From Blastococcus saxobsidens (lineage in GTDB: Bacteria > Actinomycetota > Actinomycetes > Mycobacteriales > Geodermatophilaceae): 64,000 nucleotides of DNA. A model generated the notes under the pieces. The model searched no databases. It saw nothing but the letters and a program-made list of their open reading frames with translations, and was not told the origin of the DNA. Made by a program: the position numbers and the translations under genes. Position 1 is the first letter of the stretch; every line of letters starts with the position of its first letter. The stretch is from NCBI RefSeq assembly GCF_002938435.1, contig NZ_POQT01000004.1, positions 62,001 through 126,000 of the forward strand, written 5' to 3'. This document shows, piece after piece, positions 1 through 64,000 of the stretch.

Positions 1-1
1 T

Positions 2-697
2 CCTCGGGTTCCGCGCGACGCCTCCTACTGGGCCGCTCCGGTCCAGCGGCTGGGCGCCGTCTCGGATGCAGCCAGGAGCCGGGGATTGGAGGGCAAGCGG
101 CTGATGGGCCCGCAGCAGGGCTTCGGTCAGCTGTGGCAGCGCAACTATCGCGTGCCGCTGCCGGGAGTGGACTTGTCGGCCGCGCAGGTGGTCGGTGAAT
201 GGAAGGCGCGGTTCGGTGAGTTCTGGCCGAGCGGCGGCAGCTTCCACGCACCGCTGGCGGGCATCGCCCCGGGAGAGCTGGCCGCACTCGACGTGGGGGT
301 GGGGCAGCTCGTCCTGCTGTCGACCGGGGTCTTCGTGCTCTACGCGGACGAGACGTCCTTCACGTTCATGACGCCGCAGGGCCACATGTTCACCGCATGG
401 ATCACCTTCGCGGCCGAGGAGGACGGTGGGACCAGGACCGCTGAGGTCAGCATGCTGCTCCGCGCCGCCGATCCGGTGGCGGAGGTCGCCTACCTCTTGG
501 GGGCGGCGCGGATGGAGGACCGGTTCTGGATCGCGACGTTGACGAACCTGGCTGCCGCGCTCGGGGCCGAACGGCGGCCGGTGGTCACGCGGATCACGTG
601 CGTGGATCGACGTCGGCAGTGGCGGCGCTGGACCAACCTGCGGCACAACGGAGGGCCGCGGACCCTGATCCACGGATTCAGAGCGCCTCGAGGCTGA
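2..697 (+). CDS. Unknown protein, 5' end beyond the window
   Basis: The reading frame is open from the left edge, so the true start is probably outside the window; the first in-frame start inside is a TTG at 86 with no convincing ribosome site, and the residues upstream of it (PRVPRDASYWAAPVQRLG) look like ordinary coding sequence. The visible 231 residues have no transmembrane segment. The core contains FTFMTPQGHMFTAWITF, and the C-terminus is rich in Arg (RRRQWRRW). I do not recognise the family with confidence. It lies 38 bases upstream of the membrane protein at 736 on the same strand and could be co-transcribed with it. Confidence 0.6.
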   Translation, partial: PRVPRDASYWAAPVQRLGAVSDAARSRGLEGKRLMGPQQGFGQLWQRNYRVPLPGVDLSAAQVVGEWKARFGEFWPSGGSFHAPLAGIAPGELAALDVGVGQLVLLSTGVFVLYADETSFTFMTPQGHMFTAWITFAAEEDGGTRTAEVSMLLRAADPVAEVAYLLGAARMEDRFWIATLTNLAAALGAERRPVVTRITCVDRRRQWRRWTNLRHNGGPRTLIHGFRAPRG

Positions 698-735
698 CCG
701 TGCGCGAGTACTCCCTGGCTCCGGGGGTGTAGGCC

Positions 736-1923
736 GTGCCGGCGCCTGGCCGCAGTCGGGCGTGGGTGCCCTGGCTGCTGTGCACGGTGGGCCTCGCGCT
801 CATCCTGCTGTCGCTCGCCCTTCGAGTCGGCCTGGGGACGTCGTCGCGAGGATCCGAGTCTCCGTACTTCTTCTTCGCGCTCCCGGCCGTCGTCGCTGCC
901 TCCCTGGTGGGCGCGCTGCTGGCGGCACGGATGCCGGGCAACCCCTACGGCTGGGTGTGGCTCGCCGGGGCCCTGCTGCTGGGCGTGGTGGGAATCTGCA
1001 CACAACTGCGACGCGTGGACGACGTCCCGTACTGGGCGGTGGTCCTGGTGGAGGACAACGCCTTCCGCACGGTCATCGCCCTGATCATCCTCATCTTCCT
1101 GCTCTTCCCGACCGGCCGGTTGCCCAGCCGCCGGTGGCGGTGGTTGCCGCTGACGACCATCCTGTTCCTCCTCGTCACTGGAGGCGCCGCAGCCTTCGGG
1201 CCGTCCCGACGTGACCCCGTTGCCACCACCCCGTGGGCGATCACGGGGGAAGCAGGTGAGCGGTGGGCCGATGTCGCCGAGGTCGGCTTCGTCGGTCTCT
1301 TCCTCCTGGAAGTCGCCGCGGTCATCTCTCTGGGCGTGCGCTTCCGACGTGCCGGCCCACTCGTGCGGCAACAGTTGAAATGGTTCCTGTTGGCGGCCGC
1401 GATCGTGGGGGCGACGATCCTGGCGGACGCCGTCGACCTGCGCATGGGTGACGGGCTGTGGCCCTACCTCAACGCGTCATCCTCCGTCCTGATCCCGATC
1501 GCCGTCGGGATCGCCGTCCTGCGCTACCGGCTCTTCGAGATCGACCGGCTCATCAGCCGAACGGTCTCCTACGCGGTGCTCGTCGCGGGGCTGTTCGCGG
1601 TCTACGGACTCGTGGTGGCTGTCCTGCTGCCCCGGCTGGGCCCTCTGGCCCGCGCCTCGGACCTGGTCGTGGCCGCTGTCACACTGGCGGTCGCAGCGGT
1701 CTTCGGGCCGGTGCACCGGCAAGTGCGGGATGTCGTCGACCGACGCTTCGACCGGGCCCGGTACGACGCGTCGCGGGCCGTCGAGGCCTTCGCCGCCCGG
1801 CTACGCGATCAGGTCGATCTCGGTGAAGTGACGACCGGTCTCCGCCAGACCGTGGCGGCGACGGTGGCGCCCACCGTCGTCGCGGTGTGGCTGACAGAAC
1901 CCTCCGTCCACCGGTCGGCGTAG
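736..1923 (+). CDS. Polytopic membrane protein resembling sensor-kinase membrane domain
   Basis: 395 residues with a GTG start. Hydrophobic segments occur near residues 12-30, 45-65, 73-90, 110-127, 138-152, 180-200, 215-235, 250-265 and 280-330. The motifs FPTGRLPSRRWRWLP, VRQQLKWFL, RYRLFEIDRLISRTVSYA and RRFDRARYDA are familiar from the membrane regions of actinobacterial sensor histidine kinases. No dimerisation His box or ATPase domain follows, so the protein is a membrane module without a kinase. It may sense a membrane or quinone-linked signal and pass it to a separate partner; that is inference. A full paralogue lies at 2247-3479, with decayed copies at 1979-2216 and after 3481. Confidence 0.75.
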   Translation: MPAPGRSRAWVPWLLCTVGLALILLSLALRVGLGTSSRGSESPYFFFALPAVVAASLVGALLAARMPGNPYGWVWLAGALLLGVVGICTQLRRVDDVPYWAVVLVEDNAFRTVIALIILIFLLFPTGRLPSRRWRWLPLTTILFLLVTGGAAAFGPSRRDPVATTPWAITGEAGERWADVAEVGFVGLFLLEVAAVISLGVRFRRAGPLVRQQLKWFLLAAAIVGATILADAVDLRMGDGLWPYLNASSSVLIPIAVGIAVLRYRLFEIDRLISRTVSYAVLVAGLFAVYGLVVAVLLPRLGPLARASDLVVAAVTLAVAAVFGPVHRQVRDVVDRRFDRARYDASRAVEAFAARLRDQVDLGEVTTGLRQTVAATVAPTVVAVWLTEPSVHRSA

Positions 1924-1978
1924 ACCATGTCGGTTCAGCCCGGGGACGGCGGTCCGGCTGCCGCGCCGACGGAAGGGG

Positions 1979-2216
1979 GTCCGCCAGTGGCTGCCTCAGC
2001 CGCTCGGCGGCCTGACCTCGGCCCTCGCGCTGGTGGCGGCTGCGCCGGTCCCTGGGACGGGCCAGGCCACGGTCCGCATGGTCTTCGACGTGCTCGGCCT
2101 CGACGTCATCGGCCTCCTCGGTGCGCTGATGGCTGCGTGCTTCCACGGGAAGTCCTACGGGTGGCTCGGGTTGGCCCTGGGACTGTGCCTCGGGGCGCAG
2201 ACCGTGCTGCAGGTGG
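1979..2216 (+). pseudogene. N-terminal remnant of a third paralogue of the membrane protein
   Basis: One forward frame reads RQWLPQPLGGLTSALALVAA and then GLLGALMAACFHGKSYGWLG. The latter matches in pattern the second and third membrane segments of the neighbouring copies (GALLAARMPGNPYGWVWLA at 736-1923). The similarity stops where the next intact copy begins in another frame, so this looks like a copy truncated by tandem duplication or recombination. No usable start codon with a ribosome site is visible. Confidence 0.5.
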
Positions 2217-2246
2217 ATGGGGTCGACGCTGGCGGGGAGCGTCACG

Positions 2247-3479
2247 GTGATCGGCCGCAGAGGCGCCGCCTGGGCCCCCTGGCTGGTCTCCGGAACCGCG
2301 GTCGGCCTGCTCTGCTGCGCGATCGTCCTGCACCTCGCGACCCGCGACGAGGCGGGGGCCACGGCAGCCGACACGTTGCTGTTCGTGGTCAGCTGCACCT
2401 GCAACGTCAGCGCTCCCCTGGTCGGCGGGCTGATCGCCCGGCGCCTGCCGGCGAGCCCGTATGGCTGGCTGCTGCTCGCGATCGGGATGGGCATCAGCCT
2501 CTTGGCCGTTCTGCCCACGCTGCGGCAGGCGGAGATCCTTACCTACTGGATCGGGGCCTGGCTCGAGGGCGCCGTCTTCCTCACCCTTCCCAGCTTGATG
2601 ATCTTGGTGATGCTGCTCTTCCCGGACGGCCGACTGCCCAGCCGTCGCTGGCGATGGCTGCCCAGGATGTCCGTGGTGCTCGCCCTGCTCCTGGCTGTCG
2701 CTCTGCCCTTCACGCGGTGGGAGGACGATCCGGCGGCGGCCAGCCCGTGGGGCCTGCCGGCGACGGCCGCGAATCCGCCGACCTCCACGCCCTGGGCCTT
2801 GCGGGGCGCCGTGGGGATGCGGCTGTCCGAGCTGTTCGACCTGGGCGTGTTCGTGCTCGTGGTCCTCGCGACCGTCGCCGTGGGATCGATCCTCGTGCGT
2901 TTCCGGCGGGCGGGGCCGGTCGTCCGCCAGCAGCTGAAGTGGTTCCTGTTCGCCGGTGCCTTGTTGGTGGCCACCGTGGTTCCGGAGGCCACCGATGTCC
3001 GGATCGGCGACTCCGTGTGGCCGTCTGTGGAGGCGGCGGCTTTCGGACTGATGCCGATCGCGGTGGGCATCGCGATCCTCCGCTACCGGCTGTTCGAGAT
3101 CGATCGCGTCATCAGTCGGACGGTGACGTACGCGCTGCTCACCGCGGGGCTGGTCGGGATGTACTTCGTCGTGGTGACCCTCCTGCGCTGGGCGGCTGCG
3201 CCGGTCATCGGAAGTTCGGCCCCCGCCGTGGTGCTGTCGACGCTGGCGGTGGCGGCCGCGTTCCGGCCCGTGCACCGCCGGGTGCAGGCTGCCGTCGATC
3301 GGCGCTTCGACCGGGCGCGCTACGACGCCGCTCGGGCCGTCGACGCCTTCGCCGTCCGGCTGCGCGACCAGATCGATCTCGACGAGCTCGTCACCGGCCT
3401 GGGGCAGACCGTCGCGGCGACCGTGGCCCCCACCCGCATCGGCGTGTGGCTGCGCCGGAGCCCGAGCGGAGGCGGGTGA
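2247..3479 (+). CDS. Polytopic membrane protein, paralogue of 736-1923
   Basis: 410 residues from a GTG at 2247, chosen because GGGGAG sits seven bases upstream and because the N-terminus then aligns with its paralogue; an ATG at 2217 is the alternative. It shares FPDGRLPSRRWRWLP, VRQQLKWFLF, RYRLFEIDRVISRTVTYALL and RRFDRARYDAARAVDAFA with the upstream copy and has the same order of about nine hydrophobic segments. Like that copy it has no kinase or ATPase domain. The pair plus two decayed copies indicate local gene duplication and loss. Function is unknown; a signal-sensing membrane role is inferred from homology to sensor-kinase membrane parts. Confidence 0.75.
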   Translation: MIGRRGAAWAPWLVSGTAVGLLCCAIVLHLATRDEAGATAADTLLFVVSCTCNVSAPLVGGLIARRLPASPYGWLLLAIGMGISLLAVLPTLRQAEILTYWIGAWLEGAVFLTLPSLMILVMLLFPDGRLPSRRWRWLPRMSVVLALLLAVALPFTRWEDDPAAASPWGLPATAANPPTSTPWALRGAVGMRLSELFDLGVFVLVVLATVAVGSILVRFRRAGPVVRQQLKWFLFAGALLVATVVPEATDVRIGDSVWPSVEAAAFGLMPIAVGIAILRYRLFEIDRVISRTVTYALLTAGLVGMYFVVVTLLRWAAAPVIGSSAPAVVLSTLAVAAAFRPVHRRVQAAVDRRFDRARYDAARAVDAFAVRLRDQIDLDELVTGLGQTVAATVAPTRIGVWLRRSPSGGG

Positions 3480-3480
3480 C

Positions 3481-3660
3481 CGTGCGCCGCGTCCCGACGG
3501 TGGCTGCTGTGTGCGCTGACCGTCGTCCTCCTCGTGTCGGCCTCGGTACCGCGGGCCCGAGCTGGATCGGGTCGGCTGTCCTGTCGCTGGGGCGATGGGC
3601 GTCGCCGTGCTGCGGTACCGGATCTGCCGGAGACGACTCCTGGGGCTGGCGGAACGTGTC
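3481..3660 (+). pseudogene. Highly decayed fourth copy of the membrane protein
   Basis: Pieces in different frames recall the paralogues: SRRWLLCALTVVLLVSASVP resembles the first membrane segment, and AMGVAVLRYRI resembles the conserved IAVGIAVLRYRLFEI block. The middle of the gene is missing and the frame changes at least once. The rest of the stretch up to 3760 shows no gene. Confidence 0.4.
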
Positions 3661-3761
3661 CCGCGCCGGGGCTGATGGCGGCTCTGATCCACCGGTAGGA
3701 CGAGGGCCATGGCGGCACCGTGGGTCCCCGGACGCAGACGGGTCGCGCGACGCCGCTGAAC

Positions 3762-3777
3762 GATGTCCCGCGACATC
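3762..3777. repeat. Imperfect palindrome beside a tRNA-Gly fragment
   Basis: GATGTCCCGCGACATC is a near-palindrome. Related sequences occur at 52043-52058 and 52065-52080, also directly beside a tRNA-Gly fragment. It resembles terminal sequence seen near actinobacterial IS481-type elements, but no transposase is present here, so it may be an insertion scar. Confidence 0.35.
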
Positions 3778-3781
3778 GAGG

Positions 3782-3832
3782 TGGAGCGGGTGACCGGGAT
3801 CGAAGCGGCAAGTCCGGCGTGGAAGGCGTGGG
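3782..3832 (-). repeat. Degenerate 3' half of tRNA-Gly(TCC), att-like
   Basis: Read on the minus strand, the segment ends in GATCCCGGTCACCCGCTCCA, which is a T-arm, acceptor strand and CCA end of tRNA-Gly. The anticodon-arm part is degenerate compared with the better copy at 23998. The 5' half is absent. Such 3' fragments are typical scars left by integrases that use the tRNA 3' end. In this orientation the inserted DNA would lie to the right. Confidence 0.55.
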
Positions 3833-3977
3833 CACTCGAACTGCGAACCCCCTGCTCGGAGCCTGGATGGACGGATCCCGCGCAGAGCAGGCGCGAGGTG
3901 CGTGGCCTGCTCGCGCGTGCGTTCGGCGCCGGGCGGATGGCGGCTGGCTGGACCAGCCGTTCGTCGCCGCGCACAGC

Positions 3978-4856
3978 TCAGGGCTCGGCGTAGCCGTGGT
4001 CGGCGGCGTAGTTCCGCAGCACGTCGTCGGTACTGTCCCCGGCGAGCGGGAACTGCTGCGCCAGGAGGTGCGCGTAGTCCTGCACCGCCTCCGCCAGCAC
4101 CGTCCCGGCCAACCGCAGCTCCTCCTGCGCGGACTCCCGCCCGGCCCGGGCGAGCTCGCGGGCGAAGGGCAGCTGCGCCGGCAGCGATGCCACCGCATCC
4201 GTCTCCCGGAAGTAGTAGGTCTCGGCGTACTGGGTCAGGTCCACGCGGATCTGGGTCAGGTCACCGGCCAGCGACTGCAGCAGCGTGGCCGACGAGGAGG
4301 AGTCCGTCGCCGGCAGCAGCCGCGCGGCGCCGGCCCGCTGGAGCAGGGCCAACCGGATCGCCAGCGTCCGGCGCCGCGCCAGCGCGGGGTAGATCTGCAG
4401 GACCCAGGACACCGCTGCGGTGAGCAGCGCGAAGCCGATCAGCGCCTGCAGCGGCGAGGTCAGCCGCAACCAGGGCTCCTGGGGAACGATGTCGCCGTAG
4501 CCCAGGGTCGCCACGGTGACCAGGGACAGGTACAGCGAGTCGAGGAAGTCACTGCGCTGTGCGGGATCCAGGCTGGAGCTGAAGGAGAACCCCTCGGCCA
4601 TGTGCGGCCAGTAGACCAACGTCCAGCCCGCGACGATGGTGACCCCCCAGGTGAGGATCACGCTGAGCAGCGCCACCGGACCCATCACCGAGCTCTGATG
4701 GGCACGCCGCTTCAGCAGCTGGGACCCGCGCCAGACCATCAGGATGACCAGCCGGCTGAGCGTGCCCTGGCCGCTGGGATGCCAGATGGTGTGGAACATG
4801 TCCCGTACGGCGAACAGGACGATCCCGGCACCGGCGGCGGTGATGAGCCAGTCCAT
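3978..4856 (-). CDS. Two-TM potassium channel
   Basis: 292 residues. The start is taken at the ATG at 4856 because GAGGGAG lies just upstream; an in-frame start 19 codons earlier adds a tail without membrane character. Membrane segments lie near residues 3-20 and 60-80, then a pore loop with the K+ selectivity filter TVATLGYGDIVP, then a segment near 130-150. The rest is a cytoplasmic, partly helical domain of about 140 residues without a recognisable RCK/TrkA nucleotide-binding motif. It should conduct K+ across the cytoplasmic membrane. It is the first gene to the right of the tRNA-Gly fragment at 3782. Confidence 0.85.
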   Translation of the reverse strand: MDWLITAAGAGIVLFAVRDMFHTIWHPSGQGTLSRLVILMVWRGSQLLKRRAHQSSVMGPVALLSVILTWGVTIVAGWTLVYWPHMAEGFSFSSSLDPAQRSDFLDSLYLSLVTVATLGYGDIVPQEPWLRLTSPLQALIGFALLTAAVSWVLQIYPALARRRTLAIRLALLQRAGAARLLPATDSSSSATLLQSLAGDLTQIRVDLTQYAETYYFRETDAVASLPAQLPFARELARAGRESAQEELRLAGTVLAEAVQDYAHLLAQQFPLAGDSTDDVLRNYAADHGYAEP

Positions 4857-5009
4857 GAGCTCCCTCTCGTTCTGTGGGTTCGGTGGGCGACATCCGGAGC
4901 CGGATAGCGCCACATGAGCCGGATTCCGGGGCGGTAGCCGTCCGGGCCTGCGAGGTGTGGCCGGACGGGGTGCGGCGGTCGACCGCCCGGCGCTCGTGAC
5001 GCGTGGCTC

Positions 5010-5390
5010 TCAGCCCTCGTCGGGGGCCGGCGCCTCGGTCAGCGCGATGAGCTGGCGCAGGCAGTGCTCGCGCAGCGGCTCGGGGAAGCCGTCGGCGAGG
5101 CGGTAGTACACGACGCGGCCCTGCTTGCGGTTGATCACCAGGCCCGCCGTGCGCAGCAGCCGCAGCGCGTAGCCGACGGCGTCCTCGTTGGCCTCCAGGG
5201 CCAGCGCGAGGTCGCCGACGCACAGCTCCTCCACCATGTCCAGGGCGAACAGGACCCGGGCGCGTGTGGGGTCGGCCATCAGGCTCAGCACGCTGGTCAG
5301 CCGGGCCGCTTCGTCGCGGCCGGGCAGCCGGGCGCGGGCATGCGCGACGCGCTCGGGGTCGACCGGATGGGCGTGGGCAGGTTCGGTCAT
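5010..5390 (-). CDS. ArsR/SmtB-family metal-responsive repressor
   Basis: 126 residues with a winged-helix fold: LTSVLSLMADPTRARVLFAL, then ELCVGDLALALEANEDAVGY, then a wing with KQGRVVYYRL. The ELCVGDL helix carries a single Cys where ArsR/CadC-type sensors have metal ligands; His residues near the N-terminus (HAHP) and C-terminus could complete a site. It is transcribed away from the four-helix Cys-rich protein at 5509, with a perfect palindrome between them. By family it is a dimeric repressor released by a metal ion; which metal cannot be told from sequence, though the neighbours suggest copper. Confidence 0.85.
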   Translation of the reverse strand: MTEPAHAHPVDPERVAHARARLPGRDEAARLTSVLSLMADPTRARVLFALDMVEELCVGDLALALEANEDAVGYALRLLRTAGLVINRKQGRVVYYRLADGFPEPLREHCLRQLIALTEAPAPDEG

Positions 5391-5415
5391 CCAAAAACAC
5401 CTCCGGTCGGCTCAT

Positions 5416-5427
5416 ACCCGTACGGGT
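5416..5427. promoter_or_regulatory. Palindromic candidate operator between ArsR gene and copper-protein gene
   Basis: ACCCGTACGGGT is a perfect 12-base palindrome 26 bases upstream of the ArsR-type start and 82 bases before the Cys-rich protein gene. The TACCC-GGGT arms also resemble CsoR-type copper operators. It is well placed to control both divergent genes. Confidence 0.4.
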
Positions 5428-5508
5428 CTCCGGGTAGCACGGGATCCGCCGGCGAGATTCCGGGGCGGCATCCGAGCCCTCCGGCGCCGGACACCTGAGG
5501 AGGTAGCC

Positions 5509-5916
5509 ATGACCGTGGCCGCGCAGATGCTGGACACCTATCCCAAGGACCTCGGCGGGGTGGACAGGCAGAAGCTGATCGAGTGCATCGAGGCGTGCGT
5601 CGAGTGTGCGCAGGCCTGCACCGCGTGCGCCGACGCCTGCCTCAGCGAGGACATGGTGGCCGAGCTGACGAAGTGCATCCGCACCAACACCGACTGCGCG
5701 GACATCTGCGACACGACCGGGCGCGTGTTGTCCCGGCACACCGGCTACGACGCCAACCTGACCCGGGCGGTGCTGGAGGCCTGCGCCGCGGCGTGCAAGG
5801 CGTGCGGCGACGAGTGCGCCAGCCACGCCGAGATGCACGAGCACTGCCGCATCTGCGCCGAGGCCTGCCGGCGGTGCGAGCAGGCGTGCCGCGACCTCAT
5901 CAGCTCGCTGGGCTGA
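5509..5916 (+). CDS. Cys-rich four-helix-bundle copper-storage-like protein (DUF326/Csp)
   Basis: 135 residues. The ATG at 5509 has a strong GAGGAGG site upstream. About 18 Cys occur, largely in CxxxC or CxxC spacing along predicted helices: CIEACVECAQACTACADAC, CIRTNTDCADIC, CAAACKACGDEC, CRICAEACRRCEQAC. This is the pattern of Csp proteins, in which Cys residues line a four-helix bundle and bind many Cu(I) ions. No signal peptide is visible, so a cytosolic form (Csp3-like) is likely. Its divergent ArsR-type neighbour and the shared palindrome suggest metal-dependent induction. Confidence 0.85.
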   Translation: MTVAAQMLDTYPKDLGGVDRQKLIECIEACVECAQACTACADACLSEDMVAELTKCIRTNTDCADICDTTGRVLSRHTGYDANLTRAVLEACAAACKACGDECASHAEMHEHCRICAEACRRCEQACRDLISSLG

Positions 5917-6035
5917 CCGACCCCCGTCCGCACCGGCGCACCAGCACTCCCGAACGGGCGCCAAGACGTCGGCGCAGCACGACCACCCACATCCGGTCCC
6001 CGGAGACCGGCGGCGAGAGAACGGAGCACCACCCC

Positions 6036-6662
6036 ATGGCGACCACGAGCAGCAACGAGGAGCACCGGCACGGGCACGGTGGCGAAGAGGCCGGACACCA
6101 CGACGACTCCGGTCACGGCGGAATGCAGAAGAAGATGTACGCCCGCTTCGCGGCGATGATCGCCACGTCCATGGTGGTCATGTACTGGACGATGTTCGCC
6201 GGCACCTGGGAGTGGAGCCACGTCCAGTTCAGCCAGAGCCGCGTGTTCATGGCGCTGACCATGGGCGGCACCATGGGGCTGGTCATGTTGGCCTGGATGC
6301 TCAACATGTACAAGAACATGAAGGGCAACATCGCGATCGTGGCGGTGAGTCTCCTGCTGCTGGGCGGCGGCATCGCGCTGGACCGCACCCAGGCCACCGT
6401 GCAGGACTCCGCCTGGATGAACGCGATGATCCCGCACCACTCGTTGGCCATCACCCGCTCCGAGCGGGCCACCATCGACGACGCCCGCGTCTGCCAGCTC
6501 GCCGTCGAGATCATCAAGGCCCAGGAGCGCGAGATCGCCGAGATGGAGTGGCTGATCCAGGACATCGAGCAGAACGGGAAGGCGACCACGCCCGAGGAGG
6601 CGCAGGACCGTCCCGTCCCCGAGTTCGAAGGGTCCGCGCTGCGCGACTGCCCGACAGGCTGA
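6036..6662 (+). CDS. Membrane-anchored DUF305 protein with His-rich N-terminus
   Basis: 208 residues. The N-terminus (residues 9-29) has many His (EEHRHGHGGEEAGHHDDSGH), followed by three membrane segments near residues 36-57, 70-92 and 97-114 that are rich in Met. The C-terminal DUF305 part has AWMNAMIPHHSLAITRSE and then REIAEMEWLI. DUF305 proteins are ferritin-like helical domains often found with copper resistance genes; Met and His could bind metal. It lies 119 bases after the Cys-rich protein and may share its transcript. A hairpin overlaps the stop codon. Confidence 0.8.
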   Translation: MATTSSNEEHRHGHGGEEAGHHDDSGHGGMQKKMYARFAAMIATSMVVMYWTMFAGTWEWSHVQFSQSRVFMALTMGGTMGLVMLAWMLNMYKNMKGNIAIVAVSLLLLGGGIALDRTQATVQDSAWMNAMIPHHSLAITRSERATIDDARVCQLAVEIIKAQEREIAEMEWLIQDIEQNGKATTPEEAQDRPVPEFEGSALRDCPTG

Positions 6663-6679
6663 CCGGCTTTTCCGGTCAG
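6659..6679. terminator. Bidirectional hairpin between convergent genes
   Basis: CTGACCGG and CCGGTCAG form a perfect 8-bp stem around the loop CTTTT. The stem contains the stop codon of the DUF305 gene on the left and reaches the stop codon of the minus-strand gene on the right, so it can end transcription from both sides. Confidence 0.6.
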
Positions 6680-7626
6680 GGCGCCAACCGCGGCGTGAAG
6701 GTCACCCCGCCGTCGGCGGACTCCAGCAGACCGGCTTCGGTCACGACGACGATCCGGCTCGCGTCGGCGTCGGCGGCCACGGCATTCGGGGCCACTCCCA
6801 CGGCGGCGCGCTCCTGCCAGCTGCTACCGGCGTCGCTGCTGGTCCACAGCGTGCCGCCCGGGTCGACCCCGGCGGCGGTGGAGCCGTCGCCGGCCCAGGT
6901 GACCACGTGCAGCAGCGGCGCTCCGGCGACCGGTGACCAGCTGGTGCCGGCGTCGGCAGAACGCAGCAGACCGGCGGCGGTGGTCGCCAGGACCGTGGTG
7001 CCGTCGGGCGCAGCGGAGAGGGTGTGCGGCTCGGCCGGGATGGTCGACTGCTCCCAGGTGCGGCCGTCAGCGCTGCGCCGCAGGGCGCCGTCGAAGCCGA
7101 GGATCCCGGCGTCGCCGGCGGTCAAGGCGTGGAAGTCCGACTCGCCCTGGCGGGACAGCGGCGTCCAGCTGCGACCGCCGTCGGTGGTCTCGATCAGCCC
7201 GACCGGCTGGGGGAGGTCGACGCGCAGGCCCGGATGTCCTGAGGCCAGGTAGTGGTCGGGGCCGACGACGGTGAAGCCCATGAGGTCGATGACCGGCCCG
7301 GTCGGTGCGAGTTCGCCGTCTGCGCCGACCTCGAGAAGCCCCTCGTGGGTGTCCAGGAGCAGCGCGCCGTCGCCGGGGTCGATGGCCACGGCGTGCACGT
7401 GCGCGGATGGCAGGACGCCGGCGTCGGCCGAGGGGGCCGCGGCGGTGGGGCCGGATCCTGAGGAGGAGCAGCCGGCTGCGAGGGCGACCACGACGGCGCT
7501 TGCGGCAGTCGCGCGCAGCACCTGGCGGCGCTGGCGGTGGACAGGAAGGAGAGCGCGGAGAGCGCGCAAGGAAGGACTCCGGAGGTGCGGCAAGGGAGGG
7601 GGCGCCGGGGACGGCGGGCGGCACAT
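6676..7626 (-). CDS. Lipoprotein beta-propeller with Asp-box (BNR/sialidase-like) repeats
   Basis: 316 residues from the ATG at 7626, which gives an unusually long N-terminus before the lipoprotein signal (AVVVALAAGC); a GTG closer to the signal is possible. Five Asp-box-like repeats are seen: TTDGGRSWTPL, SADGRTWEQS, SADAGTSWSPV, SSDAGSSWQER and SADGGVTFTPR. This points to a six- or seven-bladed propeller displayed outside the cell. No sialidase catalytic residues can be assigned, and the family of exported propellers next to DUF305 genes has no firmly known activity. It begins 24 bases after the DUF305 lipoprotein gene, so the two are probably co-transcribed. Confidence 0.75.
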   Translation of the reverse strand: MCRPPSPAPPPLPHLRSPSLRALRALLPVHRQRRQVLRATAASAVVVALAAGCSSSGSGPTAAAPSADAGVLPSAHVHAVAIDPGDGALLLDTHEGLLEVGADGELAPTGPVIDLMGFTVVGPDHYLASGHPGLRVDLPQPVGLIETTDGGRSWTPLSRQGESDFHALTAGDAGILGFDGALRRSADGRTWEQSTIPAEPHTLSAAPDGTTVLATTAAGLLRSADAGTSWSPVAGAPLLHVVTWAGDGSTAAGVDPGGTLWTSSDAGSSWQERAAVGVAPNAVAADADASRIVVVTEAGLLESADGGVTFTPRLAP

Positions 7627-7649
7627 CGACCGCCCGCCGTCCGGCGTTC

Positions 7650-8273
7650 TCAGCCGCCCAACTCGGCGAGCAGCTGCTCCATCTCGGCGATCTCGGCGCT
7701 CTGGCTGTCGCGGATGGCCCCAGCCATCGCCAGCGCGTCGGTGTTCCGGCCCGAGCTGAGCACCGCCTCTGCCATCTCCACCGCGCCGGTGTGGTGGACG
7801 ATCATCTGGGAGAGGAACATGCGGTCGAAGTCGGCACCGGTCGCGTTCATCAGCGCCTGCATGTCCTGCTCGGACATCATCCCGTCCGAACCGTGGTCCA
7901 TGCCGCCGTGGTCCATCCCGGTCCCGCCGTCGGCGCCCCACTGCTCCAGCCAGCCGGACAGGGTCTCGATCTCCGGGCCCTGCGCGGCCTCGATCCGTGC
8001 GGCGAGGTCGAGCACGCGGGGATCGGCGGCGCGGCCCTCGGCCAGTTGCGCCATCTCGATGGCCGACTGGTGGTGGGGAACCATGCCGGCGGCGAAGGTG
8101 ACGTCGGCGTCGCTGAAGTCGGCCTCGGCGCTGCTCTCGGCGCTGGCCGAGGTGTCGCTGCTGCCCATCGAGTCGTGCCCGGCGGTGGTGTCGTCGCCGC
8201 AGGCGCTGAGGACGAGTGTGCCGGCGACCAGGGCGGTGGCCAGCTGGGTCAAGCGGGTGGTGGTGCGCGTCAT
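7650..8273 (-). CDS. DUF305 lipoprotein with MDHGG metal-binding insert
   Basis: 207 residues with a lipoprotein signal ending in LVLSAC. Two ferritin-like halves each carry the hallmark motif: FAAGMVPHHQSAIEMAQ and FLSQMIVHHTGAVEMAE. Between them lies GMDHGGMDHGSDGMM, a Met/His/Asp-rich insert strikingly like the MDHEG repeats of the protein at 10068. It should sit on the outer face of the membrane. DUF305 genes are common beside copper resistance determinants; metal binding is inferred from the motifs. It is probably the first gene of a minus-strand unit with the propeller lipoprotein. Confidence 0.85.
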   Translation of the reverse strand: MTRTTTRLTQLATALVAGTLVLSACGDDTTAGHDSMGSSDTSASAESSAEADFSDADVTFAAGMVPHHQSAIEMAQLAEGRAADPRVLDLAARIEAAQGPEIETLSGWLEQWGADGGTGMDHGGMDHGSDGMMSEQDMQALMNATGADFDRMFLSQMIVHHTGAVEMAEAVLSSGRNTDALAMAGAIRDSQSAEIAEMEQLLAELGG

Positions 8274-8367
8274 CGTCTGAGATCTCCTGACTGAACTGAA
8301 CGGGTGAAGGCGTGCGCGGACCGCCGCCGGAGCCGGTGAGGCCGGGGCGGTCGGTCAGGCGTTCGGC

Positions 8368-8859
8368 CTAGATCCGCAGCAGGCAGAGCTCGGACAGGTC
8401 GGGAGGTCGCGCGAGGGTCGGCGCCGTGGATCGTGCCCGCACTCGGGTGAGGGGACGTCGGGCCGTGAGCACGGGGTGGGGGAGCAGGAGGGCCAGCAGC
8501 CCGGCCAGGGCGGCGGCCAGCACCGCCAGGCAGACGGACCACAGATGACCGAGGGTTCCGTGCGAGTCGCTCAGCGGGCCGTCTGCGGCGGCGACCGCCG
8601 CAGACAAGCCGGTGGCCGCGTGCGCGGCGGGCGCCGTGGCGGTGAGCACGGTGCCGATCGCCGCGATCCCGGTGGCGGAGACGACGGTGGCTGCTGTCTC
8701 GGCGGCGCCGTGCACGGGCGTCCCGGGCGGGGCGAGAACGGTGGAGTGCGCGACGGGGGAGGAGCGCCCGCCGTCGACGGCGGCCGCGGTGCACTGGGCG
8801 CCATGCATGACGAAGATGCCGACGAGCACCAGCAGTGCCGTCCACAGTCGTGCCGCCAT
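8368..8859 (-). CDS. DUF6153-type small membrane protein
   Basis: 163 residues from the ATG at 8859, which has GGGAGGAGG eight bases upstream. An N-terminal membrane segment (RLWTALLVLVGIFVMHGAQC), a low-complexity Ala/Thr/Gly middle, a second segment around residues 112-130 (SVCLAVLAAALAGLLALLLP) and the terminal DLSELCLLRI are the hallmarks of the actinobacterial DUF6153 family. Function is unknown, but such genes recur beside DUF305 and copper genes. It is divergent from the CopZ-like gene and shares its operator region. Confidence 0.7.
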   Translation of the reverse strand: MAARLWTALLVLVGIFVMHGAQCTAAAVDGGRSSPVAHSTVLAPPGTPVHGAAETAATVVSATGIAAIGTVLTATAPAAHAATGLSAAVAAADGPLSDSHGTLGHLWSVCLAVLAAALAGLLALLLPHPVLTARRPLTRVRARSTAPTLARPPDLSELCLLRI

Positions 8860-9007
8860 GACGCCTCCTCCCTTTCCGGTCTCCGAGGTTAGGCCGAGGT
8901 TCGGGGGAATGCCCGGAGGCCTCGGGTTGCGGATGTCAGGTCGCTCCTGCATCGGCCGCGTCCCGGCGCGGTTGAAGTCGGCCGGAAAGTCGGTACCATT
9001 GTCCAAA

Positions 9008-9024
9008 ATACCCCCCCAGGGTAT
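9008..9024. promoter_or_regulatory. CsoR-type copper operator upstream of copZ-like gene
   Basis: ATACCCCCCCAGGGTAT has perfect 6-base arms (ATACCC and GGGTAT) around a 5-base spacer. This is the pattern bound by the Cu(I)-sensing repressor CsoR. It lies 26 bases before the CopZ-like start and 148 bases before the divergent DUF6153 gene. No csoR gene is in the window, so the regulator would act from elsewhere. Confidence 0.6.
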
Positions 9025-9050
9025 CGCACACCGAATCGGGAGGAAACCTC

Positions 9051-9317
9051 ATGCGCACCGCCACCTACACCGTCGTCGGTATGACCTGCGGCCACTGCGT
9101 CAACTCCGTCACCGAGGAGGTCGGTCAGGTGCCAGGCGTCGCGAGCGTGGACGTGGAGCTGGGCACCGGTGGACTGACCGTCACCAGCAAGGACGAGGTC
9201 ACGGACGCCGCGGTGCGAGCCGCTGTGGAAGAAGCGGGCTACCAGCTCGCGGCACCTGTCGAGGAGGTGGCGCAGATCGGTGGACAGGGGCCTGGCTGCG
9301 GCTGTGGCTGCAACTGA
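9051..9317 (+). CDS. copZ: CopZ-like heavy-metal-associated chaperone
   Basis: 88 residues, ATG with GGGAGG upstream. The single HMA domain has the metal site MTCGHCVNSV in the first loop and the family beta-alpha-beta-beta-alpha-beta pattern. It ends in an extra CGCGCN tail after a Gly-rich linker, which adds three Cys beyond the usual CxxC. The family delivers Cu(I) to P-type ATPases or repressors in the cytosol. A CsoR-like operator lies directly upstream. No copper ATPase gene is seen next to it, which is unusual. Confidence 0.85.
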   Translation: MRTATYTVVGMTCGHCVNSVTEEVGQVPGVASVDVELGTGGLTVTSKDEVTDAAVRAAVEEAGYQLAAPVEEVAQIGGQGPGCGCGCN

Positions 9318-9735
9318 CGGCCATGGTTGACAGCTCTCCGACCGGCCGCCGACGGCATGACGCAGGTCGCACACGAGGGAGGCGTGCACCTCGTCAGGGC
9401 GTCGGAGATGACTGGAGCCGGTCGGCCGAGGGGTGGGAAGAAGTCCCGTCGGCCGTCTTGGAGCGCATCGTGCACGACCGCCTGGGCGAGGCCATGCCCT
9501 GAGCCACCTGGAGCACCATGTGCCCGGGTTGGTCGTGCTCACGGGGGTGCCGCCGGATGCCGACCGACAGCGGCGTGCGTGCGCCGTTGTCGCCGGAGGG
9601 GGTGCTCGTCGCCGCGCGAGAGTGCTCGACCACCCCTACAGTCCTGACGTCCGGACAATCATCCGGATGTGACCATCGTTCCCGGCCCAGCCCCGGCCGC
9701 TCCCGTTGCATCCGACGTGAGGCGAGGAGGGTGTC
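9318..9735. other. 418-base gap without an assignable gene
   Basis: Short frames such as one ending VPSAVLERIVHDRLGEAMP and another reading HHVPGLVVLTGVPPDADR look mildly protein-like but are in different frames and have no start with a ribosome site. This may be a decayed gene. The ribosome site of nuoA (GAGGAGGG) is at the right end. Confidence 0.3.
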
Positions 9736-10077
9736 ATGGTTGCTCTGCTGTTGTTGGCGGCTTTCGTCGTGGTCGGCATGGCAGGGCTCTACGTCGTCTC
9801 GTCGGCGGTGCGGAGCGTCCGGGAGCCGGCCGTCGTGCTGCCGTACGAGTCGGGCCTGCTCCCGCGGCAGCATGCCGTCTCCCGCTACCACGCGCGGTGG
9901 TACGCGGTCACGGTTCTCTTCCTCGCGTTCGACATGGAGATGATCTTCATGTACCCGTGGGCGGTGGTGGTCGCGGACATGGGAGCGCAGGCCGTCATCG
10001 AGATGTTCGGTTTCCTCGCCGTGCTGCTCGTCGGGGTCACCTACGTCTGGCGTGAGGGTGCGCTGCGATGGACGTGA
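9736..10077 (+). CDS. nuoA: NuoA-like subunit of a complex I-like membrane arm
   Basis: 113 residues, ATG after GAGGAGGG. Three membrane segments lie near residues 2-22, 57-78 and 85-103. The family loop reads PYESGLLP (Ser where many NuoA have Cys), and the second segment holds the conserved FLAFDMEMIFMYPWAV with its Asp-x-Glu pair. NuoA belongs next to NuoH and NuoJ at the junction of the peripheral and membrane arms. It is the first gene of an operon of overlapping genes running to 18.1 kb that has no separate nuoB, C, D, E, F, G or I. Confidence 0.85.
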   Translation: MVALLLLAAFVVVGMAGLYVVSSAVRSVREPAVVLPYESGLLPRQHAVSRYHARWYAVTVLFLAFDMEMIFMYPWAVVVADMGAQAVIEMFGFLAVLLVGVTYVWREGALRWT

Positions 10078-11246
10078 TCGCCCGTCTGCGGGCCTGGGCG
10101 CTGGCCCGACCGCGGGTGCTGCTCGTGGACCCCCCGGCAAAGGTGATGCTCCGGTGGTCCGTCGAGGCCGAACTGGACCGGCGTGGCTGGCGGTCCGCCG
10201 CGTCGCCCGCGGATGCCGATCTCCTGGTCGTCCTGGGGGAACCCGGCCCGGAGCTCGCAGCCGCCGTCGACGTCCTGTGGAGCCAGATCCCTGAGCCACG
10301 GCATCGGCTCGATCTCCACCATGAGAGGGCCCTCGCCGTCGACCTGGACGCGGGTCTGGATGCGCTGGTCCGGCGGTCTGCAGGGGTGGTGAGCGGAGCG
10401 GACCGGCCGTCGCCTGCCTCGTTGCTCGGCACGGGTGCGGACGCCGACGACGAGGACGCCGACGGAGAGGGCATGGACCACGAGGGCATGGACCACGAGG
10501 GCATGGACCACGAGGGCATGGACCACGAGGGCATGGACCACGAGGGCATGGACCACGAGGGCATGGACCACGAGGGCATGGACCACGAGGGCATGCACAT
10601 GCACCACAGCGGTGAGGTGGCCGGTCTGCCGATGGCCTCCACCGCCTCCGATCGGGACGGCCTCGAACTCGATGTCCTCAAGGTGGCGCTCGGACCGGTG
10701 CTGCCGGGCTGGCCGACCGGCCTGGTGCTGCGGGCCGACCTGCAGGGTGACGTCCTCACCTCCGCGGAGCTCGCCTGGCTCGACGCCGACCTCCTCCCCG
10801 CCGCGCGGCCGCACCCCGACCCGCAGCAGGCCGCGCTCGACCGGCTCGCTCGCTTTCTCGACGTGGCCGGCTGGTCGACCGCCGCCCGGGATGCACGCCG
10901 CGCCCGGGACGGCCTGGCCGCCGACGGTTCCGACCAACGGGAGGCGCAGCGGCAGGCCGAGGCCGTGGCACGGCGGGTCCACCGATCGCGGACGCTGTCG
11001 TGGACGGCCGGCGGCATCGGGCAAGCGCCATCGGAGCGCAGTTCCGGCGCAGGTGTCCTGGACCGGGTCCGGCGCTGGTGCGACGCCGCGTCGGGGCGAC
11101 CGGTCGAGGACCCCCCTGCCGCCTCGCTGGACGACATCGCGGCCCTGGTGGAGGGCGTGGAGATCGGCAGCGCACGGCTGATCGTGGCCAGCCTGGACCT
11201 CAGCCCCGTTCCCGTCGTGCCGGCCTCGGAGCACGCACATGCCTGA
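10068..11246 (+). CDS. NuoB/NuoD-like fusion with MDHEG metal-binding repeat
   Basis: 392 residues, overlapping nuoA and nuoH by about 10 bases each. Residues about 15-110 follow the NuoB fold pattern (DADLLVVLGEPGPELAAAVD, then WSQIPEPRHRLDL, where real NuoB has a cluster-binding Cys after MPEPR), but all Fe-S cysteines are missing. Residues 136-175 are eight perfect MDHEG repeats followed by MHMHH, flanked by an acidic stretch. The later part (ALGPVLPGWPTGLVLRADLQ) resembles the N-terminus of NuoD or hydrogenase large subunits but lacks any metal-cluster or quinone-site signature I can identify. It is in the right operon position to cap the membrane arm. The repeats are typical of Cu, Ni or Zn binding. 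The family assignment is from memory of motifs and is tentative. Confidence 0.6.
   Translation: MDVIARLRAWALARPRVLLVDPPAKVMLRWSVEAELDRRGWRSAASPADADLLVVLGEPGPELAAAVDVLWSQIPEPRHRLDLHHERALAVDLDAGLDALVRRSAGVVSGADRPSPASLLGTGADADDEDADGEGMDHEGMDHEGMDHEGMDHEGMDHEGMDHEGMDHEGMDHEGMHMHHSGEVAGLPMASTASDRDGLELDVLKVALGPVLPGWPTGLVLRADLQGDVLTSAELAWLDADLLPAARPHPDPQQAALDRLARFLDVAGWSTAARDARRARDGLAADGSDQREAQRQAEAVARRVHRSRTLSWTAGGIGQAPSERSSGAGVLDRVRRWCDAASGRPVEDPPAASLDDIAALVEGVEIGSARLIVASLDLSPVPVVPASEHAHA
10473..10592 (+). repeat. Eight perfect 15-bp coding repeats (MDHEG)
   Basis: The unit ATGGACCACGAGGGC is repeated eight times without a mismatch, giving residues 136-175 of the fusion protein, and is followed by a diverged unit ATGCACATGCACCAC. 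Identity at DNA level, including third codon positions, indicates recent expansion or ongoing slippage. Confidence 0.97.
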
Positions 11247-12177
11247 GCAGACCCTGGCCGAGGCGTGGGGGTCGGCCCCTGCGGTCCTCGCGGTCGTGGC
11301 AGTCGGTCTGGTCCTCGGCCTCGTGGTGGCGGGTGTCGACCGCGCCGTCGTCTCCGGGGGGTCCGGCGCCGCGGTGGAACCGATCCGCTCGAGCGCACGT
11401 CTGCTGCTCGAACAGCGGCGGACCACGCTCGCCCCCGACCGGCTGCTCTGGCGGCTGGGCGGGACGGCGGTACCCGTCCTGGCGTTGCTGTCCCTGGCCG
11501 TCGTCCCGATCGGCGGCCGTACCTTGTGGTCGACCAGCGCCGACCTCGTCTGGTTCAACGCCATGGAGGCGCTGCTGTGGGCCGCCGTCTGGCTGGTCGG
11601 ATGGGGACCGAACGCCGTCCACGCCGTCACCGGCGGCTACCGCTTCCTCGCCCAGGGCCTGGCCTACGAGCTGCCGCTCATGTTCGCGCTGATCACCGCT
11701 GGTCTGGCGGCCGGCTCGCTGCGGACGACCGACGTCGTGGCCGCGCAGCAGGACCTGTGGTTCGTGGTCACGATGCCCGTCGCCTTCGTCGTCTTCGTCG
11801 CCGGCGCCGCGGCGTTCGCCTTCTGGGGCCCCTTCGCTGCGCCGACCGCCGCCGACATCGCCGGCGGGGTCTCCTCCGAGCTGTCAGGGGTGGACCGGCT
11901 GCTGGTCGAGGCGGGACGCGCCATCTTCCTCGGTGCCAGTGCGGCGATGGCGGCGGCGCTGTTCCTCGGCGGTGGCTCGGGTCCCTGGCTGCCCGGTCCG
12001 CTGTGGCACCTGCTGAAGACCCTCGCCGTCGTCGCGGCTCTGGTCTGGATCGGCCGGCGGCTGCCCGTCCTGCGCCCCGACCGGACGGTCGAGGTCGGCT
12101 GGATGGTGCTGGTGCCACTGACGCTGCTGCAGGCGCTGGTGGTCGCCGTGCTCGTGCTGACCGGGTTCTACGCATGA
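11239..12177 (+). CDS. nuoH: NuoH-like membrane subunit
   Basis: 312 residues with about eight membrane segments. The order matches NuoH: EPIRSSARLLLEQ after the first segment, the cytoplasmic loop PFAAPTAADIAGGVSSELSG, and the C-terminal WIGRRLPVLRPD..VGWMVLVPLTLL. In ordinary NuoH that loop reads roughly PFDLPEAESE and lines the quinone channel; here the acidic residues are largely gone, and the RPGPNRVG loop is also not recognisable. The subunit probably still anchors the arm but may not handle quinone in the usual way. It starts inside the last codons of the upstream fusion gene. Confidence 0.8.
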   Translation: MPEQTLAEAWGSAPAVLAVVAVGLVLGLVVAGVDRAVVSGGSGAAVEPIRSSARLLLEQRRTTLAPDRLLWRLGGTAVPVLALLSLAVVPIGGRTLWSTSADLVWFNAMEALLWAAVWLVGWGPNAVHAVTGGYRFLAQGLAYELPLMFALITAGLAAGSLRTTDVVAAQQDLWFVVTMPVAFVVFVAGAAAFAFWGPFAAPTAADIAGGVSSELSGVDRLLVEAGRAIFLGASAAMAAALFLGGGSGPWLPGPLWHLLKTLAVVAALVWIGRRLPVLRPDRTVEVGWMVLVPLTLLQALVVAVLVLTGFYA

Positions 12178-12187
12178 GGAGGACGAG

Positions 12188-12769
12188 GTGCTGAGCGACC
12201 TGTCCGGTTGGGCGATCGCCGCGGTCACGGTGCTCGGTGTGCTCTCGGTGGCATCGGGGATCGCGGTGTTCGTCGTGGACTCGATGGCCCGGGCGACGTT
12301 CGCGCTCCTCGGTTCGTTCCTGGCCGTCGCAGGAGTGCTGCTCGCGCTCGACCTGGTGTACCTGGCCGTGGTGACGGCGCTGATGATGACGATCGAGATG
12401 GCGATCATGGTCGTCTTCATGCTCATGTTCATGATGAACCCGGCCGGGCTCATGCCGATGACCATGGTGCACAACGCCAGGGGCTCGGCCGTTTTGGGTG
12501 CCGGCGCCTTCGTCGTCCTCGTCCTCGGCATCTGGCTGATCGACTGGCCGACCCGGGACGTCTCACGGCCGCCGGACAGCACCCGCCAGCTCGGCGAGGC
12601 GATCATGGGCAGCCACATGCTGGTCATGCTCCTGATCGGCATCGCGCTGTTCGCGACCATCCTGGCCGGCACGGTCCTGGCGACCGCCCGAGGTCGTTAC
12701 GACCGCTTCGGCTCCGGGTTGGACGCGCAGCAGCCGGCCGACCCGGTACCCGGGGGGCTGCCCCGATGA
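12188..12769 (+). CDS. nuoJ: NuoJ-like subunit, Met-rich
   Basis: 193 residues from a GTG with GAGGAGGAC upstream. Five membrane segments are seen; the third (YLAVVTALMMTIEMAIMVVF) is the conserved NuoJ helix, and it runs on into MLMFMMNPAGLMPMTMVHNA, a run unusually rich in Met. A loop of about 30 residues separates segments four and five. In complex I this subunit helps couple the quinone cavity to the antiporter modules. Its stop overlaps the nuoK start. Confidence 0.85.
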   Translation: MLSDLSGWAIAAVTVLGVLSVASGIAVFVVDSMARATFALLGSFLAVAGVLLALDLVYLAVVTALMMTIEMAIMVVFMLMFMMNPAGLMPMTMVHNARGSAVLGAGAFVVLVLGIWLIDWPTRDVSRPPDSTRQLGEAIMGSHMLVMLLIGIALFATILAGTVLATARGRYDRFGSGLDAQQPADPVPGGLPR

Positions 12770-13083
12770 CGTCCGAACTGGTGCTGCAGCTGCTGCTGAC
12801 CGTCGCCGCCGCCCTGGTGGGCGTCGGCCTGTACGGTGCGTTGTCCCAGCAGTCGATCGTCATGGTGATGATGGGCCTCGAGCTCGTCCTGGGCGGCGTG
12901 CTGCTGGCCGGGGGAGCGGCCTGGTTCTTCCTCGCCCCGGAGCTGCCCGACGCCCAGATGCTCGTGGTGGTCGCCCTGGTCGTCATGGCCGTCGAGATGG
13001 CCATGGGGTTCGCGGTCACGATCGCCATCTACCGTGCCCGGCAGGTCGACATGGTCGACATGGCCACGGACCTGAGCGGATGA
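12766..13083 (+). CDS. nuoK: NuoK-like subunit
   Basis: 105 residues with the ATG inside the nuoJ stop (ATGA). Three membrane segments are present. The two channel glutamates of the family are kept: one in VMMGLELVLGG and one in VVMAVEMAMGFAV. The Asn that usually follows the first (LELMLNA) is replaced by Gly. The protein belongs to the E-channel of complex I and is related to MrpC. Conservation of both Glu argues that proton or ion translocation is still selected for. Confidence 0.88.
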   Translation: MTSELVLQLLLTVAAALVGVGLYGALSQQSIVMVMMGLELVLGGVLLAGGAAWFFLAPELPDAQMLVVVALVVMAVEMAMGFAVTIAIYRARQVDMVDMATDLSG

Positions 13084-15017
13084 GCGCGAGCCTGGCCGGC
13101 CTGGTGCTGTCACCGGCCCTGACCGGGGCGGTGCTGCTGCTCGCCGGGCGGCGGGCCGACCGCGCCGCCGGTCCGGTCGCCGTGGTGGTCACCGGCGTCA
13201 CCGTGGCGTTGGCGGCGCTCGTGGCCGTGACCCGGCCACGGCTGTCGGCTCCGTTCCTCGGCATCGTCGAGGGCGGGGACCTGCGACTGGTCGTCGACGG
13301 GCTGTCCGCCGTGCTCGTCGTCCTGGTCACCGGGATCGCCCTGCTCGTCACAGCGTTCGCGGTCGCAGACCTGCCGACGGACGCGGCGCGGGCCCGGTTC
13401 TTCGGCTACCTGCTCCTGTTCGTCGCCGCCATGCTGGCCACCGTCACTGCGGCCACGCTGCCCGCGCTGCTGCTGGCGTGGGAGGTCATGGGCGCGACGT
13501 CCTACGCCCTCATCGGGTTCCGCTGGGAAGAGCCGGGCAAGCTGGCCGCCGGCACGACAGCGTTCGTGACCACCCGGGCCGGGGATCTCGGTCTGTACGT
13601 CGCCGCCGGAGCCGCGCTGGCGGCGACGGGCAGCCTGGGGCTCGCCGACCTGAACACCTCCGGGGGCGGGTGGGCGGACCTCGCCGCGGCCGGCGTGCTG
13701 CTGGCGGCGCTGGGCAAGTCGGCGCAGCTGCCCTTCTCGGCCTGGCTCTCCGCCGCCATGCAGGGACCGAGCCCGGTGAGCGCGCTGCTGCACTCGGCCA
13801 CGATGGTCGCCGCCGGCGGGTACCTGCTGATCCGGATGCAGCCGCTGCTCGCCGCGACCGGCTGGGCCGCGACGGCGGCGGCCTGGATCGGTGCGCTCAC
13901 CGCACTCGTGCTGGGGGCGGTGGCCGTCGCGCAGAGCGACCTCAAGCAGCTGCTCGCCGCGAGCACGGCGGCGCAGGTCGGGTTCGTCGTCCTGGCCGCC
14001 GGGGTGGGTGCCACCGCCGGCGGCACCGCTCAGCTGGTGGCGCACGCCGCGGTCAAGGCCGGCCTGTTCGTCGCCGCGGGAGCCTGGCTCACCGCCCTCG
14101 GTACCAAGCAGCTGGCAGACCTGCGTGGCGCCGCCCGCCGTTATCCGGGGATGGGTGCGGCGGTCGCGGTCGCCGGGCTGGCCCTGGCGGGGATACCGCC
14201 GCTGTCCCTGTGGGCCACCAAGGACGAGGTGCTCGCCGGCGTCGACGGGACGGCGCTGCACGTGGTCGGCCTCGCCGCCGCCGCGGTCTCGGCGGTGTAC
14301 GCCGGCCGGATCCTGGTCGTCGTCCTGGCGCGACCGGCGGGGGAGGAGGCGGTCGACCGGGAGGAGCCGGGCACGCGGCAGATCCCGACCACCACCACCG
14401 CCGTGGCCGGGGTGCTGGCGGTTTTCGCCGCCGGCCTGGGCGTGCTCGCCGTCTCCGCGGTGGCCGACGCGTGGAAGGTGGCCCTCGATGCCGACGGCGA
14501 GCCCTCGCCCGGGCTCGGTGACCTGCTGCTGTCCGGAGTGCTCGCGCTGGTGGTTCTCGGGCTGACCGTCACGGTGGCGCGCGTCCGGCCGGCCACGGTG
14601 CACTGGATCCAGCGCAGCCCGCTCGCGTCCTGGGCGGGGCTGCGGCACGTGCTGTCCCCACGGCCGGCGCTGGCGCTGGCCCGGGTGATGGCCGCGGTCG
14701 ACGACCGGCTGATCGACCGCGTGGTCACGAGCCTGGCGACCGGCGCCGGCCGGGTCGCCAGGCAGGCTGCGCGGGCGGACGACGGAGCCCTCGACGGAGC
14801 GGTCACCGGTCTGGCGTGGGCAACCCGGCGGGCTGCCGACGGATCGGCCCGGGTCGACGCCGGAGTCGTGGACGGCGGGGTCCGGGCGACCGCGCGGATC
14901 ATCCACCGCGCCGGCCGCGCCGCACGGCGTCCGCAGACCGGGCTGCTGCACCAGTACTACGTCCAGGCCGTCGTCGGTCTGGGATTCCTGCTCGTCCTCC
15001 TGCTCGTCGTGAGGTGA
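13080..15017 (+). CDS. nuoL: NuoL-like antiporter subunit
   Basis: 645 residues, overlapping nuoK by four bases. About 14 antiporter-type membrane segments, then a lateral helix region and a last segment (residues about 628-643). Key residues are kept: Glu in LLLAWEVMGATSYALIGF, Lys in ALGKSAQLPFSAWL, the HSATMVAAG motif, and Lys in LSLWATKDEVL. The region between residues 520 and 620 is an amphipathic, Arg/Asp/Ala-rich stretch of the kind that forms the traverse helix. The subunit sits at the distal end of the arm and pumps protons in normal complex I; Mrp-type cation exchange is the alternative. Confidence 0.9.
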   Translation: MSASLAGLVLSPALTGAVLLLAGRRADRAAGPVAVVVTGVTVALAALVAVTRPRLSAPFLGIVEGGDLRLVVDGLSAVLVVLVTGIALLVTAFAVADLPTDAARARFFGYLLLFVAAMLATVTAATLPALLLAWEVMGATSYALIGFRWEEPGKLAAGTTAFVTTRAGDLGLYVAAGAALAATGSLGLADLNTSGGGWADLAAAGVLLAALGKSAQLPFSAWLSAAMQGPSPVSALLHSATMVAAGGYLLIRMQPLLAATGWAATAAAWIGALTALVLGAVAVAQSDLKQLLAASTAAQVGFVVLAAGVGATAGGTAQLVAHAAVKAGLFVAAGAWLTALGTKQLADLRGAARRYPGMGAAVAVAGLALAGIPPLSLWATKDEVLAGVDGTALHVVGLAAAAVSAVYAGRILVVVLARPAGEEAVDREEPGTRQIPTTTTAVAGVLAVFAAGLGVLAVSAVADAWKVALDADGEPSPGLGDLLLSGVLALVVLGLTVTVARVRPATVHWIQRSPLASWAGLRHVLSPRPALALARVMAAVDDRLIDRVVTSLATGAGRVARQAARADDGALDGAVTGLAWATRRAADGSARVDAGVVDGGVRATARIIHRAGRAARRPQTGLLHQYYVQAVVGLGFLLVLLLVVR

Positions 15018-16627
15018 CCGTGCTGCTGACCGTCGTGATCTTCCTGCCGCTCCTGGCGGCGGCCGTGCTGCTGGCCGCCCCCCGACTCGGGGGGCGGACG
15101 GCGATCGGGGTGTGGGTCGCGGCCGCCGCCGCGGACCTGGCGCTGATCGGCTGGATGTGGTGGCGCTTCGACCCGGGCAGCGGCACCTCCGGCGTCGTCG
15201 ACGGTCTGGCCTACGAGGTCGACCTGCAGTGGATCCCCACCGTCGATGCCGGCTACCACATCGGGGTCGACGGTCTGTCCCTGCCGCTGCTGGCCCTGAC
15301 CGGCGTGCTGTTCCTCGCCTGCGCCGTCTACTCGCTGCGCGAACCCGACCGGCCGCGCACCTACGCCGCGCTGTTCCTCTTCCTCCAGACCGCGTGCCTG
15401 GGCACGTTCGCCTCGCTCGACCTGATCCTGTTCTTCGTCTTCTTCGACCTGACGATCGTCGGTATGTACTTCGTGATCGCCGGGTGGGGGCACGGCAACG
15501 CCCGGCGCAGTGCGCTGAAGTTCTTCCTCTACACGTTCATCGGGTCACTGGCTCTGCTGATCGGCTTCATCGGCCTGTTCCTCGGCAGCGACGAGCGCAC
15601 GTTCGACATGGTGGCCCTGGCCGAGAACCCTCCGTTGGCCGATTCGCCGCTGGCCGGCGGGCTGGTGCTGCTGGCGATCGGACTGGGCCTGGCGGTGAAG
15701 ACGCCGCTGTTCCCGTTCCACACCTGGCTGCCCGACGCGCACACCGACGCACCCGCGGCCGGGTCGGCCGTGCTGGCCGGGATCCTGCTCAAGCTCGGGA
15801 CCTACGGATTCGTGCGGATCGCCATGCCGATCCTCCCCGACGCCTGGCAGCGGTGGGCGATGGTCGCCGTCGTCGTCGGCGTGATCAGCGTCCTGTGGGG
15901 TGCCTTCGTGGCGCTGGCCCAGACCGACGTCAAGCGGATGATCGCCTACACCTCGGTGAACCACATGGGCTACGTCCTGCTCGGTCTGGGCGCCGCCGGC
16001 CTGGTGGCCTCCGCCGACGAGGGCGCCCGCACCGTGGCGACGGTCGGGGCGATGTACCAGATGGTCAGCCACGGCCTGCTCACCGGTGCGCTGTTCCTGC
16101 TCAGCGGCTGGCTGTGGTCGCACGGCCACACCTACGCCTTCGACCGGTGGGGCGGGCTGGCCCGCCCCGCTCCGGTCTTCGCCGCCTGCCTGGCGATCGC
16201 CGCCTTCGGCTCCCTGGGTCTGCCCGGGTTCTCCGGGTTCATCGCGGAGTTCCAGGTCTTCACCGGCGCCCTGCAGGCCACGCCGATCGCGACGGTGATC
16301 GCGGTCGTGGGGATCCTGGTCACCGCCGGGCTGTTCCTGCTGGCGCTGCAGCGGCTGCTCACCGGTGACACCACCGCTCCGAGCGAGGTGCCGAGCGACG
16401 GAGATCTGCCGGCGCGCGCGGACGAGCAGCTGAGCGGCGGTGACGGGGGCGCCGCGACCGCCGTCCGGCCGCGGACCGTCACCCGGATCCGGGACCTGCG
16501 CGGCCACGAGATGGCCGCGATCGTGCCGCTGCTCGCACTGGCCCTCGTCCTCGGGCTGCTGCCGCGGGTCCTCCTCGACGTCCTCGAGCCGGCCGCGGCG
16601 GCGGTGGTGGAGCTGGTGGCCCGGTGA
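15014..16627 (+). CDS. nuoM: NuoM-like antiporter subunit
   Basis: 537 residues from a GTG overlapping the nuoL stop (GTGA). The family core is clear: KTPLFPFHTWLPDAHTDAP with the central Lys, then QTDVKRMIAYTSVNHMGYVL. The fifth segment reads ILFFVFFDLTIVGMYFVI, with Asp where NuoM normally has the essential Glu (FWELMLIPMY). A hydrophilic loop of about 45 residues (residues 458-502) before the last segments is longer than usual. A working ion path is likely but with altered chemistry. Confidence 0.9.
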   Translation: MTVLLTVVIFLPLLAAAVLLAAPRLGGRTAIGVWVAAAAADLALIGWMWWRFDPGSGTSGVVDGLAYEVDLQWIPTVDAGYHIGVDGLSLPLLALTGVLFLACAVYSLREPDRPRTYAALFLFLQTACLGTFASLDLILFFVFFDLTIVGMYFVIAGWGHGNARRSALKFFLYTFIGSLALLIGFIGLFLGSDERTFDMVALAENPPLADSPLAGGLVLLAIGLGLAVKTPLFPFHTWLPDAHTDAPAAGSAVLAGILLKLGTYGFVRIAMPILPDAWQRWAMVAVVVGVISVLWGAFVALAQTDVKRMIAYTSVNHMGYVLLGLGAAGLVASADEGARTVATVGAMYQMVSHGLLTGALFLLSGWLWSHGHTYAFDRWGGLARPAPVFAACLAIAAFGSLGLPGFSGFIAEFQVFTGALQATPIATVIAVVGILVTAGLFLLALQRLLTGDTTAPSEVPSDGDLPARADEQLSGGDGGAATAVRPRTVTRIRDLRGHEMAAIVPLLALALVLGLLPRVLLDVLEPAAAAVVELVAR

Positions 16628-18093
16628 CCGGCATGTCCGGCGGCGGGGAGGCGTGGCCGGCGCTGCTCCCCGAGGCGCTGCTGCTGCTGGGCGCGGTCGG
16701 GGGACTGCTGCTTGGCCTGTGGACGCCGCAGCAGCGTCAGTGGCGCGTGCGGCTGCTGGTCACCGCGGCCTGCCTGGCCAGCGCGGTCGCCGCTGCGATC
16801 GCGCTGCCCGAGCCGGCCGAGCGGGTCTTCGAGGGCACCTGGGTCGTCGACACCACCACCGGTGTGGTCCGCCTGGTGGTCGCGCTGGGCGTGGCCGTCC
16901 TCGTGTGGCTGGCCGCACCGTCGGTGGCCGGGCACCCCCGGGAGACCGAGGCCTACGTGCTCATGCTGCTCGGTGCGCTGGGGACGATCGGCCTGGCCGC
17001 CAGCGGCGACCTGCTCCTGCTCGTCGCCGCCTACCTGCTGGCCAGCGTCCCGCTCTACGCGCTGGCCGGCTTCGCCAAGGACTCCGCCGGCACCGAGGCG
17101 ACGATGAAGTACTACCTCATGGGCGCCTTCGTCGGCGTCCTCCTGCTGGTCGGCGTCGCCGCCCTCGTCCTCGCTTCCGGGACCACCGGCTACCTCGAGC
17201 TGGCCGATCTGCTCCCCGAGGCATCCCCGGCGCTGCTCGCCCTCGGGGTTCTCGGCGTGCTCGCAGGCGTCGCGTTCAAGGCCGGCGCGGTCCCGGTGCA
17301 CTTCTGGGTTCCCGACGTGACGGCCGGGACGACGCCGCCGATGGCCGCCTACATCACCACGATCCCCAAGATCGGCGCGGTCGCGGCCGCGTTCCGCCTG
17401 GTCGCCGAACCCTTCGCGGACCTGCCCCTCGACGTCCCGCTCCTGGTGGCCGTCATCGCGACAGCCAGCATGACGCTGGGCAACCTGGCCGCGTTCGCGC
17501 AGACCGACGTCCTGCGCCTGCTGGCCTACTCCACGGTCAGCCAGGTCGGTTACCTGTTCATGGTGGTCGCCGTCGCCGCCCGCACCGACCTCGCCGTCCC
17601 GGCGCTGGCCGTCTACCTGGCCGGCTACGCGGTCACCAACATCGGCGCCTTCGCCGCCGTCGCCGCCGCCCCGGCCGCGAGGACGATCACCGACTGGGCG
17701 ACCGCGGTGGGCCGGCACCGCTGGATCGTGGTGAGCCTGGTCGTCTGCCTCCTCGGCCTCGTCGGAACTCCACCGACGGCCGTCTTCGTCGGCAAGCTCG
17801 CCGTCTTCACCGCCGCGTGGGACGGCGCGCTGGCGTGGTTGGTCGTCGTGGCGGCGATCAACACGGTCGCCAGCCTCTTCTACTACCTCCGCTGGATCGC
17901 GCCCGGCTTCGCCGGCGTTCCGGCCACGCCAGGAGGTGCGGAGGCGGCCACGGGCAGCGGTGCCCGGACCGCAGCGGGCACGGCGCAACGCACGGAGCCC
18001 GTCCCGGTGGGAGTCCTGCACGGCGCCGCCGTCGTCTCGGTGCTCCTCGGCCTCGGGGCAGGGTCCTGGCTCGCCTTCGCCCTGCCGTCATGA
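16624..18093 (+). CDS. nuoN: NuoN-like antiporter subunit
   Basis: 489 residues, start overlapping nuoM by four bases. About 14 membrane segments with FKAGAVPVHFWVPDVTAGTTPP (central Lys kept) and QTDVLRLLAYSTVSQVGYLF. Where NuoN usually has Glu in ELLSLPLYALA, this protein has YLLASVPLYALAGF, so that Glu appears lost. The C-terminal loop at residues 437-465 is hydrophilic and Ala/Gly/Thr-rich. It is the last Nuo-like gene of the operon; the ZIP gene follows 25 bases later. Confidence 0.9.
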   Translation: MTGMSGGGEAWPALLPEALLLLGAVGGLLLGLWTPQQRQWRVRLLVTAACLASAVAAAIALPEPAERVFEGTWVVDTTTGVVRLVVALGVAVLVWLAAPSVAGHPRETEAYVLMLLGALGTIGLAASGDLLLLVAAYLLASVPLYALAGFAKDSAGTEATMKYYLMGAFVGVLLLVGVAALVLASGTTGYLELADLLPEASPALLALGVLGVLAGVAFKAGAVPVHFWVPDVTAGTTPPMAAYITTIPKIGAVAAAFRLVAEPFADLPLDVPLLVAVIATASMTLGNLAAFAQTDVLRLLAYSTVSQVGYLFMVVAVAARTDLAVPALAVYLAGYAVTNIGAFAAVAAAPAARTITDWATAVGRHRWIVVSLVVCLLGLVGTPPTAVFVGKLAVFTAAWDGALAWLVVVAAINTVASLFYYLRWIAPGFAGVPATPGGAEAATGSGARTAAGTAQRTEPVPVGVLHGAAVVSVLLGLGAGSWLAFALPS

Positions 18094-18118
18094 CCGGATC
18101 CCAGGAGGGGGGTCGAGG

Positions 18119-18853
18119 ATGAGCGGCTACCTCCTCGTCCTCGGCCTCGCGGCTCTCCCGGCCGCCGGCAACCTCGCCGGCGGCATCCTCGCCGAGACCT
18201 TCCGCGCGTCAGAACGCACGCTGAGCCTCGCCCTCCACCTCGCCGCAGGCATCGTCCTCGCGGTCGTGGGACTGGAGCTCATGCCCGAAGCACTGAGGTC
18301 CACCACGCCGTGGGTGCCGCTGCTGGCGTTCGTGGGCGGGGGGGCCGCATTCATCGGTCTCGACCGGGCGATCGGCTACGTCCAGGCCAGGATCGGAGGC
18401 GGCGAGAAGCAGGGGAGTGCCCTGACCATCTTCTCCGGGGTGTCCCTGGACCTCTTCAGCGACGGCGTCATGATCGGCACCGGGGCGGTGATCGACCCGG
18501 CCCTCGGCCTTCTCCTCGCACTCGGGCAGGTTCCCGCCGACATCCCCGAGGGCTTCGCCGCCATCGCGACGATGCGCAGGGCCACGATGCCTCGCGGGCT
18601 CCGGCTCCTGCTCGCCGCATCGTTCGCCGTCCCGATCTTCCTCGGCGCCACCGTCGGCTACTTCGCCCTCCGGGACGCACCCGAGATCATCACCCTGTCG
18701 GTGCTGGCCCTGACCGGTGGTGCGCTCACCGCCGTGGTGGTCGAGGAGATGATCGGGGAGGCGCACGAGGGCGAGACGTCGCGGTTGGGCCCGATCTTCC
18801 TCACGGCCGGGTTCGCCGTCTTCGGCGCCATCTCCGTCTACGTCGGGACGTAG
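18119..18853 (+). CDS. ZIP-family divalent metal transporter
   Basis: 244 residues, ATG after GGAGGGGGGTCGAGG. Eight membrane segments; the fourth and fifth hold the metal path. Motifs are LHLAAGIVLAVVGLELMPEAL, VSLDLFSDGVMIGTG and VPADIPEGFAAIATM, which correspond to the H/N/E-rich helices of ZIP proteins, although here Asp replaces some of the usual His. The loop around residues 88-100 is short. ZIP proteins move Zn, Fe or other divalent ions into the cytosol. It is the last gene of the nuo-like operon, so its link to that complex is probably functional. Confidence 0.8.
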   Translation: MSGYLLVLGLAALPAAGNLAGGILAETFRASERTLSLALHLAAGIVLAVVGLELMPEALRSTTPWVPLLAFVGGGAAFIGLDRAIGYVQARIGGGEKQGSALTIFSGVSLDLFSDGVMIGTGAVIDPALGLLLALGQVPADIPEGFAAIATMRRATMPRGLRLLLAASFAVPIFLGATVGYFALRDAPEIITLSVLALTGGALTAVVVEEMIGEAHEGETSRLGPIFLTAGFAVFGAISVYVGT

Positions 18854-19031
18854 CACTGGCCCGCGCAGCGCTCCGAGGCCCTTCATCGTGCACGGACCCT
18901 GCCGACTCCCAGGTCGTGATGCGACGTCAGCGAATCCGCGCCTGTGCCGGGGGACGGGATCCGGACTCGTCGAGACGCCGGTGTCTGGCCAGCTGACGTG
19001 GCGCAGGGGTGCACGGTCCTTGACGATCCCG
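18854..19031. other. Gap between convergent genes
   Basis: 178 bases with no gene. GTGCACGG occurs twice in direct orientation (about 18890 and 19010). No clear terminator hairpin is visible. Confidence 0.3.
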
Positions 19032-19289
19032 TCAGCAGAGGTCCAGCCGGGCCATGTGCCGCCACAGCTCCTTGTCCGCGTCGGTCAGACCGTCCCAGTC
19101 GTCGTAGCTGCTGGCGGCCTGGAGCTCTTGAGCCTTGCGCTCGACCCGGGAGCCGTCCAGCATCCGGGCCCGCGTCTTGAACACCGACAGGTGGTGGATG
19201 ACGGGGTCGTCACCCGCCAGGTCCTCCTGGGACGGGCTGACGAATCCGCCTGCGAAGTGCCGTACGTCGTCCTGATGGGCGTGGGTCAC
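19032..19289 (-). CDS. Small conserved-looking protein of unknown function
   Basis: 85 residues from a GTG at 19289, which has GGAGGAGG six bases upstream, a strong reason to believe it is a gene. It is soluble, acidic and rich in Asp and His: THAHQDDVRHFAGGF near the N-terminus, DDPVIHHLSVFKTRARM in the middle and SSYDDWDGLTDADKELWRHM near the end. I do not recognise the family. Lying between the ZIP transporter and the His-tailed EamA transporter, it may take part in metal handling, but only position supports this. Confidence 0.6.
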   Translation of the reverse strand: MTHAHQDDVRHFAGGFVSPSQEDLAGDDPVIHHLSVFKTRARMLDGSRVERKAQELQAASSYDDWDGLTDADKELWRHMARLDLC

Positions 19290-19451
19290 GTTGCCTCCTC
19301 CGATCCACACACCGGATCGGCACGGTCCCGGGGCACCTTGAGGTGAGCCTCGGGACTCGTCCGGCCAGGGGGGTGGAGACCGGGTCCGCAGGACGGTCCG
19401 CCCCCGTGGGAAGGGCCGATCTGATGTCGACGACGGTGCTGGGCACTGCTC

Positions 19452-20477
19452 CTAGGGATGGGTGTGCCGGTGGTGGAGGTCGGGCAGGTGCGGATGGCTG
19501 TGCCGTTGCGGCTCGTGCCGGTGGGCGTGGCTGTGGCGGTCAGGCGCATCCGCGATGGGCCGGTGGCCCGCGTGGTGCGCGTCGTGCCGGTGTTCGTGGA
19601 CGTGCTCGATCGGCTCGTGGACGTGCTCGTGCTCGTGGCCGGAGCGCACCACCAGGCCGATCCCGGCCAGCAGCAGGAGGACGGCGAGGACCTGGGGCCA
19701 GGTGATGGGTTCGGCCAGCAGCGCCCAGGCGAGCGTGACTCCCACGAACGGGGCGGCGGAGAAGACGATCTGGGCGCGGGCGGCGCCGAGGTCGCGGGCG
19801 CCCGTGACCCACAGCGTGATCGACAGGCCGTAGCCGACCGATCCGACGGCCAGCGCGAGGAGCGTGTCGGAGGGCGACGGCGGGGCGGCGATGGCGAGGC
19901 CGATCGCGAGGTTGGCGCCCCCGGCGATCGTGCCCTTGGCGAAGGTGATGAACGACGGCGTCAGCCGGTCCACGTTCGCCGTCGCGCAGTTGTCGATCGC
20001 CCAGCACAGGCAGGCGGCGGCGACCAGGAGGGCGCCCAGGCGGACCTCGGGGCTGGTGCCCGCGCTGGTCAGCAGCACAGATCCGCCGGTGACCAGGGCG
20101 GTGCCGGCGGCCACCCGCGGGCCGATGTGCTCGCGGAAGAACCAGCCCGCGAGCAGCACGGTGAACACCAGTTCCAGGTTGAGCAGCAGCGACGCGCTCG
20201 CTGCCGAGGTCCGGGTCAGTCCCAGGACCAGCAGCACCGGTCCCACGGCGCCTCCGACGACGACGGCGGTGGCGAGCCGAGGGCCGTTGGTCCGCAGCGC
20301 CGCTCGCGCCGGCAAGCGGCGAAGGTTCTGCGGCGCGACGGCGAGTGCGGCTCCGAGGTAGAGCAGGCCCGCCAGCGTCGGGGCGCTCATGTCCCGGGCC
20401 AGCGGCGCGGCCAGCGGGGTGGATGCGCCGAACAGCACCGCCGCGGCAGCGCAACGCAGGAGCCCGGTCCGGTTCAC
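19452..20477 (-). CDS. EamA (DMT) transporter with long His-rich C-terminal tail
   Basis: 341 residues from a GTG with GGAGGG six bases upstream. Ten membrane segments form two EamA repeats (residues about 5-135 and 145-280). After the last segment comes a cytoplasmic tail of about 60 residues with more than 20 His, in patterns such as HEHEHVHEPIEHVHEHRHD and HSHAHRHEPQRHSHPHL. EamA proteins usually export small metabolites; His-rich loops are typical of metal exporters such as CDF or RcnA, so a role in Ni, Co, Zn or Cu export or in metal sensing is plausible. It is next to the metal-related operon. Confidence 0.8.
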   Translation of the reverse strand: MNRTGLLRCAAAAVLFGASTPLAAPLARDMSAPTLAGLLYLGAALAVAPQNLRRLPARAALRTNGPRLATAVVVGGAVGPVLLVLGLTRTSAASASLLLNLELVFTVLLAGWFFREHIGPRVAAGTALVTGGSVLLTSAGTSPEVRLGALLVAAACLCWAIDNCATANVDRLTPSFITFAKGTIAGGANLAIGLAIAAPPSPSDTLLALAVGSVGYGLSITLWVTGARDLGAARAQIVFSAAPFVGVTLAWALLAEPITWPQVLAVLLLLAGIGLVVRSGHEHEHVHEPIEHVHEHRHDAHHAGHRPIADAPDRHSHAHRHEPQRHSHPHLPDLHHRHTHP

Positions 20478-20634
20478 CGGTGTCCCTCCGTTCCTCGTAG
20501 CAGGGCGCCGGTCGCCGCGCGCTGCCACCTCCGGGCGCCGTAGCGGCCGCAGCCCGTCCGGGTGCGTCCGGGATGGTGGATCCATGATGCCCCGGCGACA
20601 CCCAGCGGCATCCGTGGCTCGGCGGCTACCCACG

Positions 20635-20686
20635 TGGAGCGGGTGACGGACATCGAACTGCGCAGCATGTGCGGAAAGGCTCGTTC
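20635..20686 (-). repeat. Degenerate tRNA-Gly 3' fragment
   Basis: The plus strand reads TGGAGCGGGTGACGGACATC and continues with similarity to the anticodon-arm complement (GCGGAAAGGCTC for TTGGAAGGCTGG). It is the weakest of the long copies and carries several substitutions, as expected for an old integration scar. Confidence 0.4.
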
Positions 20687-20967
20687 TCGTATCCGGCCTC
20701 GCAGCTCAACGGCCTGTGCGAGCTGGATCCCGCTTACCGCGTCGCCCTGTTGAGTGCAGCTCAGGCTCTTCGTCGGCCGGCCTGGGGCTGCGGCGGCCGC
20801 GAGCATCACCTCGGACCTGCCTCCCCGCGTGCGTGGAGGAACCGGGCTGTGCCACGAGCACCACCCAGTTCGGGTGGTCGGCGTCAGCAGAGGAGGGAAC
20901 GCCGAGGCTTGCAGCAGGAGTGCGGTCCTGCTCAACCCGGCAGCACGCAGCAGAGCTGATCGAGACG

Positions 20968-21091
20968 TGGAGCGGGTGACCGGGATCGAGCCGGCATGGC
21001 CGGCTTGGAAGGCTAGGAACTCAAGGTCTCATCCGAGCTGGTCAGCGCCAAGCCAGCGGCATGTCGTGCCTTGCACGTGCCTCATCGCAAC
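20968..21091 (-). repeat. tRNA-Gly(TCC) 3' half plus downstream sequence, left copy of a 125-bp direct repeat
   Basis: On the minus strand the copy has an anticodon loop CTTCCAA (anticodon TCC), T-arm and CACCCGCTCCA end; the D-arm and 5' acceptor strand are missing. The homology with the copy at 23998 continues past the tRNA part: GCTGGTCAGC and later CGTGCCTTGCACGTGCCTCA, at nearly the same spacing. Together they flank the GGDEF-EAL gene. Confidence 0.75.
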
Positions 21092-21118
21092 GGAGGGTGG
21101 GCTGAGGAGCGGCTCCTC

Positions 21119-21131
21119 GGGGGGGGGGGGG
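21119..21131 (+). repeat. Homopolymer of 13 G
   Basis: A run of 13 consecutive G in non-coding DNA, 400 bases upstream of the GGDEF-EAL start. Such tracts can vary by slippage and are also common assembly errors. Confidence 0.9.
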
Positions 21132-21531
21132 CACCGCACCTCGCCACCTCCCGCGGGGACCTCCACGTCATGCGGCGCGAGTGCCCGCGAGAGCTCATGA
21201 CCGCTGCGTCATGCCTTCGCGGGGTACGAACACCTGCGAGTCGATGCCGCCGGGCGGGTACCCGTCGTCGTCTCAAGGCGCTCTGCGGGTCGTGGACCGG
21301 AGGGGAGGGCCATGCGGCGGCACGAGGATCCCGCCTCCGTCGCCGGAAAACGGCTGTGCGCGTCCGGCGGCACTGCCGGACAGCCGGAACGTCGACGACC
21401 GGCGTGCGGGCCCCACTGGTGCGGAGCACGATCATCACCGGCAGCCCCCCTTTCGGGTGCCGTCGCTGGTCAAGGAGTTGGCCGCCACAGCCGACGCCTC
21501 TGACGTCCGACCCGTCGTCAGAAGGTCTCCG

Positions 21532-23625
21532 ATGTCCCGATCACTCACGGTTCGCGCCCGGATGGGCGCCGGCATCGCGGCCATGATGCTCCCGCTGCTG
21601 CTGGTCTCCGGCACGGCGGTCGCCGGCCTGGACCTCACGATGGACGGCTTCGCCGAGACCGCGGAGGAGGCGACCGAGGAGGCGCTGCCCCTCGCCCGGC
21701 TGCAGACACTGGTGCTGGAGGTCGAGCGCAGCGGTGTCCGGGCCGCCCTCCTGCCGTCCGGGGCCGATGCCCGCGGGGCCTACGTGACGACCCGGGATCG
21801 GCTGGAGGCCGGCTTCGCCGACCTCGAGGACGACGCCCTGACCGAGGAGGGAGACGACACGGCGGCGGGGCAGGAGCACGCCCAGCGCGCCGTGGCGCTC
21901 CTCGACGCGGCGGTCGCGGACGCCACGGCCGGGGACCCGGCGGAGCGGACCGCTGTGCTCCAGCGGCTGAACGAAGCGAGCGGCCACGTCGATGCGGCGG
22001 TGGCCGCGCTCGGCGCCGCCGAGGCGCTGGCCGAGGCCGACATCCTCGGCGAGTACGCCGAGGCCCGCGAGGCGCAGGAGCAGGTGCTCGGCTGGATCCT
22101 CGGGGTCGCCGCCGCCGGACTGCTCGTGGCGCTGGCCGGTGCCCTTCGCCTCACCCGAACGGTGCTCGCCCCGCTCGGTGCCTTCCGCGAGGCTACCCGC
22201 GCCCTGGGTGACGGGACGCTCTCACACCGCGTGCCGGTGACGCGGGCGGACGAGTTCGGCGCGCTGGCACGGACGTTCAACGCCATGGCCTGCGACCTCC
22301 AGCGCCAGCAGCAGGACCTCTCGCGGTCCGCACGGTCCGACGCCCTCACCGGCCTGCCCAACCGTCTCCGGCTGGCCGAGCACCTCGAGGCCGCCCTCGG
22401 CGTGGGCGAGCCGGTGTCGCTGCTGCTGATCGACCTCGACGGGTTCAAGGCGATCAACGACACGCTGGGCCACTCAGTCGGCGACGAGGTCCTGCGGGCC
22501 ATCGCCGACCGACTGCGCGCGGTCCTGCGCGAGGGCGACCTGGCGGTCCGCCTGGGCGGCGACGAGTTCGCTGTCGTCGTCCCGGGGGACGCGCCCGAGG
22601 GGCAGGCGGTCGCCGAGCGCGTGCTGGAGGACCTCCGCCCGGCAGTTCAGCACGCCGGACAGGAGCTGTTCCTCACCGCCAGCATCGGCGTCGCCACGGC
22701 CTCCGGCCCCGCAGGCACGGCCGAGGACCTGCTGCGCCACGCCGACCTGGCCATGTACCGGGCCAAGAACGGCGGCAAGGACGCCGTCTGCGTCCACGAC
22801 ACCGCATCGCACGACGCCCTCGAGGACCGCATGCGGCTGGCGACCGACCTACCCCGCGCGCTGCACCGCGACGAGTTCGTCTTGCACTACCAGCCGGTGC
22901 ACGCCATCGACGGGCAGGCCGTCGTGGGGGTCGAGGCCCTCATGCGCTGGGAGCACCCCACCTTCGGCCTGGTCCCGCCCGGCTCCTTCATCTCGATGGC
23001 CGAGAAGACCGGCCTCATCGCGCCCCTCGGCGCCTGGGCGCTCGACGAGGCCTGCCGGCAGTTGCGCGAGTGGCACGACCTGCTCGGCAGCGACAGCCTG
23101 CAGATGAGCGTCAACGTCTCCGCCCGCCAGCTGACCGACGAGGACTTCCCGGACCTGGTCGCGCGCACCCTGGTCCGGCACCGCATCGCGGCCGCCCGGC
23201 TGGTCCTGGAGATCACCGAGAGCATGCTCGTCGAGGACCTCAGCGCCGAGGTCAGCCGCCTGGCCGAGCTCAAGGAGATGGGCGTCCAACTCGCCGTCGA
23301 CGACTTCGGCACCGGCTACTCGTCGCTGAGCTACCTGCCGCGCTTCCCCGTGGACATGCTCAAGCTCGACCGTTCCCTGATCGAGCAGATCCACCAGCCG
23401 CGGGGGCAGGCGGTGGCCGCCGCCATCATCGACCTGGCCCGCGTGCTCGGTCTCCAGCCGGTGGCCGAGGGCATCGAGACCGCCCACCAGCTCGCCGCGC
23501 TCGAAGCGCTCGGTTGCACGTTCGGACAGGGCTACCACCTGGCCAGGCCGGCCGATGCAGCCGACACCACGAGGAGGTTGTCCGAGCTGGTCGACGAGCA
23601 CCCGGTCGCGGCCGTCCGGGCCTGA
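21532..23625 (+). CDS. Membrane GGDEF-EAL protein (cyclic di-GMP turnover)
   Basis: 697 residues from the ATG at 21532; an upstream in-frame extension has no protein character. Order: membrane segment 11-32, extracytoplasmic helical sensor 33-184 rich in Glu and Ala, membrane segment 185-207, HAMP about 208-262, GGDEF domain starting at DALTGLPN (about 270) with an intact GGDEF at 342-346, and EAL domain with VEALMRW at about 466 and DDFGTGYSSLSYL later. Both active sites look intact, so it could make and break c-di-GMP; in many such proteins one activity dominates. It is the only gene between two tRNA-Gly direct repeats, so it may be a small mobile cargo. Confidence 0.93.
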   Translation: MSRSLTVRARMGAGIAAMMLPLLLVSGTAVAGLDLTMDGFAETAEEATEEALPLARLQTLVLEVERSGVRAALLPSGADARGAYVTTRDRLEAGFADLEDDALTEEGDDTAAGQEHAQRAVALLDAAVADATAGDPAERTAVLQRLNEASGHVDAAVAALGAAEALAEADILGEYAEAREAQEQVLGWILGVAAAGLLVALAGALRLTRTVLAPLGAFREATRALGDGTLSHRVPVTRADEFGALARTFNAMACDLQRQQQDLSRSARSDALTGLPNRLRLAEHLEAALGVGEPVSLLLIDLDGFKAINDTLGHSVGDEVLRAIADRLRAVLREGDLAVRLGGDEFAVVVPGDAPEGQAVAERVLEDLRPAVQHAGQELFLTASIGVATASGPAGTAEDLLRHADLAMYRAKNGGKDAVCVHDTASHDALEDRMRLATDLPRALHRDEFVLHYQPVHAIDGQAVVGVEALMRWEHPTFGLVPPGSFISMAEKTGLIAPLGAWALDEACRQLREWHDLLGSDSLQMSVNVSARQLTDEDFPDLVARTLVRHRIAAARLVLEITESMLVEDLSAEVSRLAELKEMGVQLAVDDFGTGYSSLSYLPRFPVDMLKLDRSLIEQIHQPRGQAVAAAIIDLARVLGLQPVAEGIETAHQLAALEALGCTFGQGYHLARPADAADTTRRLSELVDEHPVAAVRA

Positions 23626-23667
23626 TCTCCCGGCCCTCTCGGACTGCCCCGGCCGGCGGCGGTCGGC

Positions 23668-23741
23668 TCAGGCGAGGGTGCGCTGCCAGTACCCGGTCAG
23701 GTGGCGGTAGCCCTCCGACATCTCCTCGATCTCGGCCCCGC
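23668..23741 (-). pseudogene. 3' end of an interrupted unknown gene
   Basis: A minus-strand frame reads AEIEEMSEGYRHLTGYWQRT and then LA before a TGA. It looks like the natural end of a protein, but the frame upstream runs into IS481 transposase sequence, so only this tail survives. Confidence 0.3.
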
Positions 23742-23779
23742 ACGATCACGTGGACCGTCGAACGGCCGGCCGTCGATGC

Positions 23780-23990
23780 CCACGCGGACCTCCGGACAAA
23801 GACGTCCGGCGGGTTGGCGCGGGTGCGGTGCACGATCTCGCTGGTCGCCGCCGCAGCCCGACCCAAGGCCACCGCCGCCGGCACCCGCTTGTCGAAGGCC
23901 ACTTCTCCGTCCGACACCACGAGATCGACGCCAATGGATCGCTCACGCTGCGGCGCAACAGCCGGCGGCACCACATCGGAACCGACCGTC
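23780..23990 (+). pseudogene. C-terminal remnant of an IS481-family transposase
   Basis: The plus strand reads ARPKATAAGTRLSK in one frame and then, after a frame change, EGHFSVRHHEIDANGSLTL followed by RRNSRRHHIG. This matches the C-terminal tail typical of IS481/IS3-type transposases (VRHDRVD..G.VTLRHNSRLHHIG). The DDE catalytic core is absent. The fragment ends directly at the tRNA-Gly repeat at 23998. Confidence 0.65.
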
Positions 23991-23997
23991 GCCACAG

Positions 23998-24121
23998 TGG
24001 AGCGGGTGACCGGGATCGAACCGGCATGGCCAGCTTGGAAGGCTGGGGTTCCAGGCGCCATCGTGGCTGGTCAGCCCCACTCAGGCGCACGGCGTGCCTT
24101 CCGTGTGCCTCAGCGCATTGG
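23998..24121 (-). repeat. tRNA-Gly(TCC) 3' half, best copy, right copy of a 125-bp direct repeat
   Basis: The minus strand gives anticodon stem-loop CCAGCCTTCCAAGCTGG (anticodon TCC), a T-arm GCCGGTTCGATCCCGGT and the acceptor end CACCCGCTCCA. The expected D-arm and 5' acceptor strand do not follow, so this is not a working tRNA gene. The sequence beyond (GCTGGTCAGC, then GGCGTGCCTTCCGTGTGCCT) matches the repeat at 20968. Confidence 0.8.
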
Positions 24122-24359
24122 GCCGGCCGGAGGAGCGACCCTTCGCTGTCGCTCGGTCAGCGGACGGTCGAGTGCTGCGGTCAGCGGCGCCACCGCTGCT
24201 GGGGCAAGGCGAGTCTCTTGTCTTCTCCGCCCGGGAGAGCTCGCCGTGCCGGTGATGCGGGAGGGCGGCCGACGGCGTCGCCATTACCATGCGATGTCTT
24301 CGGGTGGGTTCCTCCGCCGGGTGGACGAGGGAGGGCAGCCCGTACCACCCCGCACACCC

Positions 24360-24655
24360 GCGCCGTGCCGGCGCCGTCGGTCCCCTGGACGTACTGGGCG
24401 ACGTTGCCCGGGAAGATCACCACGAAGAACACCCGCGAGCAGCTAGCCGACGAGCCGCCGCCCGCGCGGCAGGGCGACGGAGGGCGCGCCCAGCGTGATC
24501 TCGACGATGCCAGAGTCGAGCACCGCCAGCCCCTCATCGACGGGAAACGAGTCCGGCACCTGGGGCCGGAACTCCCCGCGCTGGGTCGTCAGGTGCGTCA
24601 CGCCCGCACCCACCGTCGCCGCGCCGAGCGTGAGACCCGGTAGCGGCGCGCGGGA
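24360..24655 (-). pseudogene. Decayed DoxX-family membrane protein gene
   Basis: The minus strand reads LPGLTLGAATVGAGVTHLTT, QRGEFRPQVPDSFPVDEGL and GIVEITLGAPSVALPRGRRL, then an in-frame TAG, and in another frame VFFVVIFPGNVAQYVQGTD. These are consecutive parts of DoxX-type membrane proteins. A stop and a frameshift inactivate it. It is the first recognisable element right of the tRNA repeat. Confidence 0.6.
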
Positions 24656-24696
24656 GCGACGACATCCCGCACGGTAGCCGGGCCCGCCCCGGCCCC

Positions 24697-26616
24697 TCAG
24701 CGGGCGTCCAGCAGTACCCCGGACAGGAAGTCGGTCAGCTCGTCGTGGGCCTCGAGGGGAAGTACGGCGGCGACGTACTGGTCGGGCCGGACGAGCACCA
24801 TGCAGCCCTGCTCGCGGTCGACCCCGCGCAGATCGAAGACGTCGTCGGCCTTCGGGTCTGGGCAGAACGCCTTCTCGTGGTCGATCAGCCCGAAGGGGCC
24901 CTTCCGGGGCAGCAGGACCGCCGGGAGCGTGCCGACTTCGAGGTTGCGGTGGCTCTGTTGGAAGACGGCGCGGACGTCGATGACCGAGTCCGGGTCGGCG
25001 CCGACCGGGGTGAACCGGGTCAGCGCCGACTTCTCCGCCGCCAGCTGCTCGAACAGCGCGCGGGCCCGAGAGCCTTCGGCCGCCGGGTCAGCCGGGTCGG
25101 CGAAGACGTACAGCCGCCATGCGCCGTCGGCCCGGACGGCGTGCCCGAGTTGGACCGGCTTGGCGTCGGCCAGCCGGATGACCGGGGCGGAGTGGAACCG
25201 CATGCCTAGGGGAAAGCCCCCGGCCAGCGACTGGTGGTCGGCGGTCCCGGTGATCATCGACGGCTGGTAGTGGGTGGCGACGCCGGCGGTGAACCGGCCC
25301 TGGACGGCAAAGTGGGCCTGGAACGCCTCCGGGTCCACGCCGTCCTCGTCGTCGGGGGAGGTGCGCGGCTTAGCGCTCATCATCCGGGCGAACTCGCGGT
25401 CGAAGTCGATGAGCTCCTGGGTGACCTTCTGCCGTTCGTCGGAGTAGGTGTGCAGCAGCTCCGGCCGGGCGGTGCCGCGCAGGACGGCGGCGAGCTTCCA
25501 GCCTAGGTTCCAGGTGTCGGCCATGGACACGTTCATCCCTTGGCCGGCCTTGGCGCTGTGCGTGTGGCAGGCGTCGCCGGCGATGAACACCCGGGGCAGC
25601 CGGTCCGGCATCTGCTCGACGGGCACGTCGTCGAATTTCGCGCACAGTCGCTGGCCAATCTCGTACACCGACCACCAGCCGACGGATTTCACGTCGATCG
25701 AGTACGGGTGCAGGATTCGGTTGGCCACCGCGGCGAGCTTCTCCGGGGTGACGCTGCGGCCATCCAGCATTTCCCGGTCGCTGACCTGGTCGAGCTCGAT
25801 GTAGAGCCGGACGAGGTAGCCGCCCTCGCGCGGGATGACCAGCAGGTTGCCCTGGTTGGCCGAGTGGATGATCGCCTTGAGTCGGATGTCGGGGAAGTCG
25901 GTGACCGCCAGGACGTCCATGACGCCCCAGGTCTGGTTAGTGGCATCGCCGACCAGCTGCTGGCCGATCGACGTGCGGACGGAGCTGCGAGCGCCGTCGC
26001 AGCCGACGACGTACCGCGCCCGGATCGTCGAGGTCCCGCCGGTCTCCTGGCCGTCCCGGACGTGGCGGAGCGTGACCGTGACGGGCTGATCCCCGTGGGG
26101 GGAGACCTGCACGTCCGCGGCCTGCAGCCCGTAGAAGGGCTCCAGCCGGGACGCCGAGCGGGCCATGGAGTCGCGCAGGTAGGCGAGCATCCGGGCCTGG
26201 TTGACGATCACGTGCGGGAACTCCGAGAGCCCGTCCTCGACGTCCTGGATGCGCCCCGTGCGGGTGATGCGGGCGGTGTCCTCCGGATCGGGCCGCCAGA
26301 AGGCGACCTCGTTGACCCAGTACGCCTCGGCGACGAGCTGGTCGGCCAGGCCGAAAGCCTCGAACATCTCCACGGTGCGACAGGCGACGCCGTCGGCCTG
26401 GCCCACCTCGAGCGGTCCGTCCCGCCGGTCGATGATCGCCGTCCGGATCTCGGGGAACCGGGCCAGCTGCGCGGCGAGAACCATGCCGGCCGGGCCGCAG
26501 CCGACGATCAGGACGTCGACCTCGTCGGGGAGCGCTGCGGGCCGTTCGGCCACCGAGGGGTGCGGCAGCTCCACGAGCGGGTCGCCGGGCCGGTAGCCGT
26601 CGAGGTAGAACTGCAC
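24697..26616 (-). CDS. mobA: FAD monooxygenase, probably 3-hydroxybenzoate 4-monooxygenase
   Basis: 639 residues from a GTG at 26616 with GGAGGG eight bases upstream. FAD/NAD(P)H aromatic hydroxylase motifs: GCGPAGMVLAAQL near residue 40, the DG motif VVGCDGARSSVR, and FIAGDACHTHSAKAGQGMN. The C-terminal thioredoxin-like domain of the phenol hydroxylase/MobA branch is present (residues about 450-639). Length and ending fit 3-hydroxybenzoate 4-monooxygenase, which gives protocatechuate, the same product expected from the phthalate genes at 40-49 kb; phenol 2-monooxygenase is the main alternative. It follows the Nudix gene by 73 bases on the same strand. Confidence 0.8.
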   Translation of the reverse strand: MQFYLDGYRPGDPLVELPHPSVAERPAALPDEVDVLIVGCGPAGMVLAAQLARFPEIRTAIIDRRDGPLEVGQADGVACRTVEMFEAFGLADQLVAEAYWVNEVAFWRPDPEDTARITRTGRIQDVEDGLSEFPHVIVNQARMLAYLRDSMARSASRLEPFYGLQAADVQVSPHGDQPVTVTLRHVRDGQETGGTSTIRARYVVGCDGARSSVRTSIGQQLVGDATNQTWGVMDVLAVTDFPDIRLKAIIHSANQGNLLVIPREGGYLVRLYIELDQVSDREMLDGRSVTPEKLAAVANRILHPYSIDVKSVGWWSVYEIGQRLCAKFDDVPVEQMPDRLPRVFIAGDACHTHSAKAGQGMNVSMADTWNLGWKLAAVLRGTARPELLHTYSDERQKVTQELIDFDREFARMMSAKPRTSPDDEDGVDPEAFQAHFAVQGRFTAGVATHYQPSMITGTADHQSLAGGFPLGMRFHSAPVIRLADAKPVQLGHAVRADGAWRLYVFADPADPAAEGSRARALFEQLAAEKSALTRFTPVGADPDSVIDVRAVFQQSHRNLEVGTLPAVLLPRKGPFGLIDHEKAFCPDPKADDVFDLRGVDREQGCMVLVRPDQYVAAVLPLEAHDELTDFLSGVLLDAR

Positions 26617-26689
26617 GTCGCTGTCCCTCCATGGGGGGTCTGGCTGACACAGCGGAAGGTTGCGCCGAGATGGCCAGGCCATCCCGCGG

Positions 26690-27250
26690 TCAGATCGACA
26701 CGCCGACCTGGGTCAGCCGGGGAAGGGCCGCATCGATGATGCGCAATGTAAGACCCCAGAGCAGATCGCCGGTCCCGAGAGGGATGACCTGGACCAGTCG
26801 GGGTTCCGGCCACGTGGGGAAGGAGAGTTCTTTCTCCTGCCGCACCCCGGGTCCGGTGAGGTAATCGAGTGAGACATCGACAACTCCCTCGATCTCGGCC
26901 GCCTGCAACTGCCACTGGCCGGTCGGCTGCCGAAGGCGACCGATGAACGGGAAGACCTGGAAGAGGGTCGTCCTGGTGTTCACCGGCGGCAACTCCGCGA
27001 CGATGTCGACGTCGTCGGGGTGCAAGCCGATCTCCTCCTGCGCCTCTCGTAGGGCCGTCGCGCGGAGATCGGCATCGGCAGGCTCGCGGTTTCCGCCGGG
27101 GAAGGCGAGTTGTCCTCCGTGGCGTCCGCCCGTGCTCCTGCGCACCAGTGTCAGATGCAGGGCTCCCTCGTGGCCGCGGTGCACCGGCAGCAGTACGGCC
27201 GCTTGCTTACGCGGTGGCTCCGAGGCGGGGACGGGCTCGGCGGGGGGCAT
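26690..27250 (-). CDS. Nudix hydrolase (CoA pyrophosphatase-like)
   Basis: 186 residues. The Nudix box is complete: GGNREPADADLRATALREA followed by QEEIGL, fitting Gx5Ex7REUxEExGU. The preceding LAFPGGN and the PPVNTRTTLFQVFPFIG segment resemble the CoA-pyrophosphatase (NudL/YeaB) branch. It would cleave CoA or related diphosphates in the cytosol. It sits upstream of the FAD monooxygenase and could be co-transcribed with it; a functional link is not obvious. Confidence 0.85.
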   Translation of the reverse strand: MPPAEPVPASEPPRKQAAVLLPVHRGHEGALHLTLVRRSTGGRHGGQLAFPGGNREPADADLRATALREAQEEIGLHPDDVDIVAELPPVNTRTTLFQVFPFIGRLRQPTGQWQLQAAEIEGVVDVSLDYLTGPGVRQEKELSFPTWPEPRLVQVIPLGTGDLLWGLTLRIIDAALPRLTQVGVSI

Positions 27251-27599
27251 GTGTTCCGTCCAACTGGGGCAGTGAGTACGGCGCCGTGGTGCGCCGCATC
27301 AGGTGGATGGGTTCGTTCGTCCGGATCTTGCTCAGCGGTGGCGTCGACTATGCTGTCTGAGAGGCGGGCTTACCAATGGGGGACACAATCTCTCGGGTCG
27401 ACAGCAAACGGCCGACCGCCTGCCTCCCTTCTGCGGGAGCACCTCCCCGCCGGCGGGGACCCGTGGAGTGGGCAACCCGGAACCATGACCGTGCGGGTCC
27501 GATGCTGGAGCGGCTCGACGCTCTCCGGCGTCCGTGCGGCGCCGCAATGCCCCCCCCTGCCCGCTTACGGCGGGTGAGAGCCGCCGGCACGAGGCGGGG
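27251..27599. other. 349-base gap
   Basis: No supported gene. A promoter for the leftward Nudix-monooxygenase unit probably lies here, but I cannot place the -10 and -35 boxes with confidence. Confidence 0.3.
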
Positions 27600-28121
27600 T
27601 CATCGAAGCGGACGCCGGGCGTGCCACCGAGCCAGCGACCGCTGTACGGCTGGGATGCCGATGTACACCGCGAGCGGCACGAGGATCATCGTCGAGACCA
27701 TCGTGCGAGGGACCACCGGGAGGTGCTCCAGAAGGTGCTCGCCGAGCGCGTTGAGGAGCAAGGCAAACGGCACGAGACCTGTCCACACGACAAGCGCGGT
27801 CCTGGCGCGCCCCGCCACCGGTTGCTGGGGCGCCAGTGCGATGGAGAGCTCCTCGGTGAGGGCGTCTCCCGCGGCGGTCAACTCCCCGCGTATGGAGCTG
27901 GACTCCCAAGCAGCGGCTTCGGTGGCAGAGGCGAACACGAGGGTGACACGAACCTCGTGTGTCCGCCGGGTGTGCCGCCGGTGGACGTCGGAGCCGACGA
28001 ATCCCGGAAACTGGGCGGCCGCGGTGCAGAGCTGATCTGCCCAGACATCGAGGCGTGCCTCCTGGGTGACCCGTGCTCGCCGCACCGCCGACATCGTCAC
28101 GGGTAGGGCGGTGGTTGCCAT
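27600..28121 (-). CDS. Membrane-anchored antibiotic-biosynthesis-monooxygenase-like (ABM fold) protein
   Basis: 173 residues from the ATG at 28121 (GAAGAAGG upstream). Residues about 10-100 look like an ABM ferredoxin-like fold: QLCTAAAQFPGFVGSDVHR, then VRVTLVFASATEAAAWESS. Two membrane segments follow near 113-132 and 140-160 with the basic end SLARWHARRPLR. Proteins of this two-part design are widespread in actinobacteria with no proven reaction; a role in oxidation or detoxification is only a guess. It is 165 bases from the ThDP enzyme gene on the same strand. Confidence 0.65.
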   Translation of the reverse strand: MATTALPVTMSAVRRARVTQEARLDVWADQLCTAAAQFPGFVGSDVHRRHTRRTHEVRVTLVFASATEAAAWESSSIRGELTAAGDALTEELSIALAPQQPVAGRARTALVVWTGLVPFALLLNALGEHLLEHLPVVPRTMVSTMILVPLAVYIGIPAVQRSLARWHARRPLR

Positions 28122-28286
28122 GTCGCCTTCTTCCAATAGCACCTACTGGGACAGGCAGTCACACGGAACTCTCCCGGGAATGTAGTCGGCCTCCTCCACC
28201 TGGACCGGACTGGCCGTGCCCGGTCCGGAGTGCCCGTGGGCACTGCCGTGACGGGCGCGGTTCGCGGCCTCGGGCGGCATCCGGCG

Positions 28287-29990
28287 TCACCGAGCTGCGA
28301 GCGGGGTGAGCCCGGGCGGGAGCCCGTACATCTGGTCCTGGATGACATCGATGATCGCCGGCCGTTCCTGCGCCAGCGCCTCCTCCACCGCCGATGCCAG
28401 GTCCTCGTCCCGCTCGACCCGCACCCCGAAGCCACCGAGCGAACGGGCGAACCCGGCGAAGTCGGGGTTGTTGTAGAAGACGCCGAGGTAGCGGCCGCCA
28501 TGAGCCATGCGCTGCCGGTCGCGGGTATTGCCGTAGGAAAAGTTGTTCATCACCAGGTTGACCAGCTGTATGCCCTCACGGACACAGGTCTCGAAGTCCT
28601 GTGCGACCATCCAGAAGCTGCCGTCCCCGCTGACAGTCACCAACCGCTCCTCCGGGCGTGCCAGGGCAATCCCCATCGCGGCGGGCAGCCCCCAGGCCAT
28701 GGCGCCACCGGCGGAGGCGTGCAACGTGTTCGGTCGGGACAGTCGCAGGTACCGGTGGGTCCACGGCGCGAAGCTCGGCGCGTCCTGGAGTAGCCGGATG
28801 CCTGGACGGTCGGCGAGTGACTGCAGTACGCGGATGGCGCTGATGCCACTCACCCCGGTACCAGGTTCGTCCGCTGTAGTGAGGTCCTCGCTGTCGAGCG
28901 ACGACACCTGCAGGTACTCGTCGCGCAGAGCTCTGCGGCGGGCGTCGCGCGGGCCGCTGCCGGCTGCCGGCAGCCGGTCGAGAAGTGCGGCGGTGGCGAG
29001 CCCGGCATCGGAGGTGATCCCCACGTCGGGAACGTAGACCCGGCCGAGCTCTGTGGGGTCGACGTCTACGTGCACCAGTCGGGTCTCTTCGGGGACCAAC
29101 GTCCACCTCTTGGTGGTGAACTCCGAGAAACGGCAACCAAGGGCGAGCAGCGCGTCGGCCTCACGCACCGTCCGTTCCGTCACCTCGTGTGCGCCGTAGC
29201 CGAGGGCACCGAGATAGGCGGGCGCGTCGTGCGAGACCACGCTCTGCCGCATCCACGTCGTCACGAGGGGTGCACCGAGCCGGTCAGCCAGCTGAAGGTA
29301 GACCGATGCGTCGCCTCGGGCCCCGCCGCCCAGGACGACGACCGGCCGCTCCGCACCGGCGAGGATGGCGACTGCCTCCTCGATGGCGGCGGGTGCGGGT
29401 GCCGGCGGGTGACTGCGGCGACGCGGCGCTGGCCCAAGGCCTTCGGGCGGCGCCGCCTGCAGGACGTCGAGCGGCAAGGAGACGACCACCGGGCCGGGGC
29501 GGCCGGATACCGAGGTCCGCACCGCGCGCTGAAGCAACTCCGGGATGCGGGCCACGTCGTGCACCTCGACCACCCACTTGGTCATCGGCCGGAAGGTTCC
29601 CACGACGTCCATCTCCTCGAACGCCCGTCGCTCCGAGATGCCGCCTGGGACCTGTCCCACCAGAACCAGCATCGGAATCGACTCGTCGTACGCGTTCTGC
29701 ACGGCGATGGACAGGTTCGCAGCCCCCGGCCCCCGGGACACTAGGGCCACGCCCGGCGCCGCCCCCCCGCGAGACATCCCATCGGCCAGGAAGCCGGCGA
29801 CCTGCTCGTGACGAGTCACAACGAAACGGACGCGTTCCTGCCGCCGGAGGCTGTCGATGACGTCCATGACCGTTGTCCCTGGGACGCCTGCGACGACTCG
29901 AATTCCTTCGGCCGCTAGACATGCCACGACGAGATCGGCCCCGGTGCGGCCGTGCTGCTCATCGGTGCGGAGCGGGGACTGTGTGGCCAT
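28287..29990 (-). CDS. ThDP-dependent enzyme of the acetolactate synthase/2-oxoacid decarboxylase superfamily
   Basis: 567 residues from the ATG at 29990, which has AGGAGG upstream. N-terminal domain has GVPGTTVMDVIDSL and the catalytic Glu in TRHEQVAGFLADG, the middle domain spans about 190-330, and the ThDP-binding part has GDGSFWMVAQDFE with the downstream MNN. The sequence is closer to acetolactate-synthase-like proteins than to classical benzoylformate decarboxylase. Divergent from an aldehyde dehydrogenase and near two 2-hydroxy-acid oxidoreductases, it could decarboxylate an aromatic 2-oxo acid to an aldehyde (mandelate-type pathway). That role is inference; a carboligase is the alternative. 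Confidence 0.8.
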   Translation of the reverse strand: MATQSPLRTDEQHGRTGADLVVACLAAEGIRVVAGVPGTTVMDVIDSLRRQERVRFVVTRHEQVAGFLADGMSRGGAAPGVALVSRGPGAANLSIAVQNAYDESIPMLVLVGQVPGGISERRAFEEMDVVGTFRPMTKWVVEVHDVARIPELLQRAVRTSVSGRPGPVVVSLPLDVLQAAPPEGLGPAPRRRSHPPAPAPAAIEEAVAILAGAERPVVVLGGGARGDASVYLQLADRLGAPLVTTWMRQSVVSHDAPAYLGALGYGAHEVTERTVREADALLALGCRFSEFTTKRWTLVPEETRLVHVDVDPTELGRVYVPDVGITSDAGLATAALLDRLPAAGSGPRDARRRALRDEYLQVSSLDSEDLTTADEPGTGVSGISAIRVLQSLADRPGIRLLQDAPSFAPWTHRYLRLSRPNTLHASAGGAMAWGLPAAMGIALARPEERLVTVSGDGSFWMVAQDFETCVREGIQLVNLVMNNFSYGNTRDRQRMAHGGRYLGVFYNNPDFAGFARSLGGFGVRVERDEDLASAVEEALAQERPAIIDVIQDQMYGLPPGLTPLAAR

Positions 29991-30074
29991 GGATCCTCCT
30001 GCGTCGACGGGTCTGACGGCAAAGGCGGTGCTGACCCGGGGGCCTTGACACAACCGCGCCCTTCGCAGAAGGTA

Positions 30075-30091
30075 TCTCTGCACCGCAGAGA
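30075..30091. promoter_or_regulatory. Inverted repeat in the 536-base divergent promoter region
   Basis: TCTCTGCACCGCAGAGA has perfect 6-base arms around a 5-base spacer. It lies between the ThDP enzyme gene (start 29990) and the aldehyde dehydrogenase gene (start 30527). Similar elements occur at 39825, 40171 and 48526, in front of other catabolic genes, so it may be an operator for one of the IclR proteins. The rest of 29991-30526 has no gene. Confidence 0.45.
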
Positions 30092-30526
30092 CATCAACCG
30101 TCGGAAGGACGAGTCGCCCGCGGCGGACGAGCCCACGGAGCGCGAACCGGCAGGAGAGCCGTGTCCATTCACGTCATCGCGTCGTGGCGCCGGTGCTTGT
30201 CCACATCACCGACCCCGGACTGCCAGTCGAACTCAGGGGCGGTCGCGCTCATCCCGGGCATTCCTCAACGGCACCTCTGTGCCGCGGAAGAGGCTCGGCG
30301 GTTGCCGACTGGCTCTGCCCATGGCGGGTTCGTGCTACGTCAGCGTCGAGTCAGCCCCCGAAGTGTCGACCGTGACCGGATGAACGGTCAACGGGCGTGG
30401 GGAGTGCCGCCCATCGGGTGGGCGGCACTGCGTTCTGAGCCGTGGCCCCGTTCGTGGTCCCGCACGACGACAAGCGGGCTGCGGGCACTCCAGCATCACC
30501 ACCTATCCAAGAGGAGACCGGACCCG

Positions 30527-31993
30527 ATGACCCTGCTCGAGAGTGCCCGTGCCGTGATCGATCGCCCCTTCGAGATCCAGCTCGGTGGCCGACCCATGCC
30601 GACGTCGCTCCGATATCACGTCGAAGATCCCACCACGGGCCACCGCCTGACCGACGCCCCGGACTGTTCGGCCGAGGAGGTGGACCGGGTCGTGCGTGCC
30701 GCCGCGGCGGCCCAGTCGGGGTGGGCGGCGCAGCCGGCTCGCGCGCGCGCCGGAAAGGTGCGTGAGTTCGCTGCCCTCCTCCGCGCGCACACCGACGAGT
30801 TGGCCACGATCGACGCCCTGGACGCAGGGTTCCCGCTGGCCGCCATGCAGGCCGATGTAGCAGCGGCGGCCACGCTGCTCGAGATTATGGCCGATCATGC
30901 GCTGGCGCTCGGGGGGGCGACATACCCGCTGTCCGAAAACCTGCACTACACGGTGCAGGAGCCGTACGGGGTGGTCGGGCGGATCGTGCCCTTCAACCAC
31001 CCCATATTCTTCGCCGCCGGAAAGGTCGCGGCTCCCTTGGTCGCCGGGAACGCGGTGGTCCTCAAGGCGCCGGACCAGACGCCCTTGTCGTCGCTACGCA
31101 TGTCGGAGCTGGCCGCGGAAGTGTTCGGTCCCGACCTTTGCGCCGTGGTCGCGGGCCGGGGGGAGATCAGCGGGAGGGCTCTCGTGGCTCACCCCTTGAT
31201 CCGTCGGATCGGGTTCATCGGCGCCCCTGGTACGGGCCGTCTCATCCAGCGTCAGGCCGCCGAGCACGGCGTCAAGCACGTGACCCTGGAGTTGGGCGGC
31301 AAGAACGCCCTGATCGTCATGCCCGACGCCGACCTCGCCAAGGCGGCCGACAGTGCCGTCTTCGGCATGAACTACACCGTTACCGCCGGGCAGTCCTGCG
31401 GGTCCACCAGTCGCCTCCTCTTGCACGAGTCGATCGCCGACGAAGTCCTTGCTGCCGTGGTGGAGCAGGTCGGTGCCATCCGAGTCGGGCATCCCCTGGC
31501 CGACGGGACAGCGATGGGGCCCGTCATCGACGGTCGGCAGTACGAGAAGTCCCTCTCTGCGGTTGCCGCTGCCCAAGCGGCGGGAGCGGAAGTCCTTGTG
31601 GGCGGGGGGCGCCCGAACACCGTCGGGGAGGAGGGGTGGTACGTGGCTCCCACTGTCCTGGGTCCCATGGCGCCCGACAACCCGGCTGCGGTCGAGGAGA
31701 TCTTCGGACCGGTCCTGTCCGTAATCACGTTCCGGGATGAGGACGAGGCGGTGGAGATCGCGAATCGGAGCGAGTACGGGCTCACCGCCGGCGTCTGGAC
31801 GAGTGATGTCACCCGGGCGCACCGCATGGCCTCCCGTCTCCAAGCCGGCTACGTATGGGTCAACGGCAGCTCTCGCCACTACTGGGGTCTTCCGTTCGGC
31901 GGTGTGAAGGCGTCGGGGGTGGGCCGCGAGGAGTCGGTGGACGAGTTGCTGTCGTACACGGAGACCAAGGCGGTGACGGTCGTCCTGGAGTGA
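30527..31993 (+). CDS. NAD(P)-dependent aldehyde dehydrogenase
   Basis: 488 residues, ATG after AAGAGGAG. The Rossmann-type nucleotide-binding part ([20 protein letters not shown]), the general base Glu at about 255 (TLELGGKN) and the nucleophile Cys at about 291 ([10 protein letters not shown]) are present, followed by the family ending [16 protein letters not shown]. It oxidises an aldehyde to the acid in the cytosol. Together with the divergent ThDP enzyme it would take a 2-oxo acid to a carboxylate; benzaldehyde-type substrates are likely from context but cannot be read from the sequence. Confidence 0.9.
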
Positions 31994-32349
31994 GCGCCGT
32001 CCCGTCGGGCCACGCCAGGAGATGGTGGGCGCCGAAAGCCGGAGTGGAAGTGGCTGATCACCACACGGCGCGCTGAGGGTGGGTGAAGGATCGCGGCTCT
32101 TGGGCCGTGGTTGCAAGAGAATTCGTCATCGCGGGGGAAGACGCCGTATGCCGGATCGGCCCAAATTCGTGCACCCCACCCGATCAAGAAGGCACTGTCG
32201 CTTGCCTGGGCTCCCTGGACTGGCCCTGCGGCGCGCCGCTCGGCGGGGCGGTCCACGTCGGCGCGCGACCGGCGGGCGAGACCTGTTCGCGGCGGTTCAC
32301 GCGGAAGGGAGGATCCCGGTCGAGTACCGGCAGCACGTAACCTGGATCG
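31994..32349. other. 356-base gap
   Basis: No gene supported. The stretch leads into the first IclR regulator and should hold its promoter; no clear inverted repeat of the type found at 30075 was seen. Confidence 0.3.
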
Positions 32350-33141
32350 GTGACCGGAGTGCAGCCCCCCCCTTCCACACCGGAGTACGGCGCGCTGCCG
32401 CAGTATCCGATAGATTCAGTCGACAATGCCCTGCGACTGCTTGTTCTTTTCGGCGAGCGACCGACGTTGCGGCTCACGGACGTCAGCCGCGGTCTCGGGG
32501 TCGCGTCCTCCACTGCCCATCGACTGCTTGCGATGCTGCAGTACCGGGGGTTCGTCCGACAGGATGCGGCCACCCGCAGCTACGTGCCAGGACCCACGCT
32601 GGAACAACTGGCCTTCGATGTCCTCCGCCGGCTGGACGCGCGGACCCGTGCCCGCCCGATCCTCGAGCGGTTGAACGCCGAGCTGCAGGAGACCATTCAC
32701 TTGGGTCGTCTCGAGGGCAGCGCCGTCCATTTCGTCGACTCCATCGAGAGCTCGCGGGCGCTACGGGTGGTGGGCCGGCTCGGTCGTTCGATGCCCGCCT
32801 ACTGCACCTCCACGGGAAAAGCCCTCTTGGCCGGACTGTCGTGTGAGGAGCTCTCACAGCTGTATCCGGATGAAGAGCTGACCCGAATCACTGCCAATAC
32901 CATCGGAACGCGCACCGAACTACGAGCGGCCCTGGCCGATGTTCGCATGAATGGCTATGCCCAAAGTCAAGAGGAGAGTGAGGAAGGTGTCGCTTCGCTC
33001 GCCGTCGCGGTGACCGCGGATCGCTCCCCGCGGCTGGCGATCACCGTATCCGTGCCAGTGAGCCGGATGAGCGACGCGACGCGCAAAGAAATCCTCGAGC
33101 GACTCATCCCGGCGGCTGAGGAGCTGGGCGCGCTGCTGTGA
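32350..33141 (+). CDS. IclR-family regulator, copy 1
   Basis: 263 residues. N-terminal winged helix: SVDNALRLLVLFGERPTLRL, then DVSRGLGVASSTAHRLLAML. The effector-binding domain has YCTSTGKALLAGLS and ends around residue 260. It is strikingly similar to the second IclR gene at 45178 (ASSTAHRLLAMLQYRGF, ELQE.HLGRLEG, FVDSIESSRALRVVGRLGR identical or nearly so). IclR proteins of aromatic pathways usually bind a pathway acid and activate or repress nearby promoters. The methyltransferase gene follows 71 bases later. Confidence 0.9.
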   Translation: MTGVQPPPSTPEYGALPQYPIDSVDNALRLLVLFGERPTLRLTDVSRGLGVASSTAHRLLAMLQYRGFVRQDAATRSYVPGPTLEQLAFDVLRRLDARTRARPILERLNAELQETIHLGRLEGSAVHFVDSIESSRALRVVGRLGRSMPAYCTSTGKALLAGLSCEELSQLYPDEELTRITANTIGTRTELRAALADVRMNGYAQSQEESEEGVASLAVAVTADRSPRLAITVSVPVSRMSDATRKEILERLIPAAEELGALL

Positions 33142-33212
33142 TCGGCCGTCACCACTGAAGACGGTCTGGAATTCCCGAAGGTTCCAAACATGAGACAGAG
33201 TGAAGGAGGCGG

Positions 33213-34040
33213 GTGACGGGGCCCGTGAGTCGAGAAGATGCCCGACGAAGCGAGAGCGGTCGCACAGGGAAACGTCAGCAACGGGCGCTCCCCCCGGTCA
33301 ACCTCGAAGCCGCCGCCGAGTGGGATGCCGTGACCTACGACACGGTCGCCGATCCGCAGGCCCGCTGGGGAGCCGATGTCCTCCTGCGGGTTGCAGGAGG
33401 ACGGCGCGCCTTGGACGCCGGTTGCGGCAGCGGGCGGGTCACTGAGCAGCTGCTCGACAAGTTCCCGGACCTGACGGTCGTGGGAGTGGACCGCTCCGCT
33501 GCCATGCTGTCGGCCGCGCAGGACAGGCTCGCACGGTTCGGTGACCGGGTCACTCTGGTCCAGGCGGACCTCTCCGCCCCACTACCGGACGTCGGCCTGT
33601 TCGACCTGGTCTTCTCCACGGCGACCTTCCACTGGGTGCGTGACCACGGGAGGCTCTTCCAGCGGCTGGCGAGGGTCCTGGAAATGGGTGGACGATTGGT
33701 CGCACAGTGGGGCGGGCGAGGAAACATCGACTCCGTCGTGAATGCGATGCGCGATCTCGGATTGGACTCCAGCTACTGGCACTTCGCGGACCCGACGGAA
33801 ACCGCTGAGCACCTGCGGGAGGCGGGCTTCACCGACATTGCGGTGTGGTGCCATGCCGATCCGGCGACATTCGCGACCCGCGCCGAGTTGGAGCGCTTCC
33901 TCGAGTCGGTCGTCCTGTTCGAGGCGTTGGCCGGTATGCCCGACGAGCGCCGGCGGGACCTGATCGCCCGGGTAGCCGATCGGCTCGGTGCTCTGTCGAT
34001 CGATTACGTGCGCCTCAATGCGATGGCCGTTCGCGGCTGA
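33213..34040 (+). CDS. Class I SAM-dependent methyltransferase
   Basis: 275 residues from a GTG directly after AAGGAGG; a second GTG four codons on has better spacing. The SAM motif I reads ALDAGCGSGRVTEQLL, motif II VVGVDRSAAML, and the post-motif region FDLVFSTATFHWVRD resembles trans-aconitate 2-methyltransferase-type enzymes. The substrate is unknown; a carboxylate or catechol-type intermediate of the pathway is possible. It ends 38 bases from a convergent gene, with no obvious terminator. Confidence 0.8.
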   Translation: MTGPVSREDARRSESGRTGKRQQRALPPVNLEAAAEWDAVTYDTVADPQARWGADVLLRVAGGRRALDAGCGSGRVTEQLLDKFPDLTVVGVDRSAAMLSAAQDRLARFGDRVTLVQADLSAPLPDVGLFDLVFSTATFHWVRDHGRLFQRLARVLEMGGRLVAQWGGRGNIDSVVNAMRDLGLDSSYWHFADPTETAEHLREAGFTDIAVWCHADPATFATRAELERFLESVVLFEALAGMPDERRRDLIARVADRLGALSIDYVRLNAMAVRG

Positions 34041-34078
34041 TCCGCCGTCGATCGTGCCGCCGCGTACGTTCCGCCCGT

Positions 34079-35152
34079 TCAGAGGGGATCCGGAGCGAAG
34101 CCGAGCTGTTCCTCGAAGCGGCGGGAGTACCGCGGCCATGCCTCCGGGTTGACCAAGCGGGGCGGCACCCGGCCGGCGAAGACGGCCATCCACTGACGGG
34201 CGGCCTCGGACGCCATCTCGCGCAATGCCTCGACCGTCACCCCGGCGATGTGCGGGGTGGCGATCACGCTGTCCAGCTGGAGCAGGGGATGATCCGCAGG
34301 TGGCGGCTCGGTGAGGAAGACGTCGACGCCGGCGCCGGCGATCCGCCCATCGCGCAGAGCACCGGCCAGTGCCTCCTCGTCATGGACACCGCCCCGCGCC
34401 GTTGAGACGAAATAGGCGGTGGGCCGCATGAGGGCGAACTGCTCCGCGCCCAACATCCCCATGGTCTCCGAGGTCCGCGGGCAGTGGACGGAGACCACGT
34501 CGGCCTGCTGAAGGAGATTGTCCAGATTGACCTTCTCCGCGTGTCGATCTCGGGCTGTCGCAGCATCGACGTATGGATCGAAGGCGAGCACTCGCATCCC
34601 GAAGAGGCCCGCGCAGAGCTCGGCCACCCGGCTGCCGATGGCGCCGAGGCCCACGATCCCCAGTGTCTTGCCGGCGATGTCATTGGCCCGCAATTCGAAC
34701 CTGTCGATCGGTTCCCCCCGGCGCAGGGCCCGGTCTGTGATCGCGATCCGCTTGGACAGGGCGAGCATGAGGCCGAGCGCATGCTCGGCGACCGCCTCCC
34801 TGTTGGTGCCACCCTGGTGGCAGACGATCACCCCCGCGGAGGTGCAGGCGTCGACGTCGATGTAGTCGTATCCAGCGCCGGTCGAGGCGAGGGCGAGTAG
34901 CCGGGGGCTTCGGGCCAGCAGGTCGGAGTCCCCGAACCAGGGGCCTCGCAGCTCCGTCCGCGGTTGCACGTGGTAGCCGTGTGCGCCCGCCATGGCGGCC
35001 CAGTTGGCCGACAGGGGATCGGCGTACTCCAGCCGGAGAAGTTCCACGTCGTCACGGTGGCCCAAGATCTCCTCGGCCACGGGGTCGACCCAGCGTTCGA
35101 AGTAGACCAGCCGTGGCCGGACCAGCTCCCCGGTCACAGGTCTGCCGGCCAT
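34079..35152 (-). CDS. D-2-hydroxyacid dehydrogenase (NAD-dependent)
   Basis: 357 residues, overlapping the upstream FMN enzyme gene by 19 bases. NAD-binding motif GIVGLGAIGSRVAEL, catalytic Arg in STARGGVHDEEAL, Glu in VDVFLTEPPP and His in ATPHIAGVT. The family interconverts D-2-hydroxy acids and 2-oxo acids, or dehydrogenates phosphoglycerate-type substrates. It is the last gene of a six-gene minus-strand operon with an ABC importer, which points to a transported hydroxy acid as substrate; (R)-mandelate-like acids are one option. An in-frame GTG a few codons downstream is an alternative start. Confidence 0.85.
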   Translation of the reverse strand: MAGRPVTGELVRPRLVYFERWVDPVAEEILGHRDDVELLRLEYADPLSANWAAMAGAHGYHVQPRTELRGPWFGDSDLLARSPRLLALASTGAGYDYIDVDACTSAGVIVCHQGGTNREAVAEHALGLMLALSKRIAITDRALRRGEPIDRFELRANDIAGKTLGIVGLGAIGSRVAELCAGLFGMRVLAFDPYVDAATARDRHAEKVNLDNLLQQADVVSVHCPRTSETMGMLGAEQFALMRPTAYFVSTARGGVHDEEALAGALRDGRIAGAGVDVFLTEPPPADHPLLQLDSVIATPHIAGVTVEALREMASEAARQWMAVFAGRVPPRLVNPEAWPRYSRRFEEQLGFAPDPL

Positions 35153-36252
35153 GCAGAGGCGGCGCTGGGAGAGACTCGGCGGAGCAGGTCGGGGTGCAGC
35201 TCGCTGACCGACCGGACCCCGAGATTGGTCAGGGTCGTGGCCATCTCTGTCTGCAGCAGTTGGAGGGTCCGCAGCAGGCCCGCTTCCCCTCCGGCGGACA
35301 GACCCCAGGCCATGAGCTTGCCGATGGCGACGGCTCGGGCGCCGAGGGCCAGGGCCTTCACCACGTCGCTGCCCCGCATGATCCCGCTGTCGAGCACGAC
35401 CTCCGCGCGGCCATCGACTGCGCTCACCACTTCGGGAAGCACATCGATGCTGGCGAGCGCGTGGTCGAGCTGGCGCCCTCCGTGGTTGGAGACATACACG
35501 ACGTCGACGCCGTGGTCGGCCGCGATCGCCGCGTCGTCACTGGACATGATCCCCTTGACGATCAGGGGCAAGCGGGTCACGCCCCGCAACCACGCCAGGT
35601 CATCCCAGGTCAGGGCGGCGTTGTAGGCGTCTCGGTGCACCATGCCCGGGACATCGGTGGAGGCGCCGAGATTTGGGCGCTCGACGCTCTGCCGCGGGAA
35701 GTAGCGGTTGTGCAAGTCGCGCTCGCGTCGGCCATAGGCGGATACGTCCACCGTGACGCAGATGCCCTGGTATCCGGCAGCCTCGACACGGCTCACGAGA
35801 TCCCGGAGCCATCCGCGGTCCCCGTAGACGTAGAGCTGAAAGAACAGCGGCGCAGTCGAGCCGCTACGCACCACCTCGAGCGCCGGATGTGACAGCGTCC
35901 CGACGAATGCCCCGGTCCCGGCGTCGGCGGCCACCCGGGCGCACGCCAGGGCGCCGTCCGGGTGGAATGTGGCGATTGAGCCGACCGGCGCCAGCAGGAC
36001 GGGCAGTGCAAGAAGACGGCCGAGGAAGGTGGCCGACGTGTCCGGCTGGCCCGCCCCCATGAGGACCCGGGGGCGGAAGGCCAGTTCAGCGAACGCCGTA
36101 CGGTTGCGGCGCAGCGTTGTTTCGCTCTCCGCACCTCCGCAGGAGTAGTCCCACTGGTCGCCCGACAGCGTCTGGCGTGCCCGTTCAACTACCTCGGGAA
36201 TGGTGAGGAGATCCGCCGCCCTTCCGAGCGTCTTCTGCGTCACTCCTGTCAT
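35134..36252 (-). CDS. FMN-dependent alpha-hydroxy-acid dehydrogenase/oxidase
   Basis: 372 residues, start overlapping the stop of the upstream permease gene (ATGA). TIM-barrel FMN family signature: the active-site His in VSNHGGRQLD, catalytic residues in FQLYVYGDRGW and VTVDVSAYGRRERD, and FMN phosphate binding in DSGIMRGSDVVKALALGARA. The family includes lactate oxidase, glycolate oxidase, L-lactate dehydrogenase and (S)-mandelate dehydrogenase; the exact substrate cannot be read. Paired with the D-specific enzyme next to it, the cell could oxidise both enantiomers of an imported 2-hydroxy acid. Confidence 0.88.
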   Translation of the reverse strand: MTGVTQKTLGRAADLLTIPEVVERARQTLSGDQWDYSCGGAESETTLRRNRTAFAELAFRPRVLMGAGQPDTSATFLGRLLALPVLLAPVGSIATFHPDGALACARVAADAGTGAFVGTLSHPALEVVRSGSTAPLFFQLYVYGDRGWLRDLVSRVEAAGYQGICVTVDVSAYGRRERDLHNRYFPRQSVERPNLGASTDVPGMVHRDAYNAALTWDDLAWLRGVTRLPLIVKGIMSSDDAAIAADHGVDVVYVSNHGGRQLDHALASIDVLPEVVSAVDGRAEVVLDSGIMRGSDVVKALALGARAVAIGKLMAWGLSAGGEAGLLRTLQLLQTEMATTLTNLGVRSVSELHPDLLRRVSPSAASAWPADL

Positions 36253-37025
36253 GCGACCGAGGCGGCCGCGCCGACCCGTTGCTGCTGGTAATGCGTGGCC
36301 CGACGGATGAGGCCGCTCAATCCCAGGTTGATCAGGGCGGCACCGACGAAGACGATCAGCAGAAGGGCATACATCTCCGCGATCTGCAACCGCGAGTAGT
36401 ACTCGATCGCCCTGAAGCCAAGGCCGACGTTCGCGACCTTCGTCTCACCCAGCAGGGCGGCCGTGATGGCTACACCGAGCCCCAGCCGAGCACCGGCGAG
36501 CACCGGGCCGAGGATCGCCGGGGTGTACACGAAACGGTAGAGCTGACTGCGGCTGGCCCCCAGGGACTTGGCCGCCTTGACATGCATCGGGTTGACCTCT
36601 TGGACCGCCAGCGCCGTGTTGATCGCGATCGGGAATGCGGCGCTGATCGCGGCGATCCCGACCTTGGATTCCACGCCTGTTCCCAGGAAAAGGATGAGGA
36701 TCGGGAACAGGACGATCTTCGGTACCGCGCCGACGTAGTAGACGAGCGGGTCCAGCAGTCGATAGAGGTACCTACTCGATCCCATGAATGCGCCGAACGG
36801 CATGCCCACCAGAGCCCCGATCGCGACTCCGATGACCACCTCGTAAAGGGAGGCGTAGACGTCCTGGCCGAAGTCCGACTGGGTGACCACGTCCTGGATC
36901 CGGCCGAACACCTCGGTTGCCGGCGGGAGTACCGTGTCCAGGACCAGGCCGCTGCGCGCGAGTCCCTCCCAGAGGCCCAGGAAGACCACCGCAGCGCCGA
37001 TCCGGAGTGTCCACACTCGATTCAT
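36249..37025 (-). CDS. ABC transporter permease (NitT/TauT type)
   Basis: 258 residues with six membrane segments, the first at about 8-28. The cytoplasmic EAA loop reads AAKSLGASRSQLYRFVYTPA and contacts the ATPase. The start overlaps the stop of the second permease gene by four bases. In this family two permeases, an ATPase and a binding protein import aromatic acids, sulfonates, nitrate or similar anions. Its placement upstream of hydroxy-acid oxidoreductase genes in the same operon suggests an organic acid cargo. Confidence 0.88.
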   Translation of the reverse strand: MNRVWTLRIGAAVVFLGLWEGLARSGLVLDTVLPPATEVFGRIQDVVTQSDFGQDVYASLYEVVIGVAIGALVGMPFGAFMGSSRYLYRLLDPLVYYVGAVPKIVLFPILILFLGTGVESKVGIAAISAAFPIAINTALAVQEVNPMHVKAAKSLGASRSQLYRFVYTPAILGPVLAGARLGLGVAITAALLGETKVANVGLGFRAIEYYSRLQIAEMYALLLIVFVGAALINLGLSGLIRRATHYQQQRVGAAASVA

Positions 37026-37843
37026 CGCTGCACCAACTTTTCCAACCGGTTGATCGCCCAAATGAAGGCCGCCGAAATGATGACGATCAGGCCCACCGAC
37101 GCGTAGAGGTCCGTCGCGCGGAAGAGCAGGGATGATTCGGACACGAATCGGCCCAGCCCTCCGATCTGCAAGATGTACTCCATCGCGACGACGACGATGA
37201 GCACGTAGGTGAGGGCGATACGCAGGCCTGTGAAGATCGTCGGCGCCGCGGCCGGGAGCAGGATGTGGCGGAAGTTGCTCCAAGCAGACAGGTTCAGACT
37301 CCGGCCCACATTGAGCATGGTCCTGCTGACGGCGCTCAGGGCTTGCTTCGTGAAGAGGATCGTCGGCAGCACGGCGAAGACGGCTGCGAGGGCCACGATC
37401 GCCGTGGAGTTGCGTCCGAGGATCACCAGGAAGATTGGGTAGAGCAACACGATTGGCGAGGAGAACAGGGCGGCGACCAGTGGCTCAAACGCGTCCCCCA
37501 GCGAGCGGGATCGCCAGAGCAGGAAGCCCACGACCATCCCAACGACGGCCGCCAGAGCGAAGCCGGCAAACGTCTCGCCCAAGGTGACGGCCACCAGCCC
37601 GAGAAACTCGCCGTCGGTAAGGCGGGTGCCCATGCGGGCCACCGCCTCGCTGGGCCGTGGCACGAAGAAGGGGTTGATCAGCTCGGTCCGGACCGCGATC
37701 TCCACCAGCACGAGGAACACGACTATGACCGCGATGCGGACGATCCACATCGGAATCCGTGAGCCCGATCGCGAGCGCCGGCCGGCGGCCGGCGCCGGGG
37801 AGGTTCCCGACGCCGGCCGGGCGGAGGCCTGAGTGCTGTTCAC
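37022..37843 (-). CDS. ABC transporter permease (NitT/TauT type)
   Basis: 273 residues. A basic, Pro/Ala/Ser-rich cytoplasmic tail of about 30 residues precedes six membrane segments. The EAA-like loop is NVGRSLNLSAWSNFRHILLP. It is homologous to the next permease, so the pair probably forms a heterodimeric channel. The gene begins two bases before the end of the preceding binding-protein gene region, in line with one transcript. Confidence 0.88.
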   Translation of the reverse strand: MNSTQASARPASGTSPAPAAGRRSRSGSRIPMWIVRIAVIVVFLVLVEIAVRTELINPFFVPRPSEAVARMGTRLTDGEFLGLVAVTLGETFAGFALAAVVGMVVGFLLWRSRSLGDAFEPLVAALFSSPIVLLYPIFLVILGRNSTAIVALAAVFAVLPTILFTKQALSAVSRTMLNVGRSLNLSAWSNFRHILLPAAAPTIFTGLRIALTYVLIVVVAMEYILQIGGLGRFVSESSLLFRATDLYASVGLIVIISAAFIWAINRLEKLVQR

Positions 37844-37844
37844 G

Positions 37845-38855
37845 TCAGCTCTCCGGCAAGTAGCTCAGGTTGAACAGGTCGTTGACCTCCTCGTCGGTCA
37901 ACGGCTGCTCGGCGAAGCCGAACTCGACGGCGTCGTCGAGGAGGACGTCACGCCCATCCAGGGGAGCGATGCGCAGCTCCTCGCGGTCGTAGTAGTCGAA
38001 GGAGGTGAGCAGCACCTCCTCGGAGAGTTCGAGGTCAGCGGCCTCCTTCCAGATGGTCGCCGCCTCCTCCGGGTTGTCGAAGATCCAGTCCCAGGTGCGG
38101 TCGTGGACCTCGAGGAAGGTGGTCGCCGTCTCGGGGTTCTCCTCCAACCACGTCTCGTTGCCGATGATCACGCGCATGGCGACATCGGCGTAGTCCCCGA
38201 TCTCCGCCCCGTCGGCGACGAGCACGAGCTCGCCGTTGGCCACCCTGTCGAGGAAGAACGGCGGCTGGGTCCAGCCCGCGTCGATCTGGTCCGTCTGGAC
38301 GGCAGTGAGGTTGTCGGGGGGCCCGCCGATGGACTCCGGCTGGGCCGGGGCCAGCCCCTCCGCTTCGAGGAGTTCGCTGAGCGCCAGGATGCCGATGTGG
38401 CTGGAAGACCCGGTCGAGCTGTAACCCATCCGCTTGCCCGCCAGGTCTGCGCGGTTCTCAAGACCGCTGTCGGGCTCGGCGAACCACTGCAGGTCCAGGC
38501 CGGTGGTCGAGGCCGCGATGATGTCGATGGGCGCGCCGGAGGTGTAGGCGCCGATCGCCGCGGCGCCGCTGGTCTCCGTACCGATGTCCGCGCTGCCGGA
38601 GACCACGGCCTGCACCGTCTCCGACCCGCCACCGGTGAAGGTGGCGTCGACCGAGAGTCCCGCCTCCTCGTAGAAGCCCTGGGCCGTGGCGACGTAATAG
38701 GGCAGCCCAGTCGTGAAGATGGTCGGGTTGGAGAAGGCCAGGTTGACCTGGGTCTCCCCCTCCTCCGTCGGCTCATTGCCTCCGGGAGCCGAGCAACCCG
38801 CTACGGCGACCGAGGCCGTCGTCAGCAGGGTCATGGTGGCCAGCGTCTTACGCAT
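37845..38855 (-). CDS. ABC transporter substrate-binding lipoprotein (NitT/TauT, NMT1-like)
   Basis: 336 residues from the ATG at 38855, preferred over an ATG five codons earlier because GAGGAG then lies seven bases upstream. Lipoprotein signal TASVAVAGC, then NLAFSNPTIFTTGLPYYVAT and GFYEEAGLSVD, the usual opening of NMT1/OpuAC-like binding proteins, with GSADIGTETSGAAAI in the first lobe. It captures the cargo outside the membrane. In Rhodococcus a comparable importer (Pat) takes up phthalate; here phthalate or a 2-hydroxy acid are both possible. Confidence 0.85.
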   Translation of the reverse strand: MRKTLATMTLLTTASVAVAGCSAPGGNEPTEEGETQVNLAFSNPTIFTTGLPYYVATAQGFYEEAGLSVDATFTGGGSETVQAVVSGSADIGTETSGAAAIGAYTSGAPIDIIAASTTGLDLQWFAEPDSGLENRADLAGKRMGYSSTGSSSHIGILALSELLEAEGLAPAQPESIGGPPDNLTAVQTDQIDAGWTQPPFFLDRVANGELVLVADGAEIGDYADVAMRVIIGNETWLEENPETATTFLEVHDRTWDWIFDNPEEAATIWKEAADLELSEEVLLTSFDYYDREELRIAPLDGRDVLLDDAVEFGFAEQPLTDEEVNDLFNLSYLPES

Positions 38856-39714
38856 GCGTCGTCTCCTCATCGTTGTTCTGCTCCTGGGCGAACGCGCGCA
38901 GGGATTCCTCGCGGAGAACGGACCAGACCTGGCCCACGAGTCCGGCGAACTCGTCGGTGGCCAGCAGTGTCGAGTCGCGCTGCTTCGGAAGCTTGATGTC
39001 CACGATCGCCTTGATCCGGCCGGGGCGGGCGCTGAGTACCACGACGCGGTCGGAGAGCAGGATGGCTTCCTGGATGTTGTGGGTGATCAGCAGGACCGTC
39101 TGGTCCAGTGCCCGCTGGATGCGCAGGAGTTCCTCGCCGAGGATGATGCGCGTCTGCTCGTCGAGTGCTCCAAAGGGCTCGTCCATCAGGAGGATCGACG
39201 GCTCCATGACGAGCGTCCGCGCGATGGCGACCCGCTGCTTCATGCCCCCCGAGAGATGGCCCGGGTAGCTCTTCGCGAAGTCCTCGAGGCCCACCATGGT
39301 GAGGATCTCCATGGCCTTGCGGCGGCGCTCCTCCTTGCTGACGCCCCGCATCTCTAGACCGAACTCGACATTCTTCAGCACGTTCCGCCAGGGGAACGTC
39401 GACTCCTCCTGGAACACGACACCCACGTCGGGGTGAGGCCCCTTGATCTCGTCGCCGCGCACGGTGATTCGCCCGTCGAAACCGGTGAGAAGGCCACTCA
39501 CGGTCGAGAGCAGGGTCGACTTCCCGCAACCGGACGGCCCGACCACCGACACGAACTCACCCTTGCGGACGTCGAGGTCGATGTGCTGGAGAGCGCTCAT
39601 GCCCTGAGGTGAGGCTTCCGTCGGCGGATACGTGACGCACAGATCCTCGATGGTGAAGAGGTGTTCCCCTTCGGCAGGTCTCCGGTCCGTTCTGGGGTCC
39701 AGGGTCGTGGCCAA
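38848..39714 (-). CDS. ABC transporter ATPase (NitT/TauT type)
   Basis: 288 residues from a TTG at 39714 with GAGAGGA upstream; an earlier in-frame start would add a tail without family similarity. Walker A VGPSGCGKST, Q-loop VVFQEESTFPW, signature LSGGMKQRVAIA, Walker B SILLMDEPFGALDE and the switch His in LITHNIQEA are complete. It is the first gene of the six-gene minus-strand operon and is transcribed divergently from the Rieske dioxygenase genes. Confidence 0.88.
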   Translation of the reverse strand: MATTLDPRTDRRPAEGEHLFTIEDLCVTYPPTEASPQGMSALQHIDLDVRKGEFVSVVGPSGCGKSTLLSTVSGLLTGFDGRITVRGDEIKGPHPDVGVVFQEESTFPWRNVLKNVEFGLEMRGVSKEERRRKAMEILTMVGLEDFAKSYPGHLSGGMKQRVAIARTLVMEPSILLMDEPFGALDEQTRIILGEELLRIQRALDQTVLLITHNIQEAILLSDRVVVLSARPGRIKAIVDIKLPKQRDSTLLATDEFAGLVGQVWSVLREESLRAFAQEQNNDEETTHA

Positions 39715-39824
39715 TGCGCTTCCTCTCGGGTGGTCACGTTCGTACGGTTCGCCGGTCGGTGGGCGGCGCCGGATCACTCGGACGGCTGGGCGTCCACGGG
39801 GAGCCGTTTTCCGCTCTGCAGACA

Positions 39825-39838
39825 TTCTCTCTGGAGAA
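39825..39838. promoter_or_regulatory. Inverted repeat in the 519-base divergent promoter region, ABC side
   Basis: TTCTC-TCTG-GAGAA forms a perfect short palindrome. Its right part (TCTGGAGAAG) is repeated in inverted orientation as CTTCTCCAGA at 40171-40180, before the dioxygenase gene. Both are candidate IclR sites controlling the two divergent operons. No gene is supported in 39715-40233. Confidence 0.45.
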
Positions 39839-40170
39839 GAGTGCACGGGGGTCGAGCGCTGTGTCAAGCGTCACCCTCGGCCACGCGAACCTCGTGCCGG
39901 TGATCGGTCGTGGAAGCCCGGGGCCGGGCGCCTCCGGGGCGCAGAGGCGGCCGGAGGCGACTCCCTGGCAGTTCGTGACGGCGTCGGGCGGCGGCCCCGC
40001 GACGCCCGGCGGCCGGCTCGCGACATCCGTGGTGGGCGGCGGCGCCGATGCCTGCGCGGGGCGAAGCGGCTCGGTCGATCCGCAGGCCGCCGCGGCCCGG
40101 CGGCACCCTGGAGGGGTCGTCGCAGAGGGTTGACCAACGAGAACCCATGCGCTCTACTCAGAAGAGAGGA

Positions 40171-40187
40171 CTTCTCCAGAACAGAGA
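40171..40187. promoter_or_regulatory. Inverted-repeat element before the dioxygenase operon
   Basis: CTTCTCCAGAACAGAGA lies 47 bases before the dioxygenase start. The first ten bases are the reverse complement of the element at 39830, and the last six (CAGAGA) equal the right arm of the element at 30075. This suggests a common regulator. Confidence 0.4.
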
Positions 40188-40233
40188 TTCCCGCTACGTC
40201 CGCGCCTCGCGGATCCGTCTGGATGGAACAGTG

Positions 40234-41709
40234 ATGGCCGACCAGTCCGCAATGTTGGACCAGGTGCGGCGGGGCATGATCCCCGCTCACGTCTACAACG
40301 ACCAGGAGATATTCGAACTCGAGAAGGAGCGTGTCTTCGGGCGCGCATGGGTGTTCGTCGCCCACGAGTCCGAGATCCCAAGGCCCGGCGACTACGTGGT
40401 GCGCCGCGTGCTCGAGGACTCCTTCATCGTCACCCGCGACGAGGCGGGTGTCGTGCGCGCGCACTTCAACATGTGTCTGCACCGGGGCATGCAGGTCTGC
40501 CGCGCGGAGATGGGCAACGCGTCCCACTTCCGTTGCCCCTACCACGGCTGGTCCTACCGCAACGACGGTCGGATCGTCGGCCTTCCGTTCCACAAGGACG
40601 CCTACGGTGGCGAAGCCGGCTTCAAGCGGAAGGGCCAGCGCCTCCTGCCGGCGCCGAACCTGGACAGCTACAACGGTCTGATCTTCATCTCGCTGGACCC
40701 CGACGCCGAGCCCCTGGCCGACTTCCTCGGTGACTTCCGCTTCTACCTGGACTACTACACGAAGCAGAGCCCCAGTGGCATCGAGCTCCGTGGGCCGCAG
40801 CGCTGGCGGATCAAGGCGAACTGGAAGATCGGCGCCGAGAACTTCGCCGGCGACATGTACCACACCCCCCAGACGCATACCTCGGTCGTGGAGATCGGTC
40901 TCTTCCGGGAGCCGAAGGCCGAGAAGCGCAAGGACGGCTGCACGTACTGGGCCGGTGCGGGCGGCGGAACCACGTACAAGCTTCCCGAGGGCGATGTGGA
41001 CGAACGGTTCCGCTACGTCGGCTACCCCCAGGAGATGGTCGACCGCATGAAGCAGGTGTTGTCGGACGAGCAGCTGCGGGTGGTCGGGGACGACGGCTTC
41101 ATGATCAGCGCCGCGTCGGTCTACCCCAACATGTCGTTCGTGCACAACTGGCCGAAGGTCGCCGACGGCGATGACGTGCTGCCGTTCATCTCCATCCGGC
41201 AGTGGCAACCCATTAGCGCCGACGAGACGGAGGTGCTGTCCTGGTTCGCCGTCGACGCCGAAGCGCCGGAGGAGTTCAAGGCGCTGTCCTACAAGGCCTA
41301 CCTGATGTGCTTCGGCTCCACCGGGATGTTCGAGCAGGACGACGTGGAGAACTGGGTGTCCCTCACCAACACCGCCGCCGGCTCCATGGCCCGGCGACTG
41401 CTGCTCAACAGCCGGATGGGTCTGCTGGAGGACGGCTCCGAGGTCGTTCCGGCGCTCACCCCCGAACAGTTCCACGGTCCGGGGGTCGCGCACACTGGCT
41501 ACGGCGAGTACAACCAGCGCGAACTCCTCAACCGCTGGGCCGACCACCTTGAACAGCCGGTCACGGCCCCCTCCGTGATGGAGGTAGGGCGGGCCGACCA
41601 GGTCGTACGGGTCCAGGGGCAGGAGGTTCCGACCCTCCCGGCGGCTGCACCGCCCGATGAACTGGTGGACGCCGCGTCGGCCGGCGAGCAGACGGGGGGT
41701 GGGGAATGA
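40234..41709 (+). CDS. padAa: Rieske ring-hydroxylating dioxygenase large subunit, probably phthalate 3,4-dioxygenase
   Basis: 491 residues from the ATG at 40234; upstream in-frame codons lack protein character. Rieske cluster ligands C81, H83, C101 and H104 (CLHRGMQVC and CPYHGW) and the mononuclear-iron motif DMYHTPQTH (His 210 and 215) are present. The length and the N-terminus MIPAHVYNDQEIFELEKE fit large subunits that partner a beta subunit. Together with beta, ferredoxin, reductase, cis-diol dehydrogenase and a class II aldolase-type decarboxylase, it matches the actinobacterial phthalate (pad/pht) set. Isophthalate or another aromatic acid cannot be excluded. Confidence 0.82.
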   Translation: MADQSAMLDQVRRGMIPAHVYNDQEIFELEKERVFGRAWVFVAHESEIPRPGDYVVRRVLEDSFIVTRDEAGVVRAHFNMCLHRGMQVCRAEMGNASHFRCPYHGWSYRNDGRIVGLPFHKDAYGGEAGFKRKGQRLLPAPNLDSYNGLIFISLDPDAEPLADFLGDFRFYLDYYTKQSPSGIELRGPQRWRIKANWKIGAENFAGDMYHTPQTHTSVVEIGLFREPKAEKRKDGCTYWAGAGGGTTYKLPEGDVDERFRYVGYPQEMVDRMKQVLSDEQLRVVGDDGFMISAASVYPNMSFVHNWPKVADGDDVLPFISIRQWQPISADETEVLSWFAVDAEAPEEFKALSYKAYLMCFGSTGMFEQDDVENWVSLTNTAAGSMARRLLLNSRMGLLEDGSEVVPALTPEQFHGPGVAHTGYGEYNQRELLNRWADHLEQPVTAPSVMEVGRADQVVRVQGQEVPTLPAAAPPDELVDAASAGEQTGGGE

Positions 41710-42335
41710 GCAGCGTCCCGACTCCGGTGACGACTCCGGCCGCGCCGGGCGTCACCCCGGTGGAACTGCACTCTGCCCGCTCGGTGCTCGGCGGTAAGGC
41801 CTCCCGCGTCCAGCGCGTGGGGCGGAGCCTGCCCTTCGGGGACCCACGGCACCTCGAGGCACACCAGTGGCTGGTCGACGAGGCATGGCTCCTCGACGCC
41901 CAGTCCTACGAAGCCTGGCTGGAACTGCTCACCGAGGACATCCACTACCTCATGCCCGTGCGGGTGACCACCGCGCTCGGCGCGGGGTTCGACACCTCGC
42001 CGGGCATGGCCCACTTCGACGAGGACAAGTACTCGCTGTCCCGGCGGGTAGCCCGCTTCCTCACCGAGCACGCGTGGACGGAGGACCCTCCCTCACGCCT
42101 CCGCCACCACCTCACCAATGTGCGGACGTTCGCCACCGAGGACGCCGACCACCTGATCGTGGACTCCGCGACCCTGCTCTTCCGCAACCGCGGTGACGTC
42201 CGCGAGGGGTCGTTCGTCTCGGCAGGTCGGGAGGACCTGCTCCGCCGGACATCGGACGGTTGGAAGCTGGCCCGTCGGACGATCATGGTCGATGACTCGG
42301 TGATGCGCATGCAGAACCTGGCCATCTTCCTGTGA
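41706..42335 (+). CDS. padAb: Ring-hydroxylating dioxygenase small subunit
   Basis: 209 residues, start overlapping the large-subunit stop by four bases. The NTF2-like beta-subunit pattern is clear: AHQWLVDEAWLLDAQSYEAW, then LLTEDIHYLMPVRVT and the end RTIMVDDSVMRMQNLAIFL. The extra N-terminus of about 35 residues is rich in Pro, Thr and Val. It forms an alpha3-beta3 complex with the large subunit and has a structural role. Confidence 0.85.
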   Translation: MSSVPTPVTTPAAPGVTPVELHSARSVLGGKASRVQRVGRSLPFGDPRHLEAHQWLVDEAWLLDAQSYEAWLELLTEDIHYLMPVRVTTALGAGFDTSPGMAHFDEDKYSLSRRVARFLTEHAWTEDPPSRLRHHLTNVRTFATEDADHLIVDSATLLFRNRGDVREGSFVSAGREDLLRRTSDGWKLARRTIMVDDSVMRMQNLAIFL

Positions 42336-42363
42336 CGGGCGGACTCCGGAGGAGACGGGTGCG

Positions 42364-42735
42364 ATGACTCTGCACTGGGAGGGCGAGGAGGACGATGCCG
42401 CGGCGGCCCGCCGCGCCGCGGCCGACCGCGCCGGGTTGCTCGAGGGCGCACGGGGCGATGCGATCACGATCGCCAACGAGTTCGCCGAGGTACGCGTCAT
42501 CCGGGTGGACACGCGCAACGGCTCACGGCTTCTGATTGAGTCGCCGAAGTCCGGGCAGTGGGTCGCACTGGATCCCCTGGAGCTGGAGTCGCTCACCTGG
42601 CAGAGCACCGCCACCTTTTCGGCGATGATCGGGAATCCGTTCGGCCCCCTCATCCCGGAGGCGACCGGGGGCATCGTCACAGGCGATGCTCCGGACGGAC
42701 CGGCGGACGGCCCGGTCCGCGAGGTGGGCCGGTGA
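42364..42735 (+). CDS. Small dioxygenase-operon protein of unknown role
   Basis: 123 residues. The core EFAEVRVIRVDTRNGSRLLI, then LDPLELESLTWQST and GNPFGPLIPE is compact and probably beta-rich, with no cofactor motif. Related small proteins sit in other actinobacterial dioxygenase operons and are sometimes labelled dihydrodiol dehydrogenase, although they lack any Rossmann motif. The N-terminus is Ala-rich and acidic. Its stop overlaps the SDR gene start. A structural or accessory part of the oxygenase is the most likely role. Confidence 0.7.
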   Translation: MTLHWEGEEDDAAAARRAAADRAGLLEGARGDAITIANEFAEVRVIRVDTRNGSRLLIESPKSGQWVALDPLELESLTWQSTATFSAMIGNPFGPLIPEATGGIVTGDAPDGPADGPVREVGR

Positions 42736-43547
42736 GCGGCCCGGGGGCCGGCTGGCTCGAGGGACAGCGCGCGCTGATCGTGGGCGCGGGCTCCGGGATC
42801 GGCCGGGCGGTGGTGGATGCGTTTCTTGCCGAGGGAGCGCGGGTGGCCGTCCTCGAACGGGACGCGGACAAGGCCGCGGCCCTGGCGCAGGAGCTGCCCG
42901 AGGTCCCCGTGACCGTCGGGGACGCCGCCACGCGGTCTGCGAACGACGAGGCAGTCGCAGGCGCGGTCGCCCGGTTGGGCGGCCTGGACACCCTCGTCAG
43001 CTGCGTGGGCATCTTCGACTACTACCGGAGCATCGAGGACCTCGACGCGGACGTCCTCGACGGTGCCTTCGACGAGATGTTCCACCCGAACGTCAAGTCC
43101 CTCCTGCACTCGGTGAAGGCGGCCTTGCCCGAGCTCAAACGGTCGGGCGCGGGCACCGTCGTGCTGACCGAGTCCACGTCCGCGTACTACGCAGGCCGCG
43201 GTGGCGTTCTCTACGTCGCCTCGAAGTTCGCCGTCCGTGGGATGGTCAGCGCGCTCGCCCACGACCTCGCCCCCGAGGTGCGGGTCAACGGCGTCGCTCC
43301 GGGAGGGACCCTCAACACCGACCTGCGGGGTCTGCCCAGCCTGGGACTTTCGACGCGCAGCCTCGGTGCAGCGCCGGACAGGGCCGCGGAGATGGCCGCG
43401 CGCGTGCCGCTGCAGGTGGCGCTCTCCGGCGAGGACCATGCCTGGAGCTATGTCTTCCTTGCCGCCCGGCGCAACCGGGGTATTACCGGGACCACCGTCC
43501 ACACCGATGGCGGCGTGGGTGTGTCGGCGCCCCGGAAGCGTTCCTGA
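42732..43547 (+). CDS. padB: SDR dehydrogenase, probably cis-dihydrodiol dehydrogenase
   Basis: 271 residues from a GTG inside the preceding stop. NAD-binding GAGSGIGRAVV, then catalytic Ser in TESTSAYYAG and the Tyr-Lys pair in YVASK. The C-terminal part (APGGTLNTDLRGLPSLGLST) resembles BphB/NahB-type cis-diol dehydrogenases. It would rearomatise the dioxygenase product with NAD+, here giving 3,4-dihydroxyphthalate if the substrate is phthalate. Confidence 0.82.
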   Translation: MSGPGAGWLEGQRALIVGAGSGIGRAVVDAFLAEGARVAVLERDADKAAALAQELPEVPVTVGDAATRSANDEAVAGAVARLGGLDTLVSCVGIFDYYRSIEDLDADVLDGAFDEMFHPNVKSLLHSVKAALPELKRSGAGTVVLTESTSAYYAGRGGVLYVASKFAVRGMVSALAHDLAPEVRVNGVAPGGTLNTDLRGLPSLGLSTRSLGAAPDRAAEMAARVPLQVALSGEDHAWSYVFLAARRNRGITGTTVHTDGGVGVSAPRKRS

Positions 43548-43591
43548 ATGGCTGCCGGCAGAGGTTCCGGAACGGGTTCGAGAGGAGAAGT

Positions 43592-43792
43592 GTGGTGCCG
43601 AGGCTGAAGGCGGACTTCGAGGCGTGCCAGGGATACGCGAACTGCGTGGACGCCACTCCTGATGTCTACGACATCGACGACGACGGCGTGGTCGTGCTCC
43701 TCAAGGAGGAGATCACCGAAGCGGAGCGGCCTCGCATCGAGGAGGCCGCCCGCAGCTGCCCGGTGAACGCTTTGTGGATCGAGGACGAGTGA
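43592..43792 (+). CDS. padAc: [3Fe-4S]-type ferredoxin of the dioxygenase
   Basis: 66 residues from a GTG preceded by GAGGAG. Cys pattern CQGYANC (C-x5-C) and SCPVNAL at the end, the signature of small 3Fe-4S ferredoxins of the P450 and phthalate-dioxygenase type. It carries single electrons from the reductase to the Rieske oxygenase. The stop overlaps the start of the reductase gene (GTGA), so the pair is translationally coupled. Confidence 0.88.
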   Translation: MVPRLKADFEACQGYANCVDATPDVYDIDDDGVVVLLKEEITEAERPRIEEAARSCPVNALWIEDE

Positions 43793-45099
43793 GCACCCCG
43801 CCCGACGCGGCGGGGCACACCCCTGTCGTCGTCATCGTCGGGTCGTCGATCGGCGGGGTCCGCGCTGCTCAGGCCCTCCGCAGCGAAGGTTTTCGCGGTC
43901 GCATCCTCCTCGTCGGCGAGGAGGAGGCGCTGCCGTACGACAAGCCGCCCCTGTCCAAGCAGTTCCTCGTGGGACAATGGGATGCCGACAAGGTCGGTCT
44001 GCTCACCGAGGACGCCGCCGCCCGTGACCGCATCGAGCTGCGTCTCGGTGTCGGGGCCACCCGGCTCGACGTGGCGGAGCGCAGGGTGTGGCTGTCGGAC
44101 GGGGCGGACCTGGCTTACGACTGGCTGATCATCGCGACGGGTGCGTCGGCGCGCCCGAGCCCTTGGCGGCCGGGGTCGGGGGTGCACGTCGTGCGGACCC
44201 TCGGAGACAGCGGATCGCTGCGCGAAGAGCTCCGGCGGCCGGGGCCGGTGGTGGTCGTGGGCGGTGGCTTCATCGGAGCCGAGGCGGCGGCCACCGCGCG
44301 GGCGCTCGGCCACGAGGTCACCGTCGTCGACCCGATGCCCACGCCGATCGGCCGCGTGGTGGGGCCGGAGATCGGCCGGTACTTCACCGACCTGCACCAC
44401 CGGCACGGCGTCGAGACCCGCTTCGGTGTGGGCGTCGAGCGGATCGAGGGTGAAGCTGGTGACCTACGCGTCGGACTGACGGACGGCTCGACCGTTCAGG
44501 CGGCGACGGTCGTCGTCGGTATCGGTGCCGTCCCCAATGACGGCTGGCTCGCCGACTCAGGTCTCCCGCTCGACAACGGCATCCTCTGCGACGAGTACTG
44601 CCGGACCCTGGACGCGCCGAACGTGTTCGCCATCGGTGACGTGGCCCGGTGGTTCCACCCCAGGCACCGCGAACGTCTGCGGGTGGAGCACTGGACGAAC
44701 GCGGTCGAGATGGCGGTGTGTGCGGCCCACAACATCGCGCACCCGGAGGACCTCCGCGCACACAGTCCCGTGGAGTATGTCTGGAGCGACCAGTACGACT
44801 GGAAGATCCAGATCGTCGGCCGGCCCACCCAGGGCAGCCGGCATGAACTCGTCGGAGACCTCGAGGGGGAGAAGCCCCGGGCTGCGGTGCTCTACACCGA
44901 TGACCGCGGGCGCCTCCATGGCGCGGTGACGGTCAACTGGCCCAAGGCACTCGTCCAGTGCCGGCGCCTGATGACCGGGGGAGCTGGCTTCGACGAGGCC
45001 CTGGAACGGATCTCCGCGCTGGGGGGTGCGTCCGGGCACCCGCAGGAGGGGGTCCGGGAGACGCGCCCCGGCACGGGGGAGCGAGCCGGGGGAGCGTGA
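43789..45099 (+). CDS. padAd: NAD(P)H-dependent ferredoxin reductase (FAD)
   Basis: 436 residues from the GTG overlapping the ferredoxin stop. Two dinucleotide motifs: GSSIGGVRAAQAL for FAD and VVGGGFIGAEAAATA for NAD(P)H, plus the FAD ribityl motif AIGDVARWF. The C-terminal domain (residues 320-420) is of the rhodocoxin/BphA4 reductase type. It transfers electrons from NADH to the small ferredoxin. The last 25 residues are a Gly/Pro/Arg-rich tail. Confidence 0.9.
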   Translation: MSTPPDAAGHTPVVVIVGSSIGGVRAAQALRSEGFRGRILLVGEEEALPYDKPPLSKQFLVGQWDADKVGLLTEDAAARDRIELRLGVGATRLDVAERRVWLSDGADLAYDWLIIATGASARPSPWRPGSGVHVVRTLGDSGSLREELRRPGPVVVVGGGFIGAEAAATARALGHEVTVVDPMPTPIGRVVGPEIGRYFTDLHHRHGVETRFGVGVERIEGEAGDLRVGLTDGSTVQAATVVVGIGAVPNDGWLADSGLPLDNGILCDEYCRTLDAPNVFAIGDVARWFHPRHRERLRVEHWTNAVEMAVCAAHNIAHPEDLRAHSPVEYVWSDQYDWKIQIVGRPTQGSRHELVGDLEGEKPRAAVLYTDDRGRLHGAVTVNWPKALVQCRRLMTGGAGFDEALERISALGGASGHPQEGVRETRPGTGERAGGA

Positions 45100-45177
45100 C
45101 CAGCGCCACCCCCCCTTTCGGGAGGTCGAACCCTGCACTCGAGCCGCTGCGGTGCACAGCCGACGTAGCCTCGGGGG

Positions 45178-45972
45178 GTGACCGACTTGTCTCCGCCTCC
45201 TGCTGTGTTGGGCTATGGAGCCGTCCCACAGTATCCGATCGAGTCGGTGGACAACGCCTTGAAGGTGCTCCTGCTTCTTGGCGAGCGGCCCAACCTGCGC
45301 CTCACCGACGTGAGCAAGTACCTGGGTGTCGCCTCGTCCACGGCGCACCGGCTGCTGGCCATGCTGCAGTACCGGGGGTTCATCAGTCAGGACGGCGCGA
45401 CTCGCGGCTACGTCAGCGGTCCGACGCTGGACGGTCTCACCTACGGTGTCCTGCGGCGCCTGGACGTCCGAACGCGAGCCCGCACGGTGCTGGAGCGGCT
45501 CAACGCGGAGCTGCAGGAGACCGTGCATCTCGGCCGTCTCGAGGGCGCCGACGTCCACTTCGTCGACTCCATCGAGAGCTCGCGCGCCTTGCGCGTCGTC
45601 GGCCGGCTCGGCCGGTTCCTGCCGGCACACTGCACATCGACGGGCAAGGTCCTGCTGGCGGAGCTCTCGGGGGAGGAGTTGCGCAGACTGTATCCGTCCG
45701 AGGACCTGGTGGCGGTGACCCCGCAGACCATCGGTACTCGCACGGAGCTGGAGGCCGCACTCGCCGAGGTGCGCTCGCAGGGTTTCGCCTGCAGCCAGGA
45801 GGAGAGCGAGGAGGGCGTCAGCTCGATCGCCGTCTGCCTGCGCTTGACGCGGTCCCCCCGACTGGCCATCAACGCCGCGGTCCCGAGCAGCCGGATGACC
45901 GACGAGGTCCGCGCGGACATCGTCAAGCGGCTGATGGTCGCAGTGGAGGAGCTCGAGAGCCTGCTGCTGTAG
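45178..45972 (+). CDS. IclR-family regulator, copy 2
   Basis: 264 residues, a close paralogue of the protein at 32350. Helix-turn-helix LTDVSKYLGVASSTAHRLLA, effector domain with AHCTSTGKVLLAEL and the ending VAVEELESLL. PadR of Rhodococcus phthalate clusters is also an IclR protein, so this copy next to the dioxygenase genes is the best candidate for its regulator. The DNA-recognition helices of both copies are nearly identical, so they may share sites. Confidence 0.9.
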   Translation: MTDLSPPPAVLGYGAVPQYPIESVDNALKVLLLLGERPNLRLTDVSKYLGVASSTAHRLLAMLQYRGFISQDGATRGYVSGPTLDGLTYGVLRRLDVRTRARTVLERLNAELQETVHLGRLEGADVHFVDSIESSRALRVVGRLGRFLPAHCTSTGKVLLAELSGEELRRLYPSEDLVAVTPQTIGTRTELEAALAEVRSQGFACSQEESEEGVSSIAVCLRLTRSPRLAINAAVPSSRMTDEVRADIVKRLMVAVEELESLLL

Positions 45973-46012
45973 GGGGCGCGCGAACAGGCCCCGGCCGGAC
46001 GCGAAACCGGCC

Positions 46013-47392
46013 GTGACCGACGACATCCGCGATCTGTCGGTGCGCACCTCGGTACTCGGGGCCCGCCTGCTGGTGCCCCTCTGCCTGGGCGTGACGCTCA
46101 ATGCCGTCAATTCGACGATGATCGCCACGGCATTGGTGCCGATCAGCCGCGACCTCGGCGTGGACGCTGCGGCGGTCGCTTGGTTGATCTCCGTGATGTA
46201 CCTCGCCAGTGCGATCGGGCAGCCCGTGGCCGGCCGGCTGGCCGACCAGTTCGGAGCACGGCGGGTCTTCCTCGCCGGGGGTGTCCTGGTGGCCATTGCC
46301 GGAGTCCTCGGGACCTTCGGGCCGACGTTCGGCTGGCTCGTGGCCGCCCGGGCGGTCGTCGGTCTGGGGACCGGCGCAGCGTATCCGGCCGCGGTGGCGA
46401 TGATCCGCGAGCGTACGGGGCCGACGGAGGAGGAGTCGGCGGCGCGCGCCCTCGGTATTCTCAATACCGCCAGCCTGGTCATGCTCACCGCCGGGCCGCC
46501 GCTGGGCGGGCTCCTCGTCGACACGATCGGCTGGCGCGCGACCTTCGCCGTCAACGCGCCGCTCGGCGTCCTCGTCCTGGCCCTCGGCCTGCGCTACCTC
46601 CCGCGCTCGCTGCCACGCACCCGTACGACGTCCGCGTGGCGGCTGGTCGACGTCCCGGGGGTGCTGTTGTTCAGCGCGACGGTGTCGCTGCTGCTCGTCG
46701 TGCTGCTGCAGGTTCCCCGGCCGCCGTGGGCGACTCTGGCCGGCCTCGTCGTCAGCCTGGTGCTGCTCGTCCTCGTCGAGCGCCGTGTCGACCGGCCCTT
46801 CCTCGACGTCCGCATGCTCGCGCAGAACCGTGCGCTGGTCCTGGCGTACCTTCGCCTGGTCCTGAGCTTCCTCGCCGTCTACGGCGTGCTCTTCGGGCTG
46901 ACTCCATGGCTGCAGGGAGGCCGGGGCCTCTCCGCGAGCGCGGCCGGACTGCTGCTGCTCGGCATGTCCGCCGTCGGCACCGTGGTCGCCCCGCTCGCTG
47001 CCCGCGGCTCGCGTCAGCTGTGGCCGCTGGTCTTCACCGCGCTCGCCCTTCTGGCCGGAAGTCTGGCTCTGACGTTCCTGGACGGGGCGACGCCGGTGGT
47101 GGTCCTGGCCATCGTCATCGGTTTGTTCGGCCTGCCCAACGGCATGGGGCAGGTGGCCAATCAGATCGTCGTATTCCGGGTGGCCCCGGCCGAGCAGGTC
47201 GGCGCCGCCACCGGACTGTCCCGGACGGCGCAGTACACCGGGGCCATGGTTGCCACGAGCGTCACGGGGCTTGCCTACGCCGACGGCGTCGGGCAGACCG
47301 GCCTTCACGTCCTGGGATGGGCGTTCACCGTCGCAGGCGTGATCCTGCTCGCGGTGACCGTCGGCGATCGCAGCCTGCGCCACAGGTCGTGA
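46013..47392 (+). CDS. MFS transporter (DHA2-like)
   Basis: 459 residues, GTG start, 40 bases after the regulator gene. About 13-14 membrane segments. The loop between segments two and three reads GRLADQFGARRVFLAG (MFS motif A), and VGLGTGAAYPAAVAMIRERTG follows. The DHA2 group is mainly proton-coupled drug or acid export; in catabolic clusters it may instead take up or expel aromatic acids. It is probably co-transcribed with the EamA gene that follows. Confidence 0.85.
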   Translation: MTDDIRDLSVRTSVLGARLLVPLCLGVTLNAVNSTMIATALVPISRDLGVDAAAVAWLISVMYLASAIGQPVAGRLADQFGARRVFLAGGVLVAIAGVLGTFGPTFGWLVAARAVVGLGTGAAYPAAVAMIRERTGPTEEESAARALGILNTASLVMLTAGPPLGGLLVDTIGWRATFAVNAPLGVLVLALGLRYLPRSLPRTRTTSAWRLVDVPGVLLFSATVSLLLVVLLQVPRPPWATLAGLVVSLVLLVLVERRVDRPFLDVRMLAQNRALVLAYLRLVLSFLAVYGVLFGLTPWLQGGRGLSASAAGLLLLGMSAVGTVVAPLAARGSRQLWPLVFTALALLAGSLALTFLDGATPVVVLAIVIGLFGLPNGMGQVANQIVVFRVAPAEQVGAATGLSRTAQYTGAMVATSVTGLAYADGVGQTGLHVLGWAFTVAGVILLAVTVGDRSLRHRS

Positions 47393-47428
47393 CCGGAGCG
47401 GCCGGCGTCCAGCCGAGGAGCACCGGAG

Positions 47429-48334
47429 GTGGGTGAGGCGCTGGCCGTGAGCTCGTTGTTCCTGTTCAGCGCCAACGTCCTCCTGGTCGGCGCCGCCGGT
47501 CGCCGCTTACCCCAGGATTTGGGCTTCCTGCTGGGGTTGCTGAGCAACGTCGGTTGCGGCGGCGTCGTCGTCCTCGGGCAGTACCTGGTGGCCGGCGAGT
47601 CGATGCCCCCGCCCGAGTGGGACGCCCTGGGTGTCTTCGCCGTCGGCGGGCTGCTGACTTCCTACCTCGGGCGCTGGTTCTTCTTCCGCTCGGTGCGCAC
47701 GATCGGTCCCACCCGCGCGAGCGCCCTGCAGATCACCAACCCGCTGTTCGCCGCGCTGGCCGCGTGGGTGCTGCTCGGGCAGGCGCTGCCGCCGTCGGCC
47801 GTCCTCGCCGGAACGGCGGTGCTGGCGGGCCTGTACCTCACGTCGCGTCCGTCCGGCCGCCCGGCGACGGACGCCGCCGTCCCTGGTCAGCGATCGCTGC
47901 CCGCGGTCGAGATGGGGCTCGCGCTTCTGGGTGCGGTTGCCTACGGCCTGGGCAACGTGGCCCGTGGTGCGGGGGTGCGCGACTGGGAGGTGCCGGTGGT
48001 CGGCAGCCTGGTGGGCGCGGCCGCGGGGCTGCTGCTGCACGCGGTCGTCAGCGGCCAGCGAGGCAAGGTCGTCGCCGCCCTGCGCGATGCCGACCCGGTC
48101 GGGCGGCGGTTGTGGTTGCTCTCGGGCGTCCTCACGATCAGCGCCCAGACCTGTCTCATCGCGGCCAGTCTCTACATCCCCGTCGCGGTGGCAGTCGTCA
48201 TCTCCGCGGCGCTGCCGATCGTCGTCCTGCCCGCCAGCGTTCTGTTCTTCCGTCGCACAGAGATGGTGGGGACAGGAACCGCGGTCGGGGCGCTGCTGGT
48301 CCTCGCCGGAGTGGTCGGCCTGACCCTCGGCTGA
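47429..48334 (+). CDS. EamA-family (DMT) transporter
   Basis: 301 residues from a GTG after GGAGGTGG. Ten membrane segments in two repeats (about 1-135 and 150-298). It lacks the His-rich tail of the EamA protein at 19452 and is not closely similar to it. Cargo unknown; export of a metabolite or uptake of an aromatic acid are both conceivable. It ends 276 bases before the aldolase-type gene. Confidence 0.8.
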   Translation: MGEALAVSSLFLFSANVLLVGAAGRRLPQDLGFLLGLLSNVGCGGVVVLGQYLVAGESMPPPEWDALGVFAVGGLLTSYLGRWFFFRSVRTIGPTRASALQITNPLFAALAAWVLLGQALPPSAVLAGTAVLAGLYLTSRPSGRPATDAAVPGQRSLPAVEMGLALLGAVAYGLGNVARGAGVRDWEVPVVGSLVGAAAGLLLHAVVSGQRGKVVAALRDADPVGRRLWLLSGVLTISAQTCLIAASLYIPVAVAVVISAALPIVVLPASVLFFRRTEMVGTGTAVGALLVLAGVVGLTLG

Positions 48335-48525
48335 GGAAACCCGAGCCGACGGGGGCCTTTCTGCGACGGCGCGCTTGCCGGATGCCGTCGGCGGCGTGGT
48401 CGCCGGCGCGGACCGCTCGATCCGCGCTGCTTTGTGGGGCGAGCCGGGCGGCGCTCGTTCCGCGGCCTCACCGGCCGGTGTCGTCACCAGCTGGGGCTCA
48501 GACGGCCGGAAGGTTCCAGCGACGC

Positions 48526-48542
48526 TCTCTGTGTAGCAGAAT
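48526..48542. promoter_or_regulatory. Inverted-repeat element before the decarboxylase gene
   Basis: TCTCTGTGTAGCAGAAT has the same left arm, spacer length and most of the right arm as the perfect repeat at 30075. It lies 69 bases before the class II aldolase-type gene and suggests that this gene belongs to the same regulon. Confidence 0.4.
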
Positions 48543-48610
48543 CAGTCACCGCGGCGCGGAAGTGCCGGAGCCCGGTGACGGCCGTCGCCGGCACGAGAGA
48601 TGGGAGTGAC

Positions 48611-49324
48611 GTGCCCCAGGAACAGTCCGCGGACGGTTCGACAGACCAGCGCCGCGAGCTCGCCAAGGCCAACCACGTCCTGGTCGACCAGGGCATCCTC
48701 GACGGCTTCGGTCACGTGAGCGTGCGGTCGGACGAGGACCCGACCACCTTCCTGCTGGCCAGGAACCTCGCGCCGGGGCTGGTACAGCCCCAGGACGTCC
48801 AGGTCCTCACGCTCGACGGCGACACCGACGATCCTCGCAAGCCCTATCTGGAGCGCCACATCCACGCCCAGATCTACCGGGCCCGGCCCGACGTCCGGGC
48901 GGTGGTGCACAGCCACTCGCCGGCCGTCATCCCCTTCGGCGTATCCAGTGTGCCGCTGCGGCCCATCCTGCACATGGCCGGCTTCCTGGCGCCGCGGGTC
49001 CCGGTGTTCGAGGCACGGGACACCATGGGTGCCGGGTCGGACCTTCTCGTGAGCTCGGCCGAGTCTGGCGTGGCGCTCGCCGAGGCGCTGGGCGACGCCG
49101 CCGTCGTTCTGATGCGGGGGCACGGGTCCACGACGGTGGGCGGGTCGCTGCCCGAGGTCGTCTACCGCGCCATCTACACCGAAGTCAACGCGCGTGTGCA
49201 GGTCGAGGCCGAACGGCTGGGCGCATGCACGTACCTCACCGACGAGGAGGCGGCCGCTACGGTGGCCACCAACACTCCACAGATCGGGCGGGCCTGGCAG
49301 TACTGGCAGGACCGCGCCGTCTGA
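48611..49324 (+). CDS. padC: Class II aldolase-family protein, probably 3,4-dihydroxyphthalate decarboxylase
   Basis: 237 residues from a GTG with GGGAG upstream. Metal-site residues of the class II aldolase/adducin fold are present: GHVSVRSDED near the N-terminus, HSHSPAVIPF in the middle and RGHGSTTVG later. In Gram-positive phthalate pathways, decarboxylation of 3,4-dihydroxyphthalate to protocatechuate is done by a member of this family (PhtC/PadC). Its place at the end of the dioxygenase cluster fits that role. A sugar-type aldolase is the alternative. Confidence 0.72.
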   Translation: MPQEQSADGSTDQRRELAKANHVLVDQGILDGFGHVSVRSDEDPTTFLLARNLAPGLVQPQDVQVLTLDGDTDDPRKPYLERHIHAQIYRARPDVRAVVHSHSPAVIPFGVSSVPLRPILHMAGFLAPRVPVFEARDTMGAGSDLLVSSAESGVALAEALGDAAVVLMRGHGSTTVGGSLPEVVYRAIYTEVNARVQVEAERLGACTYLTDEEAAATVATNTPQIGRAWQYWQDRAV

Positions 49325-49561
49325 CGGCGGGTGAGGGCCCGGTCGACGGTTCGGGTGGCAGGCGCCTGGCCGGTCGGACGCCCTGCTCCGTACGGCACCC
49401 TCGACACTTGGAAGGCTGCTCCAAGCAAGTGCTGTCCGGGCGGCCACCGGACCGGTGACCGAGCGAGAAGCCGCGTCCGCTCGGCTGGCCGGCCGGCCGG
49501 CGAAGGCTGGCTGGGTGGTTGTCGGACGAGTCCGGAGCGCTGACGCGCCGGTGCAACTCAC

Positions 49562-49924
49562 CTATTCATGGGTTCGTAGGGTGCCACCGGACCAGCCGAG
49601 GGGCCGTGCGGTGCCGAGGAGGACCTGGAGGGCGAACAGCGCAGCGAACGACGGCGCGAGCATGAAGCCGCGGCCGACCAAGGCGAGCATGGCGGTCCCG
49701 GCGAGGAAGGCCACGGCGCACGGCGGGCCTGTCGATCAGGCCACTGCGCGGTACGGATAGCAGCATCTCCGTGAGTGCCTCGGCGCCGAGCAGTAGGTCC
49801 TCACGTTGACGCCGAGGCCCATGTCGGTGGCAGCGAGGGGACGAGGAAGTAGTTGAGCGAAAATGACGCCCAGCCCGAAGTCACCCGTGGCGTACGCGAG
49901 TAGGCGCCGGCAAGGAGACATCAT
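49562..49924 (-). pseudogene. Decayed MFS transporter, N-terminal part
   Basis: Minus-strand pieces in different frames: LLAYATGDFGLGVIFAQLLP after an ATG at 49924, then EDLLLGAEALTEMLLSVPRS, then CAVAFLAGTAMLALVGRGF and LFALQVLLGTARPLGWSGGT before a TAG. The order matches the first membrane segments of an MFS protein, with at least two frameshifts. The gap 49325-49561 to its right end shows nothing. Confidence 0.5.
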
Positions 49925-50440
49925 CGTGCTCGTCGCAACGCGCCCTAAGCCGACTCCTTCCGTCGCTCGGGCGGCCCCGTGCGCCGCCTGTTCGCGGACC
50001 AGCAGCAGGCGGCCGCGACTACGACGCTCCGACCGGCAGGTTCCCGATGATGCACCGTGGCGCTGCGTCCAGAAGTCTATGAACGACGGGCCGACCCGGA
50101 CGAGGGCGGGCGGCCGCCGCTTCCGTTTGCTTGCGGATCTGCATGCCGGCGGCGGCCACCGCTCGACGGTGGCCGCCTCGATAAGTTCCCCGGAGCTGCG
50201 TTGGGGTGCGGCGGGAGCACCGTCAGTTGGGAGCACAGAGCCCGATGAAGAGCCCGCGGCACTAGCCGCGATTAGCCCGAGTGGGGCATCGACGCCACGA
50301 TCGAAGACAGCGATGAGCGCCCCGAACGTTGCCCGCCTCCCCGTGACTGGTGACCTGATTCTGCTGCCGGCCCGGCGCCAGCACTGCCCGCGAGCAGTGA
50401 TCCAGCAGGCGGGGAGCCACCTGGTCCGGGGGGCGTCCAC
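49925..50440. other. 516-base stretch without a supported gene
   Basis: A plus-strand frame ending ARLPVTGDLILLPARRQ close to the next gene is open for long, but has no ribosome site and an irregular composition (many Ser, Arg and Cys). It is more likely decayed DNA continuing the MFS pseudogene region. Confidence 0.35.
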
Positions 50441-51655
50441 GTGAGGACGGGCCGCGCCGAGCCATCCCCCCGCGTCGGCCTCAGTGTCACGCTCGCCGTG
50501 ACCATGGCCGTCGGTCCGCTTCCGGTGTTCGCGCTGAGCGCGCTCAGCCCGCTGGTCACGCGGGAGCTGGGGTTGTCGGTCGCCGAGTTCGGCGCGCTGT
50601 CGACGCTCTCGTTCGCGGTGGCGGCGCCCAGCGCATGGCTGCTCGGGCGGAGCGTCGACCGCTTCCCGCCCCGACTGGTCATGGTGAGCCTGGCCGTGGC
50701 GTCCGGTATCGCGCTCGCCCTCACGGCGTACGCGCGGTCATTCGGCTGGCTGGTCGCGGGCGTCGTCCTCGCCGGCGTCGCGATGGCTGGGACGAACCCG
50801 GTTACCAATCGGGTCGTATCTTCCCGCGTGGCGGCCGACGAGCGTGGACCGATCATGGGGGCAAAGCAGTCGGGGGTGCAGCTGGGCCAGTTCCTGGCCG
50901 GCCTGACGCTCCCGCCGATCGCCGTGGTCCTCGGTTGGCGCGCCGCGGTTGCGACCGCGGCGCTTCTCGTGCTCGCCGGCCTTGCACTGACCTATCGCTT
51001 CATCCTCGCGGCGCCCGCCGCTGCCCGAGCGCCCGGCCCGACGCCGCCGGCGGCGCCCCGGTCCCCGCAAATCTGGGGGCTGCTGGCCTACTCCTTCTTC
51101 AGCGGTGCCGCGCTGCAATCGACCAACGCCTACCTTCCGCTGTTCGGGTTTGAGCGGCTGTCCTTCAGCGTCGCGAGCGCCGGCCTCCTCGTCGCCGTGA
51201 TGGGTGGGATCGGCTTGGTGGCGCGAATGGCCTGGGGGCGCGCGACCGGGCGCAGTGCCGACCCCCGGCGGATCCTCACCGTCATGGCGACCTGCGGAGC
51301 CGCTGCGATGGCCGTCCTCGTTGCGGCTGCATGGTGGCAGGTCGGCTGGCTGTTGTGGGTCGCAGCCGCGGTTACCGGGGCGACCGTCGTCGCCTCGAAC
51401 GTTGTTGTGATGATGGCGGTGGTGCGGCTGTCCGACCAGCAGTCCGTCGGCACTGCCTCCGGGCTGCTTTCGCTCGGCCTCTATGCCGGCTTCGCGGTCG
51501 GTCCGATCTCGTTCGGCGCCCTCGTCGAGGAAACTGACTACGCCACCGGCTGGGCCGTCACAGCCGCTCTGTACGCCGTCGCCGGCGCCGTCATCGCCGC
51601 CTCCCAGCGGTCCCGCTCGCCGCAGCGGCCGCGCCTCCACCCCTCCGCGTCGTAG
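50441..51655 (+). CDS. MFS transporter
   Basis: 404 residues, GTG start. Twelve membrane segments. Motifs ALSPLVTRELGLSVAEFGAL at the start, GRSVDRFPPRLVMV (motif A) and GTNPVTNRVVSSRV after the fourth segment resemble the cyanate/aromatic-acid (CynX-like) branch. Cargo unknown. The gene stands apart from the dioxygenase operon and is followed by a decayed transposase. It may be the last cargo gene of the catabolic island. Confidence 0.85.
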   Translation: MRTGRAEPSPRVGLSVTLAVTMAVGPLPVFALSALSPLVTRELGLSVAEFGALSTLSFAVAAPSAWLLGRSVDRFPPRLVMVSLAVASGIALALTAYARSFGWLVAGVVLAGVAMAGTNPVTNRVVSSRVAADERGPIMGAKQSGVQLGQFLAGLTLPPIAVVLGWRAAVATAALLVLAGLALTYRFILAAPAAARAPGPTPPAAPRSPQIWGLLAYSFFSGAALQSTNAYLPLFGFERLSFSVASAGLLVAVMGGIGLVARMAWGRATGRSADPRRILTVMATCGAAAMAVLVAAAWWQVGWLLWVAAAVTGATVVASNVVVMMAVVRLSDQQSVGTASGLLSLGLYAGFAVGPISFGALVEETDYATGWAVTAALYAVAGAVIAASQRSRSPQRPRLHPSAS

Positions 51656-51955
51656 TCAGCCAGGCACTGCTCCGGGCGCGATCCGTCGACGCTGCCCTGC
51701 GTGGACGGCGGAGGTGACCAGCTGAACGCCGGTGAGGCGCGGGCGGTCAGATCGCGGAAGATGGCCAGCCAACCGGCGCCGTCCTCAGCGCTGGTGGCCT
51801 GCAGGCCCAGGATCTTCCGGTGCCCGTCGGCGTTCACGCCGGTGGCGACCAGGGCGTGCACGTTGAGCACCCGGCCGCCCTCACGCGCCTTGAGCACAGG
51901 GCGTCGGCGGCGACGAACGTGTACGGGTGGGCGTCCAGCGGGCGGTGCCGGAAGT
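51655..51955 (-). pseudogene. Remnant of an IS256-family transposase
   Basis: The minus strand reads RPLDAHPYTFVAADAL in one frame and LKAREGGRVLNVHALVATGV, then ILGLQATSAEDGAGWLAIF in another, then GVQLVTS after a further shift. This is the central catalytic region of IS256 (mutator-type) transposases. At least two frameshifts and missing ends make it inactive. Confidence 0.75.
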
Positions 51956-52042
51956 TTGTCCCGCCCCGGGTCTGATGGAGGCTCACAATCGCCGGAGAGC
52001 TGTGAGAGACATGGCGGCACCGCGAACGGCCCCGACGTAAAC

Positions 52043-52080
52043 GGTGTCGCGGGACATCTGTGACGGTGTTCCGCGACATC
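52043..52080. repeat. Pair of GGTGT-n-GACATC elements beside an att-like site
   Basis: GGTGTCGCGGGACATC and, six bases later, GGTGTTCCGCGACATC. A related sequence lies at 3762, again directly left of a tRNA-Gly fragment. These may be the ends of a lost insertion element. Confidence 0.4.
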
Positions 52081-52085
52081 GCAGT

Positions 52086-52105
52086 CGAGCGGGTGACGGG
52101 AATTC
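52086..52105 (-). repeat. Short tRNA-Gly 3'-end match next to the integrase, att-like
   Basis: The minus strand reads GAATTCCCGTCACCCGCTCG, the last part of a T-arm and the acceptor strand of a tRNA-Gly. It starts 72 bases from the end of the integrase gene, the usual position of an attachment site for actinobacterial integrative elements. The CCA end is altered. Confidence 0.5.
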
Positions 52106-52176
52106 CTGGCTGAGATGGCTACCGGGGTCAATCGATGCGCAGGGGGCAGACCTGCTCGGATGCTCGGCGTGCCTGC

Positions 52177-53310
52177 TCAGCTCGAGGCCGCACCTTCCGA
52201 TCGCTTCAAGGCCGCGCTCATGGCGGCGGCGAGAGCAGCATCTCGCTCTTGCTCGGCGCGCTGGTAGCGCAGCGCCGCGGTGGGGGAGGCGTGCCCGAGT
52301 CGGTGCATCAACTCCCTGGTGGTGGCGCCGTGCCGGGCGGCGAGGGTGGCGCCCCAGCCCCGCAGGTCGTGTAGATGAGAGCCGGGCGGGAGTCCGGCTG
52401 CCTCGGCTGCTGGAGCCCACACCCGTGCGGAGAAGTTGTTGCGCCGGATCGGCCCGCCCTTCGGCCCCACGAAGACCAGCCCCTGTGCGCCGGGCTGGGC
52501 GTACGTCGCGAGGTGGTGCTCCAGGTCGTCGATGAGGTGCGGCGGGATGGCCACCGTTCGGCGGCCGGCGGCCGACTTCGGCGGTCCGTAGGAGCGTTCC
52601 TGCCCGATCACGTCGACGACGGAACTCCGCACGCTCACGGTGCCTGCCGTCAAGTCGAGGTCTTCCCGGCGCAGCGCCGACAGCTCACCGATGCGGAGGC
52701 CCGTCCAGGCGGCCAGGAGGATCAGCGATCGCCAGCGATCCTCGACGGCATCGACAAGCGCCTGGACCTGAGCGACCGTGAACATCGGTCGCTCGCTGGA
52801 TCGTTCCTGCCCCGCCCCACGGATGGAGCACGGGTTACGCGCGATGAGGTTGTCGTCCACCGCCGTGGTGCAGATGGCACGTAGCAGTCGATAGCACTTT
52901 GCTGCTGTGACCTGGCCCGGCCCGTCTGGACCGCTGAGCTTCCCGTACCAGCCCCGGATGGCGGACGCGTCCAGCTGCCGCAGCGGCGTCGATCCCAGCG
53001 CGGGGGAGATGTGGTTCTTGAGCTGTGCCCGGTACAGCTCGGCTGTGCGGGGGGCCAACGGTTGGCCGCGGACGAGGCGGGTGTCGACCCACCGTTCGGC
53101 GTAGACCTCGAGCGTCTCCTGGCCCGCCCTCGGGTCGATCCATCTGCCCGAGTCCAACTCGGTCTGCACCTTGGCGAGCCACCGATTGCCGTCGGCCTTG
53201 GTCGCGAACGTGTGCGGCGCCGAGACCTGCTTGCCCGAGGCATCCGGATACCGAGCCTGGTAGCGGCCTGAGGGAAGCCGGCGGACCGTGCCCCAAGCCC
53301 TTCGACCCAT
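52177..53310 (-). CDS. Tyrosine recombinase (integrase)
   Basis: 377 residues. N-terminal AP2-like DNA-binding part (GRYQARYPDASGKQVSAPHT), SAM-like core-binding domain about 65-160, then catalytic domain with Arg in WTGLRIGELSALRRED, the HxxR box in HLHDLRGWGATLA, His in MHRLGHASPTAALRY and the nucleophile Tyr in LRYQRAE. All catalytic positions seem present. The 3' end faces the tRNA-Gly att-like site, and the excisionase-like gene lies upstream, the normal arrangement of AICE-type and phage-like elements. No replication or transfer genes are visible, so the element is either reduced or extends beyond the window. Confidence 0.92.
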   Translation of the reverse strand: MGRRAWGTVRRLPSGRYQARYPDASGKQVSAPHTFATKADGNRWLAKVQTELDSGRWIDPRAGQETLEVYAERWVDTRLVRGQPLAPRTAELYRAQLKNHISPALGSTPLRQLDASAIRGWYGKLSGPDGPGQVTAAKCYRLLRAICTTAVDDNLIARNPCSIRGAGQERSSERPMFTVAQVQALVDAVEDRWRSLILLAAWTGLRIGELSALRREDLDLTAGTVSVRSSVVDVIGQERSYGPPKSAAGRRTVAIPPHLIDDLEHHLATYAQPGAQGLVFVGPKGGPIRRNNFSARVWAPAAEAAGLPPGSHLHDLRGWGATLAARHGATTRELMHRLGHASPTAALRYQRAEQERDAALAAAMSAALKRSEGAASS

Positions 53311-53625
53311 GACGACCTCCTGCTTCTCTCCGCCGACATGAGATTGCGGTCGTGCCGACCCGGGCGGTGGCAGCTGCGTCGATCGGCGGATAGCCGTCCA
53401 CCGCTTCCGCGGAGGACTTGACTTCTTCGGGGAGACGTGTCGCTAAGGGAGCCAGAGAGGCTGGCCTCAGCCACGGCCGGCGAGACTTCGCTGCTCGCAC
53501 GAGGTCGGTCGTGTGGTCGCCGGGGACGACGACCAGATCGGCGCCCTGGTGGCGTGGCGTGACGAGGTTGTTGGACGGGCAGGCATCCCGCTGCCCGGGC
53601 CGACTCCCGCGCGCCGCGAGTCGGG
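53311..53625. other. 315-base gap between excisionase and integrase
   Basis: No gene is supported. It may contain the integrase promoter and excisionase binding sites; none can be pointed to with confidence. Confidence 0.3.
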
Positions 53626-53847
53626 CTACCCCTCGCTTGCGACACGTCCTGACTCGATGAAGTCGTCGAGGGTTGAACGCTGGAGCCTGACGTACTTGCC
53701 CAGCTTGACGTACGTGATCCGCCGTTGAGCGATCAGCCGACGGACGAACCGCTCTCCGGTTCCGAGGTAGTCCCCGGCCTGCGCGACGGTCAGCAACGGA
53801 TCGTGCCGATGGGCGAGCGCTGCTCGCTCCGAGGTCGTCCGGGGCAT
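53626..53847 (-). CDS. Excisionase-like helix-turn-helix protein
   Basis: 73 residues from the ATG at 53847. MerR-type winged helix of excisionases: DPLLTVAQAGDYLGTGERFV, then RRLIAQRRITYVKLGKYVRL and STLDDFIESG. Size and position upstream of the integrase on the same strand are typical. It should bend attachment-site DNA and favour excision. No strong ribosome site is visible. Confidence 0.85.
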   Translation of the reverse strand: MPRTTSERAALAHRHDPLLTVAQAGDYLGTGERFVRRLIAQRRITYVKLGKYVRLQRSTLDDFIESGRVASEG

Positions 53848-54369
53848 CAGGTGCCGACCTGACAGTCGGGGCACGGCCGTCCAACAAGCCTGCGGCCGGC
53901 GACCCGCCAGCACCACGGCCGGCATGGACGACGTCGGGGCCGGGGATGGGCTGCGGGTCTCATGGCCCACAGCCTCGGCAGACAGTTCCGGTCTTCCTGC
54001 AGTCGCTGGGAAGTCGGCCCGGTGCCTCGCCGCGACGATGTAGGCGCCCCCGGCGGCCGCGCGGGGACTCCGGGATTGCTAAGGGCGCCGTCCTCCGGGT
54101 TATCTCCAGCCCCGGACGGAGCCGGCTACGGACTCTGCCGTGAACCTGCAGAACTTCTCCAGTGAATGGAAGCCGTCAAGGGACCGGAGGCGCGCCGGTG
54201 TCACGGTTCTCAGAGGTCATTCGGTCTTCGGCCCCGGCGCACGGACGCTCGTCGCCTCGCACCCCGCGCTGCACCGGACGACGAGGTGTCGTACGACCCG
54301 GGTGCACGGTGAGCGCTAGGGTCCTACGCCACGAACGGGTGTCCACCGAACGGGTGATGGGGGGCTGCC
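53848..54369. other. 522-base gene-free stretch
   Basis: No gene, tRNA or strong repeat is supported. It separates the integrase module from the XRE regulator and may include the left border of the older chromosome. Confidence 0.4.
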
Positions 54370-54822
54370 GTGGCGCGGCCGCTGCTTCGAGGCGACCGCC
54401 TGCAGGCCGCCCGGGAGGCCGCCGGATTGAGCCGGGACGACCTCGCCGAACGTCTAGAGCTGTCGAGCCCGGCAAGAGTCCGCGTGTGGGAGCTGGGCCT
54501 GGAGCGTCCGCGGCCCCGGTTCGTGCCCCGACTGGCCGCCGCGGTGGGGATCGAGCCGCTGCACCTGCTCGACGTCGATCCCGACGATCCACCGCTGGCG
54601 GCGCTCCGGCTGGCGGCCGGCCTGGCGACGAACGAGATGGGCGCACCGGGTGTGTCCGTCATGACGTACGTGCGACTGGAGGACGGCAGGCCCGGTACCG
54701 AGCCGACGGCGGACGCCGTTCACGCCGTGGCCGGACTGCTGGGTGTGGACGAGGCCCGCGTCCAGGCCGCGATCCGTCGCTCGCGCCGTGACTACGCGCC
54801 CTTGGCGCCCTCTGGAGGGTGA
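54370..54822 (+). CDS. XRE-family helix-turn-helix regulator
   Basis: 150 residues, GTG start after a GGGGGG-rich site. The N-terminal HTH reads LQAAREAAGLSRDDLAERLE, then LSSPARVRVWELGLERPRP and HLLDVDPDD. The second half (TYVRLEDGRPGTEPTADAVH) looks like a second, shorter HTH-like unit, as in two-headed Xre proteins. It could control the pilus locus downstream or the integrative element; the sequence does not decide. Confidence 0.75.
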   Translation: MARPLLRGDRLQAAREAAGLSRDDLAERLELSSPARVRVWELGLERPRPRFVPRLAAAVGIEPLHLLDVDPDDPPLAALRLAAGLATNEMGAPGVSVMTYVRLEDGRPGTEPTADAVHAVAGLLGVDEARVQAAIRRSRRDYAPLAPSGG

Positions 54823-54906
54823 CCGGAGGATTCCTGGAGATTCGGGCTTCCCCTCCCGACGGTCCTCGGTGGTAATTTCCCGCATCCCCTGTCCCGGGAG
54901 GCGCCC

Positions 54907-55608
54907 GTGATCCGCAGGTTGAAGCCGTGCTGTGCGATGGCGGCTGGCCGCGCCCGGGCTCTGGGAACCGAACCGGCGAGCTCGCCGGCCTCGCCAACCA
55001 AGACCGTGCCGCGGGCAATCGGTCGGGCGCGGCTCGGCATCGCCACCCTCGGGTCGGTGCTGACGCTCGCCGCATGCGGCACGGACGGGGACGCCACGGA
55101 GCAGACCCCGCCCGCGCCATCGGCCTCGGAGACCAGTGCGGTGCCCACGAGCGCCGGCCCGTCGATGGACCCCGACGAGGCGGCGGCCGCCGACGCGGCG
55201 ATGGCCGTCTACCGGGACGTGACCCGGCTGGCCCAGGACGCGCGCCGCGACCCGACGCAGGACTGGCTGCTGCCCTACGCGCAGCTGACCGCAGACCCCT
55301 ACCGGTCCGCCGAGCTGCTCGAGATCTCGGCTCTCCGTGATCGCGGTATCGCCCACACCGGCGAGGTGGCCCACGATCCCCAGGTCGTCGCCGTCGACCT
55401 CGCCGGTGGCACCGACGGCACCCTCCGCACCGTCAAGATCCAGGACTGCGTCGACACCCAAGATTTCCCCGCCACGGACCAGGCCACCGGTGACGTGGTG
55501 AGCGCCGAGCGGCCGCCGCACGTCGCCGTCGCCACGGTCGTCTTCTACCCACCGCCCGAGGACCGCTGGCTCGTCGCCACCGTCGACGTGCAGGACGAGA
55601 CGTGCTGA
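54907..55608 (+). CDS. Secreted or lipid-anchored protein of unknown function
   Basis: 233 residues from a GTG with GGGAGG upstream. After 40 residues a hydrophobic segment ends in LTLAAC, a lipobox, followed by a Thr/Pro/Ser-rich linker. The mature part has DEAAAADAAMAVYRDVTRLA and VVFYPPPEDRWLVATVDVQ, a design seen in NTF2-like actinobacterial lipoproteins. Its stop overlaps the start of the next gene, so it belongs to the pilus-linked operon. Confidence 0.65.
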   Translation: MIRRLKPCCAMAAGRARALGTEPASSPASPTKTVPRAIGRARLGIATLGSVLTLAACGTDGDATEQTPPAPSASETSAVPTSAGPSMDPDEAAAADAAMAVYRDVTRLAQDARRDPTQDWLLPYAQLTADPYRSAELLEISALRDRGIAHTGEVAHDPQVVAVDLAGGTDGTLRTVKIQDCVDTQDFPATDQATGDVVSAERPPHVAVATVVFYPPPEDRWLVATVDVQDETC

Positions 55609-56543
55609 CCCGTTCCTGGGCGCGCGCAGCCGCCGGCGTCCTGGCGGCCGTCCTCCTCCAGGGCCCGACCGGGGTCGCCACCGCCGCGCCCAACGAGATC
55701 TGCCTGCCCTCCGGCTTCTGCTACATCGAGGACATCCGGCCGGCCGTGCCGGGTTCCCCCGTGACCGTTCCGGCCCGGGCCGAGACACCGGCACCGGCAC
55801 AGTGCACCTCGCCGACCGGCGCCGAGGTGCCCTGCTACGAGGAAAACCTCGGTTGGTACGAGTCGTCCAGCGGCTGCTACCTCAAGCTGATGGACCCTCA
55901 GCCCCCTCCCGGCTCGCCGTTGTGGGATGGGCACACTCCCGAGGAGGAGGGTGCCCTCTACGCCGCCAACTGTGCTGTGGGCCCGGGCGGATCGCTCAGT
56001 TCCACGGCCACCGGGATCGTCTGGCGTCGCGGGCCACCGGCCGACTTCATCGACCCAGAGGTCCTCGCACAGCGCGCAATCGCCGCCATGCAACTGCAGC
56101 CGCCGCTGCTGCGCACCGCACCCCCCCAGGGTTCGGCCAGCGGACTGGTCGGCCTCCCGGTGTGGATGTGGACCGACCGCGCGGAGAACGTCTCCGGACC
56201 CATCACCCGCTCCGCTACCGAAGGACCGGTCGCTGTCGAAGCGACCGGCGTGGTCTCCCGCATCGCCTGGGACATGGGCGACGGGACCACCGTCACCTGC
56301 GGCCTCGGAACGCCCTACTCAGCCGGCGCCGACGGCCCCTCCCCGGACTGCGGCCACCTCTACGAGCGCGCGTCGGCCAACCACGTGCCCGGCGGCGGAC
56401 CGTGGCCGATCACTGCTACGACCACGTGGACGGTCACCTGGTCCGGTGGCGGTCGCACCGGCACGGAGGTGGTGCAGCTCTCCTCGACCGGCGAGCTCTT
56501 CGTCGGCGAGCTCAACGTGCTCAATCAGGCCCAGGAGCGCTGA
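55602..56543 (+). CDS. Secreted protein with PKD-like segment
   Basis: 313 residues with a signal peptide (ARAAAGVLAAVLLQGPTGVA). The mature part has at least eight Cys, arranged in likely disulfide pairs (ICLPSGFCYIED, CTSPTGAEVPC, SGCYLKL). A later segment IAWDMGDGTTVTCGLGTPYS is like a PKD domain. It is probably exported with, or assembled near, the Tad pilus. Family not recognised. The stop overlaps the next start. Confidence 0.7.
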   Translation: MLTRSWARAAAGVLAAVLLQGPTGVATAAPNEICLPSGFCYIEDIRPAVPGSPVTVPARAETPAPAQCTSPTGAEVPCYEENLGWYESSSGCYLKLMDPQPPPGSPLWDGHTPEEEGALYAANCAVGPGGSLSSTATGIVWRRGPPADFIDPEVLAQRAIAAMQLQPPLLRTAPPQGSASGLVGLPVWMWTDRAENVSGPITRSATEGPVAVEATGVVSRIAWDMGDGTTVTCGLGTPYSAGADGPSPDCGHLYERASANHVPGGGPWPITATTTWTVTWSGGGRTGTEVVQLSSTGELFVGELNVLNQAQER

Positions 56544-57229
56544 TGGCCAGGATGCGGACAGCCCCCACCAACGACGTCGTCGAGGGCAACGGCTGGGTGC
56601 CCCCGCCACTGCCCCAAGCTCACGCGCTCCCGCCACCACGACGCCGCCGGCGCCCCGCGCTGCTGGCCCTGGCGGTCGCGATGGTGGTGCTCGGCGCGCT
56701 CGGTGCCGCCTACCTCGCCACCTCGCTCGGCCAGACGACGTCGGTGATCGCCGTCGCTCGGCCGGTCGCCTGGGGGCAGACGATCACCGCTGGCGATCTC
56801 GTAGAGGCGCGCATCGCCGCCGACCCGGCGCTGACCCCGGTTCCGTACACCGACCGCGACCAGGTCATCGGCCGAACGGCAGCAACCGACCTTCTGCCCG
56901 GGACACTCCTCACCCGGGACGCGACCACCGATCAGCGGCTCCCTCCGCCCGGTCAACAACTCGTCGGCATCGGACTGCCGGCCGTGCAGTTGCCGGTCAC
57001 GCCGCTGCGACCCGGGGATGACGTGCTGCTGGTGCCCCTGTCGACGGACGGTCAGGCGGCACCCACCGCTCCTTCGGTCACCGTGGCGGCCACCGTCGTC
57101 CGCGCGGGGGAGCCGGGCACGGACGGGCGGCGCGTCGTCGACGTCCTCGTCGACGAATCCGACGGCCCCGACGTAGCCGCCCGCGCAGCCGCCGGGCTGA
57201 TCGCCCTCGTCATGGTCGCAGGCGAGTAG
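56543..57229 (+). CDS. SAF-domain protein (CpaB/RcpC-like)
   Basis: 228 residues. A proline-rich cytoplasmic start, one membrane segment (LLALAVAMVVLGALGAAYLA) and then a SAF domain: ARPVAWGQTITAGDLVEARI, GRTAATDLLPGTLLTRD. CpaB-type SAF proteins help assemble Tad pili in the envelope. It is the first gene of the locus with a clear Tad relation. Confidence 0.78.
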   Translation: MARMRTAPTNDVVEGNGWVPPPLPQAHALPPPRRRRRPALLALAVAMVVLGALGAAYLATSLGQTTSVIAVARPVAWGQTITAGDLVEARIAADPALTPVPYTDRDQVIGRTAATDLLPGTLLTRDATTDQRLPPPGQQLVGIGLPAVQLPVTPLRPGDDVLLVPLSTDGQAAPTAPSVTVAATVVRAGEPGTDGRRVVDVLVDESDGPDVAARAAAGLIALVMVAGE

Positions 57230-57239
57230 GCGGACCACC

Positions 57240-58049
57240 GTGCTGATCGCGATGACCTCGGCCAAGGGAGCCCCCGGCGTGACCACCGCCGCGCTCGCAC
57301 TCGCCCTGTCCTGGCCCCGCCGCGCGGTGCTCGCCGAGCTCGATCCGGCCGGCGGCGACGTCCTGGCCGGCTACGGCCGCGGCGAGGTCTCCGCCGGCGG
57401 GCTGGCCGAGCTGGAGCTGGCGGCGCGGCGCGGCGGACCGGCACGGCACCTGGATGCCCACCTGCTCCGGCTGGACGCCGGCGAGCGAGTGCGGCTGCTG
57501 CCCGGTCTGGCCGACCCGATCGGCGCCCGGCACGTGGACTGGCACCGCCTGGCCGGGGCGCTTGCCGCGGTCGACGGTGGCACGACCGACGCGCTGGCCG
57601 ACTGCGGCCGGCTGGGCGCCGAGTACTTCCCTCGGGAGGTCGTCCACCGGTCGGCGGCGGTGATCGTCGTGACCCGGTCCTCGCTGCGTGCCGTGCGGGC
57701 CGCATCCCACGCGGTCGCCGCGTTGAAGGTCGAGTCAGCCGGAGGGGCGGGTGCCGGTCCGCTCGCCGCGGTCGTCGTCGCAGCGGGGGAGCCCTACGGC
57801 GAGCGAGAGATCGGCGACGCGCTCGGCGTCCCGGTCCTCGGCGCGCTGCCCCGCGACGACAAGGCAGCGTCCGTGCTCAGCGACGGCGCACCGGCCGGTC
57901 GCTTCTTCCCCCAGTCGGCGCTGCTGCGAGCAGCGCGGGAGGTCGCCGCCCGCGTCGCGGAGTTCGTCGCCCGGCAGGACGCGCTGCTGAGCCCGCCGGC
58001 CGAGACTTCCGCACCGGCGCACCGGATCGGACACGGGCATGGCCGCTGA
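57240..58049 (+). CDS. TadZ/CpaE-like ParA-type ATPase
   Basis: 269 residues from a GTG; an ATG four codons later is possible. Deviant Walker A SAKGAPGVTTAALALAL, followed by AELDPAGGDVLAG, as in MinD/ParA proteins. The rest is degenerate, but VVTRSSLRAVRAA and VLGALPRDDKAASVL fit the family. TadZ directs the pilus machine to a cell site. It overlaps tadA by 11 bases. Confidence 0.8.
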   Translation: MLIAMTSAKGAPGVTTAALALALSWPRRAVLAELDPAGGDVLAGYGRGEVSAGGLAELELAARRGGPARHLDAHLLRLDAGERVRLLPGLADPIGARHVDWHRLAGALAAVDGGTTDALADCGRLGAEYFPREVVHRSAAVIVVTRSSLRAVRAASHAVAALKVESAGGAGAGPLAAVVVAAGEPYGEREIGDALGVPVLGALPRDDKAASVLSDGAPAGRFFPQSALLRAAREVAARVAEFVARQDALLSPPAETSAPAHRIGHGHGR

Positions 58050-59439
58050 GCAGCTCGAGCTGGGGCGGTCCCTGCCCGCCCCCCGGCCGCAGGTCGACTG
58101 GCCGCTGGTGCGCCGGCTGCACGAGACGACGGCGACCGCGCTCGCCGAGGAGCTCAAGCGCCGTCCCTCGCTGGGCCCGGCCGCGCAGCAGGAGCTGGCC
58201 CGCACGCTGATCCAGGACGCCATCGACGAGCTGGTCCGGGACCGCATGCGCGCCGGGCAGGCGGTGCCGTCCCCGGACGACGAGCTGGCGATCGCCGAGG
58301 CCGTATTCGCCGCCCAGTTCGGCCTCGGCCGGCTGCAGCCCTACGTGGACGACTCGCGCGTGGAGAACATCGAGGCGCACGGCTTCGACAACGTGTGGAT
58401 CGGCTACGCCGACGGCCGCGACGTCCGGGTCGACCCGATCGCCGACTCCGACGAGGACCTGATCCGGCAGCTGCAGCACATCGCCGCCCGGCTGGGCCGC
58501 GCCGAGCGCACGCTGACCACGGCCAGCCCGCTGCTGACCATGCGCCTCCCGGACGGCTCCCGGCTGGCCGCGGTGATCGAGACAGTGCCTCGCCCGCAGC
58601 TGGTGATCCGGCGGCATCGGATCCGCAACGTCGACCTCGACGACCTGGTGGGGCTGCGGGCGATCGACCAGCCGCTGGCCGAGTTCCTGCGCGCCGCGGT
58701 GCGGGCCCGGAAGAACGTCGTGGTCACCGGCGGGCAGGGTGCCGGCAAGACCCTGCTGCTCCGGGCGCTGGCCAATGAACTCCCGGCCGAGGAGAACCTG
58801 GCCACGATCGAGAAGCACTTCGAACTGCTGCTGCACGAGCTGCCCGACCGTCACCCCCGGGTGGTGCCGTTCGAGGCACGTGAGGGCACCGGCGAGCGCG
58901 GCCCGGACGGACGTCGCCTCGGCGAGGTGACCCTGACCGAGCTGGTCGAGCACGCCCTGGTGATGAACGTCAGCCGGGTGTGGCTGGGCGAGGTCCGCGG
59001 CGAGGAGGCCTGGCCGCTGATCGAGGTCATGGAGGCCGGCGAGGGTGGCTCGGCCTGCACCCTGCACGCCCGGTCGGCCCACCACGCCTTCGAACGACTG
59101 GCCAACCTGTGCATGCGCGGCCGGGGCTCGGTCACCCCCGAGCACGCCTACCGGTCCTGCGCCTCGGCGATCGACCTGATCGTGCACATCACCACCGTCG
59201 ACGAGCGGTGGATCGGCGGGCCGAGGCGCCGCTTCGTCAGCCAGGTCGTGGAGTGCAATGGAATGGGGGAGGGTGGGCGGCCGGCGGTCACCGAGGTCTT
59301 CGCCGCCGGACCGGACGGGCGGGCGACGCCCGCGCACGATCCGGTCGACCTGGCCGACTACGTGCGGGTCGGGTTCGATCCCGGCTGGCTCCGCCCCGGC
59401 CGGGCGCACTGGGCGAGCGCCGCCGGGGGACGGCGGTGA
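58039..59439 (+). CDS. tadA: TadA/CpaF secretion ATPase
   Basis: 466 residues. Walker A VVTGGQGAGKT, Asp-box region and Walker B-like SRVWLGEVRGEEAWP, His box HARSAHHAFERL. The N-terminal domain (residues 40-180) is of the CpaF type. It powers pilus assembly at the inner face of the membrane. The stop overlaps the tadB start (GTGA). Confidence 0.9.
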   Translation: MAAEQLELGRSLPAPRPQVDWPLVRRLHETTATALAEELKRRPSLGPAAQQELARTLIQDAIDELVRDRMRAGQAVPSPDDELAIAEAVFAAQFGLGRLQPYVDDSRVENIEAHGFDNVWIGYADGRDVRVDPIADSDEDLIRQLQHIAARLGRAERTLTTASPLLTMRLPDGSRLAAVIETVPRPQLVIRRHRIRNVDLDDLVGLRAIDQPLAEFLRAAVRARKNVVVTGGQGAGKTLLLRALANELPAEENLATIEKHFELLLHELPDRHPRVVPFEAREGTGERGPDGRRLGEVTLTELVEHALVMNVSRVWLGEVRGEEAWPLIEVMEAGEGGSACTLHARSAHHAFERLANLCMRGRGSVTPEHAYRSCASAIDLIVHITTVDERWIGGPRRRFVSQVVECNGMGEGGRPAVTEVFAAGPDGRATPAHDPVDLADYVRVGFDPGWLRPGRAHWASAAGGRR

Positions 59440-60341
59440 CCGGCGCGGCGCTGCTGGCCGGCGTGTGCGGCGCGCTGGTGGTCGGTGGCCCCCTGCTCGC
59501 CGCCCATGCGCTGACCGCCGATGACCGGCCGGCACGACCCCACCGCCGACGCCGGCCGACAGCGTCGGCCGACGGGCGGACGACGCGCCGGCAACGAGCA
59601 CTGTGGACGGCGGGTGCAGCAGCCACCGCCGTCGTGTGGCTGGCCTCCGGGTGGCCGGTCGGCGGGGTCCTGGCCGGGCTCGCGGTGATCGGGGTGCCGT
59701 GGTTGCTGGCGCAGTTCTCCGCCGCGAACGCGGCGGTGGAGCGGCTCGAGGCGCTGCAGGAGTGGGTGCGGCGCACCTCCGACGTCCTGGCCGCCGGCGG
59801 AGGGCTGGAGCAGACTCTCATCCGCTCGGCGCGAACCGCACCGGAGCCGATCGGAGTAGAGGTCGCGACGTTGGCCGCCCGGCTGCAGGCGCGCTGGCCC
59901 ACGCCCCGCGCGCTGCTGGCCTTCGCCGACGACCTGGACGACGCCGCCGGTGATCTCGTGGTCGCCGCCCTGCTGCTCGGTGCGGAGCTGCGCGGTCCGG
60001 GGCTGGCCCGGGTGCTGACCGAGCTGGCGCACAGCCTCACCGAGGAGGTCACCATGCGCCGCAAGGTGGAGGCCGACCGCGCCAAGCCCCGGGCCAACGC
60101 GCGCTGGCTACTGTTCATCACCGTCGCCGCCGCCGGGCTGGCGGCCCTGAACGGGGACTACCTGGCTCCCTACGGCACCGCGCTCGGGCAGCTGGTGCTG
60201 GCCGTCATCGCCGCCTTGATGGTCGGTTGCCTGCTGTGGATGCGCCGGCTCACGGCGGCGGCGCCGACGGTCCGCTTCCTTGTCGACCCGACGACGGCCG
60301 GCGGGGCGGCACGGGACCCGGAGGAGGTGCCGGCCCGGTGA
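59436..60341 (+). CDS. tadB: TadB membrane platform protein (T2SS F domain)
   Basis: 301 residues from a GTG. Membrane segments near 5-25, 55-90, 225-245 and 255-275 flank a cytoplasmic T2SSF domain containing LQEWVRRTSDVLAAGGGLEQ and ARLQARWPTPRALLAFAD. With TadC it forms the membrane base on which TadA acts. Confidence 0.88.
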   Translation: MTGAALLAGVCGALVVGGPLLAAHALTADDRPARPHRRRRPTASADGRTTRRQRALWTAGAAATAVVWLASGWPVGGVLAGLAVIGVPWLLAQFSAANAAVERLEALQEWVRRTSDVLAAGGGLEQTLIRSARTAPEPIGVEVATLAARLQARWPTPRALLAFADDLDDAAGDLVVAALLLGAELRGPGLARVLTELAHSLTEEVTMRRKVEADRAKPRANARWLLFITVAAAGLAALNGDYLAPYGTALGQLVLAVIAALMVGCLLWMRRLTAAAPTVRFLVDPTTAGGAARDPEEVPAR

Positions 60342-61252
60342 GCGCGGCGCAGGTGCTCCTGATCGGTTGCGGCGCGGCCGTCGGGCTGGGGCTGTTCCTG
60401 TTACTGCGGACCGCGCTCGTCACCGAGCAGCCGCGGCTGCCCGACGCGCTGGCCCGCCTGGACGGGCGCGCCCTGATCGGTTTCGTGCGACCGGTCGAGG
60501 AGACGGGAGACCGGTGGGCGCATGCGGCGGGGCGGGCCGGGGCATGGGCCGCCACCCGGCTGCCCATGATCGGTCTGCAGGCGCCGGGATCGGGGTTGGC
60601 GCTGATCGGGTGGACGCCGGCGGGGTACGCCGTCCGCAAGATCGGCATGGCCCTGTTCGGCGCGGCGTTCGTGCCGCTGCTCACGGCCGTCCTCGGCATC
60701 GCCGGCGTCCACCTGCCGGTCGTGGTCCCGGTGGCCGGGTCACTCGCGCTGGCCGCCGGCCTGTTTCTGGTCGTCGACCTGATCGTGCGGGACCAGGCCG
60801 CCGAGGCGCGCGGCCAGATGCGCCGGGCGCTCTGCTCCTACCTCGACCTGGTCAGCCTCCGCCGGGACGCCAGCGAGGGCCCCACCATGGCCCTGGAGCG
60901 CGCCGCCGCGCTCGGCGACGGCTGGGTGTTCGGCCGCATCAGCGACGCGCTGGTCACGGCCCGGCTCGCCGGAGACCCGCCGTGGGAGGGGTTGCGCCGG
61001 CTGGCCGCAGACTCCGGCGTCGGGGAGCTGGCCGACGTCGCCGACATCGCGGCGGTCGCCGCCCAGGAGGGCGCGTCGATCGCCCCGACGCTCCGGGCCC
61101 GTGCCCAGTCGCTGCGCGTCCAGCTTCTGGCCGAGGAGGAGGCGCGGGCCAACACCGACAGCGAGAAGCTCACCGCTCCGGTGGCGCTGCTGTCGATCGC
61201 CTTCCTCCTGCTGTTCCTCTATCCCGCCCTCGCCCGACTCATGGCCAGCTGA
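60338..61252 (+). CDS. tadC: TadC membrane platform protein (T2SS F domain)
   Basis: 304 residues from a GTG overlapping the tadB stop. Similar arrangement to TadB: segments at 5-22, 95-120 and 125-148, then a cytoplasmic T2SSF part (YLDLVSLRRDASEGPTMALE) and a final segment SIAFLLLFLYPALARL. Partner of TadB in the pilus base. Confidence 0.88.
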   Translation: MSAAQVLLIGCGAAVGLGLFLLLRTALVTEQPRLPDALARLDGRALIGFVRPVEETGDRWAHAAGRAGAWAATRLPMIGLQAPGSGLALIGWTPAGYAVRKIGMALFGAAFVPLLTAVLGIAGVHLPVVVPVAGSLALAAGLFLVVDLIVRDQAAEARGQMRRALCSYLDLVSLRRDASEGPTMALERAAALGDGWVFGRISDALVTARLAGDPPWEGLRRLAADSGVGELADVADIAAVAAQEGASIAPTLRARAQSLRVQLLAEEEARANTDSEKLTAPVALLSIAFLLLFLYPALARLMAS

Positions 61253-61282
61253 CCGGCTGGCCCCACCCCGAAGGGAAACCCG

Positions 61283-61477
61283 ATGCCGCTCATCCCCACC
61301 CTGATGGCCCTCGCCGGAGCCCTGCGCGACCGGCTCAGGGAGCTCCGCGAGGAGCCCGAGCGCGGTGCGCTCTCCGTCGAGCAGGTGATCATCACCCTCG
61401 CGCTGCTGGGCATCGCCATCGCGCTCGTGGCGGTGATCGCCAACGCGGTCACCTCCCGGTCCAGCCAGATCCAGTAG
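61283..61477 (+). CDS. Flp-like pilin
   Basis: 64 residues, ATG after AAGGGAAA. A hydrophilic leader of about 30 residues with ERGALSVEQVIIT is followed by one hydrophobic segment (LALLGIAIALVAVIANAV). The Gly-Ala-Leu/Ser-x-Glu pattern before the segment resembles a prepilin cleavage region. Its size and place after tadC fit the major pilin. No prepilin peptidase gene is seen in the window. Confidence 0.8.
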   Translation: MPLIPTLMALAGALRDRLRELREEPERGALSVEQVIITLALLGIAIALVAVIANAVTSRSSQIQ

Positions 61478-61484
61478 CCGACCC

Positions 61485-61946
61485 GTGCGCCCCGCCGCCC
61501 GGCCCCGCACCTCCGCCGCCTCCCGGCGCCGCAACACCCGCGGCCACCGGGTGGGCCGCGGGGCGGGCCAGCGGCTGTCCGGGGACCGCGGCGCAGCGTC
61601 GGTCGAGCTGGCGGTCGCCTTCCCGGTGGTGCTGCTGCTCGTGATGACACTGATCCAGGCCGCGCTGTGGTTCTACGCCCGCTCGGTCGCGCTCGGGGCG
61701 GCGCAGGAAGGCGCCCGCGAGGGGCGCGTCCAGCCCGCCTCCTTCGCGCGTGCCGAGTCCGCGGCCGAGGGATTCCTCGACCAGACCGCGCAGGACCTCC
61801 TCACCGGACGCGACGTGCTGGTGACCGGCTCACTGACCAATATCGAGGTGACCGTGACGGGCACCTCGCTGAGCCTGTTCCCCGGCCTGTCCGGATGGTC
61901 GGTGACACAGACGGCCGTCGGCCCGGTGGAACGGACGGACCCGTGA
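61485..61946 (+). CDS. TadE-like minor pilin
   Basis: 153 residues. The TadE signature GDRGAASVELAVAFPVVLLL follows an Arg-rich leader, then LIQAALWFYARSVALGAAQE. The Glu at position 5 after the cleavage-like Gly-Ala is kept. The C-terminal part is outside the cell. Confidence 0.85.
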   Translation: MRPAARPRTSAASRRRNTRGHRVGRGAGQRLSGDRGAASVELAVAFPVVLLLVMTLIQAALWFYARSVALGAAQEGAREGRVQPASFARAESAAEGFLDQTAQDLLTGRDVLVTGSLTNIEVTVTGTSLSLFPGLSGWSVTQTAVGPVERTDP

Positions 61947-62368
61947 ACCGGCCGCGCGCCGAGCGGGGATCGGTGTCGGTCGAGCTGGCCCTGCTGGCAC
62001 CGGCGCTGCTGGTGCTGCTGTCGTTCGCCGTCGTCGCCGGGCGCGCCCAGATCGCCGAGGGCGCCGTCGCCGAAGCAGCCCGGGCGGCCGCCCGGGAGGC
62101 CTCCCTCGCCCGGGACGACGTCACCGCCGTCGCACTCGCCGGGGCTCAGGCGGACCGCACCCTGGCCGCCCAGGACCTGCGCTGCCAGAGCACCGGCGTC
62201 GACATCGACACCACCGGCTTCCAGGCCCCGCCCGGCCAGCCCGGCGACGTCACCGTGTCGATCACCTGCGTGGTCGACATGGCCGACCTGCTGGCCCCGG
62301 GCCTGCCCGGATCGGTCACCGTCGAGGCGTCCTTCACCAGCCCCGTCGACGCCTACCGCGAACGATGA
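61943..62368 (+). CDS. Second TadE-like minor pilin
   Basis: 141 residues from a GTG overlapping the previous stop. The signature is ERGSVSVELALLAPALLVLL, then AEGAVAEAARAAAREASLAR. Two Cys in the exported part (DLRCQST and SITCVVD) could pair. It is a paralogue of the preceding protein and probably acts at the pilus tip or in assembly. Confidence 0.85.
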   Translation: MNRPRAERGSVSVELALLAPALLVLLSFAVVAGRAQIAEGAVAEAARAAAREASLARDDVTAVALAGAQADRTLAAQDLRCQSTGVDIDTTGFQAPPGQPGDVTVSITCVVDMADLLAPGLPGSVTVEASFTSPVDAYRER

Positions 62369-62805
62369 GCACCTACCAGCGGCTCCGATGCGCCGATGCC
62401 GAACGCGGCGCGGTCAGCGTCTTCCTCGCCGTCCTCGTCCCCGGGCTGCTGCTCATCATCGGCCTGGCCGTCGACGGCGGCGCCAAGGTGGCCGCCACCC
62501 AGCGAGCCAATGCGATCGCCGACGAAGCCGCTCGCGCCGGCGGCCAGGCGCTCGACGTCTCCGCGGCCCTGGCCGGGCACATCCACGTCGATCCGGCCGC
62601 CGCGGTCGCCGCCGCGCAGGACTACCTGGACCGCAACGACGTGGCCGGGTCGGTGACCGTCGTCGACGGCGACACCCTGCAGGTGACCACCACGATCTCC
62701 GAGCCCACGACCTTCCTCGGCCTGATCGGGATCTCCACGCTCACCGTGGAGGGCACCGGGACCGCCGACCTGATCACCGACCAGCGCGGGGGAGAGGGCC
62801 CATGA
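62365..62805 (+). CDS. TadG-like pilus-assembly protein
   Basis: 146 residues. N-terminal segment ERGAVSVFLAVLVPGLLLII, then DGGAKVAATQRANAIADEAA, the opening of TadG-like (Rv3660c-region) proteins. It is shorter than classical TadG and has no von Willebrand A domain. Starts in the stop of the preceding gene. Confidence 0.8.
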   Translation: MSTYQRLRCADAERGAVSVFLAVLVPGLLLIIGLAVDGGAKVAATQRANAIADEAARAGGQALDVSAALAGHIHVDPAAAVAAAQDYLDRNDVAGSVTVVDGDTLQVTTTISEPTTFLGLIGISTLTVEGTGTADLITDQRGGEGP

Positions 62806-64000
62806 CCACACCACCGCAAGTGCAGGAGCTGCTGCGCCGGCTGATCGCCGGAGTACTGCTGGTGGCCGCGGTCGCCGGCGTCCCGGTCGCACTCTGGGCG
62901 CTCGGCGGCGCCTACCTGCCCGACGAGCTGCCCTCCTGGGAACAGGTGACCACCGCGCTGAGCCGCCCGGACACCGGCGCGCTCTTCCTCGGCCTGCTCG
63001 TGGTCATCGGCTGGGTCGCTTGGGCCTGCTTCGCCCTCTCGGTGGCCGTCGAGCTCGCCAGCCAGCTGCGCGGCCTGCCACCGATGCGACTGCCCGGCCT
63101 GGCGGCGCCGCAGCAGATGGCCGGCCTGCTCGTGGCTGCCGTCCTCGGTGTCGGCACCGGACCGCTGCTGGCCGCGCCCGCCCTGGCCGGCCCCCCGATT
63201 GTGGCCGACCAGCCGGTCGACCACGAGGAGCCGTCGCCAGCTCCTGCACCGCCCGTGGACACCCGGGCGACCGGGCCTACAGCGGCCGGTCCCACGTACA
63301 CCGTGGCCCCGCGCGACACCCTGGGCCGCATCGCCGCCCGCTACCTGGGCGACTGGACCCGCTTCGAGGAGATCCTCGAGCTCAACCGCGGCCGGCCCCA
63401 GCCCGACGGCGCGCTCCTCACCGACCCGGGGCTGATCCGCCCTGGCTGGACACTGGTCCTTCCACCGGACGCACGTCTTCCCGAAGCCGGCGCGACCGCC
63501 GGCGAGGTGACGGTGCAGCCCGGGGACACCTTGGCCGACCTCGCCGAGCAGCAGGGCCTGGAGCACTGGCAGCCGATTTTCGACCTCAATGCCGGCGAAC
63601 CGTTGCCCGGCGGCGGTCTATTCACCGACCCCGACCTGATCCGCCCCGGGCAGGTTCTCGACCTCCCGCCGGCCGACCCCGCGGCCGTCGACCCTCCGCC
63701 GCCGACCGGTCCGGAACCCCCGGCCGACGAGCCGGCGCCGGACGAGGACGAGGACGAGGACGAGTCAGCCACCCCGGCGGAGCCCGCGCCCACACCAGCC
63801 GCCTCGCCGAGCCCGGAAAGCCTGCCGGAGCCACCGGAGCAGGCGGCGGTCGACGCCGACGCCGACGGCGGCGATGCTGCCGAGAGCCCGTCGGAGCTGG
63901 CGGCCGTGCTCGCCGGCAGCGGGGCGCTGCTCGCCGCAGGTGCGGGCGCCGCCTGGCTGACGCATCGCCGCCAGCGGCTACGTCGCCGCCGTCCCGGCCG
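62802..64000 (+). CDS. LysM-domain membrane protein, 3' end beyond the window
   Basis: The first 399 residues are present; the frame is open to the right edge. Two membrane segments at about 12-35 and 60-85, another near 105-128, then two LysM domains (TYTVAPRDTLGRIAARYLGD and TVQPGDTLADLAEQQGL), a Pro/Glu/Asp-rich linker and a fourth hydrophobic segment (LAAVLAGSGALLAAGAGAAW). Large proteins of this type end actinobacterial Tad loci and often carry a C-terminal BTAD-type regulator domain, which would lie outside. It probably connects the pilus to peptidoglycan. Confidence 0.85.
   Translation, partial: MTTPPQVQELLRRLIAGVLLVAAVAGVPVALWALGGAYLPDELPSWEQVTTALSRPDTGALFLGLLVVIGWVAWACFALSVAVELASQLRGLPPMRLPGLAAPQQMAGLLVAAVLGVGTGPLLAAPALAGPPIVADQPVDHEEPSPAPAPPVDTRATGPTAAGPTYTVAPRDTLGRIAARYLGDWTRFEEILELNRGRPQPDGALLTDPGLIRPGWTLVLPPDARLPEAGATAGEVTVQPGDTLADLAEQQGLEHWQPIFDLNAGEPLPGGGLFTDPDLIRPGQVLDLPPADPAAVDPPPPTGPEPPADEPAPDEDEDEDESATPAEPAPTPAASPSPESLPEPPEQAAVDADADGGDAAESPSELAAVLAGSGALLAAGAGAAWLTHRRQRLRRRRPG

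What the first reader, a model, noticed from the sequence alone, without database searches (positions are those of the whole stretch)
9736..18853. Reduced complex I-like membrane arm with a cysteine-free NuoB/NuoD-like cap and a metal transporter
Seven overlapping genes encode NuoA, H, J, K, L, M and N homologues, yet nothing encodes the NADH, flavin or Fe-S parts (NuoC, E, F, G, I), and the NuoB- and NuoD-like regions are fused in one protein without Fe-S ligands but with eight MDHEG repeats. The operon ends in a ZIP-type transporter and begins after a copper-handling region. This could be an ion pump or antiporter driven by, or driving, metal binding or transport instead of NADH oxidation. 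I know of no description of such a system.
Basis: partly seen in the sequence, partly recalled or inferred. Interest (0 to 1): 0.9.

Follow-up and report, generated by a model that had tools for sequence, protein, structure and literature searches.

The report
Copper-linked, redox-free complex I relative
Bacteria of at least two phyla carry, often beside copper-defence genes and sometimes on plasmids, a relative of the respiratory enzyme complex I that has lost its electron-carrying parts and gained a strictly conserved trail of methionines, which suggests, but does not yet prove, a proton-driven copper pump.

Summary
Genes 9736-18093 encode NuoA, a fused NuoB/NuoD-like cap, NuoH, J, K, L, M and N; NuoC, E, F, G, I are absent. 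The set recurs across Actinomycetota and on plasmids of Alpha- and Gammaproteobacteria. The cap descends from NuoB and NuoD but lacks Fe-S cysteines and the quinone motif; 45 of 73 caps carry HMBD modules or Met/His-rich inserts, 28 do not. New: NuoJ has 11 methionines plus one His invariant in 78 of 78 family rows (pairs down to 26% identity). At eight of these, canonical NuoJ has no Met in 27 sequences; at three, one each. Five lie on one face of TM3. NuoA and NuoK add more. NuoL is intact. Copper-type genes flank 20 of 30 loci against 0 of 20 random regions. I propose a proton-driven Cu(I)/Ag(I) exporter made from complex I: anatomy and conservation shown, transport inferred. The gene set was noticed in 2012 as a 'partial NDH-1' marine-adaptation operon, without copper. 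The ZIP gene is not conserved with it, and the cap is not cysteine-free (one Cys).

The parts
9736..10077 (+). NuoA-like subunit; M69, M72, M90 invariant in 76 rows, H52 94%
   Evidence: Pfam PF00507 96.1 bits; conservation; 12/12 plasmid members keep the three Met
10068..11246 (+). Fused NuoB/NuoD-like cap protein, 392 aa, one Cys, no Fe-S or quinone-site motif
   Evidence: no Pfam hit; weak NuoB NCBIfam hit; profile hits on NuoB chains; hhalign chain to NuoB and NuoD; fold of a close relative
10467..10595 (+). Met/His/Asp-rich linker of the cap: perfect 15-bp repeats encoding MDHEG
   Evidence: 45 of 73 caps have HMBD modules or a Met/His-rich insert, 28 do not
11239..12177 (+). NuoH-like subunit; GPNR loop not conserved (Arg in 5 of 79), FLAEY Glu replaced by Arg (78 of 79)
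   Evidence: PF00146 139.4 bits; residue table
12188..12769 (+). NuoJ-like subunit with 11 invariant Met, Glu70 and His95
   Evidence: PF00499 47.7 bits
12383..12472 (+). Codons 66-95 of NuoJ: Met ladder of TM3 (66,67,71,74,78,82,83) and the loop motif with M91, M93, H95
12766..13083 (+). NuoK-like subunit; M33, M35, M36, M74 invariant in 79 rows (35 is Ile/Leu in 4 of 12 plasmid members), M78 in 75 of 79; both membrane carboxylates kept
   Evidence: PF00420 47.2 bits
13080..15017 (+). NuoL-like antiporter subunit; all five tested proton-path residues kept in 75 of 75 rows
   Evidence: PF00361 166.4 bits; NCBIfam NuoL best, below cut-off
15014..16627 (+). NuoM-like antiporter subunit; TM5 Glu mostly Asp
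   Evidence: PF00361 218.8 bits; TIGR01972 over cut-off
16624..18093 (+). NuoN-like antiporter subunit; TM5 Glu lost, other tested Lys mostly kept
   Evidence: PF00361 154.6 bits; NCBIfam NuoN best, below cut-off
18119..18853 (+). ZIP-family metal transporter: neighbour, not conserved with the operon
   Evidence: PF02535 43.7 bits; no ZIP hit in the other family loci
9051..9317 (+). CopZ-like copper chaperone (HMA domain) upstream
   Evidence: PF00403 60.7 bits over cut-off; CopZ models best but below their cut-offs
8368..8859 (-). DUF6153 protein
   Evidence: PF19650 over cut-off
7650..8273 (-). DUF305 protein, CopM-family metallochaperone
   Evidence: PF03713 162 bits; NF049983 CopM 107.5 bits over cut-off
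6676..7521 (-). F510_1955 family protein (recurrent neighbour in this family)
   Evidence: NF045728 241.8 bits over cut-off; neighbours
6123..6662 (+). DUF305/CopM-like protein with N-terminal hydrophobic segments
   Evidence: PF03713 over cut-off; CopM below cut-off
5509..5916 (+). Cys-rich four-helix-bundle copper storage protein (Csp1-like, DUF326)
   Evidence: PF03860 over cut-off; TIGR04401 below cut-off
5010..5390 (-). ArsR/SmtB metalloregulator
   Evidence: NF033788 over cut-off; recurs beside the operon in relatives

Best explanation
A multi-subunit pump derived from complex I that exports Cu(I) (and probably Ag(I)) from the cytoplasm, powered by the proton motive force. SHOWN from sequence: the membrane arm (A, H, J, K, L, M, N) is complete; the tested antiporter residues of NuoL and the NuoK carboxylates are kept; Fe-S ligands and the quinone motif are gone; the cap descends from NuoB and NuoD; Met residues in A/J/K are strictly conserved; copper-type genes are enriched nearby. 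INFERRED: the cap receives Cu(I) (from a CopZ-type chaperone or glutathione), through its Met/His or HMBD insert where it has one; the NuoJ loop with M91, M93 and H95 takes it over; Cu(I) moves along the Met face of NuoJ TM3, with NuoK and NuoA methionines, to the outside, where CopM-type proteins and multicopper oxidase store or oxidise it. Proton entry through NuoL/M/N runs the complex I machine backwards, through the K/J carboxylate axis, and drives the cycle. The old quinone cavity at the cap/NuoH junction would be the metal entry site.
For: NuoJ Met 33,66,67,71,74,78,82,83,91,93,144 in 78/78 rows (75 distinct, lowest pair identity 26%) and in 12/12 further plasmid members, seven of them Pseudomonadota; canonical NuoJ of the same phylum has Met there in 0/27 (eight positions) or 1/27 (82, 93, 144). 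11 of 20 invariant family columns are Met against 1 of 19 in canonical NuoJ. Met 67,71,74,78,82 fall within an 80-degree arc of an ideal helix (175 of 100,000 random draws as clustered; subset chosen after the fact; all seven TM3 Met: 15,236). Met content is raised in A, J, K and not in H, L, M, N (canonical A, H, L, M, N from one genome only). NuoL Glu, Lys, His, Lys, Lys 75/75. 14 of 73 caps have HMBD-like modules and 31 more a Met/His-rich stretch (10 or more Met+His in 40 residues; canonical NuoB/D/E/F/G/I at most 7) (HMBD by Pfam). Copper-type neighbours 20/30 loci vs 0/20 control regions (18/30 if DUF305, F510_1955 and Csp queries are left out); Pfam flank counts; plasmid neighbours. CusA is a precedent: a pmf-driven pump with a membrane Met relay, where a single change in the Met network abolishes transport (PMC8092243, passages).
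Against: No biochemical or genetic datum. 28 of 73 caps have no HMBD and no Met/His-rich stretch; 11 of these have a short GGxGM[MT]GG linker, and a group including L156, L159, L161 and L163-L167 has nothing metal-like by this measure. The Met ladder is kept there, but several of these loci also lack copper neighbours (L159, L165, L166). Ten of 30 loci had no copper query hit in the flank tested, and 6 of 18 plasmid regions show none. NuoN has lost its TM5 Glu (69/73 Leu) and NuoM mostly has Asp. NuoH keeps some channel carboxylates (HTEY Glu 76/79, last PFDLPEAESE Glu acidic in 75/79), so its rebuilding is partial. The mutual position of the Met of J, K and A was not modelled; AF2 models of cap and NuoJ are poor overall (mean pLDDT 57). 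The genome also has a Cu-type P-ATPase.
Confidence: 0.47

Rival explanations
1. Copper-gated proton (or Na+) conduit: metal bound by cap and Met cluster switches the antiporter arm on or off, to hold pmf or pH while copper destroys Fe-S enzymes such as real complex I. The metal is a signal, not cargo.
For: Intact NuoL and K residues; canonical complex I genes in the same genome as the likely copper victim; no Fe-S motif in the variant. Fe-S damage by copper is recalled knowledge.
Against: A sensor needs few ligands; 11 invariant Met in NuoJ, from the loops through TM3 to the start of TM5, look like a path.
Confidence: 0.2
2. Copper importer or supply route: the complex delivers Cu(I) inward, or outward specifically to load multicopper oxidases, rather than detoxifying.
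For: Multicopper oxidases are frequent neighbours (Cu-oxidase_3 in 8 of 217 flank proteins; on 9 of 12 plasmids searched, no background rate measured).
Against: Neighbours also include many detoxification genes: P-type ATPase, CsoR/CueR/ArsR-type regulators, CopB/C/D, CusA, Csp storage.
Confidence: 0.11
3. Sodium/proton pump for life in sea water (the published reading of what is very probably the same gene set, 'partial NDH-1').
For: PMC3314556 and PMC6002675 (passages) found such nuo genes in marine Salinispora and Kocuria and called them marine adaptation genes; several plasmid members are marine.
Against: Also in Blastococcus and Geodermatophilus, on a soil plasmid of Pseudonocardia and on mycobacterial plasmids from people; does not explain Met ladder, metal-binding inserts or copper neighbours.
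Confidence: 0.08
4. Still a redox pump: electrons come from Cu(I), a molybdopterin enzyme or another unlinked dehydrogenase to a site in the cap.
For: Cap keeps B/D descent; NuoG-like or formate-dehydrogenase-like genes lie near 2 of 79 loci and 2 of 18 plasmid operons; cupredoxins and c-type cytochromes neighbour some loci.
Against: No CC or GP[QH]HP motif in 73/73 caps; no nuoC/E/F/I in 79 loci and 18 plasmid regions.
Confidence: 0.07
5. Decaying remnant of a nuo operon without function.
For: Loss of five subunits; one plasmid copy has an IS element in the cap region.
Against: Conserved order in 65 of 65 complete loci, strong residue constraint, one side of a branch against canonical rows (SH-aLRT 100).
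Confidence: 0.02

Closest known systems
Respiratory complex I (NDH-1, nuoA-N)
   Same: NuoA, H, J, K, L, M, N and the order A-B/D-H-J-K-L-M-N; NuoL proton residues; B and D descent of the cap
   Different: no C, E, F, I (G-like genes near few loci); B/D fused, reduced, without Fe-S cysteines and quinone motif; NuoH GPNR loop lost, FLAEY Glu to Arg; Met ladder in J/K/A; copper neighbourhood
'Partial NDH-1 operon' of Salinispora and Kocuria (PMC3314556, PMC6002675; passages read)
   Same: seven membrane-arm genes; horizontal transfer with proteobacterial relatives; very probably this family (judged from gene content; those sequences were not fetched)
   Different: cap protein, Met ladder and metal link not mentioned in the passages read ('copper' and 'metal' 0 times in PMC3314556); read as a Na+/H+ pump for sea water
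Mrp Na+/H+ antiporter
   Same: redox-free use of NuoL/M/N/K-type subunits
   Different: Mrp has no A, H, J or B/D cap (recalled); own genome has two further antiporter-type genes on contig C1, read here as Mrp
DAB (DabA/DabB, DAB2)
   Same: a complex I-type membrane subunit joined to a non-redox cytosolic partner and proposed to couple pmf to another task (PMC13144422, abstract)
   Different: carbonic-anhydrase-like partner; not a metal path
CusA (HME-RND Cu(I)/Ag(I) exporter)
   Same: pmf-driven; methionines relay Cu(I) across the membrane; acidic/Lys proton relay (PMC8092243, passages); an HMBD-like stretch of the L242 cap aligns with the CusB model, far below its cut-off
   Different: unrelated fold and architecture
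Ech/Mbh/Ehr and formate hydrogenlyase complexes
   Same: reduced complex I relatives; Ehr (recalled) lacks NiFe ligands
   Different: they keep Fe-S in the NuoB-like subunit and usually ferredoxin-like subunits; no Met ladder known (recalled)

Membership tests
Respiratory complex I | redox Q- and N-module subunits C, E, F, G, I | tested here: not met
   no C, E, F or I hit in 79 loci and 18 plasmid regions at E<=1e-5, positive control found all five; G-like in 2 and 2
Respiratory complex I | NuoB N2 Fe-S ligands (CC...C...C) | tested here: not met
   no CC in 73 caps; window cap has one Cys
Respiratory complex I | NuoD quinone-site motif GP[QH]HP | tested here: not met
   0 of 73 caps
Respiratory complex I | membrane arm A, H, J, K, L, M, N | tested here: met
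   Pfam over cut-off for all seven; order kept in 65 of 65 complete loci
Respiratory complex I | proton-path residues of NuoL/M/N/K | tested here: inconclusive
   NuoL all kept 75/75, NuoK Glu 79/79 and 74/79 (Asp in 5); NuoM TM5 Glu mostly Asp, NuoN TM5 Glu lost
Mrp antiporter | Mrp-type gene set and best models | tested here: not met
   best NCBIfam models are Nuo for all seven subunits, and A, H, J are present
Group 4 hydrogenase / Ehr | Fe-S NuoB-like subunit and ferredoxin-like (NuoI-type) subunit | tested here: not met
   no CC motif, no NuoI hit
Cu(I)/Ag(I) transporter with Met relay (works like) | series of conserved Met through the membrane part | tested here: met
   three-dimensional alignment not tested
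Cu(I)/Ag(I) transporter with Met relay (works like) | cytosolic metal-binding domain | tested here: inconclusive
   HMBD-like in 14 and Met/His-rich in 31 of 73 caps, 28 without; HMBD PF19335 over cut-off in two of three relatives' caps scanned
Cu(I)/Ag(I) transporter with Met relay (works like) | metal transport activity | not testable with these tools
   needs experiment
Copper-resistance gene cluster component | linked to copper-type genes more than chance | tested here: met
   20/30 loci vs 0/20 control regions

The most novel reading that the evidence does not exclude
Complex I has been turned into a metal transporter: a very large, pmf-driven Cu(I)/Ag(I) pump in which the former quinone cavity loads copper and the NuoJ/K/A core carries it through the membrane along a Met ladder. 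It would be a new class of metal exporter and, as far as I know, the first non-redox branch of complex I that keeps the whole A/H/J/K/L/M/N arm, spread partly on plasmids among at least two phyla.
Probability: 0.47. Interest if true: 0.96.

Novelty: new variant of a known kind. Interest (0 to 1): 0.9.

Why it matters
How complex I couples an event in its cap to proton movement far away in the membrane is a long-standing question. A natural relative that keeps the whole membrane arm but replaces quinone chemistry by what looks like metal binding and transport would let that coupling be tested without electrons. For copper biology it would add a pmf-driven exporter class beside P-type ATPases and Cus pumps, now hidden in databases as 'NADH-quinone oxidoreductase' genes, and it would reinterpret a published marine-adaptation operon. 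It also warns that counts of partial or plasmid-borne complex I (PMC12361115, passages) may include such relatives.

Tried and rejected
In-frame fusions between NuoA/cap, K/L, L/M and others seemed frequent; this was a script fault (frame not checked), and one search found none. The subunit sequences extracted had the same fault and were not used. The NuoC query was a wrong-frame sequence; one search found the right frame and one search repeated the search for C, E, F, G, I with a positive control. A ZIP-linked zinc/nickel reading was dropped because no other family locus showed the ZIP gene and because thioether ligands favour Cu(I)/Ag(I) (recalled chemistry). AF2 of the cap (L037 relative, nine rows) was confident mainly for residues 1-105; the NuoD fold was not recovered. 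Foldseek: one match with E<=0.001, query TM about 0.23. AF2 of NuoJ was poor and is not used as evidence. A scan of viral contigs found nothing. hhalign of actinobacterial caps directly against one NuoD was weak (probability 2.7, E 0.017); the NuoD link rests on Rubrobacter-type caps (E 1e-14) and on homology between the two cap types (E 5e-44) (E-values of single pair comparisons). The helical-face test is weak if all seven TM3 Met are taken. The tree warns that long branches meet at the join with canonical rows, and uses 40 of 78 family rows. Control families are listed only for the top 25, so one control protein per copper family cannot be excluded; that control held 142 of 178 called proteins (15 of 20 regions). 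Context proteins came from a home-made gene caller. Of 30 canonical loci, 27 gave a usable NuoJ and 30 a NuoK. Of 79 loci, 73 gave a cap. In one search, 39 of 97 relatives match; 27 are strong (E<=1e-20), the other 12 are weak. In some searches the tallies are 54 of 394 and 104 of 396; 27 (E<=1e-20) and 31 (E<=1e-6) are strong, the rest weak matches, nearly all to a NuoB-like stretch (profile positions about 42-83).

Literature: ten answered searches listed no paper whose title or abstract start links these nuo genes to copper; most listed papers were not opened. Read as passages: PMC12361115, PMC6002675, PMC3314556, PMC8092243; outline and abstract: PMC13144422.

Full report
WHAT IS THERE. 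The window holds eight overlapping or closely spaced genes, 9736-18093, plus strand. Seven have Pfam matches above the curated cut-offs: NuoA (96 bits), NuoH (139), NuoJ (48), NuoK (47) and three Proton_antipo_M proteins (166, 219, 155 bits), best modelled as NuoL, NuoM and NuoN. Between NuoA and NuoH lies a 392-aa protein without a Pfam match; NCBIfam gives only a weak NuoB hit at residues 29-81 (E 1.7e-4, below cut-off). It contains eight MDHEG units, encoded by a perfect 15-bp tandem repeat (8.6 copies), and one cysteine, so 'cysteine-free' is not strictly right. A ZIP gene follows. Upstream lie an ArsR/SmtB regulator, a Csp1-like copper-storage protein, two DUF305/CopM-type proteins, an F510_1955 protein and a CopZ-like chaperone. 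The same genome has canonical complex I genes on two other contigs, C44 and C40, two further antiporter-type genes on contig C1 that I read as Mrp, and a Cu-type P-ATPase.

HOW WIDE. With the cap as query, strong matches (E<=1e-20) occur in 27 of 97 related genomes and 27 of 394 of the class; in the phylum sample 31 of 396 match at E<=1e-6. Of 79 fetched loci, 65 show all seven Nuo genes on one strand in the order A-H-J-K-L-M-N; the other 14 miss one or more, mostly at contig ends. No in-frame fusion between genes was found. No nuoC, E, F or I lies in these loci or in 18 plasmid regions; NuoG-like hits occur in 2 and 2 of them (one, on the Halomonas plasmid, where a formate dehydrogenase is annotated), and the positive control found all five. 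The ZIP gene was seen in none of the others. tblastn with the window NuoJ finds 30 plasmid records, among them Mycobacterium, Rhodococcus, Gordonia, Arthrobacter sp. FB24, Pseudonocardia and Rubrobacter, and also Pseudomonadota: Halomonas, Roseivivax, Acuticoccus, Sulfitobacter, Paracoccus, Thioclava, Nitratireductor. In most of these the genes are annotated as NADH-quinone oxidoreductase subunits and the cap as hypothetical or 'heavy metal-binding domain-containing protein'.

WHAT THE CAP IS. The profile of 15 caps matches PDB NuoB chains first (E 1.4e-4 and worse). hhalign links actinobacterial caps to NuoB (E 2.9e-7) and Rubrobacter-type caps to NuoD (E 1.2e-14 over 309 columns), and the two cap types to each other (E 5e-44); these are single-pair E-values. 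Such caps reach canonical NuoD by blastp at 2e-15 against a three-sequence set and by tblastn at 2e-12, and the L138, L242 and Halomonas caps pass Pfam's Complex1_49kDa cut-off. An AF2 model of a close relative is confident mainly for residues 1-105; the 50 listed Foldseek hits are chains of complex I, NDH-1, membrane hydrogenase, MBS or formate hydrogenlyase entries, NuoB-type as far as chain names could be matched, but only one has E<=0.001. None of 73 caps has CC or GP[QH]HP. At the junction of the two halves 14 of 73 caps carry HMBD-like modules (one to five) and 31 a Met/His-rich stretch (10 or more Met+His in 40 residues; canonical NuoB, D, E, F, G, I reach at most 7); 11 others have a short GGxGM[MT]GG linker, and 17 have neither, though some of these (such as L147) come close. 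Different metal-binding modules at one site argue for metal binding as a selected trait in most, not all, members.

THE MET LADDER. Across 78 NuoJ rows (75 distinct, 24 clusters at 70%, lowest pair identity 26%), 20 columns are invariant and 11 of them are Met: 33, 66, 67, 71, 74, 78, 82, 83, 91, 93, 144; Glu70 and His95 are invariant too. In 27 canonical NuoJ from the same phylum, eight of these positions are never Met and 82, 93 and 144 are Met once each; there 1 of 19 invariant columns is Met. All twelve plasmid members examined, seven of them Pseudomonadota, keep all of them. The ladder is kept also where the cap has no metal-like insert. NuoK adds M33, M35, M36, M74 (79/79; M36 is Met in canonical NuoK too, 30/30, the others 0/30), although four of the twelve plasmid NuoK have Ile or Leu at 35. 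NuoA adds M69, M72, M90 (76/76; 12/12 plasmids). Met content is raised in A, J and K but not in H, L, M or N (canonical NuoA, H, L, M, N are represented by one genome only). Met 67, 71, 74, 78, 82 lie on one face of TM3, a set chosen after seeing the data; all seven TM3 Met together do not. By the positive-inside rule and the known topology of NuoJ (recalled), M91, M93, H95 and M33 would face the cytosol and M144 the outer side, so the methionines would span the membrane (inference).

THE ENGINE. NuoL keeps TM5 Glu, TM7 Lys, TM8 His, TM10 Lys and TM12 Lys in 75/75. NuoM keeps TM7 and TM8 Lys (74/75) and TM12 Glu (73/75) but has Asp for TM5 Glu in 61/75. NuoN has lost TM5 Glu (Leu 69/73), keeps TM8 and TM12 Lys (73/73) and TM7 Lys in 62/73. 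NuoK keeps its two carboxylates (Glu 79/79; Glu 74 and Asp 5 of 79). In NuoH the GPNR Arg is found in 5/79 and the Glu of FLAEY is Arg in 78/79, while the HTEY Glu is kept in 76/79 and the last Glu of PFDLPEAESE is acidic in 75/79. The quinone and E-channel entrance thus looks partly rebuilt while the proton arm stays.

COPPER CONTEXT. In one locus for each of 30 genera, at least one of the copper-type queries (P-ATPase, CopZ, CsoR, multicopper oxidase, DUF305, CopC/D, Csp, F510_1955, CueR) hits within 6 kb, or as far as the fetched flank goes, in 20 of 30 loci against 0 of 20 random 10-kb regions of carrier genomes; without DUF305, F510_1955 and Csp it is 18 of 30. By Pfam, 217 flank proteins include HMA 12, Trns_repr_metal 9, DUF305 9, E1-E2_ATPase 8 and Cu-oxidase_3 8; none of these is among the 25 families listed for 142 control proteins. 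Of 18 plasmid regions viewed, 11 show clear copper or heavy-metal genes, one (Ornithinimicrobium) only ArsR and DUF305, and six none. Nine of 12 plasmids searched carry a multicopper oxidase (no background rate was measured).

HOW IT PROBABLY WORKS. A Cu(I)/Ag(I) exporter run by the proton motive force, with the cap as metal receiver and NuoJ/K/A as the conduit (confidence 0.47; lowered from 0.50 when one search showed that 28 of 73 caps lack an HMBD or Met/His-rich insert). Shown: subunits, residue conservation, loss of redox motifs, genomic association. Inferred: cargo, direction, energy source. CusA is the precedent for a pmf-driven Met relay (PMC8092243, passages). Rivals are a copper-gated proton conduit, a copper supply route, a sea-water Na+/H+ pump and a cryptic redox pump.

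WHAT IS KNOWN. [quoted passage not shown] passages) and nuoA, H, J, K, L, M, N in Kocuria (PMC6002675; passages), and read as a pump for sea water. I judge both to be this family by gene content; those sequences were not fetched. The Salinispora paper does not use the words copper or metal. A census of complex I reports partial and plasmid-borne sets and does not use the word copper (PMC12361115; passages). Ten literature searches listed no paper with a copper link in title or abstract start; the library covers open-licence papers only. J/K sequences without the Met columns place the family on one side of a branch from canonical complex I (40 of 78 family rows and 27 canonical; SH-aLRT 100, with a long-branch warning).

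VERDICT. The operon is a real, conserved relative of complex I without known redox sites, partly plasmid-borne and tied to copper in most but not all loci (about 0.9 that this much is right). Filing it as respiratory complex I would fail three defining features. Cu(I) transport is the best-supported function but is unproven.

Noticed in passing
window 19455-20477 (-): EamA-like (recalled family name) transporter whose C-terminal tail is extremely His-rich, another possible metal gene near the operon.
   Followed up: no
window 10467-10595 and relatives: The repeat is a perfect 15-bp minisatellite; its unit and copy number differ between close relatives, so linker length probably changes by slippage.
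   Followed up: partly
L156, L159, L161, L163-L167: A group of members whose caps have no HMBD, no Met/His-rich stretch and no GGxGM linker, while no NuoJ row of the family breaks the Met ladder; L159, L165 and L166 also lack copper neighbours in the flank tested.
   Followed up: partly
L244 (Pseudarthrobacter defluvii plasmid pA): An IS3-type element is annotated inside the cap region of this plasmid copy: a natural disruption.
   Followed up: no
G475 (L143 and L152): One genome carries two different copies of the operon with different neighbours.
   Followed up: no
for example G487, G501, G537: Many phylum members have two places that match canonical NuoJ, so second complex I copies seem common.
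   Followed up: no
L231 (Halomonas sp. KO116 plasmid): Ergothioneine synthesis genes egtB and egtD directly follow nuoN, and a formate dehydrogenase gene lies further on; ergothioneine can bind copper (recalled).
   Followed up: no
L231, L236, L244: APC-family permeases lie upstream of nuoA on L231 and L236, and potassium channel genes directly upstream on L236 and L244.
   Followed up: no
PMC6002675: Kocuria marina SO9-6, one of the isolates compared there (only SM24M-10 is named as lacking the nuo genes), is titled in its reference list as a copper-mine isolate.
   Followed up: partly
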